A DNA stretch of 64,000 nucleotides from Halomonas alkalicola. GTDB lineage: Bacteria > Pseudomonadota > Gammaproteobacteria > Pseudomonadales > Halomonadaceae. The notes under the pieces are model-generated. The model worked only from the letters and a program-made list of their open reading frames with translations. It did not search any database and had not been told where the DNA came from. A program made the translations under genes and the position numbers. Shown here in pieces: positions 1 through 64,000 of the stretch. Each line of letters starts with the position of its first letter. The first letter of the stretch is position 1. The stretch covers positions 558,001 to 622,000 of the forward strand of contig NZ_CP131913.1 in NCBI RefSeq assembly GCF_030704205.1, read 5' to 3'.

Positions 1-144
1 CGCCACCACGGCGGCCACGATGAGCAGCAGGATGCCCGCCAGCAGCAGCACGCCCAGCGCATCGCAGACCAGGGTCAGGCCGCGCAGCAGCCAGTAGGCC
101 AGGCGGTCCACGGGCCCTTGGGGTATCCCGGTTTCTTGCACCAC
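1..144 (-). CDS. TRAP transporter small permease (DctQ type), partial
   Basis: This is the first 48 codons of a gene that runs off the left edge. It starts at a GTG preceded by GAGGAG at a 6-base spacing. The N-terminus is a short polar stretch (VVQETGIPQG) followed by a hydrophobic segment rich in Leu, Val and Ala that begins a first membrane helix, as in the four-helix DctQ subunits of TRAP transporters. It lies directly downstream, on the same strand, of a DctP-type binding protein, with only a hairpin-containing gap between them. The context supports the P-Q(-M) order of a TRAP operon. Too little sequence is visible to go further. Confidence 0.7.
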   Translation of the reverse strand, partial: MVQETGIPQGPVDRLAYWLLRGLTLVCDALGVLLLAGILLLIVAAVVA

Positions 145-176
145 GAAAGACTCCTCGATGATTCCCGGTGACAGCA

Positions 177-202
177 CGGCGGCGCCCCAGGGGGCGCCGC
201 CG
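177..202. other. Strong hairpin between TRAP binding-protein and permease genes
   Basis: A perfect 12-base inverted repeat (cggcggcgcccc / ggggcgccgccg) with an almost absent loop sits 29 bases downstream of the binding-protein stop codon and 33 bases before the permease start. There is no T run, so it is not a standard terminator. Known for solute-binding-protein operons: such hairpins can stabilise the upstream message so that binding protein is made in excess. That role here is inference. Confidence 0.5.
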
Positions 203-231
203 GCATCGTCACATCAACGGTTAACGCGGGC

Positions 232-1206
232 TCAGTCGTTGCCGCCCAGCGCGTCATCCATCACGCCATCGGCCATCTCGGCCAGGATGCGCTCGATGGC
301 CGGCATGGCCGCCTCGCGAAAGGCCTCCACGTCCGGCTCGATGATGGTCATGCCGTTGGCCTCGAGCTGCTCCAGGTAGTACTCGTCGAGCTCGCGCTCC
401 ACCTCGGTCCCGTGCAGGCGGGCCACCTCGATCGCCTCGGCGATCAGCGCCTGGTCATCGGCCTCCAGCCTGTCCCACCAGCGCTTGCTGGCCACCCAGT
501 TCCAGGGGAACTGCACGTGGCTGGTGAGAATGATGTGGTCCTGCACCTCCCACAGGCGACGGGTGTAGGGCGACGAGAGGGAGTTCTCGTGGCCATCCAC
601 CTGGCGGGTCTGCATGGCCAGGTAGATCTCCGGCGCCGGCACGTTGACCACCGTGGCGCCGATCTCCTCCCACACCTGGAGCCACACGGGCAGGGAGGGC
701 AGGCGCATGCGGAAGCCCTGCAGGTCCTCCGGCGAGTGGATGGCCTTGTTGGCGGTCATGTGGCGGGGGCCACGATGCTGGGTCCCGAAGTACTTGATGC
801 CCCCCTTCTCCTCGGCGATCTCCACCAGCCGCTGGCCGGAGGGGCTCTCCATGAAGGCATCCACCTCGTCCCAGGTGGCGAACACGAAGGGCACGGTGAT
901 GGCGTCATACTCCGGGGCATACTGCTGACGCCAGTTGCCGCCGGTGATGGAGAGCTGGGTCTGGCCCAGGTTGAGCAGCTCGAGCACGGCGTTCTCGCCG
1001 CCCAGCGAGCCGGCCAGGAAGGGGCGCACGTTGAAACGGCCCGGCGCCTGCTCTTCGAGGTACTCGGCGAACCGTTCGACGGCGGCGCTTTCCGAGCCCC
1101 CCTCGCTCATGGTGTTGTTGACCTGGATCTCGATGGTGCTCGCCAGGACCAGAGGGGCAACGGCCAGCCCGAGGCTGGCCAGGGTGGCGATGAGTGTCTT
1201 GCGCAT
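232..1206 (-). CDS. TRAP transporter substrate-binding protein (DctP family)
   Basis: A 324-residue periplasmic receptor that captures an organic acid or related anion and hands it to the TRAP permease. The start is the ATG giving MRKTLIATLASLGLAVAPLVLAS, because it opens a clear Sec signal peptide and has GGAG upstream; a longer frame reaching 1323 has no signal peptide at its front. The mature protein begins near STIEIQVNNTMSEGG. The DctP signature region (IHSPEDLQGFRMRLPSLPVW, then VVNVPAPEIYLAMQTRQVDG) is present, with the conserved Arg that pairs with the substrate carboxylate. Length and layout are normal for the family. It is followed by a DctQ-type gene. The substrate cannot be named from sequence. 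Confidence 0.9.
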   Translation of the reverse strand: MRKTLIATLASLGLAVAPLVLASTIEIQVNNTMSEGGSESAAVERFAEYLEEQAPGRFNVRPFLAGSLGGENAVLELLNLGQTQLSITGGNWRQQYAPEYDAITVPFVFATWDEVDAFMESPSGQRLVEIAEEKGGIKYFGTQHRGPRHMTANKAIHSPEDLQGFRMRLPSLPVWLQVWEEIGATVVNVPAPEIYLAMQTRQVDGHENSLSSPYTRRLWEVQDHIILTSHVQFPWNWVASKRWWDRLEADDQALIAEAIEVARLHGTEVERELDEYYLEQLEANGMTIIEPDVEAFREAAMPAIERILAEMADGVMDDALGGND

Positions 1207-1443
1207 CAGCGTGTCTCCGCGATTCTTGTCGTTCTGGTGGTTCGCCGGCGGCCGCTGGCAGGGCGCGCGGCGCAGTATGTCGATCTTGTAACAGTCGCTG
1301 GGCTTGCTCAAATCGACGTTCATGAAGGCAGGCTTCGCCGATCACGATAGCGAAGAATAGCCCGGCCGGCCTGACGGCGACGCCTCGACCGCGCCGGATA
1401 CGACCAAAGCAGCATAGGCATGCGAACCGCCGGGAGACTCTGA

Positions 1444-2275
<832 letters not shown>

Positions 2276-2288
2276 TGGCCACAGCCCC

Positions 2289-3575
2289 TCACACCGGGGT
2301 CAGCCAGGCCCCGAACGCCGCCAGATCAGCCTCCAGCTCGCCACGCACCAGGCGGCGATAGAGGCTCTGCAGGCGAGCGGTCACCGAGCCGTCGGCGATG
2401 GGGGCACCAACGGCGGCCCCCCCGCTGCGGGCGCCGATATGGCGCCCATCGAGCTCGCGCAGCGGCAGGATCTCGGCGGCGGTCCCGGTCAGGAAGGCCT
2501 CGTCGGCGATATAGAGCTCGTCACGGGTGATGCGCCGCTCCACCACCTCCAGGCCGAGCACCTCCCGGGCCAGCCGGATGACGCTGTCGCGGGTGATGCC
2601 CTGCAGGCAGGAGGTTACCTCGGGGGTGTGCAGCACCCCGTCGCGGACCAGGAAGACGTTGGCCGCGGAGGCCTCGGCCACGTAGCCCTCGGGGTCGAGC
2701 ATGATCGTCTCGTCGAAGCCCGCCTTGACGGCGGTGTTGAGCAGCATCTTGCCGAGCGGATCCTTGGCGCAGGCGTCATAGCCGCAGGCCACCACGATCA
2801 ACTCCGGAGCGAAGGCCTCGATGGCCGGCAGCACCAGGGTATCCATGGCGTACTCATAGGCACCGATGCCACTCCCCGGGGGAAGTGGCAGGTTGAGGTC
2901 GGTGCCGAGGGCCGCTGCCCCGCCCTGCTCCGCGAACTCCCCGGTTTCCAGCGGATAGTTGCCCGCCTGGTGGACGGAGACCGTCAACACCTCGGGCGTG
3001 TTCCAGAAGGCGCCCTGCTGACCGTTCCCGTGGTGCACGTCCCAGTCGAGGATCGCCACCCGCCCCACCTGGCCCAGGGCGCGGGCGCGCATCACCGCCA
3101 CGGGGATATTACCGAGCAGGCAGAAGCCCCGGCCGCGATCGGCCTCGGCGTGGTGGCCCGGAGGCCGACACAGCGCGTAGGCCTGACTCAGCTCACCGGT
3201 GGCGACCGCCTCCACGGCACCCACGGCCAGCCCCGCGGACTGGCGCGCCGCCGCCAGGCTCCCTGGCAGGTAGGGCGCGCAGTCGCCACCGTCACCGCCC
3301 CGCCCGGCGTCACCCGCTGCCAGGGCATCCAGGTAGCGGGTCGTATGGAAGCGCTCGAGATCCTCCCGGCTCGCCGGCGGCGGCTTGCACACCGCCAGCT
3401 CGTCGATCAGGCCCGAGACCTCCAGCAGGTTCTTGAGCCGGCGCTTGCTCTCGGGGCTCTCCGAGGCGGGCTGAGGCTGTAGGAACTCGCCAGGTGCCGA
3501 GAACACGCCGATGGCACCTGGATCGTGCCAGAAGCAGCGCTCGTGCCAGAAGAGCCCGGTGGCAGCGCCCGTCAT
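2289..3575 (-). CDS. Chimeric ORF: histone-deacetylase-family N-part fused to branched-chain aminotransferase C-part
   Basis: A 428-residue open frame that reads as two unrelated families. Residues 1 to about 270 follow the HDAC/acetylpolyamine amidohydrolase fold: CRPPGHHAEADRGRGFC, ILDWDVHHGNG and ACGYDACAKDPLG carry the His pair and the zinc-binding Asp/His/Asp. The frame then runs without a stop, around + position 2750, into the C-terminal half of a class IV aminotransferase of IlvE type (DETIMLDPEGYVAEASAANV, then TSCLQGITRDSVIRLARE and LTGTAAEILPLRELDG). The HDAC tail with its EGGY tyrosine and the IlvE N-terminal half with its PLP lysine are both missing, so neither activity is expected to survive. 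The start overlaps the upstream cyclodeaminase stop (ATGA). An ancestral deletion joining neighbouring hdac and ilvE genes is the simplest explanation; misassembly is the alternative. Confidence 0.8.
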   Translation of the reverse strand: MTGAATGLFWHERCFWHDPGAIGVFSAPGEFLQPQPASESPESKRRLKNLLEVSGLIDELAVCKPPPASREDLERFHTTRYLDALAAGDAGRGGDGGDCAPYLPGSLAAARQSAGLAVGAVEAVATGELSQAYALCRPPGHHAEADRGRGFCLLGNIPVAVMRARALGQVGRVAILDWDVHHGNGQQGAFWNTPEVLTVSVHQAGNYPLETGEFAEQGGAAALGTDLNLPLPPGSGIGAYEYAMDTLVLPAIEAFAPELIVVACGYDACAKDPLGKMLLNTAVKAGFDETIMLDPEGYVAEASAANVFLVRDGVLHTPEVTSCLQGITRDSVIRLAREVLGLEVVERRITRDELYIADEAFLTGTAAEILPLRELDGRHIGARSGGAAVGAPIADGSVTARLQSLYRRLVRGELEADLAAFGAWLTPV

Positions 3576-4513
3576 GCGGGCGTCTCCAGCCGTTCCCACA
3601 CCTCGATGGCAGCGGCGAGATCCTCCAGCGACGCCCCCACCGACTTGAACAGGGTGATCGCGTCGGGAGAGGAGCGCCCGGGCTTCACGCCGCGCAGCAG
3701 CTCGGCCAGCTCGCCACGGATGTCGGCGAAGGCGAAGGCCCCCTCGTCGATGGCCTGGAGGATATCCCCCCCCTCGCCCCGGGCGCCGGCGTAGGTATCG
3801 ACGAAGACCTCGCTTCTGACCAGGCACTCGGCATCGGTCTCGCGCATGGTCGGTCGGAAGGCGCCGATCAGGTCGAGGTGCGTGCCGGGCGCAAGCCAGG
3901 CGCCGCGGATCAGCGGCTCGGTGGAGAGCGTCACGCAGCTGATGATGTCCGCCTGCCGGGAGGCCGCCTCCAGGTCGGTCACCGCCGAGGTGTCGAAACG
4001 ATCGGTATACTCGGCGGCGAGGGCCTCAGCCTTCGCGAGACTGCGTCCCCAGATGCGCACCCGCCGAATGGGCCTCACCGCTGCGTGGGCCTCGATCACC
4101 ATGGGCGCCAGCTTGCCGGTGCCCACCACCAGCAGCGTCTCGGCGTCCTCGCGGGCCAGCTCGCGGGCCGCCAGCGCCGAGGCCGCGGCGGTGCGCCGTC
4201 GGGTCAGCTCGCTGCCGTCGATGCAGGCCAGGGGGCGCCCGTGGGCGCCCTCGCTCAGCAGATAGACCCCGGCAATGGCAGGTAACCCGTGCTCGGCGTT
4301 CTGCGGGAAGACATTGACCATCTTCACGCCGATGTAGCCCTCGCGCTCCCAGGCGGGCATCAGCAGCATGGTGGCCTCGCCGTCGGGCCGGTGCATGGCA
4401 TGGTGATGACGAGGCGGTGACTCCACGCCTTCTCGGAAGGTGTGTGCCAGGCGCTGCACCAGGGGTTCCCAGGGCAGCGCCTCGGCCACCTCAAGGGCCG
4501 AGACGACTCGCAT
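3572..4513 (-). CDS. Ornithine cyclodeaminase / mu-crystallin family protein
   Basis: A 313-residue NAD(P)-binding protein. Family members deaminate and cyclise ornithine to proline, reduce cyclic imino acids such as pyrroline-2-carboxylate, or act on related amino acids. Seen: an N-terminal dimerisation/substrate region with LLMPAWEREGYIGVKMVNVFPQN, where Lys is the conserved catalytic or binding residue; a Rossmann segment LLVVGTGKLAPMVIEA near residue 125; RIWGRSLAKAE after the dinucleotide strand; and DLIGAFRPTMRETD, which fits the family's DxxG(A/S) pattern. It starts one base after the RidA stop and overlaps the next gene by four bases, so all three are translated from one message. The exact substrate is open. 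Confidence 0.85.
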   Translation of the reverse strand: MRVVSALEVAEALPWEPLVQRLAHTFREGVESPPRHHHAMHRPDGEATMLLMPAWEREGYIGVKMVNVFPQNAEHGLPAIAGVYLLSEGAHGRPLACIDGSELTRRRTAAASALAARELAREDAETLLVVGTGKLAPMVIEAHAAVRPIRRVRIWGRSLAKAEALAAEYTDRFDTSAVTDLEAASRQADIISCVTLSTEPLIRGAWLAPGTHLDLIGAFRPTMRETDAECLVRSEVFVDTYAGARGEGGDILQAIDEGAFAFADIRGELAELLRGVKPGRSSPDAITLFKSVGASLEDLAAAIEVWERLETPA

Positions 4514-4514
4514 A

Positions 4515-4871
4515 TCAGGCCTCCGGGATCGCCGCAGTGACCATGATTTCCACCTTGAACTCGGGCAGCGCCAGCTTGGCCTCGGTGGCAGCCCGCGCCG
4601 GCGGGCGGCCGGCCACGACCCAGGCGTCCCACACGCTGTTCATCTCGGCGAACTCCGCCATGTCGGTGACCCACACCAGGGCGCTGAGCACATGCTGCTT
4701 GGAGGTCCCCGCTGCTGCCAGCAGGCGGTCGATCTTGGCCAGCACCTGCTCGGTCTGTCCGCGCATGTCGGCGCTGGTGTCGTCGGGCACCTGGCCTGCC
4801 AGGTAGACGGTACCGTTGTGGACGGTGGCCTGGCTCATGCGGGTATTGCTGTCGTGATAGGTAACGGTCAT
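4515..4871 (-). CDS. RidA/YjgF/Rid family enamine-imine deaminase
   Basis: A 118-residue RidA-family protein. The family hydrolyses reactive enamine/imine intermediates released by PLP enzymes and dehydrogenating amino-acid enzymes. The start MTVTYHDSNTRMSQATVHNG is chosen because the frame upstream to 4979 lacks Rid similarity. The typical core NGTVYLAGQVPDDTSADMRGQTEQVL is followed by the helix VLAKIDRLLAAAG and the strand VLSALVWVTDMAEF. The C-terminus carries PPARAATEAKLALPEFKVEI; the Arg in this motif binds the substrate carboxylate. Its position just before a cyclodeaminase-type gene suggests it clears imines made by that pathway (inference). Confidence 0.9.
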   Translation of the reverse strand: MTVTYHDSNTRMSQATVHNGTVYLAGQVPDDTSADMRGQTEQVLAKIDRLLAAAGTSKQHVLSALVWVTDMAEFAEMNSVWDAWVVAGRPPARAATEAKLALPEFKVEIMVTAAIPEA

Positions 4872-5036
4872 TTCGCGTCTCTCATGGGCGGGTGCCGGTC
4901 GGCACCGATCAAGGGGCTGCATCAAGCAGCGGTATGACCAGGGCGTCGAGCGTGCAGGCGACAAGCACGGAACTCGCACTCAGCGGCGCACGACACGCCT
5001 GATCAGGCTGGTGGAAAAGCGTCATGGCAACACTTC

Positions 5037-6314
5037 CTAGCGCAGCAGCGACGGAATCCAGGTGGAAAGCGCCGGGAAGGCCGCCAGCAGCAGGATGACG
5101 ATGATGAAGGCCACGTAGAACGGCAGTGAGGCGATGATCGCCCGTTCGTAGGGCACGTTGGCGATGCGCGCCGCCGTCATCAGCGTCATGCCCACCGGTG
5201 GCGTCACGTTGGAGATGTTGAGCACCACGATCATCAGGATCGCGAAGTGCAGCGGATCAAAGCCCAGCTGGATCATTGCCGGCACCAGCACCGGGGCTAC
5301 CACCACCAGCGCCGGCAGCACATCCATCACCGTCCCGACGATGATCAACAGCACGCAGACGGCCATCAGCTGAAGGAAGGCGGAATCGCTGAAGGTGGTG
5401 ATAAGGCCAGCAGCGTCGCGAGCGATGCCCGAGCGGGTGACGAACCAGCCCAGCACCGCCGAGGTGGCCAGCAGGAAGAACACCACCCCAGAGAAGCGCA
5501 CGGTGATGATCAGGGCGTTCCAGATCTTCCGCCAGGTCAGGTTGCGGTAGAAGACCACGCCGATGAAGATCGTGTAGATGGCGGCGAAGCCCGAGGCCTC
5601 GGTGATGGTGGTCAGCCCCGAGAGGATGCCGCCGAGGATGATCAGCGGGACGATCATTGCCGGCAGCGCCATCAGGAAGGAGAACGCCGCCACCTTCAGC
5701 GGGGTGGGCGCCTGCTTGGGGTAGCCCCGTTTCCAGGCCAGGACGAAACTCACCCCGAGCAGCGCCAGAGCCATCAGCAGGCCGGGAATGATGCCGCCGG
5801 CGAACAGGTCGATCACCGAGATGTCACGCAGCAGGGTCGCATAGACCACCATCACCACGCTGGGCGGGATGATCGGCCCGATGATCGAGGAGCAGGCGGT
5901 GATCGCCGCCGCGTACTCGGCGTCGTATCCCTGGCGCTTCATCTCCGGAATCATGATCTTGCCGATCGCCACGGTATCGGTGATCGCCGCCCCGGTCAGG
6001 CCGGCGAAGAACACCGACACCGAGACGTTGACGTGGGAAAGCGCGCCGCGCACCCGCCCGAACAGGGCATTGTTGAAGGTGATCAGCTTCTGGGTCAGCC
6101 CGCCCTGGTTCATCAGTTCGGCGGTGAAGATGAAATAGGGCACGGCGATCAGCAGGAAGCCGGATACACCCGAGAACATGCGGTCGGCGATGATGCCGAG
6201 CATCCGTTCGCCGCCCATGGCATAGCCGCCGGCAAGCCCGGAAAGTGCCATGACCACCGCCACGGGGGCACCGATCAGCAACAGCAGGATGAAAGCGATG
6301 ATCGCTGGCGTCAT
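5037..6314 (-). CDS. TRAP transporter large permease (DctM type)
   Basis: A 425-residue inner-membrane protein with about a dozen hydrophobic segments, the sodium-coupled translocation subunit of a TRAP transporter. Family marks are FAGLTGAAITDTVAIGKIMIPEM near residue 105, with AAITACSSIIGPIIPPSVVMVVY after it, and a second pseudo-repeat near the end (NISNVTPPVGMTLMTAARIA). Length is normal. It overlaps the DctQ gene by four bases, so Q and M are co-translated. A stretch of 165 bases separates it from ridA, with no terminator seen, so the catabolic genes downstream may share the transcript. Confidence 0.93.
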   Translation of the reverse strand: MTPAIIAFILLLLIGAPVAVVMALSGLAGGYAMGGERMLGIIADRMFSGVSGFLLIAVPYFIFTAELMNQGGLTQKLITFNNALFGRVRGALSHVNVSVSVFFAGLTGAAITDTVAIGKIMIPEMKRQGYDAEYAAAITACSSIIGPIIPPSVVMVVYATLLRDISVIDLFAGGIIPGLLMALALLGVSFVLAWKRGYPKQAPTPLKVAAFSFLMALPAMIVPLIILGGILSGLTTITEASGFAAIYTIFIGVVFYRNLTWRKIWNALIITVRFSGVVFFLLATSAVLGWFVTRSGIARDAAGLITTFSDSAFLQLMAVCVLLIIVGTVMDVLPALVVVAPVLVPAMIQLGFDPLHFAILMIVVLNISNVTPPVGMTLMTAARIANVPYERAIIASLPFYVAFIIVILLLAAFPALSTWIPSLLR

Positions 6315-6856
6315 GGGTGTTTCTCCCCGTCGGCGGTCTCGATGAGCTCGTCGATCATCTCGCGCTCGTCGATGAAGTGTTCCAGCAGGTCAAAGCCCTG
6401 CACCAGGTGCAGCAGGATGATGGCGCCACTGATCGGCACCACGATGGCGGTAAACTTGCCGTGCACGCGAATCTGGTCGGAGACCATGTAGACCTGACGA
6501 GTCCCCTTGAAATAGTCCCAGCCGTACCAGAGCAGCAGCGCGCCGAACACGGCGATGGCCAGCAGGCTGAGAACGGCAGCCACCACGGTCAGCACGCGGG
6601 GCAGGCTTCTGACCAGCAGGGTCATGGCCACGTGCTCGCCATAGCGCAGCGAGATGGTCATGGAAAGAAAACCGATCCACGGCAGGAAGAGCCGCGCCAG
6701 GGAGTAGGTCCAGCTCAGGGTACTGCCGGTGGCCAGCTTGTAGACGAAGGCCGTGAAGGAGATGCCCAACATGGCCAGCACGCAGGCAATGCAGGTCACG
6801 ATCGCCACCTGATTGACGATGTCACTCAGGCGTCGCAGGGGCTGCAGGAGGGTCAT
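6311..6856 (-). CDS. TRAP transporter small permease (DctQ type)
   Basis: A 181-residue membrane protein with four hydrophobic segments. The segments around residues 20-45, 55-75 (SLARLFLPWIGFLSMTISLRYGEHV), 90-115 and 135-160 match the DctQ arrangement, including the conserved region around RLFLPWIGFLS...RYGEHVAM. It forms the membrane complex with the DctM protein whose gene overlaps it by four bases. It lies 65 bases downstream of the DctP gene. The last 25 residues are acidic and cytoplasmic. Confidence 0.9.
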   Translation of the reverse strand: MTLLQPLRRLSDIVNQVAIVTCIACVLAMLGISFTAFVYKLATGSTLSWTYSLARLFLPWIGFLSMTISLRYGEHVAMTLLVRSLPRVLTVVAAVLSLLAIAVFGALLLWYGWDYFKGTRQVYMVSDQIRVHGKFTAIVVPISGAIILLHLVQGFDLLEHFIDEREMIDELIETADGEKHP

Positions 6857-6921
6857 GGCGCCACCTCAGTCAAGCGCCCGACCGATAGCCGGCCGGGCGC
6901 AGGGCGATGAAAGCCTCGGGG

Positions 6922-7989
6922 TCAACGCCCGTAGGTAGCAACGTCGGACTCGGCCACCTCGACGCGAACGCGCTCCACTTCCTCCAGGAAGGCATCCACA
7001 CGGTCGCCGTCGAGGCCGAAGTCGTTGACGATCCACTCGCGCCAGGCGGGAGTGGCGATCTCAGACATCCGCGCCCGCTCCTCCGGGGGCATGATGTAGC
7101 ACTCCTGGAAGGTCTCGCAGGACTCCTGCCAGCTGGCGGTGGCCAGTGCCCCGGACATCCCGTGGCCGATGGCGATGGCCTCGCGGGCCGAGGTGACGAT
7201 GGCCTCCTGCTGCGACTCCGTGAGGCTCTGGAACCAGTCCTCGCTGACCAGCCAGGCAGCGCTGTTGTACACGTGGCCGGTCAGGGTGGTGTAGTCGGTC
7301 ACCTCATGGAAGTTGAAGGTGGTATTGAGCACCGGCGCGTTGAACTGGCCGTCGGCGAGGCCGGTTTCCAGGGCGGTGATCACCTCGCCCCAGGGCAGGG
7401 GGGTCGCCGATGCACCCAGGGCGCGCATGATGGCCACGTGGCCCGGGTTCTCCTCGGTGCGGATGTTGAGCCCCTCGAGATCTTCGACGGTCTCGATCAG
7501 TCGCTTGTTGTTGGTGAAGGCGACAAAGCCGCCACCGTCATCGAAGGTACCCAGATAGCGCATGTCGGTCTGTTCGACGGTGCCGGACATGAAGTCGGCG
7601 AACCACTCACCGTCGAAGAAGGCCCACGCCTGGCGCCAGTTATCGAAGATGAAGGGGGCCGTCATCATCTGGTAGTCCGGGTAGAAGGAGGACATCGCAC
7701 CGGTCGTGATGATGGTGGACTGCAGGGTGCGCCCGCCCTGCACCTCCCTTGCCGTCTCCACCTCGGAGCCCAACTGGCTGTTGCCGAAGATCGACACCGT
7801 TATCTCGCCGTCGGTGCGGGTCTCCACCAGGTTCTTGAAGTGCACCAGCGCCGGATACACTTCGTTGTTACTCATGTTCTCGGGAAGAATGGTGGCAATG
7901 GCCATCTCCTCGGCCTGGGCCTGAGCGGCCGCCATGGCCAGCGGGAGTGACGCCAGGGCGAACAGCCCGGTAAGGGATCTCATGCGCAT
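6922..7989 (-). CDS. TRAP transporter substrate-binding protein (DctP family)
   Basis: A 355-residue periplasmic receptor of the second, complete TRAP system. It opens with a signal peptide (MRMRSLTGLFALASLPLAMAA, cleavage near AQAEE). MRSLTG six bases later is an equally possible start; GAGG lies upstream of both. The DctP signature is present (LIETVEDLEGLNIRTEENP, then ATPLPWGEVITALETGLADG), with the Arg that pairs with the carboxylate. Downstream are DctQ and DctM, giving the order P-Q-M, then RidA and a cyclodeaminase. This linkage suggests an imino acid, amino acid or related substrate rather than a plain dicarboxylate (inference). The regulator may be the AraC protein encoded just upstream. 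Confidence 0.92.
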   Translation of the reverse strand: MRMRSLTGLFALASLPLAMAAAQAQAEEMAIATILPENMSNNEVYPALVHFKNLVETRTDGEITVSIFGNSQLGSEVETAREVQGGRTLQSTIITTGAMSSFYPDYQMMTAPFIFDNWRQAWAFFDGEWFADFMSGTVEQTDMRYLGTFDDGGGFVAFTNNKRLIETVEDLEGLNIRTEENPGHVAIMRALGASATPLPWGEVITALETGLADGQFNAPVLNTTFNFHEVTDYTTLTGHVYNSAAWLVSEDWFQSLTESQQEAIVTSAREAIAIGHGMSGALATASWQESCETFQECYIMPPEERARMSEIATPAWREWIVNDFGLDGDRVDAFLEEVERVRVEVAESDVATYGR

Positions 7990-8142
7990 GATGCCTGCCT
8001 CTTGTCCGTTATTCGTTATTCGTTGCTTGGCTCAGGAATCGGCAGTACCGCAGGCACTGCCCTGCCTCAAAGCCTAGGACGAACGGACGAAGGCTGCTTG
8101 CCCCCAGCTACGGAGCCTTTGCCCAGGGCTCCGGCAACAGCG

Positions 8143-8913
8143 TCAACGATCGGCCGAGGGCGGGGTGCCGAAATGGCGTCTGTAGGAGCGTGAGAAACTG
8201 CCCTGGTCGCGAAAACCCACCAAGGCGGCCACTTGGCCCAGGCTCAGATCACTGTGGCAGACCAGCGTCCGGGCATGCCGGAGCCGGCGCTGCTGCACGT
8301 AGGCCTGGGGGGTGACTCCGGTCATTTCGCGGAAGCGGGCATGGAAGTGACCCACGCTCAGCGCACACAGGGACGCCAGCTGCTCGACACGAATCTCATC
8401 GGCCAGGTGGCGATCCACCCAGGCCTCCAGGCGAGGCAGGTCCAGGCGATCGCAGGCGCGTCCTGCAAGGCCGACTCCGTCAACATCGATCAGCGGTTCG
8501 TCCTGTAGATGCAGGTAGATGGCTCGCAGCATCAGAGCGGCGATTTCATTGTGCAGCCCGGGGCACTGGTCAAGCTGCAGCATCAGGCTGTCGGCCAGCT
8601 GACGCAGCCGGGGTGGCACCCCGAAGAACCGCGGCCGCTCGAATAGCCGCGATAGGGCGTCGGCCTCGCGAAGCCCCTCAAGGCCAGCCACGGGTATGTC
8701 CAGCACCAGAGTGCGGTTGCGCCCATCGCCGCGGTAGTCATGATCGCGGGTACAGGGAATCAGGCAGCCACGCCCACCGGTGATGCGGTCACCATGGCCC
8801 TCCACGGCCAGCTCCGTCTGTCCACAGGTCGCCAGAATCAGCTGGTGATGGTCATGGGCGTGAGCGACATGCTCACCGCCCAAGGTTTTAGCCCGCACGG
8901 CAAGTTTGTTCAT
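8143..8913 (-). CDS. AraC-family transcriptional regulator
   Basis: A 256-residue regulator with an N-terminal cupin-like sensor (HAHDHHQLILATCGQTELAVEG... RGCLIPCTRDHDY) and a C-terminal double helix-turn-helix: RVEQLASLCALSVGHFHARF as the first unit and LGQVAALVGFRDQGSFSRSY with RRHFGTPPS as the second. This resembles short AraC proteins that respond to a small ligand through the cupin. It sits between the aldehyde dehydrogenase gene, whose stop is 39 bases upstream, and the TRAP operon 150 bases downstream, all on one strand. It is a good candidate for controlling the transporter, the enzymes, or both. The ligand is unknown. Confidence 0.9.
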   Translation of the reverse strand: MNKLAVRAKTLGGEHVAHAHDHHQLILATCGQTELAVEGHGDRITGGRGCLIPCTRDHDYRGDGRNRTLVLDIPVAGLEGLREADALSRLFERPRFFGVPPRLRQLADSLMLQLDQCPGLHNEIAALMLRAIYLHLQDEPLIDVDGVGLAGRACDRLDLPRLEAWVDRHLADEIRVEQLASLCALSVGHFHARFREMTGVTPQAYVQQRRLRHARTLVCHSDLSLGQVAALVGFRDQGSFSRSYRRHFGTPPSADR

Positions 8914-8952
8914 GAAAAGGCACGCACTGTTATCGTGAGGTTGTGAGGAGAA

Positions 8953-10323
8953 TCAGGCGCCGATCTTTACCACCTTGCGATTGACGAACTCGTCCATGCC
9001 GTCGCGCCCCAGCTCACGACCGAAGCCCGAACGCTTGATGCCGCCAAACGGCAGCTCGGCGGCCGACCCTGGCGCCTCGTTGATGGTCACCATGCCGGTC
9101 TCCAGGCTTTCCGCCACCCGGCGGGCACGCGCCAGGTCGGTGGACTGGATGACGGCGCCCAGGCCATAGGCGGTGTCATTGGCCAGCCTGATGGCCTCCT
9201 GCTCGTTGCCGACCCGATACACTACCGCCACGGGGCCGAACAGCTCCTCGCGGAAGATACGCATCTCAGGGGTCACCCGGCTCAGCAGCGTCGGCGCATA
9301 CCAGGCGCCGGAACGATCGAGCCGCTGACCGCCCAACAGCACGGTGGCACCCTGTGCTACGGCGTCTTGCACCTGGGCATCCAGCGTCTGCAGCGCCCTT
9401 TCGGAGGACAGAGGGCCCATGAAGGTGTCAGCGGCCATGGGGTCGCCCACCCTGATGCTCTCGATGGCCGTCTTGAAGGCGGCCAGGAAATCGTCGTGCA
9501 GAGCGTCATCGACGATGATCCGCTTGGCCGCGTTGCAGGCCTGGCCGGCATTGCCGAAGCGGCCTACCAGCGCGTGTTGAACCGCCTGGTCCAGGTCCGC
9601 ATCGTCCAGCACGATAAATGGATCGGAGCCGCCCAGTTCGAGCACCACCTTCTTCAGATGACGACCGGCGATCTCCGCAACCGCGGCCCCTGCCCTCTCG
9701 GAACCCGTCAGGGAGACGCCCAGTACCCGGGAGTCGGCGATGATGTCGGCGGCCTGCTCGTTGGTGGCGTAGAGGTTGAGGTAGGTCCCTTCAGGCGCGC
9801 CGGCATCACGGAAGATCTGCTCCATTGCCTCTGCCGACTCGGGACACTGGGGCGCATGCTTGAGCAGGATGGTGTTGCCGTTCATCAGGTTGGGCGCGGC
9901 CAGCCGCGCCACCTGATAGTAGGGAAAGTTCCACGGCATGATGCCCAGAAGGACTCCCAGGCCCTCCTTGCGTACCAACGCATTGCCGATCGCCGTCTCG
10001 ATCGGCTCATCCTCCAGGTAGCGCGGACCGTTGTCTGCGTAATAGCGGTAGATCGACACCACAATGTCGATCTCGCCTCTCGCCTGGGCCAGGGGCTTGC
10101 CCATCTCGCGGCTGATGATGGCCGCCAGGGCCTCACGACGCTCCGCATAGAGGTCGGCAACGCGGTTCAGCAGCGCAACGCGTGTCGCCACCTCGCTCTT
10201 GCGCCAGTCGCCGAATGCCCGGTGGGCACACTCGATGGCGCCTCGAATCTGGGTGTCGCTGGCCGTCGGGTAGGTCTTCTCCACTTCACCGGTGGCCGGG
10301 TTGGTCACGGCATAATGCGTCAT
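8953..10323 (-). CDS. NAD(P)-dependent aldehyde dehydrogenase (succinate-semialdehyde dehydrogenase-like)
   Basis: A 456-residue ALDH-superfamily enzyme that oxidises an aldehyde to its acid. Visible marks: MPWNFPYYQVARLAAP for cofactor contact near residue 130; VSLTGSERAGAAVAEIAG; the catalytic Glu in LELGGSDPFIVLDDAD; the catalytic Cys in FGNAGQACNAAKRIIV; and EELFGPVAVVYRV near residue 375. The ending TINEAPGSAAELPFGGIKRSGFGRELG matches short SSADH/GabD2-type enzymes. It lies 37 bases downstream of the thiamine-diphosphate enzyme gene, which may supply its aldehyde by decarboxylating a 2-oxo acid (inference). Confidence 0.92.
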   Translation of the reverse strand: MTHYAVTNPATGEVEKTYPTASDTQIRGAIECAHRAFGDWRKSEVATRVALLNRVADLYAERREALAAIISREMGKPLAQARGEIDIVVSIYRYYADNGPRYLEDEPIETAIGNALVRKEGLGVLLGIMPWNFPYYQVARLAAPNLMNGNTILLKHAPQCPESAEAMEQIFRDAGAPEGTYLNLYATNEQAADIIADSRVLGVSLTGSERAGAAVAEIAGRHLKKVVLELGGSDPFIVLDDADLDQAVQHALVGRFGNAGQACNAAKRIIVDDALHDDFLAAFKTAIESIRVGDPMAADTFMGPLSSERALQTLDAQVQDAVAQGATVLLGGQRLDRSGAWYAPTLLSRVTPEMRIFREELFGPVAVVYRVGNEQEAIRLANDTAYGLGAVIQSTDLARARRVAESLETGMVTINEAPGSAAELPFGGIKRSGFGRELGRDGMDEFVNRKVVKIGA

Positions 10324-10360
10324 CGGATGCTCTCCTTGGAGTGGATGGTGAGCCGGCGCC

Positions 10361-12007
10361 TCAGGGCAGGTCGTGCCGAGGGTCGGTCACGATGTGAATC
10401 AGCGCGGGGCGGCGCAGCTCGATCACGGCATGCAGCGCCCTCTCGATGGCGCCAGCCGCCTCGTCGTTGGCAGCCACGGTTTCGCCGTGCCCGCCATAGG
10501 CTCGACAGAGGGCGGCAAAATCGGGGTTGGCCAGCCGGGTGCCACTTGCCCGCCCCGGAAACTGCGCCTCCTGATGGAGACAGATGGTCCCATAGCGCCC
10601 GTTGTCCACGACCAGTATCAGCATAGCGGCACCGTACTGAACGGCGGTGGCGATCTCCTGGCCGTTCATCATGAATTCGCCATCGCCAGCGACCACCACG
10701 CACAGGCGCTCTGGGCTGGCCAGCGAGGCGCTGACGGCCGCCGGGACGCTATAGCCCATGGAGCCGTTGCGCATGCTGAGCTGGCTGGGAAACGTTCGCG
10801 TCGGCAGGTACCTCTGCGCCCAGATGCAGTGGTTGCCAGCCCCGAAGGTGAACACCGCATCGTCGGGGAGGCGCTTCACGAGCTCACCAAGGACCGCCCC
10901 CATGTGCGCGGTGCCGGGACACGTGGCAGACAAGGCCTCCGGCACCGGCAGCGCAGTGAACGACTGCTGAGCCGCCCGACCACCGCTCCGCCAGGCGTCC
11001 CACTCCTTCTCGCGCCCCAGCCGCAGACCCGCCACCGCTTCGGCAAAGGCGACCGGACTTGCGATCAGGTGGCGAGTCACGGCACCGCTGCGGCCGCGCA
11101 GGCCGGTATCGATATTGACCAGGATGTTGAGGCGGTCGTGCCCCTGCCGAGCCGTGAACCCCTCGCTGGGCACGTCGGTGGGCAGCGCGCCCACGGCGAT
11201 CAGCACGTCCGCCTCCTCGAACAGCGCAAGCGTGGCATCGGAGCGACCATAGCCAAGCCAGCCGCAGTTGACCGGGGAGTCGAATGGCACCCGATCGGCC
11301 GCGCGCCAGTCCTGCACCACCGGGATACCGTTCTGCTCGGCGAAACGCGTCAGGCTGGTCGCGGCCTCCGGCGTCCACCGCTGGCCGCCGACGAACAGCA
11401 GCGGACGCCGAGCCTCGTTGAGCGCGGCACACACCGCCTCCAGGTCCTCGGAGGAGAGCGCTCCCTCACCGACGGGCAGGAGCGGATGCAGCACGCCGGA
11501 TACCGGCCGAGTGATCACGTCCTCGGGCAGGCCCACCACTACCGGTCCCGGCCGGCCGGAGCCCGCAGCGAAAAAGGCCTCCGCCACCACCTCGGAGGCG
11601 CGCTCGGCCTCGTCGAGCACCATGACCCGCTTGCACTGAGTACCGAACCACGCATGCGGATCGAACTCCTGGAAGGATTCGCGCATGCGATCCGCTATGG
11701 GCACCAGCCCCACGAACAGCACCATGGGCACCGCATCCTGCCAGGCGGCATGCAGCGCCACCAGGGCATTGGCGGCGCCGGGGCCGCGGGTCACCATGGC
11801 CACGCCAGGTCTGCCGGTAAACTTGCCGTGTGCCTCGGCCATGTAGGCCGCCCCACCCTCATGACGACACACCACCGTTTCGACAGGGGACTCGTACAAG
11901 CCATCGAGCACCGCCAGGAAGCTCTCGCCCGGCACCACGAAGACACGCTCGACGCCGTGCAGCACCAGAGTGTCGATGATCGCCTGGCCGGCATGCTGCT
12001 CATTCAT
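10361..12007 (-). CDS. Thiamine-diphosphate-dependent enzyme (acetolactate synthase / 2-oxo acid decarboxylase family)
   Basis: A 548-residue three-domain ThDP enzyme. The N-terminal domain has VFVVPGESFLAVLDGL and the activating Glu in VCRHEGGAAYMAEAHG near residue 50. A central domain with LLFVGGQRW follows. The C-terminal domain carries the ThDP/Mg motif GDGEFMMNGQEIATAV ... VDNGRYG. Relatives include acetolactate synthase-like proteins, benzoylformate decarboxylase and sulfoacetaldehyde acetyltransferase; no regulatory subunit is encoded nearby, so biosynthetic acetolactate synthase is unlikely. The aldehyde dehydrogenase downstream favours a decarboxylase giving an aldehyde (inference). 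The upstream neighbour is a deacetylase-family gene, stop 65 bases away. Confidence 0.85.
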   Translation of the reverse strand: MNEQHAGQAIIDTLVLHGVERVFVVPGESFLAVLDGLYESPVETVVCRHEGGAAYMAEAHGKFTGRPGVAMVTRGPGAANALVALHAAWQDAVPMVLFVGLVPIADRMRESFQEFDPHAWFGTQCKRVMVLDEAERASEVVAEAFFAAGSGRPGPVVVGLPEDVITRPVSGVLHPLLPVGEGALSSEDLEAVCAALNEARRPLLFVGGQRWTPEAATSLTRFAEQNGIPVVQDWRAADRVPFDSPVNCGWLGYGRSDATLALFEEADVLIAVGALPTDVPSEGFTARQGHDRLNILVNIDTGLRGRSGAVTRHLIASPVAFAEAVAGLRLGREKEWDAWRSGGRAAQQSFTALPVPEALSATCPGTAHMGAVLGELVKRLPDDAVFTFGAGNHCIWAQRYLPTRTFPSQLSMRNGSMGYSVPAAVSASLASPERLCVVVAGDGEFMMNGQEIATAVQYGAAMLILVVDNGRYGTICLHQEAQFPGRASGTRLANPDFAALCRAYGGHGETVAANDEAAGAIERALHAVIELRRPALIHIVTDPRHDLP

Positions 12008-12072
12008 GTGATCGCTCCAGAGAGTCTGGCACAGGGGAGCCCTGCGCCAGCGCCTTGTTTGGCTGTCGGGGG

Positions 12073-13128
12073 TCAGCTGCCGCCATTGGCGGCCCGAGAA
12101 CCGGTATAGCCACGGATGAAAGCGGCCAGGTTGTTACCCAGGTGCTCGGTGGGATAGCCCCCTTCCTGCACGATCACCGTGGGCAGCTCGATGGCGGCGA
12201 GACGCTGCCCCAGGGCCTGGAAGTCCTCGGTCTCCAGGGCCAGACCGGCCAGCGGGTCCTCACGATGAGCATCCAGCCCCAGCGGCACTACCAGGGCCTC
12301 GGGCCGAAACGCCGTCATGGCCTCGATAAGCTCGTCCAACGCCGCCATGAAGGCGACCCCGTCGCTGCCCAGCGGCAAGGGACGGTTGACGTTGGTGCCC
12401 CTGCCCTTCCCCTCTCCAATCTCGTCGACCCCGCCCCAGAAGAAGGGGTAGAAGTCGGCCGGGTCCGCGTGAACGGATCCCGTCCAGACGTCGCCACGGT
12501 CATAGAAGATGTCCTGGGTGCCATTGCCGTGGTGCAGGTCCACATCGAGGATTGCCACGCGCGCATGGCGCTCGCGCAGCACCTCGGCGGCCAGGGCCGA
12601 GTTGTTGAGGAAGCAGAAGCCGCCGGCGCGATCGGGCCCCGCATGATGCCCCGGCGGTCGGCACAGCGCGTAGGCACTGTCATCGCCGGCCAGCACCGCG
12701 TCCGCCGCCGCCTCGGCGCTGGCGGCATTCGCCATGACCCCGCTGAACGTCTCGGCCGTCAGGGGGCAGGCCATGTCGTGCATGTGCCAGCCCGCCTGGC
12801 CCACCGGGTGGCGGGGATAGTGGTGGCCGCCGCCGCAGGGGTGCACATTGGGAGATACCACCTCGGTCGCCTCGGGAAGCGCCGACCAGCGCGAGTGGAT
12901 GGTTTCCAGGAAGTCGAGGTAGCGCCTGGTATGGATCCGCGACAGCCGTTCACGCAGGCGGGGGGTATCCGGCGTTTCCGGCGACGTGACCTCGATGCCC
13001 AGGCTAGCCAGGCCTTCCAGCAACATCTGAGCCCGCAGGGGTCCCTCCGGCGATGCCACCTGCCGGCCTCTCAACAGGAAGCTCGGCGGCGCATGCCGCT
13101 CCTGATCCGGGTGATAGAAGAATTTCAC
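12073..13128 (-). CDS. Histone-deacetylase-family amidohydrolase (acetylpolyamine amidohydrolase-like)
   Basis: A 351-residue zinc amidohydrolase of the HDAC/AcuC/acetylpolyamine amidohydrolase superfamily. Bacterial members remove acetyl groups from acetylated polyamines or other N-acyl amines. The metal and catalytic sites are all visible: CRPPGHHAGPDRAGGFCFLN (His pair), AILDVDLHHGNGTQDIFY (Asp, His), LDAHREDPLAG (third metal Asp) and QEGGYPTEHLGNN (the transition-state Tyr). A loop containing HYPRHPVGQAGWHMHD precedes the core, as in polyamine-type members. It is the intact relative of the broken deacetylase part at 2289-3575. It lies between the M20 hydrolase and the ThDP enzyme genes, in one apparent operon. 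Confidence 0.9.
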   Translation of the reverse strand: MKFFYHPDQERHAPPSFLLRGRQVASPEGPLRAQMLLEGLASLGIEVTSPETPDTPRLRERLSRIHTRRYLDFLETIHSRWSALPEATEVVSPNVHPCGGGHHYPRHPVGQAGWHMHDMACPLTAETFSGVMANAASAEAAADAVLAGDDSAYALCRPPGHHAGPDRAGGFCFLNNSALAAEVLRERHARVAILDVDLHHGNGTQDIFYDRGDVWTGSVHADPADFYPFFWGGVDEIGEGKGRGTNVNRPLPLGSDGVAFMAALDELIEAMTAFRPEALVVPLGLDAHREDPLAGLALETEDFQALGQRLAAIELPTVIVQEGGYPTEHLGNNLAAFIRGYTGSRAANGGS

Positions 13129-13159
13129 AGCACCAGCTCCTCAAGTCGGAAATTTGGGT

Positions 13160-14434
13160 TTACCGAACCACAAGCTCCTGATGGCTCTCTCGCCCCCACC
13201 TGCACAAGAACAGGGCATAGGCTTTCAGCACATGCCGGATAGACTCGATATCGACCCGCTCATCGACGCCGTGAATGTTCTCGGCAACGGGTCCGTAGCA
13301 GGTCCCGGTGATGCCACCATGAACGTGAAATGCGCGCAGGTCTGTCGTGCACGTCAGCGCCTGGGAGGTGATCGCATTACCTGTCAGGTCGTGATGACAT
13401 TTTCCCAGCAGACGTATGCCAGAATTCTCCATGTCGACCACCACACCCTCGGAGCGAAATCCGTGAAACTCCACCCTGAGATTGGAGATGCCTTTCCCCA
13501 GGCCGGCCTCCGCCTTTTCGACACACGCCTCCACCAGTTTCATGGCGTCATTGACGGCCATCTCGGAGGGGAAACCCAGCCGGCCCTCCAGACAGGCATG
13601 AGCGGGAACGCTGGAGGCCCAGTCACCCCCTTCGATGCGTCCTATGTTCAGGTTGAACGGCTTTTCCATGTCTTGATAGAGGGAGTGCCGAGGCAGCGCA
13701 TTGATCTCCGCCTCGAGGGCCTTCAAGGCAGCAAAGAGTGACGTGATGGCCTCGATGGCGTTGCTTCCGGCACTGGTATCTAGCACATGCGTCGGCACGC
13801 CATCGAGGCGGATGCGAAACCACAGCACGCCCACCTGCCCGGACACCAGCTTGGCGCCGAAAGGCTCGGGAATCAGCACGAAATCGCCGGCATGGCCAGC
13901 CTTGACGCAGGAGAGAGCGCCGTGCCCTGAGCACTCCTCCTCGATGACGGTCTGCAGCGTCAGGGGGTGATCGATCGCGATGCCGGCCTGCCGAACTGCC
14001 TTGACAGCCATCGCCATGGCGGCGATACCGGCCTTCATGTCACCCGCCCCCCGGCCATAGAGCCAGCCGCCATCTCGCCAGGGCTCCCAGGGCGGGCGTG
14101 TCCATAGAGATTCCGGTTCAGCCGGCACCACATCGAGGTGGCCATTGTAGACGAGATGCGGGCCTTTCGACTCCGGATTGAGCATCCCCATCACATTGTA
14201 TCGAGCCGGAATGGGTGATGGCTCAACCTGGTCGATTTGAAGGACAGAAGCCTCCATTGGCACTCGCTTTACCGTAAATCCTTCCTGGCGATACCACGCC
14301 TCCATCACCTCGAGTGCTTCCTGTTCATTGCCCAGCGTACTGTAGGCTCTGACCAGGGATTCCGTCAGGCAAAGCGTCTCCTCGAAGAGCTCATCGCAGG
14401 TCGACATGACCCGCTTCTCCGGCTCGGTAAGCAT
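13160..14434 (-). CDS. M20-family metallohydrolase (ArgE/DapE/acylase-1 type)
   Basis: A 424-residue dinuclear zinc amidohydrolase that cleaves an N-acyl or peptide bond on an amino-acid-like substrate. The metal ligands are visible as VYNGHLDVVPAEPE (His, Asp), YGRGAGDMKAG (bridging Asp), VIEEECSGHGALS (Glu-Glu) and LIPEPFG (Glu). The lid domain is also present, with GVPTHVLDTSAGSNAIEA around residue 215. The chosen ATG has GGAG at a 7-base spacing; MSTCDELF nine codons later is a less likely start. It is the first gene of the minus-strand run M20 - deacetylase - ThDP enzyme - aldehyde dehydrogenase, so N-acyl cleavage may be the entry step (inference). Confidence 0.88.
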   Translation of the reverse strand: MLTEPEKRVMSTCDELFEETLCLTESLVRAYSTLGNEQEALEVMEAWYRQEGFTVKRVPMEASVLQIDQVEPSPIPARYNVMGMLNPESKGPHLVYNGHLDVVPAEPESLWTRPPWEPWRDGGWLYGRGAGDMKAGIAAMAMAVKAVRQAGIAIDHPLTLQTVIEEECSGHGALSCVKAGHAGDFVLIPEPFGAKLVSGQVGVLWFRIRLDGVPTHVLDTSAGSNAIEAITSLFAALKALEAEINALPRHSLYQDMEKPFNLNIGRIEGGDWASSVPAHACLEGRLGFPSEMAVNDAMKLVEACVEKAEAGLGKGISNLRVEFHGFRSEGVVVDMENSGIRLLGKCHHDLTGNAITSQALTCTTDLRAFHVHGGITGTCYGPVAENIHGVDERVDIESIRHVLKAYALFLCRWGRESHQELVVR

Positions 14435-14559
14435 GAATTGGCTCCATTATCGTTGTGGAAGCTCGATCACCCTGTTGACTCAAGACCCGGGCGTTGAATC
14501 GACACCAGTTTCCCGATCGGCCTATTCATGCTTTGCACCTTTATCGCCTGTTTGCAAGC

Positions 14560-14591
14560 AAAAAAACGCCCCGCTGGTGCATAAGCGGGGC
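14560..14591 (-). terminator. Rho-independent terminator of the LysR gene
   Basis: A perfect 7-bp stem gccccgc/gcggggc with a 10-base loop is followed, on the minus strand, by a run of seven T after one base. It lies about 110 bases downstream of the LysR stop and upstream of the M20 operon start, separating the two minus-strand units. Confidence 0.85.
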
Positions 14592-14698
14592 TAATACAAA
14601 GAATAAAAAATGAAAAATTGCCTTATAGGACCCGGACCGGTACCCCTAGAACAAACAACAAGACGGGACCCTCCCGGATGCACCCACCCCAGGCCACC

Positions 14699-15637
14699 TC
14701 ATGGCAGTCGCTGCTCCAGGCTGACCGACGCCATGGCGCCATGCAGATAATCGAAGAACAGTCGCTCTGCCTGCGAAAAGCGCGAATCTTCGTGCCACAC
14801 CAGGTGGAGGTCGATATTCGGCACCCCCTCGTAGGGCGGAAGTGGCCAGAGCAGACCCTTGTCGACATCCGCCTGGACCGTGTGCTCGGGCAAGCAGCCG
14901 ATGCCCCAGCCGGTACGCACGAAGCGCTGGATCTCTTCCAGGCTGCTGGACGTGACCACCACCTCGCCGGTCATGGCCGCATGCGCCCGGTAGACCGCGA
15001 TTTCCGCAAGCGCCCCGGACAGCTGGGCGCTGGTGAAGGAGACGAAAGGCTCTCGCGCCAGCGCCTGGAGCGAGAGGTTCTGTTGGCCGAACAGGCGATG
15101 GGAGTGGCCGCAGTAGAACCGGTAGCGCTGATGGACAAGCAGCTGGCCGTTGAGCCCCTCGACCGGATGCGGCAGCAGGCACACCCCGACGGTACCCATC
15201 TTCTGCAGCATCGCCTGCACGACGTCCTGACTCGACAGGACGCTCACCTCACAGGTGATCCGCGGGTGCTGCTCGTGGAAATCACGCAGGACGTTGTCGA
15301 GAAACGAGCACTGGATGCCGCTGACCAGCAGCAGGGTGACCTGACCGGCCACCTCCGGGGAGGTCTCCCGCACCGTGATGCCAAGCCTCGCCACGTTGGC
15401 ATAGATCTCGAGTGCATCCCGGTAGACCAGCTCGCCCGCCTCGGTGACGCGAAATCGGTGGCTGCCCCGCTCGATGAGACTCTGCCCGAGGTGCGACTCC
15501 AGCCGCTTCAAGGCCAGGCTGACCGCCGGCTGGGACAGATTGAGGCGCTGAGCCGCGCGACTGATGCTCTTCTCCTGAACGATGCTCACGAAGGTTCGCA
15601 GCAGGTTCCAGTCGAGGGTGTCGTGCACGGACCTCAT
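14699..15637 (-). CDS. LysR-family transcriptional regulator
   Basis: A 312-residue regulator. The N-terminal winged helix-turn-helix covers WNLLRTFVSIVQEKSISRAA, LNLSQPAVSLALKRLESHLG and SLIERGSHRFRVTEAGELVY. A periplasmic-binding-protein-like effector domain (GQVTLLLVSGIQC onward) follows. The start at MRSVHDTLDW is preferred because AGGAG lies nine bases upstream; a frame reaching 15709 exists but lacks family similarity. It is divergent from the carbamoylase-ABC transporter operon that starts at 15769, the classic arrangement for a LysR protein controlling its neighbour. It may also act on the M20 operon downstream. Confidence 0.9.
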   Translation of the reverse strand: MRSVHDTLDWNLLRTFVSIVQEKSISRAAQRLNLSQPAVSLALKRLESHLGQSLIERGSHRFRVTEAGELVYRDALEIYANVARLGITVRETSPEVAGQVTLLLVSGIQCSFLDNVLRDFHEQHPRITCEVSVLSSQDVVQAMLQKMGTVGVCLLPHPVEGLNGQLLVHQRYRFYCGHSHRLFGQQNLSLQALAREPFVSFTSAQLSGALAEIAVYRAHAAMTGEVVVTSSSLEEIQRFVRTGWGIGCLPEHTVQADVDKGLLWPLPPYEGVPNIDLHLVWHEDSRFSQAERLFFDYLHGAMASVSLEQRLP

Positions 15638-15768
15638 CGGGTGCATCTCCTGTGGCAGTCCACTGAAAGGCTTCGAGAATACGCCAGCCGCCCGGGGCTG
15701 CACATTCAACGCAATCTCATCTCTTCTCCCCCGTCATTCTCTTCTCACCCGTCATGGAGACAAGCGGC

Positions 15769-17016
15769 ATGAGCGTCACCCCTGCCCCACACATCGACGG
15801 CCAGCGGCTCTGGTCTTCTCTCATGGACATGGCACGGATCGGCCCCTCGCCCAATGGCGGCAGTCGACGCCTGGCCCTCAGCGATGAGGACATCGCCGGC
15901 AGACGGCAGCTTCTCACCTGGACCGATGCGCTGAAGTGCGAATGGCGCACCGACCAGGCCGGCAACCTCTTCATCCGCCGCGCGGGCCGTGATGACTCCC
16001 TGCCCCCCATCGGCATCGGCAGCCACCTGGATACCCAGCCGCTGGGCGGGCGATTCGACGGCATCCTGGGGCTGCTGGCGGGGCTCGAGATCTTTCGCAC
16101 CCTGGATGAGGCGGGCATCACCACGCAGCGCCCCCTGGAGCTCATCGTCTGGACCAACGAGGAAGGCAGCCGGTTCGCACCTGCCATGGGCGGCAGCGGC
16201 GTCTACAGTGGCCGTCTCTCTCTGGAGGCCTTCCGCAACGCCCGGGATCGCTCGGACATGTCCCTTGGCGAGGCGCTGGATCACTCGGGCTTCAAGGGGA
16301 GCCTGACCCGCGACGACCTGCCCCTGGGCGCCTACCTGGAGCTGCACATCGAACAGGGCCCTGTCCTGGAGCGCAAGGCGCTGCCCATCGGCGTGGTCAG
16401 CGGCGTCCAGGGCCTGCGCTGGTATGACATCGAGTTCACGGGCGACTCCGCCCATGCGGGCCCCACGCCCATGAGCTACCGACACGACCCGCTGCTGGCC
16501 GCCACCGCCTTCATCGAGGCCATGCGCGAGACGGTCCTGGCTGACGTCGAGGGCATGTCCCGCCTGACGGTCGGGGACTTCCAGGTTGCCGAACCCTCGC
16601 GCAACGTCATTCCCGGCAAGGTGCTCCTGAACGTCGATGTGCGCCATACGGACGAGGCCCGCCTGGCGGAGCTCGATGGCCTGCTGCGCGACCATGTAGC
16701 TGCCGCGGCCGAGCGCGAGGGGATCACGGCCCGCGTCGAGGAGCTCTGGCACATGCCGGTGACGCGCTTCGACACCACCCTGGTAGACGATCTGTCGGCA
16801 GCCGCGCGTGCCCACGGCCTGGACCCCTTCACCATGATGAGCGGTGCCGGCCATGACGCCGTCAACCTGAGCTATGTGACGCCGACCGCCATGCTGTTCA
16901 TTCCCTGCCGTGAAGGCATCAGCCACAACGAGCGGGAGTATGCAGAACCCGAACACTGCGCCATCGCCACCCAGGTATTGTGCGATGCAGTGCTGCGGGC
17001 GGCGAGCCGGCCATGA
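15769..17016 (+). CDS. M20-family amidase/carbamoylase (N-carbamoyl-L-amino-acid hydrolase or allantoate amidohydrolase type)
   Basis: A 415-residue zinc hydrolase of the HyuC/AmaB/AllC group, which cleaves N-carbamoyl amino acids, ureidoglycolate precursors or related amides. Family marks: IGSHLDTQPLGGRFDGILG (His and Asp), WTNEEGSRFAPAMGGSG (Glu pair), LELHIEQGPVLE (HIEQG) and MMSGAGHDAVNLS near the end. The start at MSVTPAPHID follows GGAG; a frame five codons longer (15754) places that ribosome site inside the gene. It is the first gene of a plus-strand group with a peptide-type ABC transporter, so it probably hydrolyses an imported amide. The typical FTGDSAHAGPTPM substrate region is intact. 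Confidence 0.88.
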   Translation: MSVTPAPHIDGQRLWSSLMDMARIGPSPNGGSRRLALSDEDIAGRRQLLTWTDALKCEWRTDQAGNLFIRRAGRDDSLPPIGIGSHLDTQPLGGRFDGILGLLAGLEIFRTLDEAGITTQRPLELIVWTNEEGSRFAPAMGGSGVYSGRLSLEAFRNARDRSDMSLGEALDHSGFKGSLTRDDLPLGAYLELHIEQGPVLERKALPIGVVSGVQGLRWYDIEFTGDSAHAGPTPMSYRHDPLLAATAFIEAMRETVLADVEGMSRLTVGDFQVAEPSRNVIPGKVLLNVDVRHTDEARLAELDGLLRDHVAAAAEREGITARVEELWHMPVTRFDTTLVDDLSAAARAHGLDPFTMMSGAGHDAVNLSYVTPTAMLFIPCREGISHNEREYAEPEHCAIATQVLCDAVLRAASRP

Positions 17017-17099
17017 GGCGGCGCTGATCGCTCGTTTTCATCCAGGCTCGCAAGAGTCGACCTGACCCACCAAAAAGCCATAACTCAACGGGGAAGACC

Positions 17100-18650
17100 A
17101 TGAAGAAGCCTTTGACCATTGCCATCGCGGCCGCCACCCTGGCCTCCACCGCGGCGCTGGCAGAGCCACGCTCGGGCGGCGTCATCAACACGGTACTGCA
17201 ACCGGAACCCCCGGGGATCATCGCCGGCATCCACCAGAATGCGCCGACCCAGACCGTCTCCGGCAACATCTACGAGAGCCTGCTGCGCTACAGCACCGAC
17301 CTCGAGCCGATGCCTCAGCTCGCCCACAGCTGGGAAGTGAGCGATGACGGTCTCGTCTACACCTTCCACCTCAACGAGGGCGTGACCTGGCACGATGGCG
17401 AGCCCTTCACCTCGGCCGACGTCGTCTTCTCCACGGATGTCTACCTGCGTGAGATGAACCCGCGGACTCGCACCATCCTGGCTCACGTCGACAGCATCGA
17501 GGCGCCGGATGACCACACCGTGGTCTTCAGCCTCAAGAACCCCTTCGGGCCGTTCCTGCTCTCCTTCGAGGCGGGCACCATGCCGATGATGCCCAAGCAT
17601 ATCTACGAGGGCACCGATTTCCGCGACAACCCGGCCAACAGCCACCCGATCGGCACCGGTCCCTTCAAGTTCGAGCGCTGGGATCGCGGCAGCGTCATCC
17701 AGCTGGTGCGCAACGACGACTACTACGAGGAGGGCCTGCCCTACCTCGACGGCATCAACTGGCACATCATCCCCGATGCTTCCTCCCGGGCGGTGGCCTA
17801 TGAGAACGGTCGCGTCGATGTGCTGCCGGCCAACTCCGTCGAGAACTTCGACATCCCGCGCCTGAGCGCCCTGGACAACACCTGCCGCACCGAGGCCGGG
17901 CACGAGTACTTCAGCCCCTTCGCCATGCTGTGGATGAACAATCGCGAGGGCCCCACTGCCGACAAGCGCTTCCGCCAGGCGGTGATGTACGCCATGGATC
18001 GCGAGTTCGCCCGTGACGTGCTGTGGAATGGCCTCGGCAACGTGCCGCTGTCCGCTTTCGGCTCCAACGCACGCTTCCAGGACGACAGCCTGCCCCCCTA
18101 CGACCACAACCCCGAGCGCGCTCGGGAGCTGCTCGCCGAGATGGGCTATGACGGAGAGGAGGTCCGCCTGCTGCCGATCCCCTACGGCGAGACCTGGGTC
18201 CGCTGGGCCGAAGCCGTGCAGCAGAACCTGCGTGAGGTGGGCATCAACGTCCGCACCCAGTCCACCGACGTGGGCGGCTGGAACCAGCGCCTGGGCGACT
18301 GGGACTATGACCTCGCCTTCACCTACCTCTTCCAGTACGGCGACCCGGCGCTGGGCATCTCGCGCACCTATATCTCCAGCAATATCGCCAAGGGCTCTCC
18401 CTGGAACAATGTCCAGGGCTACGAGAATGAGCGCGTCGACGAGCTGTTCGACCTGGCCGCCACCGCCTACCCGGACTCGCAGCGCGAGATCTACTACCAG
18501 GAGGTCCAGGAGCTGCTCCACGAGGACGTCCCGGTGGGCTGGCTGCTGGAGCTCGGCTTCCCGACCATCTATCGCTGTGACGTGCAGGATCTGGTGACCA
18601 CCGGCATCGGCCTCAACGACGGCTTCAAGAACGCCTGGCTTGATCGCTGA
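17100..18650 (+). CDS. ABC transporter substrate-binding protein (peptide/opine family 5)
   Basis: A 516-residue periplasmic binding protein of the DppA/OppA family (SBP_bac_5). It has a signal peptide (MKKPLTIAIAAATLASTAALA) ending before EPRSGG. Family marks are QTVSGNIYESLLRY, LEPMPQLAHSWEVSDDGLVY and FHLNEGVTWHDGEPFTSADVVFS near residue 90. Then come IGTGPFKFERWDRGS, the mid-protein KRFRQAVMYAMDREF and a C-terminal region of normal size. The two permeases and the ATPase follow in order. The hydrolase in front suggests a peptide-like or N-modified amino acid as substrate (inference). Confidence 0.92.
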   Translation: MKKPLTIAIAAATLASTAALAEPRSGGVINTVLQPEPPGIIAGIHQNAPTQTVSGNIYESLLRYSTDLEPMPQLAHSWEVSDDGLVYTFHLNEGVTWHDGEPFTSADVVFSTDVYLREMNPRTRTILAHVDSIEAPDDHTVVFSLKNPFGPFLLSFEAGTMPMMPKHIYEGTDFRDNPANSHPIGTGPFKFERWDRGSVIQLVRNDDYYEEGLPYLDGINWHIIPDASSRAVAYENGRVDVLPANSVENFDIPRLSALDNTCRTEAGHEYFSPFAMLWMNNREGPTADKRFRQAVMYAMDREFARDVLWNGLGNVPLSAFGSNARFQDDSLPPYDHNPERARELLAEMGYDGEEVRLLPIPYGETWVRWAEAVQQNLREVGINVRTQSTDVGGWNQRLGDWDYDLAFTYLFQYGDPALGISRTYISSNIAKGSPWNNVQGYENERVDELFDLAATAYPDSQREIYYQEVQELLHEDVPVGWLLELGFPTIYRCDVQDLVTTGIGLNDGFKNAWLDR

Positions 18651-18735
18651 GTTCGGCTGACTTACACCGCTGAGCTCGGGTGGGGCGGCCGCGTGCCGCC
18701 CCACACCTGCACCATGTTGCCACGGGGGTAATGGC

Positions 18736-19719
18736 ATGCTCTATGCCAGATTGATTGTCATGCGGCTGCTGAAAGCCGTCGTCGTCCTGTTTCTCATCGT
18801 CATCTTCAACTTCTTCCTGATTCATATGGCTCCTGGGGATCCCGCGGCCGTGCTGGCCGGGGCCGGGGAAGCGGGAGCCACCGATGAGCAGTTCCTTCGC
18901 CAGCTGCGCGAGCAGTTCGGTCTCGACCAGCCGATGTATGTCCAGCTCTGGCGCTACGTTTCCGGGATCGCCATGCTCGATTTCGGCTACTCCTACCGCC
19001 AGCAGATGCCGGTCTTCGACCTGATCATGGCGCGCATGCCCGCCACTTTGCTGCTGACCGGTACCGCCTTCGTGCTGTCGCTGGCCCTGGGCATCCTGGC
19101 CGGCTCCCTGGCCGCCGCTCGGGCCAAGAAGCCCTCCGGCTCGCTGATCATGGCACTCGCCCTGCTCTTCTATGCCACCCCGCTGTTCTGGGTCGCCCTG
19201 ATGGCCGTGGTGCTGTTCTCGGTCTATCTCGACTGGCTGCCCGCCTATGGCATGTACACCGTTGGCGCCGGCTACACCGGCCTGGCCCTGGCACTGGATG
19301 TCGGCAAGCACCTGATCCTGCCCGCCACCACCCTCGCCCTGTTCTTCATGGCCATCTACACCCGCATGACCCGCACCTCGATGCTCGAGGCCAGCCAGCA
19401 GGACTACGTCAAGACGGCTCGTGCCAAGGGGCTGTCGCCACGGATCATTCAGCGGCGGCATATCCTGCGCAATGCCCTGCTGCCGATCATCACCCTGGCG
19501 GGCCTGCAGGCCGGCCAGATGGTGGGGGGCGCGATCCTTACCGAGACGGTGTTTGCCTGGCCCGGCATCGGACGCCTGATGTACGAGGCGCTGATGCAGC
19601 GTGACTACAACCTGCTGCTCGGGATCTTCTTCTTCTCGGCCGCCCTGGTGATCGTGTTCAACATCCTTACCGATCTCGTCTATCGCCTGGCCGATCCGCG
19701 CATCAAGGAGGCCTCATGA
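18736..19719 (+). CDS. ABC transporter permease (DppB/OppB type)
   Basis: A 327-residue inner-membrane permease with six hydrophobic segments. It begins with a long first helix (LLKAVVVLFLIVIFNFFLIHM) followed by APGDPAAVLAG, and has the LDFGYSYRQQMPV segment found in DppB proteins. The EAA loop, which contacts the ATPase, reads YVKTARAKGLSPRIIQRRHI with LRNALLPIITLAGLQ after it. It overlaps the next permease by four bases and is part of the operon with the binding protein at 17100 and the ATPase at 20567. Confidence 0.93.
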   Translation: MLYARLIVMRLLKAVVVLFLIVIFNFFLIHMAPGDPAAVLAGAGEAGATDEQFLRQLREQFGLDQPMYVQLWRYVSGIAMLDFGYSYRQQMPVFDLIMARMPATLLLTGTAFVLSLALGILAGSLAAARAKKPSGSLIMALALLFYATPLFWVALMAVVLFSVYLDWLPAYGMYTVGAGYTGLALALDVGKHLILPATTLALFFMAIYTRMTRTSMLEASQQDYVKTARAKGLSPRIIQRRHILRNALLPIITLAGLQAGQMVGGAILTETVFAWPGIGRLMYEALMQRDYNLLLGIFFFSAALVIVFNILTDLVYRLADPRIKEAS

Positions 19720-20552
19720 GCTTCTTCGCCCGCTTTGCCCAGAACCGTGGAGCCCTGATCGGGCTGATCATTCTGGTCACGATCATCCTGATGGCCATTT
19801 CCGCCCCCCTGTTCTATCCGGAATCTCCCTGGCGAATGGTCCAGCGGCCCTTCCTGCCGCCCCTGGAAGTCGACGGCTTTCCGCTCGGCACCGACACCAT
19901 GGGCCGCAACGTGGCCGCCGGGCTCATGCATGGCGCCTGGGTGTCACTGCTGATCGGGCTGGTCTCGACCCTGGTGGCACTGATGATCGGCGTTCCGCTC
20001 GGCGCCGTGGCCGGCTACTACGGCGGCCTGATCGATGACGCCCTGATGCGCTTCACCGAGTTCTTCCAGACCTTTCCCAACTTTGCCCTGGCCATCGTGC
20101 TGGTGGCGATCATGCAGCCCAGCGTCACCTCCATCGTGGTGGCCATCGCCCTGGTCAGCTGGCCGCCCGTCGCCCGCCTGGTGCGCGCCGAGTTCATGTC
20201 GCTGCGCCATCGCGAGTACGTGGAGGCGGCACGCCTCGTCGGCCAGTCCAACCGCACCATCATCCTGCGCCAGATACTGCCCAACACCCTGTCGCCGATC
20301 ATCGTGCTGGCCTCGCTGATGGTCGCCACGGCCATCCTGCTGGAATCGTCGCTCTCCTTCCTCGGCCTGGGCGACCCCAATGTGATGTCCTGGGGCTACA
20401 TGATCGGGGCGGCACGCACGGTGATTCGCCAGGCCTGGTGGCTGAGCTTCTTCCCGGGCCTGGCGATCCTGCTGACCGTGCTGGCCCTGAACCTGGTGGG
20501 CGAGGGGCTGGATGACGCCCTGAACCCGAAACTGAGCCGCGAGCGCTCCTGA
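19716..20552 (+). CDS. ABC transporter permease (DppC/OppC type)
   Basis: A 278-residue permease that pairs with the preceding subunit. It shows the N-terminal helix with LIGLIILVTIILMAISAPLF, the characteristic LGTDTMGRNVAAGLMHGAWVSL stretch, and the EAA loop YVEAARLVGQSNRTIILRQI followed by LPNTLSPIIV. A family-typical ESSLSFLGLGDPNVMSWGYM lies near residue 210. It starts inside the stop of the upstream permease (ATGA), and 14 bases separate its stop from the ATPase start. Confidence 0.93.
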   Translation: MSFFARFAQNRGALIGLIILVTIILMAISAPLFYPESPWRMVQRPFLPPLEVDGFPLGTDTMGRNVAAGLMHGAWVSLLIGLVSTLVALMIGVPLGAVAGYYGGLIDDALMRFTEFFQTFPNFALAIVLVAIMQPSVTSIVVAIALVSWPPVARLVRAEFMSLRHREYVEAARLVGQSNRTIILRQILPNTLSPIIVLASLMVATAILLESSLSFLGLGDPNVMSWGYMIGAARTVIRQAWWLSFFPGLAILLTVLALNLVGEGLDDALNPKLSRERS

Positions 20553-20566
20553 GCGAGGGGAATCCC

Positions 20567-22192
20567 ATGAACGAGACATCCTCCAGTCCCCTGCTGAGCC
20601 TGCGCAATCTGACCATTGCCCTGCCCAAGGGCGCCGACCGCGCCTATGCCGTGGAGGACGTGAGCTACGACGTGAAGCGTGGCGAGATCCTCTGCGTGGT
20701 CGGTGAGTCAGGTTCCGGCAAGTCGATGGCCGCCAACGCCATCATGGGCCTGCTGCCCAAGGGCGTCCGCCCGGTGGGCGGCGAGGCACTCTTCGATGGC
20801 CAGGATCTCCTGACCCTCACCGAGAAGCAGCATCGTCAACTGCGTGGCCTGCGTATCGGCATGATCTTCCAGGAGCCGATGACCGCGCTGAACCCGCTGA
20901 TGCGGGTCGGGGCCCAGATCAGCGAGGTCTTCGAGGCTCACGGAATGCTGAGCGGCCGCGAGCGGCAGGAGAAGGCACTGGCCCTGCTGATCGAGGTCGG
21001 CATCCCGCAACCCGAGAAAGCCATCCGCGCCTATCCCTTCCAGCTCTCCGGCGGACAGCGACAGCGCGTGATGATCGCCATGGCCCTGGCACTCGAGCCG
21101 GAGCTGCTGATCGCCGATGAGCCGACCACGGCCCTGGATGTGACGACCCAGGCCCAGATCCTGGAGCTGATCCTCGACCTCCAGCGCCGCCGCGGCATGG
21201 CGGTGATGTTCATCACCCACGACTTCGGAGTGGTGGCCGAGATCGCCAACCGGGTCTGCGTGATGCGCCACGGCAAGATCGTCGAGCTCGGCGATGCCAG
21301 GCCGGTGCTCGACAACCCCCAGCACCACTACACCCGGGCGCTGATCGAGGCGATCCCCAGCGACGTGATTCCCGAGGCCCGCGGGGCCGAGACCGACACG
21401 CCGCTGCTGGAGGTGGAGAACCTCAACAAGGTGTTCCGCTCCCGCGGCGGGCTCTTCAAGCCGGCCAGGGAGGTGCATGCCCTGCGTGAGGTCTCCTTCT
21501 CGCTGGTGAAGGGCGAGACCATCGGCATCGTCGGTGAATCGGGCTCCGGCAAGTCGACGCTGGGGCGCTGCGTGGTCCGTCTCGAACATCCGGACAGCGG
21601 CACCATGAAGCTCTCCGGCACCGACTTCATGAACCTCAAGGGGGAAGCCCTGCGCCGCGAGCGCCACCGGGTGCAGATGATCTTCCAGGACCCCTACGCC
21701 TCGCTGAACCCTCGCCACCGGGTGGGCTACGCCATCGCCCAGGGGCCGCTCGCCAATGGCGTGCCCAGGGCCAAGGCGATGGCACAGGCCGACGCTCTGC
21801 TCGAACTGGTCGGGCTGGGCGGTACCGCCGACCGCTTCCCCCACGAGTTCTCCGGCGGCCAGCGCCAGCGCATCGGCATCGCCCGGGCACTGGCCCTCGA
21901 GCCGGAGCTGATCGTGGCCGACGAGGCGGTCTCGGCGCTCGACGTGTCGATCCAGGCGCAGATCCTCGAGCTGCTCGAGGAGCTCAAGCAGAAGCTCTCG
22001 CTGTCCCTGCTGTTCATCACCCACGACCTGCGCGTGGCCGCCCAGATCTGCGACCGCATCATCGTGATGCAGCATGGGCGGATCGTCGAGCAGGGGCCGG
22101 CCCGCGACGTCTTCCTGGCACCGCAGGAGGCCTACACCCGCCAGCTGCTCGAGGCCATTCCCGGCCGGCCGGAAGCCCTCGAGACCGCATGA
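20567..22192 (+). CDS. ABC transporter ATP-binding protein with two fused nucleotide-binding domains (DppD-DppF type)
   Basis: A 541-residue protein joining the two ATPases that are separate in Dpp/Opp systems. Domain 1: Walker [13 protein letters not shown] near residue 48, signature [20 protein letters not shown], Walker [14 protein letters not shown]. Domain 2: Walker [13 protein letters not shown] near 325, signature [20 protein letters not shown], Walker [14 protein letters not shown]. In the second Walker B the usual proline is replaced by alanine (DEAVS), which is common in DppF-like domains. It powers uptake through the two permeases just upstream and ends the ABC part of the operon. 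Confidence 0.93.
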
Positions 22193-22232
22193 ACTCGGCA
22201 CGGCAAGCCGACTGATCCGCCAGGAGGGGAGA

Positions 22233-23627
22233 ATGGAATCACTGCTGAAGGCGATCGAGGGGATCGTGGGGCCCGCGAATGTGCTGCGGGGCGATGACGT
22301 CGCCGCGCGGCGGGTGGACTGGATGAGCGGCGCGCCCTGTCGCGCCGCGGCCATCCTGCGCCCCGCCTCCACCGAGGAGCTGGCGGCCGTGATGATGAAG
22401 TGCCATGCCGCCGGCCAGCCCGTGGTGACCCATGGCGGACTGACCGGCCTGGTGCACGGCGCCGAGGCGGATGCCGATGAGCTGGTGATCTCGCTGGAGC
22501 GCATGACCGCCATCGAGGCGCTGGACCCGGTCGGCGGCACCCTGACCGCCCAGGCCGGGGCACCGCTGCAGGCCGTGCAAGAGGCCGCCATGGAAGCCGG
22601 CATGCAGTTCCCCCTCGACCTGGGGGCACGCGGCTCCTGCACCATCGGCGGCAACATCGCCACCAATGCAGGCGGCGTGCGGGTGATCCGCTACGGCATG
22701 ATGCGCCAGCAGGTGCTGGGACTGGAGGCGGTATTGGCCGACGGCCGTGTGGTCAGCTCCATGAACCGGATGCTCAAGAACAACGCCGGCTTCGACCTCA
22801 AGCAGCTGTTCATCGGCAGCGAGGGAACGCTCGGCATCATCACCCGCGCGGTGCTCCGGCTGCAGCCGTTGCAGCCGGTGTCCCAGACCGCCCTGGTGGC
22901 CTGCGCAGACTTTACGGCGCTCACCGGGCTGCTCCAGCATGTAAGACGAACGCTCGGGGAGCAGCTCAGCGCCTTCGAGGTGATGTGGCGCAGCCACTAT
23001 GCCCTGCTCACCGAGGAGAGCTGCCGCCATGCGCCGCCGCTGCCGTCCGACTTCCCCTTCTATGCGCTGATCGAGAGCCTGGGCAGCGACGCGACAGAGA
23101 GCGCCCAGCGCTTCGAAACGGCGATCGAGTCGGCCTTCGAGGCCGGGCTGCTGAGCGATGCCGCGGTGGCAAGCTCCGAGCAGCAGCGCGAGCGTCTGTG
23201 GGCCATCCGCGAGGATATCGAGGGCCTGCTTCACCACATCGCGCCGCGGTTCGCCTTCGATATCAGCCTGCCGATCGCCGACATGGAGGACTATGTGCAA
23301 GCCCTGGAGCGGGCCGTGAGCGCACGCTGGCCCGAGGGACGCATCGTGGTGTTCGGCCACCTGGGTGATGGCAACCTGCATGTCACCGTGGGCACCGGCC
23401 ACGACGACGCCGAGACACGCCGCGCCGTTGAGGCGCTGGTCTACGAACCGCTGGCCGCGCTGGGCGGTTCCATCTCGGCCGAACACGGTATCGGAATCGA
23501 GAAGCGCGATTACCTGCACCTCTCACGGTCCCCTGAAGAGATTGCCCTGATGCGCACCCTGAAGCAGGCCCTGGACCCCAAGGGGCTGCTGAACCGGCAC
23601 AAGGTGCTGCCGGACATCGCCGAATGA
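22233..23627 (+). CDS. FAD-binding oxidoreductase (GlcD / D-2-hydroxyacid dehydrogenase family)
   Basis: A 464-residue flavoprotein of the VAO family. Members oxidise D-2-hydroxy acids such as D-lactate, glycolate or D-2-hydroxyglutarate. The FAD domain includes VTHGGLTGLVHGAEADADE and LGARGSCTIGGNIATNAGGV near residue 130, then LFIGSEGTLGIITRAVLRL. The C-terminal cap carries FGHLGDGNLHVTVG (His ligand) and SAEHGIGIEKRDYL. The start is set by AGGAGGGG before ATG; the open frame upstream to 22074 overlaps the ATPase gene and is not needed. It overlaps the next gene by four bases and may oxidise a product of the imported substrate (inference). Confidence 0.9.
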   Translation: MESLLKAIEGIVGPANVLRGDDVAARRVDWMSGAPCRAAAILRPASTEELAAVMMKCHAAGQPVVTHGGLTGLVHGAEADADELVISLERMTAIEALDPVGGTLTAQAGAPLQAVQEAAMEAGMQFPLDLGARGSCTIGGNIATNAGGVRVIRYGMMRQQVLGLEAVLADGRVVSSMNRMLKNNAGFDLKQLFIGSEGTLGIITRAVLRLQPLQPVSQTALVACADFTALTGLLQHVRRTLGEQLSAFEVMWRSHYALLTEESCRHAPPLPSDFPFYALIESLGSDATESAQRFETAIESAFEAGLLSDAAVASSEQQRERLWAIREDIEGLLHHIAPRFAFDISLPIADMEDYVQALERAVSARWPEGRIVVFGHLGDGNLHVTVGTGHDDAETRRAVEALVYEPLAALGGSISAEHGIGIEKRDYLHLSRSPEEIALMRTLKQALDPKGLLNRHKVLPDIAE

Positions 23628-24556
23628 GCCTGACCATTGCCCGCGCGCAGCTGGCCCGGCTGCGCCATAGCGAGCGACTGACGGCGCTGCTGCTGATCGC
23701 CACCATTGGACTGTTCTGGGGCGGCAACTGGCCGGCGGTACGGTTCATACTGATGGACGTGCCGCCCTTCACCCTGCGAACGATCGGCTTCACGACGGGA
23801 GCCCTGCTGCTGCTGAGCTGGGCCCGGTGGCGACGGCTGCCGCTCCGGGTTCCGGCCGACGAGTGGCCCTGGCTCATCGCCACGGGGCTCTTCACCATCC
23901 TCGGCTTCAACCTGGCCACGGCCTTCGCGCAGCTCAGAATGCCCACCTCCCAGGCCGCGATCATCGCCTTCAGCATGCCCTGCTGGGCGCTGCTGATGGG
24001 ATGGTGGCTGCTTGGCCAGCGCATCACGCGCCGTCAATGGCTGGGGCTGGCGTGCGGCCAGGCGGGCCTGCTGGTGCTGCTGGGCCCCACCGCACTGGCC
24101 GGCGGCACCCGGGGGCTGACGGGGCCCCTGATCATGCTGGGTGCGGCGCTTTCGTGGGCGCTCGGCACGGTGCTGATCAAGAAGCGCGGCGTCTGGCAGA
24201 GCCACGCGGTGGTGATCACCGGCTGGCAGTTCGTAATCTGCGCACTGCCCATGATCGTGATGATGGTGCTAACGGAGTCACCGCCGCCTCCGGCGTCCTG
24301 GCAGGCCAGCACCTGGCTGGCCCTGGGCTATCATCTGCTGTTCTCGATCACCCTGGCCCAGATGCTGTGGTTCATGAACGTGAATCGGCTGAGCGTGGCA
24401 CAGGCCACCATCTCGACCCTGATCATTCCGACCGTAGGCGTCTCCAGTGCCATCCTGCTGCTCGGCGAGCCGCTGAGCGCCAAGGTCTTTCTTGCCCTGC
24501 TGCTGACGCTGGCCGCCGTGGCAATCGTGATGCTGCAAAAGAGGAAAAGCCCATGA
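23624..24556 (+). CDS. DMT-superfamily transporter (EamA family)
   Basis: A 310-residue membrane protein with about ten hydrophobic segments forming two EamA repeats. The first repeat begins LIATIGLFWGGNWPAVRFIL, with MPTSQAAIIAFSMPCWALLM ending helix 4. The second begins near GPLIMLGAALSWALGTVLIK and contains the PTVGVSSAILLLGEPLSAKV stretch typical of EamA. Members export metabolites such as amino acids or their derivatives. It overlaps both neighbours by four bases, so it is translated with the FAD oxidase and the acetyltransferase. Its place in a catabolic operon suggests export of excess or toxic intermediates (inference). Confidence 0.9.
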   Translation: MSLTIARAQLARLRHSERLTALLLIATIGLFWGGNWPAVRFILMDVPPFTLRTIGFTTGALLLLSWARWRRLPLRVPADEWPWLIATGLFTILGFNLATAFAQLRMPTSQAAIIAFSMPCWALLMGWWLLGQRITRRQWLGLACGQAGLLVLLGPTALAGGTRGLTGPLIMLGAALSWALGTVLIKKRGVWQSHAVVITGWQFVICALPMIVMMVLTESPPPPASWQASTWLALGYHLLFSITLAQMLWFMNVNRLSVAQATISTLIIPTVGVSSAILLLGEPLSAKVFLALLLTLAAVAIVMLQKRKSP

Positions 24557-24999
24557 CCCTGACCATCGCCGTACCGCAGGACGCCGATCGCGCCGACTGG
24601 GAGCGCCTGTATCGCGGCTATGCCGAGTACTACGGCATGCACATGGACGCCACGATCCTTGATACCGTATGGGGATGGATCCAGTCGCCGGACTCGCCGC
24701 TGCAGGGCCTGCTGGCCCGCACCGCCGACGGCGAGGCCATCGGCCTGATGCACTTCCGCGCCATGCCATCGCCGCTGCGCGGTGCCACCATCGGCTTCCT
24801 GGACGACCTCTTCCTGGCCCCCGCCCATCGCGGCAGCGGCGCCGTGGACGAGATGCTGGACGAGCTGCGCGAGGAGGCTCGCCGCCAGGGCTGGCCCTTC
24901 GTGCGCTGGATCACCCGCGAGCACAACTACCGTGCCCGCGGCGTCTATGACCGTCACGCCACCCGTACCGATTGGCTGACCTATCAGCTCGAACCCTGA
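24553..24999 (+). CDS. GNAT-family N-acetyltransferase
   Basis: A 148-residue acetyltransferase-fold protein whose ATG overlaps the stop of the DMT gene. The N-terminal part VPQDADRADWERLYRGYAEYY is followed by the central strands (GEAIGLMHFRAMPSPLRGA, then IGFLDDLFLAPAHRGSGAVDEML). The segment APAHRGSGAVDEML is the acetyl-CoA pyrophosphate loop (Q/RxxGxG/A type). The C-terminal WITREHNYRARGVYDRHATR fits motif B. The acceptor is unknown; co-translation with an exporter and an aminotransferase nearby suggests an amino acid or amine (inference). Confidence 0.88.
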   Translation: MTLTIAVPQDADRADWERLYRGYAEYYGMHMDATILDTVWGWIQSPDSPLQGLLARTADGEAIGLMHFRAMPSPLRGATIGFLDDLFLAPAHRGSGAVDEMLDELREEARRQGWPFVRWITREHNYRARGVYDRHATRTDWLTYQLEP

Positions 25000-25032
25000 C
25001 ACCCATACACGACGACTGACTGGGAGTTCTGC

Positions 25033-26139
25033 ATGCCCCGCTTTCCCGACCACTTGACCGGTGACGGCCCCCACAACCCCTTCCCCGGGGTGCGCGTGCT
25101 GGAACGCCGCCTGGGCCGCGAGATCCCCCACCAGCTCGGCTCCAACGAGGGGCTCGACATGCCCCACCGCGCCCTGCGCGAGCACTTCGGCGATGCCATG
25201 GCGGCCCACGTCTACAGCTACGGCGACGCCGAGGCGCTGGGCATCCGGCGGCGCCTGGCCGAGCAGAAGGGCATTCCCCTGGAGGCGATGCTGGTGGACG
25301 CCGGCGCCGACAGCCTGATCGCGCTGTCGCTGCGCGCCGCCACCGCCGCGGGCGACGTGGTGGTGAGCACCACCGGCACCTACCCCACCTTCGCCTACTT
25401 CGCCCGGGGCCACGGCTGCCGGCTGGTGGAGGTGCCCTACGACGAGGGGCCCGGCCGCCTGGCACCGGATCTCGACGCCCTGGCCGCGGCCGTCCGCGAG
25501 CAGGGGGCTCGGCTGGTCTACCTGGCCAATCCCGACAACCCCGGCGGCCACCTGCATCGTGATGCCGACGTGCTGGCGCTGCGTGACGCGCTACCCGACG
25601 ACTGCTGGCTGCTGCTGGACGAGGCCTATCACGACTTTCGCGAGGATGCCGACGGCGAGTTCGGGCGGCGGGTGCTACCCGGGGTGATCCGGCTGCGCAC
25701 CCTTTCCAAGGCCCATGGCCTGGCCGGGCTCAGGGTCGGCTACGCCATCGCCGAGCCCGAGACGCTGGCGGTGATGATGAAGGTGCGCATCCACTACGCG
25801 GTGTCGACCCTGAGCCAGGCTGCCGCCGAGGTGGTGCTGGACGCCCCCGACGAGGTGGAAGCCCACGTGGCGGCGGTACGGCGGCGGCGCGAGCGGCTGG
25901 CGGCCCACCTGCGCGAACTGGGGGCCGACGTGCTGCCCAGCGCCACCAACTTCGTCGGTATTCGCCTGGCCAGCGCCGAGCTGGCCGGTCAGCTGCACGC
26001 CGCCCTGCTCGACGAGGGCAAGCTGATCGCCCGCCCTGCCGACCCCGCGCTGGGCCATGTGCTGCGCATCACCGCCGTGGAGGACGCCCTGGTGCCGGGG
26101 CGGCTGGCCACCCTGGAGGCGGCACTCACCGCGCGCTGA
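25033..26139 (+). CDS. PLP-dependent aminotransferase, class I/II (HisC-like)
   Basis: A 368-residue fold-type I aminotransferase. Seen: ELIPHQLGSNEGLD-like N-terminal substrate region (here REIPHQLGSNEGLDMPHRAL), VYSYGDAEALGIRRRLAEQKG for the dimer, LVYLANPDNPGGHLHRD (Asn contacting PLP), WLLLDEAYHDF (Asp and Tyr for the cofactor) and the PLP lysine in LRTLSKAHGLAGLRVGYAIA. Histidinol-phosphate aminotransferases share this pattern, but the gene is not in a his operon. Its position at the end of the carbamoylase/ABC group favours a catabolic transaminase for the freed amino acid (inference). A strong hairpin follows the gene. Confidence 0.88.
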   Translation: MPRFPDHLTGDGPHNPFPGVRVLERRLGREIPHQLGSNEGLDMPHRALREHFGDAMAAHVYSYGDAEALGIRRRLAEQKGIPLEAMLVDAGADSLIALSLRAATAAGDVVVSTTGTYPTFAYFARGHGCRLVEVPYDEGPGRLAPDLDALAAAVREQGARLVYLANPDNPGGHLHRDADVLALRDALPDDCWLLLDEAYHDFREDADGEFGRRVLPGVIRLRTLSKAHGLAGLRVGYAIAEPETLAVMMKVRIHYAVSTLSQAAAEVVLDAPDEVEAHVAAVRRRRERLAAHLRELGADVLPSATNFVGIRLASAELAGQLHAALLDEGKLIARPADPALGHVLRITAVEDALVPGRLATLEAALTAR

Positions 26140-26172
26140 CGCGCTGAAAGGGCGAGACCTCGCACCGAAACG

Positions 26173-26198
26173 CCGGCACCGCCCGAGGGCGGTGCCGG
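26173..26198. terminator. Probable bidirectional terminator hairpin
   Basis: A 12-base perfect inverted repeat (ccggcaccgccc/gggcggtgccgg) lies between two converging genes, the aminotransferase ending at 26139 and the lipoprotein gene ending at 26230. There is no real T run, only a short TTT on the minus-strand side, so termination efficiency is uncertain. Confidence 0.55.
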
Positions 26199-26229
26199 AT
26201 CAAGCCCCGAAGCGAAGTCACCGGGGCAC

Positions 26230-26502
26230 TCAGCAGCGCCCCTGCATCCTCAGCCCGGGCGGACAGAAGCCCCTGCCGCGGCGGTCATGGCGACGGTCAT
26301 CATAGTAGTAGTACCGCTCCACCCGCCGATGGCGATCGCGATAGTAACGACGATCATCCCCGCGATAGTGGCGATGGCCGCTGTAGCCGTCCACCTCGAT
26401 CAGCGGGCGGGTCTCGACTCGGGCAGGGGTATAGCTGCAGCCCGCCAGGGTCAGGGTAGATGCCACCATGGCCAGCATCAGCAAGCGCACGGGAGTCCTC
26501 AT
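26230..26502 (-). CDS. Small outer-membrane-type lipoprotein, paralogue 1
   Basis: A 90-residue protein starting at ATG with GAGG upstream (a TTG five codons earlier is not needed). It has a signal peptide with the lipobox LTLAGC, so the Cys is expected to carry lipid. After CSYTPARVETRPLIEVDGYSG the chain becomes very rich in Arg, Tyr, His and Asp (YRGDDRRYYRDRHRRVERYY) and ends with RGFCPPGLRMQGRC. That ending and CSYTPAR recur in the second small lipoprotein at 26697. No known family is recognised. The charged, Tyr-rich middle may be disordered or bind a polyanion (inference). Confidence 0.8.
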   Translation of the reverse strand: MRTPVRLLMLAMVASTLTLAGCSYTPARVETRPLIEVDGYSGHRHYRGDDRRYYRDRHRRVERYYYYDDRRHDRRGRGFCPPGLRMQGRC

Positions 26503-26696
26503 GGAGTTACCTCGCAAGGCAGTCGAGAAAAGGGGCTCCCTTCGTTCCCGGTTCGGTGTCGCTGCCCGTCATCGTGGATGACGGTGGCCTCTGGCGGGCC
26601 GGCGAAACGCAAACAGTGTTCTATAACCTTGTACCCGCCGCCGGCCAATCGCCAGACCGGAGCGGGGAAAAAACGTGCAACCTCACTGCCGCGTCG

Positions 26697-26879
26697 TCAG
26701 CAACGCCCCTTCTTGGCCTGCCCCGGCGGGCAGAAGTAGCCGCCGCGCGAGTGGCCGCCTCGGTCGTCATCGATGACGATCAGCGGTTCGGACTTGATGC
26801 GGGCAGGGGTATAGCTGCAGCCGGCCATGACCAGGCTGGCCGCCACCAGCATGAGGGGCAAATACAGGTGCCGTGACAT
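26697..26879 (-). CDS. Small lipoprotein, paralogue 2
   Basis: A 60-residue protein with a signal peptide ending in the lipobox LVMAGC. The mature part reads CSYTPARIKSEPLIVIDDDR, then a short Gly/His segment and the ending GGYFCPPGQAKKGRC. It shares the start (CSYTPAR, then PLI) and end (FCPPG, then KGRC or QGRC) with the 90-residue lipoprotein encoded 190 bases downstream on the same strand, but lacks most of that protein's Arg/Tyr-rich middle. GGAGG lies at a suitable spacing before the ATG. The two conserved Cys at the C-terminus could form a disulphide in the periplasm. Function unknown. Confidence 0.8.
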   Translation of the reverse strand: MSRHLYLPLMLVAASLVMAGCSYTPARIKSEPLIVIDDDRGGHSRGGYFCPPGQAKKGRC

Positions 26880-27053
26880 ACGACCTCCTTGTTCTCTATC
26901 AGGGGAACTTCATCGCCACCCATTCTATCCAAGCGCCCGGCAGGCGCCCATGTGGCGCGTCGACGACAGCGGCGTCGCCAGTCAGCGACAGTAGCCAAGC
27001 GGCGACGCCCGTCGCATAGTAGGCCTATCATTAGTCTGCAAACGGGACCTCCC

Positions 27054-28268
27054 ATGGAGAGCGTGCGCCGTCATTCCCTGCTGCTTATCGTACTGGGCAG
27101 CCTGGTCGTCACCCTGGCCATGGGCCTGCGCCATGGCTTCGGCCTGTTCCTCGAGCCCATGAGCACCGAGCTGGGCTGGGGCCGCGGCGTCTTCGCCTTC
27201 GCCTTTGCCCTCGCCCTGCAGAACCTGCTGTGGGGGCTCTCCCAGCCCTTCGCCGGGGCCCTGGCCGATCGCTTCGGCGCTGCCCGCGTGGTGGTCATCG
27301 GCGGCGCCCTCTATGCCCTGGGCCTGCTGTTCATGGGCCTCTCGGAATCGGCGCTGGGCATGACCCTCTCCGCCGGCATCCTGATCGGCCTGGGGCTCTC
27401 CGGCACCACCTTCTCGGTGATCCTCGGCGCCGTGGGCCGCGCGGTAGCCCCGGAGAAGCGCAGCATGGCCATGGGCATCGTCAGCGCCGCCGGCTCCTTC
27501 GGCCAGTTCGCAATGCTGCCCGGCACCCTCGGCCTGATGGGATGGCTCGGCTGGTCGGCGGCGCTGCTGGCTATGGGCGCCATCGCCGCGCTGATGCTGC
27601 CGCTGGGCGCCATGCTGCGCGACCGCCCCTCGGCCAAGGCCGCCAGCGACATCAGCCTGGGCGCGGCGCTCAACGAGGCCGCCAACCATCGCGGCTTCTG
27701 GCTGCTCTGCCTCGGCTTCTTCGTGTGCGGCTTCCAGGTGGTGTTCATCGGCGTACACCTGCCCGGCTACCTTTTCGACAACGGCATCGCCGTGCAGGTG
27801 GGCAGCACCGTGCTGGCCCTGGTCGGCCTGTTCAACATATTCGGCACCTACGCCGCCGGCTGGCTCGGGGGGCGCTACTCCAAGCCGCGCCTGCTCACCT
27901 GGCTCTACCTGATCCGCGGCGTGGTCATCACCCTCTTCCTGGTCGCGCCGCTCAGCCCCGGCAGCGCCTACCTCTTCGGCATCGCCATGGGCCTGCTGTG
28001 GCTCTCCACGGTGCCGCTGACCAACGGCATCGTCGCCTCGGTATTCGGCGTCCAGCACCTCTCCATGCTGGGCGGCATCGTCTTCCTCTTCCACCAGCTC
28101 GGCTCCTTCATGGGGGTCTGGCTGGGGGGCTTCCTCTACGACCTGCAGGGCGACTACGCTGTGGTATGGAACATCGCCATCCTGCTCTCGGTGGTGGCCG
28201 CCGCCCTGCACTGGTTCATCAGCGAGCGGCCGGTCAGCCGCCCCGCTCCCACGGAGGCCGAGGCATGA
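27054..28268 (+). CDS. MFS transporter
   Basis: A 404-residue major-facilitator protein with twelve hydrophobic segments. The loop between helices 2 and 3 has the MFS motif GALADRFGAARVVVIGGALY. The second half repeats it weakly as GGRYSKPRLLTWLYLIRG. The first helix ends in LRHGFGLFLEPMSTELGWGR, seen in members related to oxalate/formate and monocarboxylate carriers. The start is chosen at MESVRRHS; the frame runs open to 26889 but without membrane character. The stop overlaps the start of a 41-residue membrane peptide. The substrate cannot be deduced. Confidence 0.88.
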   Translation: MESVRRHSLLLIVLGSLVVTLAMGLRHGFGLFLEPMSTELGWGRGVFAFAFALALQNLLWGLSQPFAGALADRFGAARVVVIGGALYALGLLFMGLSESALGMTLSAGILIGLGLSGTTFSVILGAVGRAVAPEKRSMAMGIVSAAGSFGQFAMLPGTLGLMGWLGWSAALLAMGAIAALMLPLGAMLRDRPSAKAASDISLGAALNEAANHRGFWLLCLGFFVCGFQVVFIGVHLPGYLFDNGIAVQVGSTVLALVGLFNIFGTYAAGWLGGRYSKPRLLTWLYLIRGVVITLFLVAPLSPGSAYLFGIAMGLLWLSTVPLTNGIVASVFGVQHLSMLGGIVFLFHQLGSFMGVWLGGFLYDLQGDYAVVWNIAILLSVVAAALHWFISERPVSRPAPTEAEA

Positions 28269-28390
28269 GTCGCTCACTCCTGCTGCCGATCGCCGCCGCC
28301 CTGCTGACCGCCATGGCCCTCGCCCTGGTCTGGTGGGGCTGGCACCACCTCGATGCTGCCCAGCTGCTGCTGGGCAGCCGGCTCTGCTGA
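28265..28390 (+). CDS. Small single-pass membrane peptide coupled to the MFS gene
   Basis: A 41-residue open frame whose ATG overlaps the MFS stop (ATGA). The sequence starts MSRSLLLPIAAALLTAMALA, continues with LVWWGWHHLDAAQLLLGSRL and ends in Cys. It holds one strong transmembrane segment (residues 4-24) followed by Trp/His-rich interfacial residues. The four-base overlap is the translational coupling seen repeatedly in this region, which argues that it is real. It could be a small accessory subunit of the transporter. No family is recognised. Confidence 0.55.
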   Translation: MSRSLLLPIAAALLTAMALALVWWGWHHLDAAQLLLGSRLC

Positions 28391-28584
28391 GGGACGTCTC
28401 TGAACGGCAGGGCTGTTCGGCGGCGCTGACCGCCCACGTTGACGACTAACGTTGCCCCCAGGCGGGAGACAACCTCGGTCCTCACGCCTATACTGCACTG
28501 CAGCATTGACGGATGAGCAGGAGCAGGCATGGCACGCTATTCCCCCTTACGAACCGAAACGGCACCCGACCGGGGAGACGCCCG

Positions 28585-30034
28585 ATGACCGGCATCATGG
28601 CAATCATCGTGGCGCTGGTGCTGCTGATGGTCCTGGCCTACCGCGGGCTCAGCCTGCTGATCCTCGCCCCGCTGCTGGCGGCCCTGGTGGCGCTGGTCTC
28701 GGTCGATACGCCCCTGCTGGCCAGCTACACCCAGGTCTTCATGGGGGCCGCCAGCGATTTCATCCTGCGCTTCTTCCCGCTGTTCCTGCTGGGGGCGATC
28801 TTCGGCAAGCTGATGGAGGATTCGGGCAGCGCCGAGGTGCTGGCCAGCGCCATCGTGAAGCGCCTGGGCGACGCCCGCGCCATCCTGGCGGTGGTGCTCG
28901 CCTGTGCGGTGATGACCTACGGCGGCGTCTCGCTGTTCGTGGTGGCCTTCGCGGTCTACCCGATCGCCGCGGCGCTGTTTCGCCAGGCCAACCTGCCCAA
29001 GCGGCTGATCCCCGGCACCATCGCACTCGGCGCCTTCACCTTCACCATGACCGCGCTTCCGGGCACGCCGGCGATCCAGAACGCCATTCCCATGCCCTAC
29101 TTCGGCACTTCGCCGTTTGCCGCGCCGGGCCTCGGCATCCTCACCGGCCTGGTCATGCTGGTGCTGGGACAGGCCTGGCTGAACCGTCGGGCGCGCCAGG
29201 CGCGGCTGGCCGGCGAAGGCTACGGCGAGCACCAGGACAATGCGCCTACCGCCGGCCACCTGCGGGAGCGCGCGGCGGGCGAAGGCTTCGACCTGGCCGA
29301 GATGACCCCGCCGCCGGCGGTGCGCGACCTGCCCCCCCCTGCCGCTGGCGCTGCTGCCCATCGTGCTGGTGATCGCCCTGAACCTGCTGTTCACGGCGGT
29401 GGTGATCCCGGCCATGGAGACGGGGTATCTCGCCGAGCCGGCCTATGGTGCGACCAGCATCGAGTCGGTGCGCGGGGTCTGGTCGGTGATCGCCGCCCTG
29501 GTGGTCGCCATCGCGGTGATCATCGTCGCTAACCTCAGGCGCCTCGAGTCGCTCACCACCACCCTGGACAGCGGCGCCAACGCCTCGCTGCTGCCGATCT
29601 TCAACACCGCCAGCCTGGTCGGCTTCGGTTCGGTGATCGCCTCGCTCGCCGCCTTCGAGGCGATCAGCCTCTGGGTGACCTCGGTGGGCGGCGACAACCC
29701 GCTGATCTCTCTCGCCATCGCGGTCAACCTGCTGGCGGGCATGACCGGCTCGGCCTCCGGCGGCATGAGCATCGCCCTGGCCACGCTGGGCGACACCTAC
29801 CTGGCCATGGGCCAGGCCGCCGGCATCGCCCCCGAGCTGCTGCACCGGGTCACGGCCGTCGCCACCGGCGGGCTGGATGCCCTGCCCCACAACGGCGCGG
29901 TGATCACGCTGCTCTCCATCTGCGGCCTGACCCATCGCCAGGCCTATCTGGATATCGCGGTGGTGGCCGTGGTGGTCCCGATCCTCTCGCTGGTGCTGCT
30001 GATCGCCCTGGGTACGCTGGTCGGCTCGTTCTGA
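28585..30034 (+). pseudogene. GntP-family permease, frameshifted in a C8 run
   Basis: A gluconate/organic-acid:H+ symporter-type permease of about 480 residues split by a single-base shift. The first part (MTGIMAIIVALVLLMVLAYR... to VRDLPPP) covers the N-terminal helices, with GALGAFTFT-like and LPGTPAIQNAIPMPYFGTSP segments that match GntP proteins. At 29332-29339 a run of eight C puts the frame out by one. The second half (LALLPIVLVIALNLLFTAVV to GTLVGSF) continues in the next frame to 30034 and holds the typical NLLAGMTGSASGGMSIALAT and ALPHNGAVITLL. With seven C the gene is whole. It is either a sequencing error or a real or phase-variable inactivation. GGGGAGA precedes the start. Confidence 0.85.
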
Positions 30035-30114
30035 GGCGGGGTAGGTCCGGGACCATCAACGCTCGCGACGGCGAGGGCACTGTTATGATGCAGGTGACGT
30101 AACAGGAGAACACG

Positions 30115-30819
30115 ATGCCTGCCGACGCCAACGCCTTCCAGACCGCCCTCGCCCTGATCCTGGGCATGGATCCGGTGCTGCTCGGCATCGTGGCGCTCTC
30201 GCTGCAGGTCTCGCTGAGCGCGGTGCTGATCGCCGCCCTGCTCGCCCTACCGCTGGGCGCGGCGCTGGCGCTGTGGCGCTTCCCCGGGCGCGGCGCTGTG
30301 ATCGTGGCGCTGAATGCGCTGATGGGCCTGCCGCCGGTGGTGGCGGGGCTCACCGTCTACCTGCTGCTCTCCCGGGCGGGCCCCCTGGGCCAGTTCGGCC
30401 TGCTCTTCACCCCCACCGCCATGGTCATCGCCCAGGTGATCCTGATCCTGCCGATCATCGCCGCCCTGACCCGCCAGCAGATCGAAGAGCTCCACAGCGA
30501 GTACCGCGAGCAGCTGCGCTCCCTCGGCGTCTCGCGGCCGCGCATGATTCCCACCCTGCTGTGGGACGCGCGGTTCTCGCTGCTCACCGTGGTGCTGGCC
30601 GGCTTCGGCCGCGCCAGCGCCGAGGTAGGGGCGGTGATGATCGTCGGCGGCAACATCGACGGCGTCACCCGGGTGATGACCACCGCCATCGTGCTCGAGA
30701 CCAGCAAGGGCAACCTGCCGCTGGCCCTCGGGCTCGGCCTGGTGCTGCTGGGGCTGGTGCTGCTGGTCAACGCCGCCGCTCACCTGGTCGGCGAGACGGC
30801 GCGGAGACGGCTGGGATGA
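30115..30819 (+). CDS. tupB: Tungstate ABC transporter permease
   Basis: A 234-residue permease with five to six hydrophobic segments. The EAA-type loop (EYREQLRSLGVSRPRMIPTL) is followed by GFGRASAEVGAVMIVGGNID, a stretch characteristic of TupB/WtpB-type oxyanion permeases. Tup systems import tungstate for molybdopterin/tungstopterin enzymes. It overlaps tupC by four bases, and tupA closes the operon. The first helix region has GLPPVVAGLTVYLLLSR, also usual in this family. Vanadate- or molybdate-specific relatives are possible alternatives. Confidence 0.88.
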   Translation: MPADANAFQTALALILGMDPVLLGIVALSLQVSLSAVLIAALLALPLGAALALWRFPGRGAVIVALNALMGLPPVVAGLTVYLLLSRAGPLGQFGLLFTPTAMVIAQVILILPIIAALTRQQIEELHSEYREQLRSLGVSRPRMIPTLLWDARFSLLTVVLAGFGRASAEVGAVMIVGGNIDGVTRVMTTAIVLETSKGNLPLALGLGLVLLGLVLLVNAAAHLVGETARRRLG

Positions 30820-31544
30820 ACGACATGCTCCGTCCCGCCACCACCGCCGGGATCACCCCGCAGGCCTTCGAGGGGGTGAGCGTCAGCCACCGCGGCCAGT
30901 CGCTGCTGCAGCCGCTCGACCTGCGCCTCAGCGGCTGTCGCCGCACCCTGGTGATGGGCCCCAACGGCGCCGGCAAGAGCCTGCTGCTGCGCCTGGCCCA
31001 TGGCCTGCTGGCGCCCAGTGCGGGCCGAGTGCGCTGGGAGGGCATCACGCCCCGCCAGGCCATGGTCTTCCAGCGCCCGGTGCTGCTGCGACGCAGCGCT
31101 CTGGAGAACCTCACCTATGCGCTGGCGGTGACCGGCACGCCCCGCGGCGAGCGCCGCGAGCGGGCCCGGGAGGCCCTCACCCGCTTCGGCCTGGCCGCCC
31201 TGGAGAAGCGCCCGGCCCGGGTGCTCTCCGGCGGCGAACAGCAGCGCCTGGCGCTGGCCCGCGCCTGGCTCACCCGCCCCGAGGTGCTGTTCCTGGACGA
31301 GCCCACCTCGGCGCTGGACCCGGCGGCGATCCGCGCCGTGGAGGAGGCCGTGCGCGACTTCCATGCCCGCGGCACGCGCATCGTCATGACCACCCATGAC
31401 CTGAACCAGGCGAAGCGCCTGGCCGACGAGGTGGTGCTGCTCTACGGTGGTCGGCTGATCGAGCACACCCCGGCCGAGCGCTTCTTCGCGGCACCGCGGA
31501 CGCCCGAGGGGCAGGCCTTCCTGCGCGGCGAACTGGTCTGGTAG
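30816..31544 (+). CDS. tupC: Tungstate ABC transporter ATP-binding protein
   Basis: A 242-residue ATPase starting with an ATG inside the tupB stop. Walker A is MGPNGAGKSLLLRLAHG near residue 45, the Q loop MVFQRPVLLRR, the signature LSGGEQQRLALARAWLTRPE, Walker B VLFLDEPTSALDP, and the switch His in MTTHDLNQA. A longer frame reaches back to 30273 but overlaps tupB entirely and is rejected. It energises TupB for TupA-bound oxyanion. Confidence 0.9.
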   Translation: MNDMLRPATTAGITPQAFEGVSVSHRGQSLLQPLDLRLSGCRRTLVMGPNGAGKSLLLRLAHGLLAPSAGRVRWEGITPRQAMVFQRPVLLRRSALENLTYALAVTGTPRGERRERAREALTRFGLAALEKRPARVLSGGEQQRLALARAWLTRPEVLFLDEPTSALDPAAIRAVEEAVRDFHARGTRIVMTTHDLNQAKRLADEVVLLYGGRLIEHTPAERFFAAPRTPEGQAFLRGELVW

Positions 31545-31569
31545 CCCCTTTTCTCTCGAGGAGAGCAGC

Positions 31570-32391
31570 ATGACGCCACGCGCGATCGCCCTGACCGCCC
31601 TGCTACTGGCCGGCAGCGCCGGCCTGGCACCGGTCCACGCCGCTGACGACCATATCGTCCTGGCCTCGACCACCTCCACCGAGCAGTCCGGGCTCTTCGG
31701 TCACCTGCTGCCGGCCTTCGCCGAGGCCACCGGCATCCGGGTGCGGGTGGTGGCCGTGGGCACCGGCCAGGCCTTCGAGATCGCCCGCCGTGGCGATGCC
31801 GACGGTCTGCTGGTCCACGACGGCGAGGGGGAACGGCGCTTCGTCGAGGCGGGCTACGCCACCGAGCGCGCCGACGTGATGTATAACGACTTCGTGATCA
31901 TCGGCCCCGCCGAGGACCCCACCGGCATCGCCGAGGCCGAGAGCGTGGCTGAGGCCCTGCGCCGGATCGCCGAGGCCGAGGCGCCCTTCGCCTCCCGCGG
32001 TGACGACAGCGGCACCCACCGCGCCGAGCAGCGCCTCTGGGAAGCGGCGGGCGTCAAGCCCGGGGGGGGGTGGTGGTACCGCGAACTCGGCAGCGGCATG
32101 GGCCCGACGTTGAACACCGCCGCCGCCATGGACGCCTACGTGATGAGCGACCGCGCCACCTGGGCGGCCTTTCGCAACCGCCAGTCGCTCGCGCTGCTCT
32201 TCGAGGGCGACGAGGCGCTCTTCAACCAGTACGGCAGCATCCTGATCGACCCGGAGCGCCACCCCCACCTGAAGCACGACCTGGCCGAGCGGTGGCACCA
32301 GTGGCTGCTCTCCGAGCAGGGCCAGCAGGCCATCGCGGAGTTCACCGTCAACGGCGAGCCGCTGTTCTTTCCCAATGCTCGCCCCGACTGA
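31570..32391 (+). CDS. tupA: Tungstate-binding periplasmic protein
   Basis: A 273-residue secreted receptor with a signal peptide ending near VHAADD. The mature start IVLASTTSTEQSGL matches the TupA motif (TTTSxxxSGL) whose Thr/Ser residues coordinate the oxyanion. Further family marks: GTGQAFEIARRGDADGLLVH, ADVMYNDFVIIGP, and FASRGDDSGTHRAEQRLWE near residue 140. A run of nine G near 32060 encodes PGGGWWYRELGSGMG in frame. Order tupB-tupC-tupA is a known arrangement. The composite transposon starts 72 bases after its stop. Confidence 0.92.
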   Translation: MTPRAIALTALLLAGSAGLAPVHAADDHIVLASTTSTEQSGLFGHLLPAFAEATGIRVRVVAVGTGQAFEIARRGDADGLLVHDGEGERRFVEAGYATERADVMYNDFVIIGPAEDPTGIAEAESVAEALRRIAEAEAPFASRGDDSGTHRAEQRLWEAAGVKPGGGWWYRELGSGMGPTLNTAAAMDAYVMSDRATWAAFRNRQSLALLFEGDEALFNQYGSILIDPERHPHLKHDLAERWHQWLLSEQGQQAIAEFTVNGEPLFFPNARPD

Positions 32392-32454
32392 CCTGAAGCG
32401 GAGGACTTACGGCCCGGGCGTTCTCGGCACTCGCCTGAAACCGGGTGGTGGGAG

Positions 32455-32462
32455 GGATTTGA
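32455..32462 (+). repeat. Target-site duplication, left copy (ggatttga)
   Basis: The eight bases just outside the left inverted repeat of the first IS66 copy read ggatttga. The same octamer stands just outside the right end of the second copy at 43680-43687. IS66-family elements duplicate 8 bp on insertion. Confidence 0.85.
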
Positions 32463-34011
32463 GTAACTATTCAGGTGGCTGCGGATGGGATATCGCCAAC
32501 CAGCTGATTTTTCTGGCATAGTGCACAGCATCATTCGGCACACCTATGCGGTGATATGACCATCAGCGATATCAACGTCGACGAGGCCCTGGAGCGGGTC
32601 CGGCAGCAGCTCAAGGAAGACCAGACGGTCTCGCCGTCGCTGCGTGCCGCCATCGATGTGCTGATGCTGCTGGTCAAGCTCATGGCCGATCGCCTGGCCA
32701 CCAGTAGCCGCAACAGCAGCAAGCCACCGTCCCAGGATCCCAATCGCCAGCGCCGCTCGCGCGCCAAAGGCGAGCGGCGCCCCGGCGGACAGCCAGGGCA
32801 TGAGGGTAAGACGTTGGCGCCGGTGACGGACCCCGACGAGGTGGTCAAGCTCCGTGTCGATCGTCGGCAACTCCCCAAGGGGCGTTCTTACCGCCCGGTC
32901 GGCGTCGAAACGCGCCAAGTGCAGGACATCGTAATCCAGGCCGTGGTCACCGAATATCAGGCTGAGGTCCTCGAAGATGATCAGGGGCAACGCTACGTGG
33001 CGCCATTCCCCGAGGGCGTGACTCGCCCCATCCAGTATGGCCCTCGCCTCAAGGCGCATGTCGTCGTCTATCTCTCCCAGTATCAGCTGTTGCCCTATGC
33101 GCGTATCCGCGAGTTGCTCACCTCGCAGTGCGGCCTGTCGCTGAGCACCGGCACCCTGTTCGCCTTCAACCAGGAGGCCTACCAGCGGGCCGAGGCGTTC
33201 GCCGAGTGGGTGATCCCGGCGCTACGTGAAGCAGCCACCGTCCATGCCGATGAAACCGGAATGCAGGTCGGTGGCAAACGCTACTGGCTACACAGCGCCT
33301 CCAACGAGGCCCTGACCTGGTTGGCCCCGCACCCCAAGCGCGGCCAGGAAGCGATGGACGCCATCGGCGTATTGCCCTTCGTGCGTGGCGTGCTGGTGCA
33401 TGATCACTGGAAGCCCTACTACCGCTATCCGGATTGCCGGCACGCGCTCTGTAATGCGCACCACCTTCGGGAGCTGACAGCGGCCTGGGAGAACGATGGC
33501 CAGGCATGGGCCAAGGCCTTGCATGACCTGTTGTTGGAGATGCATCGCGCCGTGGAGGTGGCCGACGGCTGCCTCTCGGCCGATGAGACCCGAGCCTGGC
33601 GGCAGCGCTATCGAGATTGCCTGGCGAAAGGGGACGCCGAGTGCCCCCCGCCGGTGAAACCGCCACCTGGAACGCGAGGCCGGGCCAAGCGCACCAAGTC
33701 GCGCAACCTCCTGGAACGCCTCCAGGCGTACGAGGACGACGTGTTGCGCTTCCTCGACGACCCTGCCGCTCCCTTCACCAACAACCAGGGGGAACGCGAT
33801 CTGCGAATGACCAAGGTCCAGCAGAAAATCTCGGGCTGTTTCCGCTCCTGGGAGGGTGCTGAGATCTTCTGCCGCATGCGTAGCTTTCTCTCGACCGCCG
33901 TCAAGCAAGGGGTAGCGGCGCATACCGCACTGGAGCAACTGTTTGCGGGGGAGGTGCCAGCCTTCATGCAGCAAGAAGCCCCGACTCAGCCAACCGGTGC
34001 TGAATAGTTAC
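32463..34011 (+). mobile_element. IS66-family element (ISBst12-like), copy 1
   Basis: 1549 bp with 12-base perfect terminal inverted repeats gtaactattcag (32463) and ctgaatagttac (ends 34011). It encodes a single transposase and no TnpA/TnpB accessory genes, as in the ISBst12 subgroup. It differs from copy 2 by an extra gtc triplet near 33060 and two substitutions seen in the 5' leader. Its right end cuts into an IS1380-type transposase gene. Confidence 0.9.
32556..34007 (+). CDS. IS66-family transposase (TnpC type), copy 1
   Basis: A 483-residue transposase. The N-terminal part contains a predicted helical stretch and the linker [20 protein letters not shown] with [11 protein letters not shown], typical of IS66 TnpC (zinc-binding/IS66 N domains). 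The DDE core shows the first Asp in [20 protein letters not shown], the second in [17 protein letters not shown], the CNAHHLREL motif specific to IS66, and the Glu in [20 protein letters not shown]. Its stop lies within the right terminal repeat. It has one more Val than copy 2 ([11 protein letters not shown]). It appears intact and may be active. Confidence 0.92.
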
Positions 34012-34392
34012 CCCCGGTTTATCATCAGTTCCCGTTACGATGATGGCTTCAAGCTTTACTACGAGCAGTACTGTGCCCGGGGTGACATGGAGAACCGGAT
34101 CAAGGATCAACAACTGAGCCTGTTTGCTGACCGGACCTCCAGCACGCACTGGTGGGCCAATCAGTGGCGGCTGATCTTGTCGGGCTTCGCTTATACGCTG
34201 TTCGAGCGGTTACGGACTTATCTGAAGCACACGCCCTTCGCGCGCATGAGTCCGAGCAACCTGAGGCTCAAGCTCATCAAAGTAGGCGCGGTCATCATCC
34301 GCAATACGCGTCGAATCCGAGTACTCATGAGTGACAGCTACCCCTATAAAACGGCGCTATCCGATCTCGTCAGGCGGTTGGTTCCTAACTGA
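34012..34392 (+). pseudogene. IS1380-family transposase, C-terminal fragment
   Basis: The last 126 codons of a DDE transposase. The remaining sequence (YDDGFKLYYEQYCARGDMEN, then RIKDQQLSLFADRTSSTHWW and ANQWRLILSGFAYTLFERLR) matches the end of IS1380-family proteins, including the Glu of the catalytic triad in the RGDMENRIK motif. The 5' part is gone: IS66 copy 1 abuts it exactly, so the frame now opens inside IS66. It must be non-functional. It shows that the donor replicon already held an IS1380 element beside the arginine genes. Confidence 0.8.
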
Positions 34393-34670
34393 CTGCTCGG
34401 GCGCCCCCGGCCCGAAGCAATGGGGGAAAGGGGGAAGTGTGTCTGAACGCCGGAAAGTGGTTAAAAAGTAGCCGATGTAAGTCGAGCCAGTAGGTGTTTA
34501 GCGGTGTTACAGCCTGAGTGCGGTACTGGCTGAGGTACTATGAGAAATCCAAGCTAGATCAGCAACTTATTTTTTGTCATAAGAAGCCACTACAAGACTA
34601 CTTTTAAAACCAAAAGCTAATGCAAGGCTGCCAAACAAAGCTCTCTAACAAAGCTTCCTAGTAAAAGCAC

Positions 34671-35606
34671 CTAACGGAAGTTAATGCCCTGTATGTTGGT
34701 GCTAACACGGGTGCCGGCGGCTCCCTGAAGAATTTCTTCAATATCAGCCAGTGCGCCAATAACCGCTTCTTTACCGGTATTCCTGCTGTAGCTGCATGCT
34801 GCCTCTATTTTTGGCCCCATGGAGCCCGCCGCAAACTGCATGTCATCCAGCACGTCCGGATGAGCACTAGCGATCGCTTTGTGGTTTGGCCCATTCCAGT
34901 CGATATAAGCAGCATCAACATCCGTCGCAATGATCAGCAAATCAGCCTGCAACTGCTCAGCGAGTAAGGCCGAACAGAGATCCTTATCGATCACTGCCTC
35001 TACGCCATTGAGTTTATTATTTTCGTCGTAGGCAGTAGGAATCCCTCCCCCGCCAGCACAAATGACGATCGTTCCTTTTTCGAGAAGCCACTTTACCGGG
35101 AGAATCTCGAAAATTCTGTTGGGACGCGGGCTGGCAACTACACGACGGAATTTGTCCCCATCGGGTGCAATGCTCCAGCCTTTTTCCTTAGCCAAGCGTT
35201 CGGCCTCTTCCGCTGTATAAACCGGGCCTATCGGCTTGCTGGGGTGCTGAAACGCAGGGTCATCAAGGTCAACTTCCACTTGTGTTAATAAAGTAGCCAG
35301 CGGAACCTCAACAGGCAGCAGGTTGCCGAGTTCCTGCTCAATCATATAACCGATCATGCCTTCCGTTTCTGCACCTAGAACATCCAGTGGGTAGGCACTA
35401 ACATCCGTGTAAGCGGCCCCCTGCAGTGCCAGCAACCCAACTTGCGGGCCGTTGCCGTGGGCGATTACCAATTCATTACCTGGTGCAATCCTGGCAATTT
35501 GTTCACAGGCAATTCTAATATTTCCACGCTGAGCCTCTGCTGTCATCGGCTCTCCACGACGTAGTAAGGCATTTCCACCCAGTGCAACGACAATTCGCAT
35601 CGACAT
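34671..35606 (-). CDS. arcC: Carbamate kinase
   Basis: A 311-residue amino-acid-kinase-family enzyme that converts carbamoyl phosphate and ADP to ATP, ammonia and CO2, the last step of the arginine deiminase pathway. Marks: the N-terminal [32 protein letters not shown] near residue 50, [17 protein letters not shown] near 195, [13 protein letters not shown] and the C-terminal [16 protein letters not shown]. Full length for ArcC. It is the last gene of the operon, six bases after arcB. Codon use is less GC-rich than the chromosome outside the transposon. No clear terminator follows in the roughly 280 bases to the IS1380 fragment. Confidence 0.95.
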
Positions 35607-35612
35607 TTCTCC

Positions 35613-36623
35613 TCAGACCCCGCCCAAGGTGGCAACAAGCACCGCCTTGATGGTGTGCATGCGGTTTTCCGCCTGTTCAAACGCAATACAGGCCGGCGAC
35701 TCGAAGACCTCCTCAGTCACTTCAATGCCATTAGCCAAGTGCGGGTATTGATCAGCCACCTGCTTGCCGATTTTAGTTTCCGTATTGTGGAAGGCTGGTA
35801 AACAGTGCATGAATTTGACGCGCGGATTACCTGAACACTGCATCAGGCTGCTGTTTACCTGATAAGGGAGGAGCTGCTCAATTCGCTCCCCCCAGGCTTC
35901 TACTGGCTCGCCCATCGAGACCCACACGTCCGTGTGGATAAAGTCGACACCTTTAACCGCCGCTTCTGGGTCCTCGGTCAACGTAATAGTGGCACCACTT
36001 TCCTCCGCAAAACGCTGGCAAGCATCGATGTGTTCTTGAGAAGGCCACAACGCTTTGGGAGCAGCGATGCGTACATCCATGCCAAGCTTGGCACCAATTA
36101 ATAGTAGCGATTTGCCCATGTTGTTATGGGCATCGCCCACATAGGCATAGCTGATCTGGTGTAACGGCTTTTGTGTATGCTCCCGCATGGTCATCACGTC
36201 GGCGAGCATTTGTGTCGGGTGATACTCCTCGGTTAAACCGTTGTAAACCGGCACGCCCGCATAGCTGGCCAGCTCTTCGACAACTTCCTGTTTAAAGCCG
36301 CGATATTCAATAGCGTCGTACATGCGGCCCAACACACGAGCGGTATCTTTCATGCTCTCTTTATGGCCAATTTGCGAGGAGCCTGGGTCAATGAAGGTAA
36401 TATTGGCGCCTTGGTCGTATGCGGCCACTTCGAAGGCACACCGGGTACGGGTTGATGTCTTCTCGAAGATCAACGCAATATTCTGCCCCTTGAGAAGTTG
36501 CTGCTCCGTACCGGAGTATTTGGCGCGCTTGAGGTCGCGGGCAAGGTCGAGCATATAGCAAAGCTCACGCTCGCTATGATGCATGAGGCTAAGCAGGCTA
36601 CGGTGATGAATATTAAATGCCAT
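35613..36623 (-). CDS. arcB: Ornithine carbamoyltransferase, catabolic
   Basis: A 336-residue transcarbamylase. In this pathway it splits citrulline by phosphate into ornithine and carbamoyl phosphate. The carbamoyl-phosphate loop is [19 protein letters not shown] near residue 55, the HPTQ contact is in [14 protein letters not shown] near residue 135, and the ornithine/catalytic motif is [13 protein letters not shown] near 272. Length and the arcA-arcB-arcC order mark it as the catabolic enzyme rather than biosynthetic ArgF. Its start lies 11 bases after the arcA stop. Confidence 0.95.
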
Positions 36624-36634
36624 GGTGAACGCTC

Positions 36635-37891
36635 TCAGTAGTCAATGGGGTCACGAATGATCGGGCAGGTCATGCAGTGGCCACCACCACGGCCGCGACC
36701 AAGCTCGCTAGCGCTAATGGTGATAACTTCCACGCCCGCTTTGCGTAGCAGCGTATTCGTCGACGTATTGCGGTCGTAGCCGATCACCACACCGGGCTCG
36801 AGTGCCACAACATTGTTACCGTCATCCCACTGCTCACGCTCTGATTCGAAACTGTCACCGCCCGTTTCAACCACGCGCAAGGCGGGCAAACCGAGCGACT
36901 CAGCGACCACCTCAAGGAAGCTGTTTTCTTCTCGGCGTACATCGATCCTCCCTGGGCGACTCTCATCTGGCCTGAGGCTGAAGGCGACGATATTACGCAC
37001 GACTTCAGGAAAAATGGTTACCAGATCATGGTCACAAAAGCTGAATACGGTATCCACATGCATCGCCGAGCGAGATTTTGGCAGGCCTGCTACAACGATT
37101 CGCTTGGCCGCACCGGCAGAGAATAGCGCCTGTGCCACTTGGCCAATGGCCTGACGAGAGCTGCGTTCGCCCATTCCAATCAGCACAACGCCGTTGCCTA
37201 TCGGCATCACGTCTCCACCTTCCAGAGTCGCTAGGCCATGATCCACATCAGGATCGCCGTACCAGACCTGAAAGTCGGCTTTTTCAAATTCGGGATGAAA
37301 TTTGTAGATCGCCGCGGTAAGCAGCGTTTCTTGGCGCCGAGCCTGCCAGTGCATCGGGTTCAATGTCACACCGCCATAGATCCAGCACGTGGTGTCACGG
37401 GTGAACTGAGTATTCGGTAGTGGCGGTAGAATAAAGCTTGAATGGCCCAGGTAATCACGAAACATTTTGAGGATTTCACCTCCCTGAGACCCCGCCATAT
37501 CATTGGCTGACACCCCGCCAATAAGAAACTCAGCGAGTCGGCGCGGCTCCATATCATCAAGCCAAGCACGCACTTCATCCTGTAGCCCTAACCCCACTTG
37601 ATTGGCAGTAATCTTGCGATCCAGGAGCCAACTGCGCGCCTCAGGAATTTTGAGGGTGTCCGTCAACAGGTTGTGCATTTCCAGCACTTCCACGCCACGC
37701 TCGCGCATTTTGGTCACAAAATCGAAGTGATCACGCTTAGCTTGGCTTACCCACAGTACGTCGTCGAACAGTAAATCATCACAATTACTCGGCGTTAGAC
37801 GCTGATGGGCCAACCCTGGCGAGCAGACCATTACCTTACGTAATTTGCCTGCTTCGGAATGAACGCCAAGCGTTGAGGCATTGGTAGACAT
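36635..37891 (-). CDS. arcA: Arginine deiminase
   Basis: A 418-residue guanidino-group hydrolase that turns arginine into citrulline and ammonia. Catalytic residues are visible: the nucleophile Cys in [20 protein letters not shown] at the extreme C-terminus, His in [20 protein letters not shown], and the Asp/Glu segments in [20 protein letters not shown] and [20 protein letters not shown]. The N-terminal [20 protein letters not shown] is the family opening. It lies 103 bases downstream of the permease and leads the enzyme part of the operon. The pathway yields ATP without oxygen and raises pH through ammonia. Confidence 0.96.
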
Positions 37892-37994
37892 TGCGTTTCT
37901 CCTTGTCGCATGCCAGTAGGCACGTATCGTTTCATCATTGGCTTAGCGGCTTGTGGCCACGACCAACACAAAGTTGAAGTGCTGCCGACGAATC

Positions 37995-39434
37995 TCAGCC
38001 TATAAGAGCTGCCAGACTCAGGCAGGCAAGAATGATCACCGTCAGGATCAACAGCAGCGGCCACATGAATCGCAGCCAGCGCTCATAGGGCACACGCCCA
38101 ATTGCCAACGCCCCCATGACCACGGCAAAGGTCGGGTTGATTAGGTTCACTAATCCGTTCGCCGATTGATAAGCGGTCACCACCAGATCTCGCCCCACCC
38201 CAGCGAAGTCCGCCATCGGGGCTAGAACAGGCATACTCATCACCGCTAACCCTGATGAAGAGGGGACAAAAAACGACATCATCACCTGTAACCAATACAT
38301 CACGTTTATAAAGGCGACGCTGGAAAGACCACTCACCCGCTCTTCAGACCAATGCAGTAGCGTGTCGGTGACAAGGCCGGCATCCATAATGACAACGATC
38401 CCTCTGGCCAGGCCGATAATTAGCGCCACGCCTAATAGCTCCTTGGCGCCGCCTACAAAGGAGTCAACAAAGCGCACCTCACCCAACCGGGAAACAACGC
38501 CGACCACTAGGCTGGATGCCAGAAAGAGTGCCGTCATTTCGCCCATCCACCAATCGGCTGCCAATACACCCCACACCATAATGATGAAGGTGCACGCGAA
38601 CAGAATGAGTACTAGCTTACGGGTGCGGGTAAACGGCAACGTTTCCGCGTCGCGCTGGCTCAGAAAATACTCGCGATCCGCCTCGTACTGATCACTGACA
38701 ATGGAAGCATCGTGACTGCGGCGAACACGGGCTGCATAGCGCATCACATATAGAACCGTCGCCACGAAACAAAGCGCAAGAATCACCAGCCTCAGAACAA
38801 GACCTTCGGTGAAAGGGATACCAGCAGCATCGGAAGCGATGACCGTCGCGAAGGCATTGACTGTTGAACCCAACACCCCCACACCTGCCCCTAGCAGGAT
38901 GATGGCAACGGCCGTTACCGAGTCATAGCCAGCGGCAATGATGATGGGAATTAACAGCATGTAGAAGGCCAGCGTCTCCTCGGCCATTCCATAGGTAGAG
39001 CCACCGAGGGCGAATAGCCCCATTAGCAATGGAATTATCCATTTCTCATGCCCTACCATGCGTTTCATGGCTCGCCCAATACCGGCATCAATCGCCCCGG
39101 TCGCCGTCACAACACCAATAAAACCGCCAATAATCAGTACAAAAAGCGCCACATCGATTGCGTTGGCCACATTGGTCGCAGGGTCATAAAGCCCTGCTAT
39201 TGGGGCCATCAACACATCCCAGGCATTTTGTGGATTAGGCGCTACTTCTTGATAGCTGCCCACCACGGTAACTTCTCGCCCCAACGATTCGTCAAACTCC
39301 CGCTCATACTGACCCGCCGGAACGAACCACGTCATCACCGCAGCAAGGATAGTCAGACTAAATAAAATGGTAAAAGCCGTGGGAAAACGAAAGCGTTTTA
39401 CTTCTTTATTATCACTCGTTTGTGCGTTATCCAT
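37995..39434 (-). CDS. YfcC-family permease, probable arginine/ornithine exchanger
   Basis: A 479-residue membrane protein with about twelve hydrophobic segments belonging to the YfcC/DcuC-like (AitC/arginine-ornithine) permease family. The N-terminal cytoplasmic lead ends in KRFRFPTAFTILFSLTILAA and a conserved TWFVPAGQYEREFDESLGR loop follows. Later marks are GGSTYGMAEETLAFYMLLIP, FVPSSSGLAVMSMPVLAPMA and AYQSANGLVNLINPTFAVVM. In other bacteria such permeases sit in arginine deiminase operons in place of classical ArcD. First gene of the operon; a candidate promoter lies 60-90 bases upstream. Exchange of arginine for ornithine is inference from position. Confidence 0.85.
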   Translation of the reverse strand: MDNAQTSDNKEVKRFRFPTAFTILFSLTILAAVMTWFVPAGQYEREFDESLGREVTVVGSYQEVAPNPQNAWDVLMAPIAGLYDPATNVANAIDVALFVLIIGGFIGVVTATGAIDAGIGRAMKRMVGHEKWIIPLLMGLFALGGSTYGMAEETLAFYMLLIPIIIAAGYDSVTAVAIILLGAGVGVLGSTVNAFATVIASDAAGIPFTEGLVLRLVILALCFVATVLYVMRYAARVRRSHDASIVSDQYEADREYFLSQRDAETLPFTRTRKLVLILFACTFIIMVWGVLAADWWMGEMTALFLASSLVVGVVSRLGEVRFVDSFVGGAKELLGVALIIGLARGIVVIMDAGLVTDTLLHWSEERVSGLSSVAFINVMYWLQVMMSFFVPSSSGLAVMSMPVLAPMADFAGVGRDLVVTAYQSANGLVNLINPTFAVVMGALAIGRVPYERWLRFMWPLLLILTVIILACLSLAALIG

Positions 39435-39496
39435 TGCTCTCCACCTCTAATAAATCACCATGCCATGCATTTTTGCAGGCTAAATAACAGGCACTT

Positions 39497-39524
39497 ATTA
39501 CGGCATATAACCGGTAGTTGTCAA
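39497..39524 (-). promoter_or_regulatory. Candidate sigma70 promoter of the arginine deiminase operon
   Basis: On the minus strand a perfect -35 TTGACA is followed after 16 bases by CGTAAT (4 of 6 matches to TATAAT), about 65 bases before the permease ATG. No FNR/ANR or ARG box was recognised. The -35 box lies only a few bases from the end of the neighbouring IS3-like element. Confidence 0.35.
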
Positions 39525-39548
39525 GGAATCTGTCGCCTCTGAGGTCAT

Positions 39549-40622
39549 TCAGGCCACCTGTTTTTCCGGTTCGGCGACGGTGACCTGGAGCTCCCGCTCC
39601 GGGTTGAGTGACACGGTACCGATCGGCGTCCAGTTGCGGGTCTTGCCGCTCCATCGCGCAGGGTTGGCGTCACGCGCTGCCTGATTGATGACGTGGCGCT
39701 TGGCCAGCACCTCCTTATCTTCGCCCGCATGGCGCTGTGCCGGTGTCACCAAGCGAATGCCGCTGTGCCGGTGCTCGTGGTTGTACCACTGCACGAAGCC
39801 AGCCACCCACTCGCGGGCGTTGTCGAGCGTGGCGAACCCGTCAGTGGGGTAGCAGGGGCGGTACTTGCAGGTGCGGAACAGCGCCTCTGAGTAGGGATTG
39901 TCGTTACTGACCCGCGGTCGGCTGAAGGATGGCGTGATGCCGAGCTCGTGAAGCTTCTCCAGCAGCGTCGCACCCTTGAACGGGCTGCCGTTGTCCGCGT
40001 GAAGCACCAGCGGCTGGTCAATGATCCGCTCGGCCAGCACGGCCCGCTCCAGTACGGTGCGGGAGTTGTAGGCCGACTCGGCCAGGAACACCTCCCAACT
40101 GGTGATCTTGCGGCTGAAGATGTCGACCATCATGACCAGGTAGTAGTGCTGTCCCTTGATCGGGCCGCCCAGCCACGTGCAATCCCACGACCACACCTGA
40201 TTCGGCGCAGTGGCCTGGTAGGTCGTGGGCTTGGCGCGGCGTTGAGGTGGCTTGGCACGGCCCCGATGCACCATTTCGTGGTGCTTGCGCATCACGCGGT
40301 AGAACGACGAGGATGAGGCCAAGTAGCGCTGCTCCTCGTCGAACAGGCGCACCACGATCTGCTCTGGCGGCAGGCTGGCGTACTCGGGGCGGTGGCACAC
40401 GTCGAGGATCTCCTGTTCTTCGGCCGGTGTTAGCGCGTTAGCCGGCACCGGCCGGCCGACCAAAGGGCGCTGGTCCTCGTGCAGCTCGCCGCCGCGCGTC
40501 CAGCGCTGGTACGTCCTGGCGGTGATGCCCAGCTCTCGGCAGGCGGCCTCCAGGCGGGCCCCCTGGGCCCTGGCCTCTTCGATCAGCGCGATGGCGCGTT
40601 GGCGATCTGGGGTGCTGATCAT
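39549..40622 (-). CDS. IS3-family transposase OrfB
   Basis: A 357-residue integrase-core protein. A helix-turn-helix opens it (LEAACRELGITARTYQRWTR), followed by the HTH_21-like region LPPEQIVVRLFDEEQRYLAS. The DDE core shows Asp in NQVWSWDCTWLGGPIKG, Asp in QPLVLHADNGSPFKGATLLE, and Glu in SNDNPYSEALFRTCKYRPCY, with the usual FVQWYNHEHRHSGIRLVTPA behind it. The start overlaps the OrfA stop by four bases, as in elements that make an OrfAB fusion by -1 shifting. Intact by itself. Confidence 0.88.
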   Translation of the reverse strand: MISTPDRQRAIALIEEARAQGARLEAACRELGITARTYQRWTRGGELHEDQRPLVGRPVPANALTPAEEQEILDVCHRPEYASLPPEQIVVRLFDEEQRYLASSSSFYRVMRKHHEMVHRGRAKPPQRRAKPTTYQATAPNQVWSWDCTWLGGPIKGQHYYLVMMVDIFSRKITSWEVFLAESAYNSRTVLERAVLAERIIDQPLVLHADNGSPFKGATLLEKLHELGITPSFSRPRVSNDNPYSEALFRTCKYRPCYPTDGFATLDNAREWVAGFVQWYNHEHRHSGIRLVTPAQRHAGEDKEVLAKRHVINQAARDANPARWSGKTRNWTPIGTVSLNPERELQVTVAEPEKQVA

Positions 40623-41121
40623 GCGTCCTCGTCCCCCCAGATCGCCCTCGCCTTTTTTCTGAGGGCCAGTAACGCTGCGGTCTCCGCCAGGGCCTCGTTC
40701 TTGCGGGCGAGCTCCTTTTCCAGCGCCTTGATGCGCTTGCGCTGTTGCTTGGCCTCGTCGGCTTCACGCTGGCGTTCCGAGTGCGAGAGGCTGGCGGCTT
40801 GCTCGCAGTCATGCCGCCACCGCCCCAGCTGTTCGGGGAAGATGCCCCGACGGCGGCAGTATTCCGCGGTCTCCTGAGCATTCATCGAGGCGGTTTCAAG
40901 CACGGCGTTGAACTTGTCCTTGGACGACCAGCCATCGGTGCCTTTGCCCAGCGCGTCCGGCAGGCAACGTCCCTCGGCGCGGGCTTGCTTGCGCCAGGTG
41001 TAGACGGTGCCCAGCGAGATCCCTTCCTGCTCCGCGATCACCTGCGGGGAGAGAGGAGGTTGTGGGGAGGCAGCAGCTTGGTGACCACGGCTTGCCGGCG
41101 CTCCTCTGAGTAACGAGGCAT
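40619..41121 (-). pseudogene. IS3-family OrfA, frameshifted near the N-terminus
   Basis: The natural start MPRYSEERRQAVVTKLLPPH (ATG at 41121) runs into a TGA after 27 codons. The rest of OrfA (VIAEQEGISLGTVYTWRKQA, then the coiled-coil EADEAKQQRKRIKALEKELA) continues in another frame from about 41041 to 40619. The two parts match one conserved OrfA when one base is restored (or two removed) near 41042-41050. As read, the DNA-binding OrfA would not be made from its normal start. Confidence 0.65.
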
Positions 41122-41231
41122 GAGTGTCTCCTTTCGCCCCCTGATCGGTTTATAGGAACAGGGTATCAGAGGGCACGACAGTCATCCTGACACTGGGGGT
41201 AACCACCAGCACTTAACCTTCCATGACGCTA

Positions 41232-42073
41232 GGGAGCGTTAACAATTAGGCCAGCCATATGACGGCGGATACAAGGTTGAGTAGCGACTGGTAGTTTCTC
41301 GCCAGTCGCTCATAGCGTGTTGCCAGCCGCCTGAACTGCTTGATTTTCTGGAAGAACCTTTCTACCAGGTTGCGATCCTTGTAACAGTGCCAATCTATCT
41401 CGGGGCATTCCAAGCGATTCTTTCTCGGCGGAATCACCGGCTCGGCGCCCACCGCTCGAATGATGTCCCTCAAAGCGGTGGAATCATACCCCTTGTCGCC
41501 AAGCACCGCCGCTGGAGAAAAGCCCGCCAGTAACGCTGGGGCGGCTCCGTACTCAGACGCTTGGACGCTTGGCCCGGTGTGAGGATTAGCCGTACCGGGT
41601 TGCCGAGGGCATCGACCGCCGCGTGGATCTTGGTGCTCAATCCCCCACGCGATTTCCCCATGGCTTCGGTGCTCTGAGCCGTTTTTTTTTTGCCGCCCCA
41701 TGCTGATGAACTTTGACGATACTGCCATCTATCATCAGCTGCTCCATGTCGGGATCATCGGCTAATGTGTCGATAACCTGCTGCCAGACCCCCTTCTTAG
41801 ACCACCGGTTATAGCGCATGTAGACAGTGTGCCAGCGACCGAAGGCGTCGGGCAGATCACGCCAGGGAGCGCCTGTCCGGGCGATCCACAGGACGGCTTC
41901 CACGAACAAGCGATTGTCCTTGGCCGTCACCCCGCGATCTGAAGCTTTGCCGGGGAGCATGTGCTCGATGCGCTCCCATTGGTCATCACGTAGCATTAGC
42001 CGAGGCATAGATCACCGAAAAATGCTGATATTCTAAATCAGCCCGATCTCCATCGGCAATTGTTAACGCACCC
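41232..42073 (-). mobile_element. IS5-family element (IS427-like), inactivated
   Basis: 842 bp with terminal repeats gggagcgttaacaatt (left) and aattgttaacgcaccc (right), 15 of 16 bases matching. TA stands on both outer sides, fitting a TA target duplication. The transposase gene is divided into two frames around an A10 run and carries an 8-bp tandem duplication, so this copy is dead. Confidence 0.85.
41246..42008 (-). pseudogene. IS5-family transposase, broken by an 8-bp duplication
   Basis: Frame A (MPRLMLRDDQWERIEHMLPG, to IDGSIVKVHQHGAAKKK) ends after a run of ten A. The natural continuation TAQSTEAMGKSRGGLSTKIH lies in another frame and is the programmed-shift arrangement known for IS427-type elements. 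A second, abnormal break follows: gacgcttg occurs twice in tandem at 41556-41571, throwing the frame off after LTPGQAS. The C-terminal part (AGFSPAAVLGDKGYDSTALR to SAVIWLA) resumes in a third frame. Deleting one octamer restores continuity. The DDE residues are spread over both parts (IDGS; GDKGYDS; the C-terminal NLVERFFQKIKQFRR). Confidence 0.8.
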
Positions 42074-42133
42074 TAACTATAGGCCAACATTTAAATAAAA
42101 AACTGACAAGCATCAAAAAAATAAAAAATAATT

Positions 42134-43679
42134 GTAACTATTCAGGTGGCTGCGGATGGGGTATCGCCAACCAGCTGATTTTTCTGGCATAGTGCACAGC
42201 ATCATTCGGCACACCTATGCGGCGATATGACCATCAGCGATATCAACGTCGACGAGGCCCTGGAGCGGGTCCGGCAGCAGCTCAAGGAAGACCAGACGGT
42301 CTCGCCGTCGCTGCGTGCCGCCATCGATGTGCTGATGCTGCTGGTCAAGCTCATGGCCGATCGCCTGGCCACCAGTAGCCGCAACAGCAGCAAGCCACCG
42401 TCCCAGGATCCCAATCGCCAGCGCCGCTCGCGCGCCAAAGGCGAGCGGCGCCCCGGCGGACAGCCAGGGCATGAGGGTAAGACGTTGGCGCCGGTGACGG
42501 ACCCCGACGAGGTGGTCAAGCTCCGTGTCGATCGTCGGCAACTCCCCAAGGGGCGTTCTTACCGCCCGGTCGGCGTCGAAACGCGCCAAGTGCAGGACAT
42601 CGTAATCCAGGCCGTGGTCACCGAATATCAGGCTGAGGTCCTCGAAGATGATCAGGGGCAACGCTACGTGGCGCCATTCCCCGAGGGCGTGACTCGCCCC
42701 ATCCAGTATGGCCCTCGCCTCAAGGCGCATGTCGTCTATCTCTCCCAGTATCAGCTGTTGCCCTATGCGCGTATCCGCGAGTTGCTCACCTCGCAGTGCG
42801 GCCTGTCGCTGAGCACCGGCACCCTGTTCGCCTTCAACCAGGAGGCCTACCAGCGGGCCGAGGCGTTCGCCGAGTGGGTGATCCCGGCGCTACGTGAAGC
42901 AGCCACCGTCCATGCCGATGAAACCGGAATGCAGGTCGGTGGCAAACGCTACTGGCTACACAGCGCCTCCAACGAGGCCCTGACCTGGTTGGCCCCGCAC
43001 CCCAAGCGCGGCCAGGAAGCGATGGACGCCATCGGCGTATTGCCCTTCGTGCGTGGCGTGCTGGTGCATGATCACTGGAAGCCCTACTACCGCTATCCGG
43101 ATTGCCGGCACGCGCTCTGTAATGCGCACCACCTTCGGGAGCTGACAGCGGCCTGGGAGAACGATGGCCAGGCATGGGCCAAGGCCTTGCATGACCTGTT
43201 GTTGGAGATGCATCGCGCCGTGGAGGTGGCCGACGGCTGCCTCTCGGCCGATGAGACCCGAGCCTGGCGGCAGCGCTATCGAGATTGCCTGGCGAAAGGG
43301 GACGCCGAGTGCCCCCCGCCGGTGAAACCGCCACCTGGAACGCGAGGCCGGGCCAAGCGCACCAAGTCGCGCAACCTCCTGGAACGCCTCCAGGCGTACG
43401 AGGACGACGTGTTGCGCTTCCTCGACGACCCTGCCGCTCCCTTCACCAACAACCAGGGGGAACGCGATCTGCGAATGACCAAGGTCCAGCAGAAAATCTC
43501 GGGCTGTTTCCGCTCCTGGGAGGGTGCTGAGATCTTCTGCCGCATGCGTAGCTTTCTCTCGACCGCCGTCAAGCAAGGGGTAGCGGCGCATACCGCACTG
43601 GAGCAACTGTTTGCGGGGGAGGTGCCAGCCTTCATGCAGCAAGAAGCCCCGACTCAGCCAACCGGTGCTGAATAGTTAC
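42134..43679 (+). mobile_element. IS66-family element (ISBst12-like), copy 2
   Basis: 1546 bp with the same 12-base terminal repeats as copy 1 and the same orientation. It lacks one gtc triplet present in copy 1. Its right end is followed by ggatttga, the partner of the octamer left of copy 1. Its left flank is a short AT-rich stretch of about 60 bases next to the IS5-like element. Confidence 0.9.
42227..43675 (+). CDS. IS66-family transposase (TnpC type), copy 2
   Basis: A 482-residue transposase identical in its translation to copy 1 apart from one missing Val ([10 protein letters not shown]). All catalytic elements are present: Asp in HADETG, Asp in VHDHWKPY, the CNAHHLREL motif, and Glu in [10 protein letters not shown]. 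Either copy could supply transposase for both and for the composite unit. The near-identity points to recent duplication or gene conversion. Confidence 0.92.
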
Positions 43680-43687
43680 GGATTTGA
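43680..43687 (+). repeat. Target-site duplication, right copy (ggatttga)
   Basis: This octamer directly follows the right terminal repeat of IS66 copy 2 and equals the octamer at 32455-32462. It marks the outer boundary of the composite transposon. Confidence 0.85.
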
Positions 43688-43744
43688 TACGATAAGGGGC
43701 TACTGCCCTTCAGGGGCTCTCGTTTCGGACCGCAGGAGCCATTC

Positions 43745-45367
43745 ATGCCGCTGCTCAGGGTGTTGTCGGTGACCGGCCTCATGGTCGGCACCCTGTTCTT
43801 TGCCTTTTCCCTTACCCCCAGCCTGCTGCCGCGGCCCTGGCTGGTGCAGGGGGGCATCAGTGGTCTTTCGTTCGCCGCCGGCTACGCTCTGGGCGTCGGT
43901 GGCCACTGGCTGTGGCACTACCTGGAGCTGCCCGAACCCGGCAAGCGCCTCCTCCAGCGTATCAAGCTGGTGGCCAGCGTCTTCTGCCTGCTGGCGGCCG
44001 GCGTCTTCCTGTGGCGAGCCTCCGGCTGGCAGGAAGGCATCCGCACGCTGATGGAGATGGATCCGGTGGACGGCACGCGCCCCATCAGCGTGGCCCTGGT
44101 CGCCACCCTGGTCTTCGTCGCCGTGCTGCTGCTGGCCCGGCTGTTCCGCCGCACCTTCCGCTCGCTATCACGCCGCCTGCGCCGCCATGTGCCCCGGCGA
44201 GTCTCCCACATGGTGAGCCTGATAGCCGCCATTGTGCTGTTCTGGGCCGTCATCGACGGGGTGATCTTCGCCCTGACCCTGCGCGCGCTGGACAACTCCT
44301 ACCAGCAGGTCGACCGGCTGATGCCTGATGACCTCGACCCGCCCACTGACCCGCAGCTGTCCGGCAGTGACGCCTCGCTGATCAGCTGGGAGGGGCTCGG
44401 CTTGCGCGGCCGTCGTTTCATCACGGCCACCCCCAGTGCCGAACAGCTGAGCGAGGTCATCGGCGCGCCGGCCCAGCGCCCGGTCCGCGTCTACGTCGGC
44501 CTCAACGCCGCCGAGACACCCGAGGAGCGCGCCGAGCTGGCCCTGGCGGAACTGATTCGGGTCGGCGGCTTCGAGCGTTCGCTGCTGCTGCTGGCCACCC
44601 CCACCGGACGTGGCTGGCTGGACCCCGGTGCCCAGGACACCCTGGAGGCCCTGCACCGCGGCGACGTGGCCACCGTCACCGCCCAATACTCCTACCTGCC
44701 GAGCCCGCTGGCCTTGCTCACCGAGGGCGAATACGGCGTCGAGATGGCCCGTGCGCTCTTCCAGGCGGTCTACGACCACTGGTCAGCGCTGCCGCAGACC
44801 GAGCGTCCGGCCCTCTATCTCCATGGCCTGAGCCTTGGGGCGCTCAACTCGGACAGCGCCTTCGACCTCTACGACATCATCGACGACCCCTTCCAGGGCG
44901 CCCTGTGGAGCGGCCCCCCCTTTCGCAGCGACACCTGGCGCAGCGTCACTGCCGACCGCGACTCAGGCTCCCCCGCCTGGCTGCCTCGCTTCCGAGACGG
45001 CCGGGTCGTCCGCTTCATGAATCAGGACACCGGCCTACTGGACCATGACGACGACTGGGGCGACTTTCGTATCGCCTACCTTCAATATGCCAGCGACCCG
45101 GTGACCTTCTTCGAACCGAGTTCGCTCTACCGGGAGCCCGAATGGATGCGCGAACCGCGCGGCCCGGATGTCTCTCCCGACCTGCGCTGGTACCCCATCG
45201 TCACCATGCTGCAGCTGCTCGCCGACCTGGCTACCGGCAGCGCTCCTCCGGGGTTTGGCCACGAGATCGCGGCCGAGCACTACATCGATGCCTGGGTTGC
45301 CCTCACCGAACCGGACGGCTGGTCGGAGAGCGAACTGGAGCGGCTAAAGGAGACTTTTCGTCGCTGA
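43745..45367 (+). CDS. Membrane-anchored alpha/beta-hydrolase family protein
   Basis: A 540-residue protein. The N-terminal third has four hydrophobic segments (from VLSVTGLMVGTLFFAFSLTP, with SLLPRPWLVQGGISGLSFAA after it) and the C-terminal part is an alpha/beta hydrolase domain of the family pairing an Abhydrolase_9 catalytic domain with its own N-terminal membrane domain. The nucleophile elbow is LYLHGLSLGALNSD near residue 362. PVRVYVGLNAAETPEERAEL lies at the start of the catalytic domain. It probably acts at the periplasmic or membrane face on a lipid or ester. No operon partner; the composite transposon ends 65 bases before the start. Substrate unknown. Confidence 0.8.
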   Translation: MPLLRVLSVTGLMVGTLFFAFSLTPSLLPRPWLVQGGISGLSFAAGYALGVGGHWLWHYLELPEPGKRLLQRIKLVASVFCLLAAGVFLWRASGWQEGIRTLMEMDPVDGTRPISVALVATLVFVAVLLLARLFRRTFRSLSRRLRRHVPRRVSHMVSLIAAIVLFWAVIDGVIFALTLRALDNSYQQVDRLMPDDLDPPTDPQLSGSDASLISWEGLGLRGRRFITATPSAEQLSEVIGAPAQRPVRVYVGLNAAETPEERAELALAELIRVGGFERSLLLLATPTGRGWLDPGAQDTLEALHRGDVATVTAQYSYLPSPLALLTEGEYGVEMARALFQAVYDHWSALPQTERPALYLHGLSLGALNSDSAFDLYDIIDDPFQGALWSGPPFRSDTWRSVTADRDSGSPAWLPRFRDGRVVRFMNQDTGLLDHDDDWGDFRIAYLQYASDPVTFFEPSSLYREPEWMREPRGPDVSPDLRWYPIVTMLQLLADLATGSAPPGFGHEIAAEHYIDAWVALTEPDGWSESELERLKETFRR

Positions 45368-45369
45368 AC

Positions 45370-45954
45370 TTAGCGGATATACCTTTTCAGTTCATCCCCA
45401 AATTCACTCCGCAATCGACTCCACTCCATCTTGAACCAGGGCGTATAGTGCTCCGGGTGAGAGACCAGGTCGGCATCAAGCCTTGCTGGTGATATCCAGC
45501 ACCAGTCGGCGATTTCCTGGCGGTTGGGGCGTGGCTCCTGGTCGCTGACTCCCGGGAAGACTGAGCATAGCTCGTGCTCGGCTCAGCTTGAATCATACTG
45601 AGCCTGATAGTGGAACTTGTAGAGGTAGTCGAATTCCGCCTCGATGCCGACCTCTTGCCATAATCGACGGTGAACCGCTTCTTCCATGGGCTCGCCTCGG
45701 CGTGGATGACTGCAGCAGCTGTTGGACCAGTAGAGCGACCACAGGCGCTTGCCCTTCGCCCGCTGCTGCAGAAGAAGCTCCCCGTCGGCATTGAACACGA
45801 AAAGCGAGAAGGCGCGATGCAGCACTCCGCTTCCTTCGTGGCACTTGGCCTTGTTCAAGAACCCCAGCTCCCTGTCCTCTTCATCGACCAGAATCAGTTC
45901 TTCATCATCGAAGGAAACGGTCTCGTCGCGCTCGCCTGATCCTGTGCTGATCAA
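45370..45954 (-). pseudogene. idi: Isopentenyl-diphosphate delta-isomerase (type I) with an in-frame stop
   Basis: The frame reads as a Nudix-fold type I IDI, which interconverts IPP and DMAPP: LILVDEEDRELGFLNKAKCH, VLHRAFSLFVFNADGELLLQ and the active-site Cys region LYWSNSCCSHPRRGEPMEEA with HRRLWQEVGIEAEFDYLYKF. At codon 124 an in-frame TGA (45583-45585) interrupts it after HYQAQYDSS. The same frame continues with AEHELCSVFPGVSDQEPRPN and ends normally at 45370. A GGA glycine codon mutated to TGA would explain it. The C-terminal third is needed for the fold, so the gene is likely dead unless the stop is a sequencing error. Full length would be 194 residues. Confidence 0.82.
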
Positions 45955-45982
45955 GGTGTCACCTCCATCGCCATATCGCTGT

Positions 45983-46513
45983 CTACTCCTCGGTGAGCAT
46001 CTCGCCCACGACGCCTGCCACGTGGTAGCAGTAGCGGTCCAGCTCGCCCAGGTCCGCCAGGCCCTCCAGGCAGGCGCTGTCCTGGAAGTGGCTCATGCCC
46101 CGGCACATGATGCTCACACACTTGACCAGCGCCTGCTGCTGGGGCGCATCGAGACTGTGGGTGCAGCGGACGACCAGCGGCGTATTGGCCATCAACTCTC
46201 GCTCATCCGGCGAGGTGGCCGGCGAGAGCAGCGGCGTGACCTGCGTGGCGAAATCCTGGGCCCTCTCGTCCCCTCTCAGCACCGCCAGGAACCGTTCCTG
46301 CAGGAGGGCCTTCTGAACCGCGGAAAGCGCGGGCTCGTCCTCCAGGGTGTCTGCAATACGGCAGAGCAGGTAGGCATTGGTCACGACCTTGCGTAGGTCG
46401 GCCGGAAGCTGCGGGATGGTGAAGGCAAAGGTGCGTGACACCGCGCCCAGGACCTTGCCCTGGTAGGCTTCTGCCTCTGCAATTGCGGCAGCCGTCGAGA
46501 GGACCTGGGCCAT
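45983..46513 (-). pseudogene. Squalene/phytoene synthase, C-terminally truncated
   Basis: A 176-residue piece of a squalene/phytoene synthase, a family that is normally about 280-360 residues. Present are VSRTFAFTIPQLPADLRKVV and the first aspartate-rich motif (CRIADTLEDEPALS), then the region ending RYCYHVAGVVGEMLTEE and a TAG. The family's second aspartate-rich motif and the rest of the helical bundle are missing, so no synthase activity is expected. The start at MAQVLSTAAA is chosen because upstream sequence lacks similarity. It lies 28 bases before the interrupted idi gene; the two may be relics of a small isoprenoid (squalene or carotenoid) operon. Confidence 0.75.
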
Positions 46514-46674
46514 GGCAGAACACCCGTTGTGTGTGGCAATTGACCGAGGCCGGTCATCTCTCCCAGCATGGCGTGAAAGCAGGCAGGCTGGAAAATGCAG
46601 GCTATCACGCGGGCTTCGGGAGGGTGCCGACGCCCAGCCAACGCCCTCGGCCGGGGCCAGATCCCTAAATTTCC

Positions 46675-47661
46675 TTAAGGGTCTGACCCCGGAGCGGCGG
46701 CCCCCGGGGCGGCGTCGAGCCGCCCCAGCAGCCCCTTGAGCTCGTTGCTCAGGAAGCGCGGCTCCACGCATTCGCCGAGGTGGCCCTCGGCGAAGCGCAG
46801 GAAGCCCAGCGCCGCGTGGGAGAGGCGCCGGTCGCGGCGCACGATGAACTGCCAGTGGCTCTCGATGGGCAGGCCCGTCACCGGCAGGATGGTGATATCG
46901 GGATGCTCCGGCGGCAGCACGTGCTCGGAGAGCACGGCGAGGCCCATGCCGGCGGCCACGCCGACCCGGATCGCCTCGTTGCTGGCCATCTGCAGGGTCG
47001 GCCCCAGGGTCAGCCCCTGCTCCTGCAGCCAGCTCTCAAAGAGCATCCGCGTGGCCGAGCCCGGCTCGCGCAGCAGGAAGCGCTCCTCCAGAAGCTCCGC
47101 CATGACGATCCGCTCGCGCCCCGCCAGCGGATGCCCCCGGGGCGCCACCGCCACCAGCGGGTTGCGCAGGAAGCGCCCGGCCAGGGCGTGGGCCAGCGAC
47201 GGCGGGTGGCTGAAGACGTAGAGGTCATCCTCCTGGCGCTCGAAGCGGGTCAGCATCTGGCGGCGGTTGCCGATGTGCACGGTAACGTCCACCTCGGGGA
47301 AGGCGCGGCTGTAGGGGCCGAGCAGGCGCGGCAGCACGTACTGGGCGGTGTTGACGAGCGCAATGGAGAAGCGCCCCCTCTCGCCGCCGCGCAGCGCCGC
47401 CAGGTAGTCGTCGAAGTCGGCGAAGCGCCCGAGCACCTCGCGGCTGGCGCGGTAGAGCTCAAGGCCCGCCTCGGTGGGTGCCAGCCGGCCCTGGCGGTTC
47501 TCGAGCAGCGGCTCTCCCACCGCCTCGGCCAGCCGCTTGAGCTGCTGGGAGACGGTGGGCTGAGTGAGGTGCAGGCGTCGCGCCGCCTCGCTGATGGAGC
47601 CCGCCTGCACCACCGCCACATGCACCTGCAGCAGTCGAAACGTCAGGTGTCGAATGTTCAT
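46675..47661 (-). CDS. LysR-family transcriptional regulator (CbbR/CmpR-like)
   Basis: A 328-residue LysR protein starting at MNIRHLTFRLLQ, with AGGAGG eight bases upstream. The HTH covers VHVAVVQAGSISEAARRLHL with TQPTVSQQLKRLAEAVGEPL. The effector domain (GRFSIALVNTAQYVLPRLLG onward) resembles CbbR/CmpR regulators of carbon fixation and bicarbonate uptake. It is divergent from the sbtA-like gene, with the shared control region between 47662 and 47791. Control of bicarbonate import by this protein is inference from that arrangement. The last ten residues are Ala/Gly/Pro-rich. Confidence 0.88.
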   Translation of the reverse strand: MNIRHLTFRLLQVHVAVVQAGSISEAARRLHLTQPTVSQQLKRLAEAVGEPLLENRQGRLAPTEAGLELYRASREVLGRFADFDDYLAALRGGERGRFSIALVNTAQYVLPRLLGPYSRAFPEVDVTVHIGNRRQMLTRFERQEDDLYVFSHPPSLAHALAGRFLRNPLVAVAPRGHPLAGRERIVMAELLEERFLLREPGSATRMLFESWLQEQGLTLGPTLQMASNEAIRVGVAAGMGLAVLSEHVLPPEHPDITILPVTGLPIESHWQFIVRRDRRLSHAALGFLRFAEGHLGECVEPRFLSNELKGLLGRLDAAPGAAAPGSDP

Positions 47662-47791
47662 GGGACGCCCTCCTCGCCTCGATCCATAGATAATCATCCA
47701 TGATGCACTCGCGAAAACTTAATTGGTATCAATGATGCGACTTTCCGACAATGCCGACCGTTTCCCCTGACCGCTGCAAGAGACGCTCCTG

Positions 47792-48733
47792 ATGCCCGAT
47801 ATCGTGGTGATGTTCTTCCTGCTCGGCCTGCTGGCCGGGGTGGTGAAGTCCGACCTGACCATTCCCAAGGCCGCCTACGACACCCTGAGCCTGCTGCTGA
47901 TGCTGACCATCGGCCTCAAGGGCGGCATGGCGCTCTACGGCAACCTCGGCTGGTCGCTGGTACCGGAACTGCTCGCCGTGGCCGCGCTGGGCGCGCTGAT
48001 CCCCCTGGCGCTGATGCCGATACTGCGCCGGCTGATTCGGCTCTCTCCTGCCGATAGCGCCAGTATCGCCGCCCACTACGGCTCGGTGAGTGCCGGCACC
48101 TTCGCCGTGGCCCTGGCCTTCGCCGAGGGGCGCAACCTGCCGATCGGCGCCGAGGTCACCCTGTATCTCGTGATGATGGAGCTGCCGGCGATCATGGTGG
48201 CCATCGCCCTCTATCGCCGCCATGCGGGCAAGGCCGCCGGGGAAGCGATGCAGGGGATCTGGCACGAGACGCTGACCAACCGCGGGGTGATCCTGCTGGC
48301 CGGCGGCGCGGTGATCGGCGCCATGTACGGCCCCCAGGAGGGCGCCAACGTCACCGAGCTCTTCACCAGCGCCTTCCACGCCGTGCTCGCCCTCTTCCTG
48401 CTGCAGATGGGTCTCACCGCCGCCGAGACGCTGCGCCCCATCCCCTGGTTCCACTGGCGCCTGCTCACCTTCGCCCTGGTCGCCCCCCTGGTGCTGTCGC
48501 TGGCCGGGCTGGCCGTGGGCCTGGCACTGGGCCTGCCCGCCGGCTCGCTCTTGATCCTCACCGCCCTGGCCGCGAGCGCCTCCTATATCGCTGCCCCGGC
48601 CGCCATGCGCACCGCCATTCCCCAGGCCAATATCGGCCTGGCCATGCTGGCCGCCCTGGGCTTCACCTTCCCGCTCAACGTGATCATCGGCATCCCGCTC
48701 TATCACCAGCTGATCCAGTGGCTGGCCGGCTGA
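47792..48733 (+). CDS. sbtA: Sodium-dependent bicarbonate transporter (SbtA family)
   Basis: A 313-residue membrane protein with about ten hydrophobic segments. It matches the SbtA family by FFLLGLLAGVVKSDLTIPKA near the start, LLMLTIGLKGGMALYGNLGW, then SIAAHYGSVSAGTFAVALAF and the repeat-like ASYIAAPAAMRTAIPQANIG near the end. SbtA imports bicarbonate with sodium. No SbtB (PII-like) partner gene follows; a terminator does. In a heterotroph it would supply bicarbonate for carboxylases such as methylcrotonyl-CoA carboxylase encoded a little further on (inference). Confidence 0.85.
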   Translation: MPDIVVMFFLLGLLAGVVKSDLTIPKAAYDTLSLLLMLTIGLKGGMALYGNLGWSLVPELLAVAALGALIPLALMPILRRLIRLSPADSASIAAHYGSVSAGTFAVALAFAEGRNLPIGAEVTLYLVMMELPAIMVAIALYRRHAGKAAGEAMQGIWHETLTNRGVILLAGGAVIGAMYGPQEGANVTELFTSAFHAVLALFLLQMGLTAAETLRPIPWFHWRLLTFALVAPLVLSLAGLAVGLALGLPAGSLLILTALAASASYIAAPAAMRTAIPQANIGLAMLAALGFTFPLNVIIGIPLYHQLIQWLAG

Positions 48734-48750
48734 GCGAGCCGAACCACAGA

Positions 48751-48789
48751 AAACGACAAGGGCAGCCCACCGGGCTGCCCTTGTCGTTT
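48751..48789 (+). terminator. Strong terminator downstream of sbtA
   Basis: An 18-bp perfect stem (aaacgacaagggcagccc / gggctgcccttgtcgttt) with a 3-base loop begins 17 bases after the sbtA stop. A/T-rich arm ends let it work in both directions, also closing minus-strand transcription from the tnpB side. Confidence 0.88.
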
Positions 48790-48857
48790 CAATCCTATCG
48801 TTTCAATGCTGCCGTATCGAAACGGTCGTCGTGGCAGTGCCACCGTCCGACATTCGT

Positions 48858-49000
48858 GTGACTGCTCCCCACCCTAAGCGCTGACGCGCCACGGGCGAGG
48901 CTTCCCACTTCTCAGGCAGCAGCCGGCGATGTGCCGGACTTACGCAAGCCTCCATGGGCAGAGACGGACAGCCCTTCCGCCTTCAACTGGATGATGCCTT
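48858..49000 (-). ncRNA. Predicted omega RNA (reRNA) region of TnpB
   Basis: In characterised TnpB systems the guide RNA is made from the 3' end of tnpB and the right element end, with the guide taken from DNA beyond that end. Here this corresponds to the end of the gene plus the GC-rich segment running to gtggggagcagtcac. The 5' limit is a guess. The guide would be read from the flank below 48858. Confidence 0.4.
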
Positions 49001-50087
49001 GCTGCTTGATGTTCAACGCCGCGTTGATGTCCCGGTCATGCTGTGTGTGGCAGGCCGGGCACTCCCACGACCGGACGTTCAACGGCATGGCGTCCCTCTT
49101 GTGCTGGCAGACATGGCAGGTCTTGGAGCTGGTAAACCACGGGTCGATCTTGACGAGATGCTTGCCCTGCTCCTTGGCCTTGTAGTCCAGCTTGGTGATC
49201 AAGGCATACCAGGACGCATCGCCGATGTGCTTGGCGAGTCTGCGGTTCTTCATCATGTTGCCGACCTTCAGCGTCTCGACGATCACCGCTTGGTTGTCGT
49301 CAACGATCTGTCGAGAGAGCTTGTGCTGGAAGTCGTGGCGGGCATTGGCGACCCGCTCGTGCGCCTTGGCGACGAGTAACCGTGCCTCGGCCCGATTCGC
49401 GCTGCCCTTCTTCGTGCGGGACAACGCCTGCTGCTTGCGCTTGAGATTCTTCTGCGCCTGCTTGAGGAAGCGCGGATTGGCGATCTTGCGGCCGGTGGAG
49501 TCAATGGCCAGATGCGACAGCCCCATATCGAGGCCCACGACCTTGGTGGTGTCAACGTCCTTCAGCAGTGCCGGGGCGGCCTGCTCAGTGTCAAACAGCA
49601 ACGAGGCGTAGTGCTTGCCGGTGACGGTACGGGTCAGGGTGATGCTTTTCAGCCTGCCCTCGACCTTGCGATGCATCCTGGCCTTGATCGGCCCGAGCTT
49701 GGGCACCTTGATCCAGTCGTCGCCGGCCTTGACGCCGACGCAGTGATAGCTGGTCTGTTTGCCCCGCTTGCTCTTGAAGCGCGGATAGCCGGCCTTCTGC
49801 TTGGGATCGAAGAAGCGTTGGAAGGCATGATCGAGGTTCATGCACGCCTGCTGGAGGGCGATGGAGTCAGCCTCTTTCAGCCAGCCGTACTTGCGCGATG
49901 TCTTGGCGACCGGCAGCAGCTTCTTGATGTCGTGCTTGGCGCTCAACGACTGGCCGTGGCGTTGGTAGCGATGGGACATGATGCGAAGGCCGGTGTTATA
50001 GACGAAGCGCACCGCGCCGAACTGGCGGTTCAGGAACACCGCCTGCTCGGTCGTCGGGTAGATGCGTATCTTCGTGGCCTTCAGCAT
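48912..50087 (-). CDS. tnpB: RNA-guided endonuclease TnpB
   Basis: A 391-residue TnpB, ancestor-type relative of Cas12. It starts MLKATKIRIYPTTEQAVFLN, the family opening; MAMLKA two codons earlier is possible. The RuvC triad appears complete: Asp in VVGLDMGLSHLAIDSTGRKI, Glu in QAVIVETLKVGNMMKN, and Asp in HDRDINAALNIKQQGI. The zinc finger CHVCQHK ... WECPACH is intact. TnpB uses an omega RNA from its own 3' end to cut DNA next to a short target motif, favouring retention of the element. Neighbours are sbtA and the liu operon. It may displace the usual position of liuR, which is not found upstream of liuA here. Confidence 0.92.
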   Translation of the reverse strand: MLKATKIRIYPTTEQAVFLNRQFGAVRFVYNTGLRIMSHRYQRHGQSLSAKHDIKKLLPVAKTSRKYGWLKEADSIALQQACMNLDHAFQRFFDPKQKAGYPRFKSKRGKQTSYHCVGVKAGDDWIKVPKLGPIKARMHRKVEGRLKSITLTRTVTGKHYASLLFDTEQAAPALLKDVDTTKVVGLDMGLSHLAIDSTGRKIANPRFLKQAQKNLKRKQQALSRTKKGSANRAEARLLVAKAHERVANARHDFQHKLSRQIVDDNQAVIVETLKVGNMMKNRRLAKHIGDASWYALITKLDYKAKEQGKHLVKIDPWFTSSKTCHVCQHKRDAMPLNVRSWECPACHTQHDRDINAALNIKQQGIIQLKAEGLSVSAHGGLRKSGTSPAAA

Positions 50088-50237
50088 AGCCATCTGCCAG
50101 ATGCTGGATGTATACACAGCTTATGCCGACTGGCCAAGTGCTGCAAACCCAGCAGTGCTATCGCGCTGCCCGCTTGTATCCCCGCCCGAGTGGGCGAGGG
50201 GTTACGCGGATTATTGCTAAAGCGTGAAAAGCTGCAC

Positions 50238-50253
50238 TTTACGTTAACGTCAA
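50238..50253 (+). promoter_or_regulatory. LiuR-type operator upstream of liuA
   Basis: The site TTTACGTTAACGTCAA has the perfect palindromic core ACGTTAACGT and fits the known gammaproteobacterial LiuR (MerR family) motif. It stands 118 bases before liuA. TTTACG-17-TAGTCT could form a weak overlapping promoter with the spacing MerR regulators distort. LiuR senses branched-chain CoA intermediates; its gene is not in this window. Confidence 0.65.
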
Positions 50254-50370
50254 CCTGATCTAGTCTTGTGCCATCACGGTTTCACCACCCGACACGACCC
50301 GTCGTGCGCGCCCGGATGACCACCCTATCAGCCGGGCACCGCGACCACCGACAAGAACGGAGCCCCGCTC

Positions 50371-51540
50371 ATGCATACGCCCTTCAAGCCCCTCGACTTC
50401 GGCCTCGACGACGAACTGAACATGCTGCGCGACCAGGTCAACGCCTTCGCCCGCGACGAGATCGCCCCGCGCGCCGCCGAGATCGACGAGAAGAACGAGT
50501 TCCCCAACGACCTCTGGCAGAAGTTCGGCGACATGGGCCTGCTTGGCATCACCGTCTCCGAGGAAGATGGCGGCACCGGCATGGGCTACCTGGCGCACTG
50601 CATCGCCATGGAGGAGATCTCCCGGGCCAGCGCCTCCGTGGGCCTCTCCTACGGCGCCCACTCCAACCTCTGCGTCAACCAGCTCAAGATCAACGCCAAC
50701 GCCGAGCAGAAGGCCAAGTACCTGCCCAAGCTGATGAGCGGCGAGCACGTCGGGGCGCTGGCCATGTCCGAGCCGGGCGCCGGCTCCGACGTGGTCTCCA
50801 TGAAGCTGCGCGCCGAGAAGCGCGGCGACCGCTACGTGCTCAACGGCAACAAGATGTGGATCACCAACGGCCCCGACGCCCACGTGCTGGTGGTCTACGC
50901 CAAGACCGACCCTGCGGCCGGCTCCAAGGGCATCACCGCCTTCATCATCGAGAAGGGCATGCCCGGCTTCTCCACCGCCCAGAAGCTCGACAAGCTCGGC
51001 ATGCGCGGCTCCAACACCTGCGAGCTGGTGTTCCAGGACTGCGCGGTGCCGGAAGAGAACGTGCTGGGCGAGGTGGGCAAGGGCGTGCGCGTGCTGATGA
51101 GCGGCCTCGACTACGAGCGCACCGTGCTGGCCGCCGGCCCCATCGGCATCATGCAGGCCGCCATGGACATCGTGGTGCCCTACATCCACGAGCGTAAGCA
51201 GTTCAACCAGTCCATCGGCGAGTTCCAGCTGGTGCAGGGCAAGGTGGCCGACATGTACACCACCCTGAATGCCTGCCGCGCCTACCTCTACGCCGTGGCC
51301 GCCGGCTGCGACCGTGGCCAGACCTCCCGCAAGGACGCCGCCGGCGTGATCCTCTACTGCGCCGAGAAGGCCACCCAGGTCGCCCTGGACGCCATCCAGC
51401 TGCTGGGCGGCAACGGCTACATCAACGAGTACCCCACCGGCCGCCTGCTGCGCGACGCCAAGCTCTACGAGATCGGCGCCGGCACCAGCGAGATTCGCCG
51501 CATGCTGATCGGCCGCGAACTCTTCAACGAGTCCAAGTAA
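50371..51540 (+). CDS. liuA: Isovaleryl-CoA dehydrogenase
   Basis: A 389-residue acyl-CoA dehydrogenase oxidising isovaleryl-CoA to 3-methylcrotonyl-CoA in leucine breakdown. Marks: [24 protein letters not shown] region near residue 60, [20 protein letters not shown] for FAD/substrate binding, [20 protein letters not shown], and the catalytic Glu in [20 protein letters not shown]. The end [20 protein letters not shown] and [19 protein letters not shown] are family typical. It leads a five-gene liu operon, ten bases before liuB, behind a LiuR-type operator. The flavin passes electrons to ETF. Confidence 0.94.
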
Positions 51541-51550
51541 GGGGTTACCG

Positions 51551-53158
51551 ATGGCCATTCTGACTACCCAGATCAATCCGCGCAGCGACGGCTTCCAGGC
51601 CAACGAGGCGTCGATGCGCGCCGAGGTGATGAAGCTGCGCGAGCTTACCGCCGCCATCGCCCAGGGCGGCGGCGAGAAGGCCCGCGTGCGCCACGAGTCC
51701 CGCGGCAAGCTCTTCGTGCGCGACCGCATCGACCACCTGATCGACGAGGGCTCCCCCTTCCTGGAGTTCTCGGCGCTGGCCGCCCACGAGGTCTACGACT
51801 CCGCGGTGCCCGCCGCCGGCGTGGTGACGGGCATCGGCCGCGTCTCCGGCGTCGAGTGCGTGATCGTCGCCAACGACGCCACCGTCAAGGGCGGCACCTA
51901 CTTCCCGCTCACGGTGCGCAAGCACATCCGCGCCCAGGAGATCGCCCGCAAGCACCGCCTGCCCTGCATCTACCTGGTCGACTCCGGCGGCGCCTTCCTG
52001 CCCCGCCAGGACGAGGTCTTCCCGGACCGCGACCACTTCGGCCGCATCTTCTACAACCAGGCCACCCTCTCCGCCGAGGGCATCCCGCAGATCGCCGTGG
52101 TAATGGGCTCCTGCACCGCCGGCGGCGCCTATGTGCCGGCCATGGCCGACGAGTCGATCATCGTCCGCGAGCAGGGCACCATCTTCCTGGGCGGCCCGCC
52201 CCTGGTGAAGGCCGCCACCGGCGAGAGCATCAGCGCCGAGGACCTGGGCGGCGCCGACGTCCATGCCAAGAAGAGCGGCGTGGCCGACCACTACGCCGAG
52301 AACGACGCCCACGCCCTGCAGCTCTGCCGGGCCTGCGTGTCGCGGCTCAACTGGCAGAAGCGCGGCCAGCTCAAGATGCAGGCGCCCAAGCCCCCGCGCC
52401 TGGACCCGGCCGAGCTCTACGGCATCGTCGGCACCGACCTCAAGAAGCCCTACGACGTGCGCGAGGTGATCGCCCGCATCGTCGACGACTCCGACTTCGA
52501 CGAGTTCAAGCGCTACTACGGCGACACCCTGGTCACCGGCTTCGCCCATATCCACGGCTACCCGGTGGGCATCGTCGCCAACAACGGCGTGCTCTTCTCC
52601 GAGTCCGCCGTGAAAGGCGCCCACTTCATCGAACTCTGCGCCCAGCGCAAGATCCCGCTGATCTTCCTGCAGAACATCACCGGCTTCATGGTGGGCTCCA
52701 AGTACGAGCACGAGGGCATCGCCAAGCACGGCGCCAAGCTCGTCACCGCGGTGGCCTGCGCCCGCGTACCCAAGTTCACCGTGCTGATCGGCGGCAGCTT
52801 CGGCGCCGGCAACTACGGCATGTGCGGCCGCGCCTACGACCCCAACCTGCTGTTCATGTGGCCGAATGCCCGCATCTCGGTGATGGGCGGCGAGCAGGCC
52901 GCTGGCGTGCTGGCCCAGGTCAAGCGCGAGCAGATCGAGCGCGAGGGCCGCGAGTGGAGCAAGGAGGAAGAAGAGGCCTTCAAGCAGCCCACCCGCGAGC
53001 AGTACGAGCACCAGGGCCACCCCTACTACGCCAGTGCGCGGCTGGGGGACGACGGCGTGATCGACCCGGCCCAGACCCGCGACGTGCTGGGGCTGTCGCT
53101 GGCCGCGGCCATGAATGCCGAGGTCGAAGAGACCAAGTTCGGCGTGTTCCGGATGTGA
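51551..53158 (+). CDS. liuB: Methylcrotonyl-CoA carboxylase, carboxyltransferase (beta) subunit
   Basis: A 535-residue biotin-dependent carboxyltransferase that moves CO2 from biotin to 3-methylcrotonyl-CoA. The N-terminal crotonase-like half has the oxyanion region [20 protein letters not shown] near residue 190 and [20 protein letters not shown]. The C-terminal half has [20 protein letters not shown] and [20 protein letters not shown] with [20 protein letters not shown]. Length matches MccB. It lies between liuA and liuC, and works with the liuD biotin carboxylase subunit. Confidence 0.95.
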
Positions 53159-53175
53159 CCGCAGGGGATCCCGTT

Positions 53176-54020
53176 ATGTCTGAGACAACCTTTTCACGGC
53201 TGGAGCTCGACGATCGCGGCATCGCCTGGCTGACGCTGGAGCGCCCCGAGGTACACAACGCCTTCGACGACAGCCTGATCGCCGAGCTCAACGCCCACCT
53301 GGAGCGTCTTCGCGACGCCGCCCATCACGGCGAGGTGCGCGCGGTGGTGCTGGGCTCCGAGGGCAAGAGCTTCTCCGCCGGGGCCGACCTCGGCTGGATG
53401 AAGCGCATGGTGGAGTACGACTTCGAGGGCAACCTGGCGGACTCGCGCAAGCTCGCCGCCCTGATGCACGGGCTCGACACCCTGCCCTGCCCCACCCTCT
53501 GCCGCGTGCAGGGGGCCGCCTTCGGCGGCGCCGTGGGCCTGGCCGCCTGCTGCGACGTCGTCGTCGCCTCCGAGAAGGCCAAGTTCTGCCTCTCCGAGGT
53601 GAAGATCGGCCTGTCGCCCGCGGTGATCAGCCCCTACGTGCAGCGTGCCCTGGGCGAGCGCCAGATGCGCCGCTACGCGCTCACCGCCGAGGTGATGGAC
53701 GCCACCACCGCCCTGGCGCTGGGCCTCGTTCATCGCCTCGCCCCCCACGACGAGCTCGACGCCGCCGTGGAGGCCATGCTCGACATCCTGCTGGCCGGCT
53801 CGCCCCAGGCCCAGCGCGCGACCAAGGCGCTGCTGGCCGAGGTGGCCCGGGAGCCCGACAGCAAGGCCACCCGCGAGCACACCTGCCGGGTGATCTCCGA
53901 GCTGCGCGTAAGCCTGGAGGGCCAGGAAGGCCTGGCCAGCTTCTTCGAGAAGCGCCGCCCCGCCTGGACAAACGACAGCGACAACAGTGCCGCCGACAAC
54001 AACGCCGCGGAGCCCCGCTC

Positions 54021-54024
<4 letters not shown>
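53176..54024 (+). CDS. liuC: Methylglutaconyl-CoA hydratase (enoyl-CoA hydratase family)
   Basis: A 282-residue crotonase-fold protein hydrating 3-methylglutaconyl-CoA to HMG-CoA. Seen: LERPEVHNAFDDSLIAELNA, SFSAGADLGWMKRMVEYDFE for CoA and oxyanion binding, RVQGAAFGGAVGLAACCDVV with the second oxyanion Gly, and FCLSEVKIGLSPAVISPYVQ carrying the catalytic Glu. The start after a GGGGATCC spacer is taken where similarity begins; the reading frame is open far upstream inside liuB and that extension is rejected. Its tail is Asn/Asp/Ala-rich (NDSDNSAADNNAAEPRS) and overlaps liuD by four bases. Confidence 0.94.
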
Positions 54025-56087
<2,063 letters not shown>

Positions 56088-56091
56088 GACG

Positions 56092-56991
56092 ATGGCATTC
56101 CCGAAACAGGTTCGCCTGGTCGAGGTCGGTCCCCGCGACGGCCTGCAGAACGAGCCCGAGCCGATCAGCACCGCCACCAAGCTGGAGCTGATCGACCGCC
56201 TGGGCGCGGCCGGCCTCTCCTACATCGAGGCGGCCAGCTTCGTCTCGCCCAAGTGGGTGCCGCAGATGGCCGACCACCGCGAGGTGATGCAGAACCTCGC
56301 CCGGCTGGATGGCGTCACCTACGCGGCGCTGACCCCCAACCTCAAGGGGCTGGAAGCGGCCCTCGAGTGCGGCGTCGAGGAGGTAGCGGTGTTCGGCGCC
56401 GCCTCCGAGGCCTTCTCGCAGAAGAACATCAACTGCTCCGTGGCCGAGTCCCTGGCACGCTTCGAACCGGTGCTGGAGCGCGCCCAGGCCGCCGGCGTGC
56501 GGGTGCGCGGCTACGTCTCCACCGTGCTGGGCTGCCCCTACGAGGGCGAGATCGCCCCGGCCAAGGTGGCTGAAGTCTCGAAAGCGCTCTATGAGATGGG
56601 CTGCTACGAGATCTCGCTCGGCGACACCATCGGCGTGGGCACACCGCTCAAGGCCAAGCGCATGCTCGAGGCGGTGAGCCGCGAGGTGCCCATGGCCCAG
56701 CTCGCCGCCCACTTCCACGACACCTACGGCCAGGCGCTGGCCAACCTCTACGTGGTGCTGGAGGAAGGCATCGCGGTGGTGGACAGCTCCGTCGCCGGCC
56801 TCGGCGGCTGCCCCTACGCCAAGGGCGCCTCCGGTAACGTGGCAAGCGAAGACGTGGTCTACCTGCTCAACGGCCTCGGCATCGAGACCGGCATCGATCT
56901 CGACAAGCTCGCAGATACTGGCACCTGGATCACCCAGGCCATCGGCCGGCCCAACCGCTCCAAGGTGGGGGTAGCACTAGCGGCCAGGTAA
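56092..56991 (+). CDS. liuE: Hydroxymethylglutaryl-CoA lyase
   Basis: A 299-residue TIM-barrel lyase cleaving HMG-CoA to acetoacetate and acetyl-CoA, the last step of the liu pathway. The catalytic Arg/Asp are in [40 protein letters not shown] follows, then the metal His residues in [20 protein letters not shown] and the catalytic Cys loop [20 protein letters not shown] near the end. GGAGGAATAAGACG precedes the ATG. A strong terminator follows its stop, after which the integron cassette array begins. Confidence 0.95.
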
Positions 56992-57009
56992 TCGCAAAGC
57001 CAACAAGCG

Positions 57010-57045
57010 AAAGCCCCCGAGCCAGATGAATGACTCGGGGGCTTT
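57010..57045 (+). terminator. Terminator of the liu operon
   Basis: A 12-bp stem aaagcccccgag / ctcgggggcttt with a 12-base loop lies 19 bases after liuE. It ends seven bases before the outermost attC site, insulating the liu operon and the cassette array from each other in both directions. Confidence 0.88.
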
Positions 57046-57051
57046 GGTATT

Positions 57052-57135
57052 GCATAACGCCGCCAGCACGCGCGGCTTTCTAGTGGAGGCGAAGCCGCAA
57101 CGAAAAAGCCGTCGCTGTGCCTGGCCTTGTTATAA
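57052..57135 (-). repeat. attC site of cassette 6
   Basis: About 84 bp framed by gcataac and gttataa. R'' TTATAAC overlaps the stop of the last cassette gene. Internal complementary arms (e.g. cggctttctag / ... aaaaagccg) allow folding. It is the distal end of the array. Confidence 0.8.
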
Positions 57136-57561
57136 ATCTTCTTCACGTAACGTGCTTCCAATAAAATAAAAGTCGAACTTATGGCAAACTCTTTCCAGCT
57201 TTACTGAATCTGTGGTGATTGCAACGCCGAAATTGCGGTGATTCTCTAGCTGAGGCCTTGTACCCAAATAAGGCAAAAGTGGATTAACCCGCTCAAGGTT
57301 GAACCAAAATGAACCGTAATGCTTGGTTCGGACAACGTAAAGCGTTGATCTAGGATTTCCCTCATCAGCTCTAACCAAATTTAAAGATACCCGCTTTCCA
57401 TTATCCATTGCATCAAATGAGAACGAATATGGGTATTCACCATTTTGGTTAGGCTTAATAAGAAATAGTCCAGGCGAATAATAGTCTGGTGGTAGTTCAT
57501 CAGGAAACAAAAAACCTCCGCCTTGACTGAAAAAGCAAAGGTAGTAAACAAGACTATTCAT
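57130..57561 (-). CDS. Unknown protein, second gene of cassette 6
   Basis: A 143-residue protein of no recognised family, soluble by composition and rich in aromatic residues. It opens MNSLVYYLCFFSQGGGFLFP, has a central LNLVRADEGNPRSTLYVVRT segment and ends with acidic STLREEDL. It overlaps the preceding ADP-ribosyltransferase-like gene by four bases, so both are made together. Its stop lies in the attC core, as is usual for the last gene of a cassette. In a two-gene cassette with a candidate toxin it may be an immunity protein or antitoxin; this is inference only. Residues 1-20 are not a clear signal peptide. Confidence 0.75.
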   Translation of the reverse strand: MNSLVYYLCFFSQGGGFLFPDELPPDYYSPGLFLIKPNQNGEYPYSFSFDAMDNGKRVSLNLVRADEGNPRSTLYVVRTKHYGSFWFNLERVNPLLPYLGTRPQLENHRNFGVAITTDSVKLERVCHKFDFYFIGSTLREEDL

Positions 57562-57989
57562 CTTTTCCGCCTCAGGACCTTGCTTCCATTCAAGAAACTT
57601 TCACCATTCTTAGATTCCCATTTATGCTGATCCGAATAGACTTTTGGTCCGCCAACAATAGGCCCCCAAACAATGTCCTTTGAGAATTTATAGGTTCTGG
57701 TTTGCCCATTCCTTCTGATATTTGAACGATATTCAATTGCCTCTATTTCAGTTAAGCTCTCTATATCAAAGTTCCAAAATTCATCATCGTCGAACTGAAA
57801 CTCAACAACTGATTCGCAGTTATGCATTTGTACTGCCCAAGCTTTTGCTACATGTAATGCAGTGCCCAAGTAAAATCCTTGCCCTAACTCACCGCCACCT
57901 AAAGCAGTGTCAACTTTACCTTCTACCAAGGTATCTGCATGCGCTTCAGCAGTTCCATGATACGTGGTGATCTTGTCAAAATTACTCAT
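57558..57989 (-). CDS. ADP-ribosyltransferase-like protein (DUF3990-like), first gene of cassette 6
   Basis: A 143-residue protein with marks of the ADP-ribosyltransferase fold. YHGTAEAHADTLVEGKV near the N-terminus resembles the NAD-binding [HY]-G-[ST] motif. GGGELGQGFYLGTALHVAKAWA near residue 32 matches the G-x-GFYLT...A..WA pattern of DUF3990-type proteins. A late YSDQHKWESKNGESFLNG could supply the Q/E catalytic position. Such proteins include toxins that modify proteins or nucleic acids. AGGGAAG precedes the ATG. It overlaps the unknown partner gene. Family assignment is from pattern only. Confidence 0.55.
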   Translation of the reverse strand: MSNFDKITTYHGTAEAHADTLVEGKVDTALGGGELGQGFYLGTALHVAKAWAVQMHNCESVVEFQFDDDEFWNFDIESLTEIEAIEYRSNIRRNGQTRTYKFSKDIVWGPIVGGPKVYSDQHKWESKNGESFLNGSKVLRRKR

Positions 57990-58004
57990 AACTTCCCTGA
58001 TGAT

Positions 58005-58082
58005 TTATAACGCGAAGCTTTGCGGCAATTTTGGAGCCGCGAAGCGGTGGAAAAATTGTCCGGCAACAGCGACTGGTTATGC
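58005..58082 (-). repeat. attC site of cassette 5
   Basis: 78 bp between ttataac and gttatgc, with internal complementary parts gaagctttgcggc / gccgcgaagcggt and caatttt / aaaaattg that would fold into an attC hairpin. R'' GCATAAC follows the toxin stop directly. Confidence 0.82.
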
Positions 58083-58083
58083 A

Positions 58084-58347
58084 TCATTCGTAGTGGCTCC
58101 AGAGCCTGAGGACTTTCACCACTTGCTCGTCCTCAAGCACTTGGTAGACAAGACGATGCTGAATATTGATGCGACGTGAATAGGCCCCCGCAAGATCACC
58201 AATGAGCTTCTCAAACGGAGGCGGCTTGCGGTATGGATCTTCCGCTAGCAGCGCTAACAGTTCCTGGGCTTTTGGTTTGAGTCCGCTGGAGGCCAACTTC
58301 TTTGCATCTTTCTGGGCTTGCTTGGTGTAAACCAACTTCCATGTCAC
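58084..58347 (-). CDS. yoeB: Txe/YoeB-family mRNA interferase toxin
   Basis: An 87-residue RelE-superfamily ribonuclease that cleaves mRNA on the ribosome. Family marks: KLVYTKQAQKDAKKLASSGL, LAEDPYRKPPPFEKLIGDLA with the catalytic Glu, GAYSRRINIQHRLVYQVLED with the Arg, and the C-terminal VLRLWSHYE with the catalytic His and terminal Tyr. Full length. Its start overlaps the antitoxin stop by four bases. Toxin-antitoxin cassettes are common in large chromosomal integrons, where they are thought to stabilise the array. Confidence 0.95.
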   Translation of the reverse strand: MTWKLVYTKQAQKDAKKLASSGLKPKAQELLALLAEDPYRKPPPFEKLIGDLAGAYSRRINIQHRLVYQVLEDEQVVKVLRLWSHYE

Positions 58348-58586
58348 CAGTCCAGCTCCTCATCGCATTCATCCACGGGGGAATCCATCCCCTCACGAAT
58401 AGACTCCCTCATACCCGGTACGGAGAGCAGGTAAAGTGTCTCCTGAATTGCAGACCAATCTTCCTCGGAAACCAGAACAGCTTTGTTCCGCTTACCCATG
58501 ATGACGATTGGTTGGTGGGACTCAGCGGTCTCGTCGATCAACCGATATAGGTTGCTGCGCGCCTCAGTTGCTGTGATTCCGGTCAT
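58344..58586 (-). CDS. yefM: YefM/Phd-family antitoxin
   Basis: An 80-residue antitoxin. The N-terminal DNA-binding part reads TGITATEARSNLYRLIDETA, followed by ESHQPIVIMGKRNKAVLVSE and EDWSAIQETLYLLSVPGMRE. The acidic C-terminus (MDSPVDECDEELDW) neutralises the toxin. GAGGTG precedes the ATG. The cassette carries about 70 bases of leader, enough for its own promoter, which the YefM/YoeB complex normally represses. Confidence 0.95.
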   Translation of the reverse strand: MTGITATEARSNLYRLIDETAESHQPIVIMGKRNKAVLVSEEDWSAIQETLYLLSVPGMRESIREGMDSPVDECDEELDW

Positions 58587-58658
58587 GACGCACCTCTTGT
58601 GTGTTCAACTTTTCACCAAGTGTACGCCTTTGGGTACGTACGTCAAGACGAACGCCAC

Positions 58659-58742
58659 GCATAACGCTTACGCTTAGCGCACCGGTGACTTTGACGTAGC
58701 GAAGCGGAGACAAAGGCATCCGAGTGCCGCGCCTGGTTATGT
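58659..58742 (-). repeat. attC site of cassette 4
   Basis: 84 bp between gcataac and gttatgt, with the arms cgcttagcgcacc... and internal tttgacgtagcgaagcggagacaaag able to pair. The upstream gene's TAA falls in the R'' core. Confidence 0.82.
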
Positions 58743-59057
58743 TTGATATTCGATTTCTACGGCCGACTCGTCTCCACAATGAATGAAGAGTTCCCCTTTC
58801 GCTGAATTTGAAGATGAAAACTGAAACCAACCACGGCCAGACTTTTCACGACCATCATCATTTCCAGACCAAGAAAACTCGACTCGCCCTCCATCATCTG
58901 GAATGCGGTAGTCGATTTGGCCCTCAACTGCTCCGAATACAAAAAAGCCGAGGCCATCTTCATCGAACTGGAAGTATCCGGGCTCGATAAGATCAACAAA
59001 GTCTTGATCCCACATTTCCATCCACTTAATTCGCCAGCGTCCAACGACTTTACTCAA
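58737..59057 (-). CDS. Unknown cassette protein, 106 residues
   Basis: A small soluble protein of the kind often found in integron arrays. It starts at TTG with AAGGAGG four bases upstream. The sequence begins MSKVVGRWRIKWMEMWDQDF and contains GFFVFGAVEGQIDYRIPDDG, then RVEFSWSGNDDGREKSGRGW and a final GELFIHCGDESAVEIEYQT. The alternating hydrophobic pattern with repeated Gly suggests an all-beta fold. I recall similar hypothetical cassette proteins in marine bacteria but no assigned role. It is the only gene of cassette 4. Confidence 0.82.
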   Translation of the reverse strand: MSKVVGRWRIKWMEMWDQDFVDLIEPGYFQFDEDGLGFFVFGAVEGQIDYRIPDDGGRVEFSWSGNDDGREKSGRGWFQFSSSNSAKGELFIHCGDESAVEIEYQT

Positions 59058-59071
59058 ACTACCTCCTTAAA

Positions 59072-59164
59072 ACATAACGCCCGGCTTTGGGGCGGACTTG
59101 TAGCCGCAAAGCGGCGGAAAGGCCGTCCCAGCCCCGAAGGGGCGACAACAGCCGATTGTTATGT
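59072..59164 (-). repeat. attC site of cassette 3
   Basis: 93 bp between acataac and gttatgt. The inner arms ggggcggacttgtagccgc / gcggcggaaaggccgtccc and cagccccgaaggggcg give strong pairing. R'' ACATAAC lies 15 bases after the gene's stop. Confidence 0.82.
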
Positions 59165-59178
59165 GAGCGCGCCGCCAT

Positions 59179-59415
59179 CTATAGACCTTGCCTTGCTCTT
59201 TCGATTGCAGACTTGACCGCCGACAAGGCCTGAGGACTATTCTTCCAGCAAGTAGTTCTGAGCATAGACGCCACTCTTTCAGCAATTTCTTTTGGCTCAT
59301 AGTTCGCTAACTCAGAAAAAGAATCTATACCTATTTCCTCAAAACGTTTAACAACCGTAGGCCCCACACCCTTCACTTCGAGTAGAGCGGTTTTTTCTGA
59401 TTCACTGAATGCCAT
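59179..59415 (-). CDS. Helix-hairpin-helix domain protein
   Basis: A 78-residue protein starting at MAFSESEKTALLEVKGVGPT with AAGGAG eight bases before the ATG; a longer frame to 59499 reads through the neighbouring attC and is rejected. Residues 12-35 (LLEVKGVGPTVVKRFEEIGI) form a helix-hairpin-helix with the GVGP turn that contacts DNA backbone. The rest (SFSELANYEPKEIAERVASM) resembles the second HhH unit of the RNA polymerase alpha C-terminal type. A role in nucleic-acid binding is likely; the target is unknown. It is the only gene of cassette 3. Confidence 0.85.
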   Translation of the reverse strand: MAFSESEKTALLEVKGVGPTVVKRFEEIGIDSFSELANYEPKEIAERVASMLRTTCWKNSPQALSAVKSAIERARQGL

Positions 59416-59433
59416 ACCGGAACTCCTTAAGCC

Positions 59434-59561
59434 ACATAACGCCCGCCTAAGGGGCTGGCAACGCATACCACTAAACTCAAACACAACAACCGAAACCACC
59501 GCGGCTCAATGGGACGGGAAACGCCACGCGTTGACAGTCCCTCTTGAGGCGTTTGTTATGC
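59434..59561 (-). repeat. attC site of cassette 2
   Basis: 128 bp between acataac and gttatgc, almost identical to the attC of cassette 1. The ends pair as acgccc.../...gaggcgt, followed by a long central stem region with ggctggcaacgc and gcgttgacagtcc. Confidence 0.82.
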
Positions 59562-60053
59562 ATGTGCCACAACGCGAGCCATATGGTAAACGTCAACGTA
59601 GCTGCCATTTCTGAATGCATAAGCTTTCGACTCACCTTCAATTACAAAGCCGAATTTCTTGTACAAGTTAATCGCTCGTTCGTTATCCACATAGACCGTC
59701 AATTCGATTCGTTTCAAATTCAGCCAGTTATCCGCTAAATCGATAACCGTTTTCAGTAAAGCACTACCAACACCTAAACCTTGAACATCGTCTTTGACGC
59801 CCATACCGAATGTACCGACGTGACGACGTCGCGGATTGGTACATAGCTCAAAGCCCAAATTACCTACTACTTCACCGTCCACTACTGCCACATAGGCATA
59901 AACATGCTCTGGAATATTCTGGAAACGTTTTTCCCACATATCTGAGGATGGAAAAGGAAGTTGTAATGTGCCGGTGTAGGCATTTGGGCACTCATAAATT
60001 CCTTTTATCGCTTAAGCATCAGATGGCTCTGCTCGCCTGACTTCAACAACCAT
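59556..60053 (-). pseudogene. YhhY-like acetyltransferase, duplicate cassette with a nonsense codon
   Basis: This is a second copy of the 165-residue acetyltransferase of cassette 1. At codon 14 the lysine AAA is replaced by TAA (60012-60014), stopping translation after MVVEVRRAEPSDA. The rest of the frame is intact to 59556 and differs from copy 1 by only a few residues. An internal ATG (59939, MWEKRFQNIPEH) could give a 127-residue product lacking the first strand and helix of the GNAT fold. Cassettes 1 and 2 are the same length to within a base or two, including their attC, so the duplication copied a whole cassette. Confidence 0.85.
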
Positions 60054-60074
60054 GGTTCCTCTTTCCTAAAAAAT

Positions 60075-60202
60075 GCATAACGCCCGCCTAAGGGGCTGGC
60101 AACGCATACCACTAAACTCAAACACAACAACCGAAACCACCGCGGCTCAATGGGACTGGAAACGCCGCGCGTTGACAGTCCCTCTTGAGGCGTTTGTTAT
60201 GC
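60075..60202 (-). repeat. attC site of cassette 1
   Basis: 128 bp between gcataac and gttatgc, near-identical to the attC of cassette 2. The gene's TAA stop lies in the R'' core GCATAAC. It is the site nearest attI. Confidence 0.85.
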
Positions 60203-60694
60203 ATGTGCCACAACGCGAGCCATATGGTAAACGTCAACGTAGCTGCCATTTCTGAACGCATAAGCTTTCGACTCACCTTCAATTTCAAAGCCAAACTTCT
60301 TGTACAAATTAATCGCTCGTTCGTTATCCACATAGACCGTCAATTCGATTCGTTTCAAATTCAGCCAGTTATCCGCTAAATCAATAACTGTTTTCAGCAA
60401 AGCACTACCAACACCTAAACCTTGAGCATCGTCTTTTACGCCCATACCGAATGTACCGACGTGACGACGTCGCGGATTGGTACATAGCTCAAAGCCCAAA
60501 TTACCTACTACTTCGCCGTCCACTACTGCCACATACGCATAAACATGCTCTGGAATATTCTGGAAACGTTTTTCCCACATATCTGAGGATGGAAAAGGAA
60601 GTTGTAATGTGCCGGTGTAGGCATTTGGGCACTCATAAATTCCTTTTATCGCTTTAGCATCTGATGGCTCTGCTCGCCTGACTTCAACAACCAT
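60197..60694 (-). CDS. GNAT acetyltransferase, YhhY-like (cassette 1)
   Basis: A 165-residue N-acetyltransferase closely resembling E. coli YhhY (AaaT), which acetylates certain amino acids such as phenylalanine and methionine. Similar stretches are IKGIYECPNAYTGTLQLPFP, SSDMWEKRFQNIPEHVYAYV, RRRHVGTFGMGVKDDAQGLG (acetyl-CoA loop with GLGVGSALL) and NLKRIELTVYVDNERAINLY followed by KKFGFEIEGESKAYAFRNGS. It is in the first cassette position, best placed for expression from an integron promoter. An intact reading frame contrasts with its broken duplicate. Acceptor specificity is inferred from similarity. Confidence 0.88.
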   Translation of the reverse strand: MVVEVRRAEPSDAKAIKGIYECPNAYTGTLQLPFPSSDMWEKRFQNIPEHVYAYVAVVDGEVVGNLGFELCTNPRRRHVGTFGMGVKDDAQGLGVGSALLKTVIDLADNWLNLKRIELTVYVDNERAINLYKKFGFEIEGESKAYAFRNGSYVDVYHMARVVAHA

Positions 60695-60699
60695 AGTTC

Positions 60700-60790
60700 C
60701 TCTTTTCCTAAAAAATGCATAACAGGTATTAGACAGCGTGCTCGTTTATTGACTTGAACGAGCACGCGTGTTCAACAATCTTATCATCGC
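60700..60790 (-). other. attI recombination region with an inverted repeat
   Basis: The junction core GTTATGC (minus strand, 60723-60717) joins attI to cassette 1. Just inside lies a perfect 10-bp inverted repeat, cgtgctcgtt / aacgagcacg, at 60737-60766 with a 10-base loop. attI sites normally bind integrase through direct-type sites rather than hairpins, so the repeat may be an operator or part of the cassette promoter region. The limits of attI are approximate. Confidence 0.6.
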
Positions 60791-60926
60791 AAGCTTTACC
60801 AGCTAACCCCTTGATTTCATTATTCCCAAAGAAAAACTTGGCCACCTATACAAAATTCGCACGCTTGCGCGTTTTGCCAGCGTCAATAATACTGTATGAA
60901 CATCCATGCATCGGGAGGACGGGAGT

Positions 60927-61892
60927 ATGGATACGCACAGCAAACCGCCGAAGCTGATGGACCGGATCAGGGCCACCCTGCGGGTGAAACGTTACAGCCC
61001 GCGTACCGAAAAGACCTACTGCTACTGGATACGCTACTTCATTCGCTTCCACGGGGTCCGGCATCCCGCCGGCATGGGCGGCGCGGAGGTCCGCGCCTTC
61101 CTGGAACATTTGGCAGTGGAGCGGCGGGTAGCGGCGGCCACGCAGAATCAGGCGCTGAATGCCCTTGTGTTCCTCTATCGGCACGTACTCGACCAGCCCT
61201 TGGGCGATATCGGAGAGTTCTCACGTGCCAAGCGTCCTCGCCGGCTTCCGGTGGTGCTTTCTCACGAGGATGTCATGCGCGTGTTGAGCCATCTATCTGG
61301 CCCCATGCACCTGATGTCTACCTTGATGTATGGCTCAGGGCTGCGGCTCATCGAGACGTGCCGATTACGTGTCCGCGATATCGACTTCGAACGCCAGATC
61401 ATAACGGTGAGAGCAGGCAAGGGCGACAAGGACAGAACCACCCTACTCCCTGGGATCAGCATTCCCGCCCTACAGCTCAGCATAACGGCGGCCAAACATC
61501 AGCTGGACGATCGCCTGCAGCATGGCGTTGTGCCAGTGACACTGCCCCACGCACTCGAGCGCAAGTACCCCAATGCCGGTGTCTCCCTGGCCTGGCAGTG
61601 GCTCTTTCCCGCCAGCCGCCCTTGCTTCGACGATACCGGAAAGATCGTGCTACATCATATCCATCCGTCAGCGGTGCAAAGAGCGGTGAGACAGGCCATG
61701 CGTGCTGCTTCACTTACCCGTCCAGGCTCTTGCCATACTCTCCGGCACAGCTTCGCCACTCAGCTTCTGAACCAGGGCACGGACATCCGCACGGTACAGG
61801 AGTTGCTTGGCCACAAGAGCGTAGAAACCACCCAGATCTATACTCATGTACTGGGCAAAGGCTTTGCGGGAGTACGAAGCCCTCTTGGGTGA
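60927..61892 (+). CDS. intI: Integron integrase IntI
   Basis: A 321-residue tyrosine recombinase. The start MDTHSKPPKLMDRIRATLRV is preferred for its GGGAGT leader; a start seven codons upstream (60906) is possible. The N-terminal SAM-like domain has YSPRTEKTYCYWIRYFIRFH. The catalytic domain carries Arg in LMYGSGLRLIETCRLRVRDI, His-x-x-Arg in CHTLRHSFATQLLNQGTDIR, His in VQELLGHKSVETTQIYTHVL and the nucleophile Tyr in the same segment. The IntI-specific insertion (LERKYPNAGVSLAWQWLFPA) is present, distinguishing it from XerC/D. It inserts cassettes at attI. It is divergent from the cassette genes, as in most integrons. Confidence 0.95.
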   Translation: MDTHSKPPKLMDRIRATLRVKRYSPRTEKTYCYWIRYFIRFHGVRHPAGMGGAEVRAFLEHLAVERRVAAATQNQALNALVFLYRHVLDQPLGDIGEFSRAKRPRRLPVVLSHEDVMRVLSHLSGPMHLMSTLMYGSGLRLIETCRLRVRDIDFERQIITVRAGKGDKDRTTLLPGISIPALQLSITAAKHQLDDRLQHGVVPVTLPHALERKYPNAGVSLAWQWLFPASRPCFDDTGKIVLHHIHPSAVQRAVRQAMRAASLTRPGSCHTLRHSFATQLLNQGTDIRTVQELLGHKSVETTQIYTHVLGKGFAGVRSPLG

Positions 61893-62026
61893 GGGTGCGT
61901 TTGGGAGCCGGGACATGCTACCGCCCCTACCTGGGCATGTTCACGGCCTGCAGCCATCCATGCGGTAGTCATTGAGCGTCGCGCTGTGCCTTCCTGGCTC
62001 CCTGCGAGTTATTCATTATCGTGAGC

Positions 62027-62752
62027 CTATGTGAGCCGGTACGGCGTTGCAAAGTCGAGTTTAGTAGCAAGGGCAGCCTCCACCGCCTGTTCGGCGTGGA
62101 TGGCGGTGGTGTCGAAGAGGGGAATGTCCGTGTCGTCGGCCTGGATCAGCAGCCCGATCTCCGTGCAGCCGAGGATGACGCCCTGGGCGCCCTGCCCGGC
62201 CAGCGAGGCCACGATCTCAAGGTAATCAGCTTTGGAATCCGAGCGGATCTCACCGCGGCAGAGTTCGTCGTAGATGACGGCGTGCACCCGCTCGCGCTGT
62301 TTGGCATCGGGAATCAACACCTCGATGCCGTGTGCTTCCAGGCGCTCGCGGTAGAAGGCCTGCTCCATGGTGAAGCGGGTGCCGAGCAGCCCCACCCGGG
62401 TCACGCCCTGCCGGTGCAGCGCCTTGGCGGTGGCATCGGCGATGTGCAGCAGCGGAATCTCGACGGCCTGCTCGAGCTGCGGGGCGGCCCTGTGCATGGT
62501 GTTGGTGCACAGCACCAGGAAGTCGGCACCGGCCGCCGCCAGGGAGCGCGCCGCCGCGCCGAGGATCTGTGCCGTGGCCGCCCAGTCGCCGCGACGCTGT
62601 AGGGCCTCGATCTCGGCGAAGTCCACGCTGTAGAGCACCAGCCGGGCGGAGTGCAGCCCGCCCAGCCGCGCCTTCACCCCCTGGTTGATGAGCCGGTAGT
62701 AGGTCTGGGTCGATTCCCAGCTCATGCCGCCGATCAGCCCTATGGTCTTCAT
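62027..62752 (-). CDS. Aspartate/glutamate racemase family protein
   Basis: A 241-residue cofactor-independent amino-acid racemase of the RacD/YgeA type. The opening MKTIGLIGGMSWESTQTYYR is characteristic. The two catalytic Cys sit in ADFLVLCTNTMHRAAPQLEQ near residue 82 and GVILGCTEIGLLIQADDTDI near residue 195. VGLLGTRFTMEQAFYRERLE follows the first site. Length is normal. YgeA-like enzymes racemise several L-amino acids, so the substrate is open. It is the first gene beyond intI on this side and converges with it. Confidence 0.9.
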   Translation of the reverse strand: MKTIGLIGGMSWESTQTYYRLINQGVKARLGGLHSARLVLYSVDFAEIEALQRRGDWAATAQILGAAARSLAAAGADFLVLCTNTMHRAAPQLEQAVEIPLLHIADATAKALHRQGVTRVGLLGTRFTMEQAFYRERLEAHGIEVLIPDAKQRERVHAVIYDELCRGEIRSDSKADYLEIVASLAGQGAQGVILGCTEIGLLIQADDTDIPLFDTTAIHAEQAVEAALATKLDFATPYRLT

Positions 62753-62894
62753 CTTCCCTCCTCTTGCGGCCTCGGGTCGGGTGAGTGACTCGGGGGCCGT
62801 TTCCCTTTAGGTTCAGGGGGAGTGCCCGCCAGGGCCGCGGGGCCGAGCCGCTATTGCGCCCTGCCGCTGTTCGTATTGTTTACCAGGAGCTTAC

Positions 62895-63026
62895 ATGATC
62901 GCCGTCATCTTCGAAGTGGTGCCGAAGGCCGAGCACCGCGACCACTACCTCGATATCGCCGCGAGCCTGCGCCCGCTGCTGGAGGAGGCCGATGGCTTCA
63001 TCCCGCCTTATTCACGAGGGCGCTGA
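62895..63026 (+). pseudogene. Antibiotic-biosynthesis-monooxygenase-like gene, truncated by an IS
   Basis: A 43-codon open frame beginning MIAVIFEVVPKAEHRDHYLD and continuing IAASLRPLLEEADGFI, the N-terminal half of a small ferredoxin-like ABM-domain protein (usually about 100 residues). After DGFI the sequence changes to IS DNA (ccgccttattcacgaggg) and a chance stop follows at 63024. The remainder of the gene must lie beyond the element or be lost. AGGAG precedes the ATG by a suitable distance. Confidence 0.65.
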
Positions 63027-64000
63027 TTGAGCGGTCTGAAGGTACTGGCTGTTGGCATTGCTTATCAGGATTCGCCTCTTCAGCGCGAGTGGCTGTTGAG
63101 TAATGCCAGAACGCAGCCCTTTTCCTACTTACTTATAGCTCTTTGGAATCAATGGCGGCCGTCCAAGCAGCCGTGATCGCCGACCGCCGCTCCGGTCGCT
63201 CGCTTTCTGATGCTGTGGTGGTCTCGCAGGAGCGTCAGCTCAGTGCGGTCAGCTTCGGTAGCCCCTTCAGCAGCGTCGGCCACCACTTGTCGGCGGCGGC
63301 ACCCAGATGAACGGTGATTCGCCGAGCGTGCAGCCTCAGCGTGGCGGCGACCTTGAGCACCTGCTCGCGCATCCGGCTCAGGCTCCAGCCTTGTCGGGTT
63401 TGCCGCTCCAGGAGGCAGCGCAGGCCATGCAGGACCTGGTAGGCGTAGAGACTGAGCAGCAAGCTCACCTCGTTGCGCGCCATCACGTCCTGAACGGTGG
63501 AGGCGCCGCGATCGGTCGACGAGAGGTGCACGTCGAGCGCCGACTTCACTTCGCCCATGTGCGCCTCGGCGCTGCCGCGCTTGCGATAGAGTGCTAGGAC
63601 CTTCTCTGGCGGCCAGTCGAACTTGCTGAGGTTGGTGACCAGGAAGAAGGCATGCAGCAGCAGGTCATCGGGGCGCTCCTGCACGACCAGCACGACGCGC
63701 CGTGGTGCCGGCCAGGAACCGGCTTGGTACTCAAGGTCATGGCACCATTCTCGAGGCTGTTCAGGCGGTCGGCCGCGGGGCCGCTTCAGGTAGGGCGCCG
63801 CCAATTTTTGCAGGCCCTTGTGGCTGCGTAACCGGCCCAGATACTCGATGTCGCGCTCTTCCAGCGCCTCCAGCGTGTCGTTGTCGGTGAATCCGGCATC
63901 GATGCGCACCCGAACCTGGGCGCCAGTGCTCTCGTTGAGCCGCGTCACCAGATGGGGGATCCATGTATCGGCATTCTCAGCCGGGCCGGCGTTGCCCTCG
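63003..64000 (-). mobile_element. IS1380-family element, running off the right edge
   Basis: The left boundary is set where the monooxygenase reading stops making sense, at about 63003 (ccgccttattcacgagg). About 230 bases of non-coding IS end precede the transposase stop at 63235. The right end is outside the window, so the terminal repeats could not be compared. Confidence 0.7.
63235..64000 (-). CDS. IS1380-family transposase, partial
   Basis: The C-terminal 254 codons of a DDE transposase whose start lies beyond the right edge. The visible part begins EGNAGPAENADTWIPHLVTR and contains VRVRIDAGFTDNDTLEALEE (second catalytic Asp region of IS1380, RxDxGF) and LYRKRGSAEAHMGEVKSALD (catalytic Glu). 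The end is VHLGAAADKWWPTLLKGLPK. It is a different subgroup from the IS1380 fragment at 34012. No lesion is seen in the visible part. Confidence 0.88.
   Translation of the reverse strand, partial: EGNAGPAENADTWIPHLVTRLNESTGAQVRVRIDAGFTDNDTLEALEERDIEYLGRLRSHKGLQKLAAPYLKRPRGRPPEQPREWCHDLEYQAGSWPAPRRVVLVVQERPDDLLLHAFFLVTNLSKFDWPPEKVLALYRKRGSAEAHMGEVKSALDVHLSSTDRGASTVQDVMARNEVSLLLSLYAYQVLHGLRCLLERQTRQGWSLSRMREQVLKVAATLRLHARRITVHLGAAADKWWPTLLKGLPKLTALS

What the first reader, a model, noticed from the sequence alone, without database searches (positions are those of the whole stretch)
32455..43687. Composite IS66 transposon that delivered an arginine deiminase operon
Seen: two near-identical IS66-type copies in direct orientation bracket 8.1 kb of AT-richer DNA with a complete permease-arcA-arcB-arcC operon; one perfect 8-bp repeat (ggatttga) flanks the pair, and the inner flanks do not match each other or it. 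Known: IS66 elements make 8-bp duplications. Inference: the whole unit transposed, giving the host an ATP-yielding, ammonia-producing arginine pathway. Composite IS66 transposons carrying a full catabolic operon are, as far as I know, unusual.
Basis: partly seen in the sequence, partly recalled or inferred. Interest (0 to 1): 0.8.

Follow-up and report, generated by a model that had tools for sequence, protein, structure and literature searches.

The report
IS66 composite transposon carrying arginine-deiminase operon
A block of DNA holding a complete arginine-burning gene set came into this salt-loving bacterium's lineage from another genus and sits framed by two copies of a jumping gene, while further jumping genes have wedged themselves between the gene set and its oxygen-sensing switch; it is a well-readable new example of a known kind of event.

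Summary
Two direct IS66 copies (32463-34011, 42134-43679) bracket 8,122 bp with a full permease-arcA-arcB-arcC operon; a perfect octamer, ggatttga, flanks the pair and the inner flanks mismatch at 6 of 8 bases. Three congeners have tupA next to the following gene with no insert. The arc DNA is 97% identical over 4,959 gapless bp to a chromosomal locus of another genus of the family (G193) and nests within that genus. Movement as one IS66-framed unit is the best account, but the octamer alone is weak evidence: 8 of 9 single copies here have one too, so recombination into a single IS66, or assembler placement, would look alike. No genome was found with both this IS66 and closely related arc DNA. 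New: an IS5 and an IS3 lie between the operon and its native FNR/ANR-type promoter, so a gained pathway is not shown. Precedent: Tn6097 of Paracoccus, an arc composite transposon built on another IS family.

The parts
32455..32462 (+). left target-site repeat ggatttga
32463..34011 (+). left IS66 copy, 1549 bp, single 483-aa transposase ORF 32556-34007; carries a 3-bp tandem insertion (gtc) and the 'a' allele at alignment column 1358
34012..34553 (+). DNA with a fragment of an IS1380-type element (C-terminal part of the transposase, to 34392), cut by the left IS66; right edge approximate (where identity to the G193 locus begins)
   Evidence: (PF13701)
34671..35606 (-). arcC, carbamate kinase
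   Evidence: TIGR00746 over cut-off
35613..36623 (-). arcB, ornithine carbamoyltransferase
   Evidence: NF002470 over cut-off
36635..37891 (-). arcA, arginine deiminase, aligned over residues 1-418 with 1RXX
   Evidence: TIGR01078 over cut-off
37995..39434 (-). permease of the DcuC/YfcC family, first gene of the operon, presumed arginine/ornithine exchanger
   Evidence: PF03606; NF008611, below its cut-off
39508..39512 (.). IS3 target repeat taacc (other copy 41200-41204); single at the uninterrupted G193 locus
39513..41199 (-). IS3-type element (ORFs 40619-41041 and 39549-40622), ending 78 bp upstream of the permease start codon
41232..42073 (-). IS5-type element, 842 bp, TA on both sides, transposase in two overlapping frames, with an 8-bp tandem duplication absent from 11 other copies
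42074..42133 (-). remaining native upstream region of the arc operon: FNR/ANR-like box TTGATgcttGTCAG (42103-42116, minus strand) followed by TATAGT
42134..43679 (+). right IS66 copy, 1546 bp, 482-aa transposase ORF 42227-43675
43680..43687 (+). right target-site repeat ggatttga

Best explanation
An 11.2-kb IS66 composite transposon. Arc DNA from another halomonad genus (g23 of the genome set) was framed by two IS66 copies: one inserted just upstream of the native anaerobic promoter, the other into an IS1380 element downstream of arcC (inferred from the inner flanks). Whether the framing happened in the donor or on a carrier such as a plasmid is open. The pair then moved with its cargo into the spacer between tupA and a 540-aa gene, duplicating ggatttga (shown: octamers and empty site; inferred: one transposition event). 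An IS5 and an IS3 inserted between the promoter and the permease gene (shown by comparison with an uninterrupted locus; that this came after arrival is inferred). The enzymes look intact, but native oxygen-controlled expression is probably lost or altered.
For: Octamer outside, none inside, and no partner for the inner flanks among any of the 11 full copies. Three relatives with the site unoccupied, tupA and the 540-aa gene 120-132 bp apart. Arc DNA 97.06% over 4,959 gapless bp to G193; the right inner flank of the unit continues there as ordinary DNA, and the operon has the same neighbours on its arcC side in the four other g23 loci compared. arcA tree: the window inside g23, with G193 and G272 (local support 0.937) and with G248 (1.000). 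Both composite IS copies carry 'a' at column 1358 against 'g' in 9 of 9 other full copies here. No two copies other than this pair share an outer octamer.
Against: Eight of nine single copies also have perfect octamers, so one IS66 insertion followed by homologous recombination with IS66-framed arc DNA gives the same sequence. The allele argument rests on one column, and G047 of the host's own genus also carries 'a'. The pair is far closer to the resident copies than to any g23 copy found (best 98.3%, G262), and none of the three genomes with arc DNA of 92% or more has this IS66 at E 1e-200, while G262 is not among the genomes with an arc match at E 1e-100. No second site of the unit was found. 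Short tandem insertions in IS copies could mean imperfect assembly of repeats.
Confidence: 0.7

Rival explanations
1. A single IS66 inserted between tupA and the 540-aa gene (making ggatttga twice); later a circle or linear fragment carrying IS66-framed arc DNA recombined into that copy by homologous recombination.
For: 8 of 9 single copies have octamers. Direct IS66 copies were shown to frame a deletion attributed to homologous recombination in Agrobacterium (PMC6778807, passages). Direct orientation fits.
Against: A circle with one intact IS66 would leave matching inner flanks; they mismatch at 6 of 8, so the circle must itself have come from an IS66 pair or lost a flank. A crossover with a copy like the residents should bring in 'g' at column 1358 in one of the two; both have 'a'. 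This is one column only.
Confidence: 0.17
2. The arc block is real and IS66-framed but was put at this site by the assembler; its true site is another IS66 copy, for example the one without an octamer (G000:C1:1203250-1204795).
For: IS66 copies are nearly identical. Short tandem insertions occur in 8 of 11 IS66 copies and 5 clear ones in 12 IS5 copies, with no deletion in IS66 and none in IS5 apart from a T-run of unclear direction, while the three G047 copies read are identical; such insertions could be gap-closing marks.
Against: One contig of 3.61 Mb, 99.97% complete. Eight of nine single copies have matching flanks, so flanks are mostly paired correctly. Tandem extra bases of 2 bp or more also appear in G000 in DNA aligned with G004, 6 against 0, so they may not be confined to these IS copies.
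Confidence: 0.09
3. The arc operon is native to this genus and the flanking IS66 copies are independent insertions.
For: Some members of the genus have an arc operon.
Against: The strong matches in the genus are 71-77% identical, the window 97% to another genus; three congeners have an empty site; GC3 is foreign. Independent insertions would be expected to have their own octamers, as 8 of 9 others do.
Confidence: 0.02

Closest known systems
Tn6097 (Paracoccus ferrooxidans; two ISPfe2 copies, IS1634 family)
   Same: Composite transposon carrying arcABCD genes with core GC below the host's, flanked by target repeats; captured in the act with a trap plasmid (PMC3281130, section on Tn6097 read; passages)
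   Different: Different IS family (IS1634, 6-bp repeats), convergent copies, 17.8 kb with further modules; transposition demonstrated
Tentative IS66 composite transposons (ISEc49-IS682) in a resistance-gene survey
   Same: IS66-family copies bounding a shared block (PMC7471000, one passage)
   Different: Survey inference around resistance genes; no catabolic operon named in the passage
IS66 pair on Agrobacterium pAt15955
   Same: Direct IS66 copies framing a block that can be lost (PMC6778807, passages)
   Different: 270 kb; loss attributed there to homologous recombination; three-ORF IS66
ACME of staphylococci
   Same: Mobile element carrying an arginine deiminase operon (PMC7074830, search listing and start of abstract)
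   Different: Not IS66-framed; moves with staphylococcal cassette recombinases (recalled)

Membership tests
IS66 family insertion sequence | IS66-type DDE transposase | tested here: met
   PF03050 162.3 bits (cut-off 23.1), NF033517 300.1 bits (cut-off 180):
IS66 family insertion sequence | 8-bp target duplication | tested here: met
   8 of 9 single full copies in this genome, and 6 of 6 copies read in G262, G047 and G004
IS66 family insertion sequence | tnpA and tnpB beside tnpC | tested here: not met
   One long ORF fills the 1.55-kb element; single-ORF members (ISBst12 subgroup) are recalled as accepted in the family, so this does not exclude membership
Composite transposon | Two IS copies frame a block, with a target repeat outside the pair and not inside | tested here: met
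Composite transposon | Unoccupied target site in relatives | tested here: met
   3 of 14 other congeners with a strong match to the 540-aa gene have tupA next to it with no insert; in the other 11 tupA was not found in the fetched flank
Composite transposon | The same unit at a second site | tested here: not met
   One arginine deiminase gene in the genome; the five closest arc loci among 275 family genomes show no IS66 in the 18-20 kb read
Composite transposon | Demonstrated transposition of the unit | not testable with these tools
   needs a trap plasmid
Arginine deiminase pathway operon | arcA, arcB, arcC complete | tested here: met
   Each over an NCBIfam equivalog cut-off; ArcA aligns 1-418 with 1RXX
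Arginine deiminase pathway operon | arginine/ornithine exchanger | tested here: inconclusive
   DcuC family, 304.7 bits against the YfcC equivalog cut-off of 500; substrate not tested
FNR/ANR-controlled promoter | TTGATN4ATCAA box near -41.5 and a -10 hexamer directly upstream of the operon (rule recalled) | tested here: not met
   In the window the box has two mismatches and 2.5 kb of IS DNA lies between it and the gene; the box is perfect in 3 of 5 g23 loci (G272, G221, G242) and has one mismatch in G193 and G248

The most novel reading that the evidence does not exclude
This genome has a mutational process that writes short perfect tandem duplications (1-8 bp) into its transposon copies: 12 such insertions (8 of them 2-6 bp) and no deletions in 11 IS66 copies, which vary by substitution in only 5 columns, and 5 more in 12 IS5 copies, many of them breaking the transposase, including the IS5 and (in frame) the left IS66 of this unit. 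If real, it is a genome-specific signature acting on mobile elements rather than gap-closing marks of the assembly.
Probability: 0.2. Interest if true: 0.6.

Novelty: new member of a known kind. Interest (0 to 1): 0.4.

Why it matters
It is a catabolic composite transposon with a donor-type locus, an empty target site, a target repeat and later damage all readable from sequence, showing how an anaerobic energy operon was framed together with its own oxygen-responsive promoter and ended up in another genus of the family. It also warns that a complete operon on a mobile element is not a gained pathway: further insertions lie between switch and genes. The class of event is known (Tn6097), so the general interest is moderate.

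Tried and rejected
Reciprocal exchange between IS66 copies as the source of the unmatched inner flanks: rejected, no flank of the other full copies matches. A second composite between the close pair L009/L011: rejected, outer flanks differ. Plasmid carriage of the unit: 5 plasmid records matched, none over 80% of the query; they match parts only: IS66 (NZ_CP040453), the stretch of the IS1380-type fragment (NZ_CP011053, AP019515), part of the permease (CP038202) and 166 bases within the IS3-type element (NC_020909). CP038202 comes from Paracoccus ferrooxidans, but the neighbours annotated there (kdp genes among them) are not those described for Tn6097, so I did not treat it as Tn6097. RNA families at 30000-46000: none at the curated thresholds. 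tRNA genes: none in the window. A promoter supplied by IS3 at its arc-side end: the consensus scan shows none there; one terminator-like hairpin lies in IS5 in the operon direction, but hairpins in the stretch are no more frequent than in shuffles (3 found, 2.4 expected). The same-species genome G004: no arc operon match beyond 50 bases and only a 161-base, 69% match to the 540-aa gene region, so it says nothing on the empty site. Paper searches: 'IS66' with 'composite transposon' (46 papers, 25 listed), 'IS66 family' with 'catabolic transposon' (2), 'Halomonas, IS66, transposon' (7), 'arginine deiminase, Halomonas, horizontal gene transfer' (5), 'arginine catabolic mobile element' with 'arginine deiminase' (66, 5 listed), 'ISBst12' (3), 'Tn6097' (4), four words on tandem duplications in transposases (0 papers). 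In these listings, in the section read of PMC3281130 and in passages of PMC3281130, PMC6778807, PMC7471000 and PMC9240704 I saw no IS66-framed arc operon; the other listed papers were not opened.
Full report
What is there. The window is positions 558001-622000 of a single-contig 3.61-Mb genome. Its genus (g1) includes assemblies with contigs of the same length as those of Billgrantia endophytica (G023, 37,325 bases) and Billgrantia zhangzhouensis (G089, 377,258 bases), so I take the host to be a Billgrantia-type halomonad; this is an inference. Two IS66 copies in the same orientation lie at 32463-34011 and 42134-43679. The octamer ggatttga stands at 32455-32462 and 43680-43687; the inner octamers are ccccggtt and aaataatt.

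Is it chance? The genome holds 11 full copies of this IS and one partial one. Of the 9 full copies outside the pair, 8 have a perfect 8-bp repeat and one (L009, G000:C1:1203250-1204795) has none. Of the 121 combinations of a left with a right octamer, 9 match exactly: 8 self-pairs and the composite's outer pair. Three self-comparisons (the two pair members and L009) do not match, and the other 109 combinations have at least 3 mismatches. So the pair behaves as one insertion. But the same numbers show the limit of the argument: nearly every IS66 insertion here has such a repeat, so a single IS66 that later took up arc DNA by recombination would look alike.

The empty site. In 14 congeners other than the host the 540-aa gene and its upstream stretch gave a match at E 2.2e-200 or better. 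In 3 of them (G060, G061, G062, 86% identical, assemblies 72-88% complete) tupA lies directly next to the gene, 120-132 bp away, with no insert, and the aligned spacer has a single gatttgg (G061, G062) or tttgg (G060) where the window has the octamer. In the other 11, tupA was not found in the fetched flank, so they say nothing.

The donor. Of 275 genomes of the family, 34 (own included) have an arc match at E 1e-100 or better. The best outside the host are G193 (97%), G272 (94%), G248 (92%), G221 and G242 (84%), all of genus g23; the best congener is G023 at 77%. The G193 match runs 34554-39512 without a gap at 97.06%. In G193 the operon lies, on its arcC side, beside an alcohol dehydrogenase-like and a thiC-like gene, with an SLC13-type transporter on the other side (names are my reading of the ORFs); the first two lie on the arcC side in all four other g23 loci compared, the far side varies. 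None of the five g23 loci gave a match to IS66, IS3, IS5 or the IS1380 fragment in the 18-20 kb compared. An arcA tree of 26 sequences places the window inside g23, with G193 and G272 (local support 0.937) and with G248 (1.000), apart from the 11 congeners in the tree. GC of the arc genes is 53.4% as in G193, whose flanks are 51.5%; the window outside the unit is 65.5%; GC3 is 0.51-0.62 for the four arc genes and 0.86-0.93 for three native genes. The genus g23 is unnamed in my data; plasmids of Halomonas sp. KO116 and Vreelandella sulfidaeris carry DNA 89-90% identical to the stretch of the IS1380 fragment, which hints at Vreelandella.

Did the IS copies come with it? Five columns vary by substitution among the 11 copies. 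At column 1358 both members of the pair have 'a', as do 2 of 2 G262 (g23) and 3 of 3 G047 (host's genus) copies read, while the 9 other copies here and the G004 copy have 'g'. At column 28 the left member shares 'a' with one of two G262 copies. So the pair is set apart from the resident copies, which speaks against recombination into a resident copy; it is one column, and it does not point to g23 in particular. Against a simple arrival from g23: the pair is much closer to the resident copies (3-12 differing columns) than to the G262 copies (98.3%); of the 12 of 275 family genomes (own included) with this IS at E 1e-200, none is G193, G272 or G248, G221 has only an 82% partial copy, and G262 is not among the genomes with an arc match. 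Where the arc DNA was framed by IS66, in the donor or on a carrier, is therefore open.

Anatomy and later damage. Reading in the direction of the operon: right IS66, 60 bases of donor upstream DNA, IS5, 32 bases, IS3, 78 bases, permease, arcA, arcB, arcC, a spacer, an IS1380 fragment, left IS66. In G193 the upstream pieces 42070-42133, 41200-41231 and 39435-39512 are contiguous, with the overlaps expected of target repeats. IS3 is flanked by taacc on both sides and IS5 by TA, single in G193. The upstream piece holds an FNR/ANR-like box: perfect TTGATN4ATCAA in G272, G221 and G242, one mismatch in G193 and G248, two in the window; TATAGT follows 21 bases after the box, which puts the box centre near -41 if TATAGT is the -10 hexamer (boxes; the promoter rule is recalled). 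IS5 sits directly after TATAGTTA. So when IS66 framed the block it took promoter and operon together, the IS66 edge lying 17 bases beyond the box, unless IS5 and IS3 were already there; now 2.5 kb of IS DNA lies between switch and genes. IS5 has 11 further copies of 98-99% in this genome, and IS3 has one full copy at 91% and one partial at 99%, so insertion after arrival is likely. Both transposase genes point the same way as the operon, so read-through is possible; a terminator-like hairpin in IS5 is within chance expectation. Whether the operon is expressed is open.

Function. ArcA, ArcB and ArcC pass curated cut-offs, ArcA aligns over its whole length with the solved enzyme 1RXX, and no other arginine deiminase was found in the genome. 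The permease is DcuC/YfcC-like; its substrate is inferred from its place. If expressed, the set would turn arginine into ornithine, CO2 and ammonia with the gain of ATP (pathway as stated).

How known is this? Tn6097 of Paracoccus ferrooxidans is a composite transposon with arcABCD genes, caught transposing (PMC3281130, that section read). IS66 pairs as tentative composites appear in a survey (PMC7471000, one passage). The staphylococcal ACME carries an arc operon by another route (search listing). The present unit differs in the IS family, the host, and in having a donor-type locus, empty site and later damage all visible. I file it as a new member of a known kind.

A side observation that bears on trust in the assembly. 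Eight of the 11 IS66 copies carry short insertions, 12 in all, each an exact tandem duplication (8 of 2-6 bp, 4 of a single base) at a different place, and no deletions; by first stop, 6 of the 9 resident transposases are shortened while both members of the pair are full length. The partial copy was not compared. The 12 IS5 copies show 5 clear duplications of 1-8 bp, one complex change, and a T-run of 7 or 10 whose direction is unclear. The three copies of the IS read in G047 are identical. Against G004, with 40 stretches of G000 and 20 of G004 and keeping only alignments of at least 800 columns and 75% identity, 51,911 columns hold 60 short gaps (up to 8 bases) with the extra bases in G000 (20 tandem) and 36 with them in G004 (6 tandem); tandem ones of 2 bp or more are 6 against 0, two of the six in one stretch that may itself be a repeat. 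Gap-closing marks and a real mutation process are both open; raw reads would decide.

Noticed in passing
G000:C1 IS66 copies (window 32463-34011; L011-L017) and IS5 copies (window 41232-42073; L187, L188, L189, L192): Short perfect tandem duplications of 1-8 bp, 12 in 11 IS66 copies and 5 clear ones in 12 IS5 copies, no deletion in IS66; many break the transposase. Assembly marks or an insertion-biased mutation process.
   Followed up: partly
G000:C1:1203250-1204795 (L009): The only full IS66 copy besides the pair without an 8-bp repeat; about 980 bases on one side of it matched none of 28 other genomes at E 1e-20, and it lies 3.7 kb from another direct copy, with a resolvase-like ORF (my reading) between them.
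   Followed up: partly
window 57000-61900: Integron: integron integrase at 60906-61892 (+) (TIGR02249 over cut-off) next to AT-rich (43-51% GC) cassette-like genes, with an acetyltransferase gene present twice (300-base stretches at 59435 and 60076, 98% identical). Recombination sites were not searched.
   Followed up: partly
window 42103-42116 (minus strand): FNR/ANR-like box with one more half-site change than in the 97% identical G193 locus, as might be expected of a site no longer under selection, though a single change proves little.
   Followed up: yes
G155:C1:3410394-3413487: Two related IS66 copies (84-85% to the query) lie 7 bases apart in direct orientation in another halomonad genome.
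   Followed up: no
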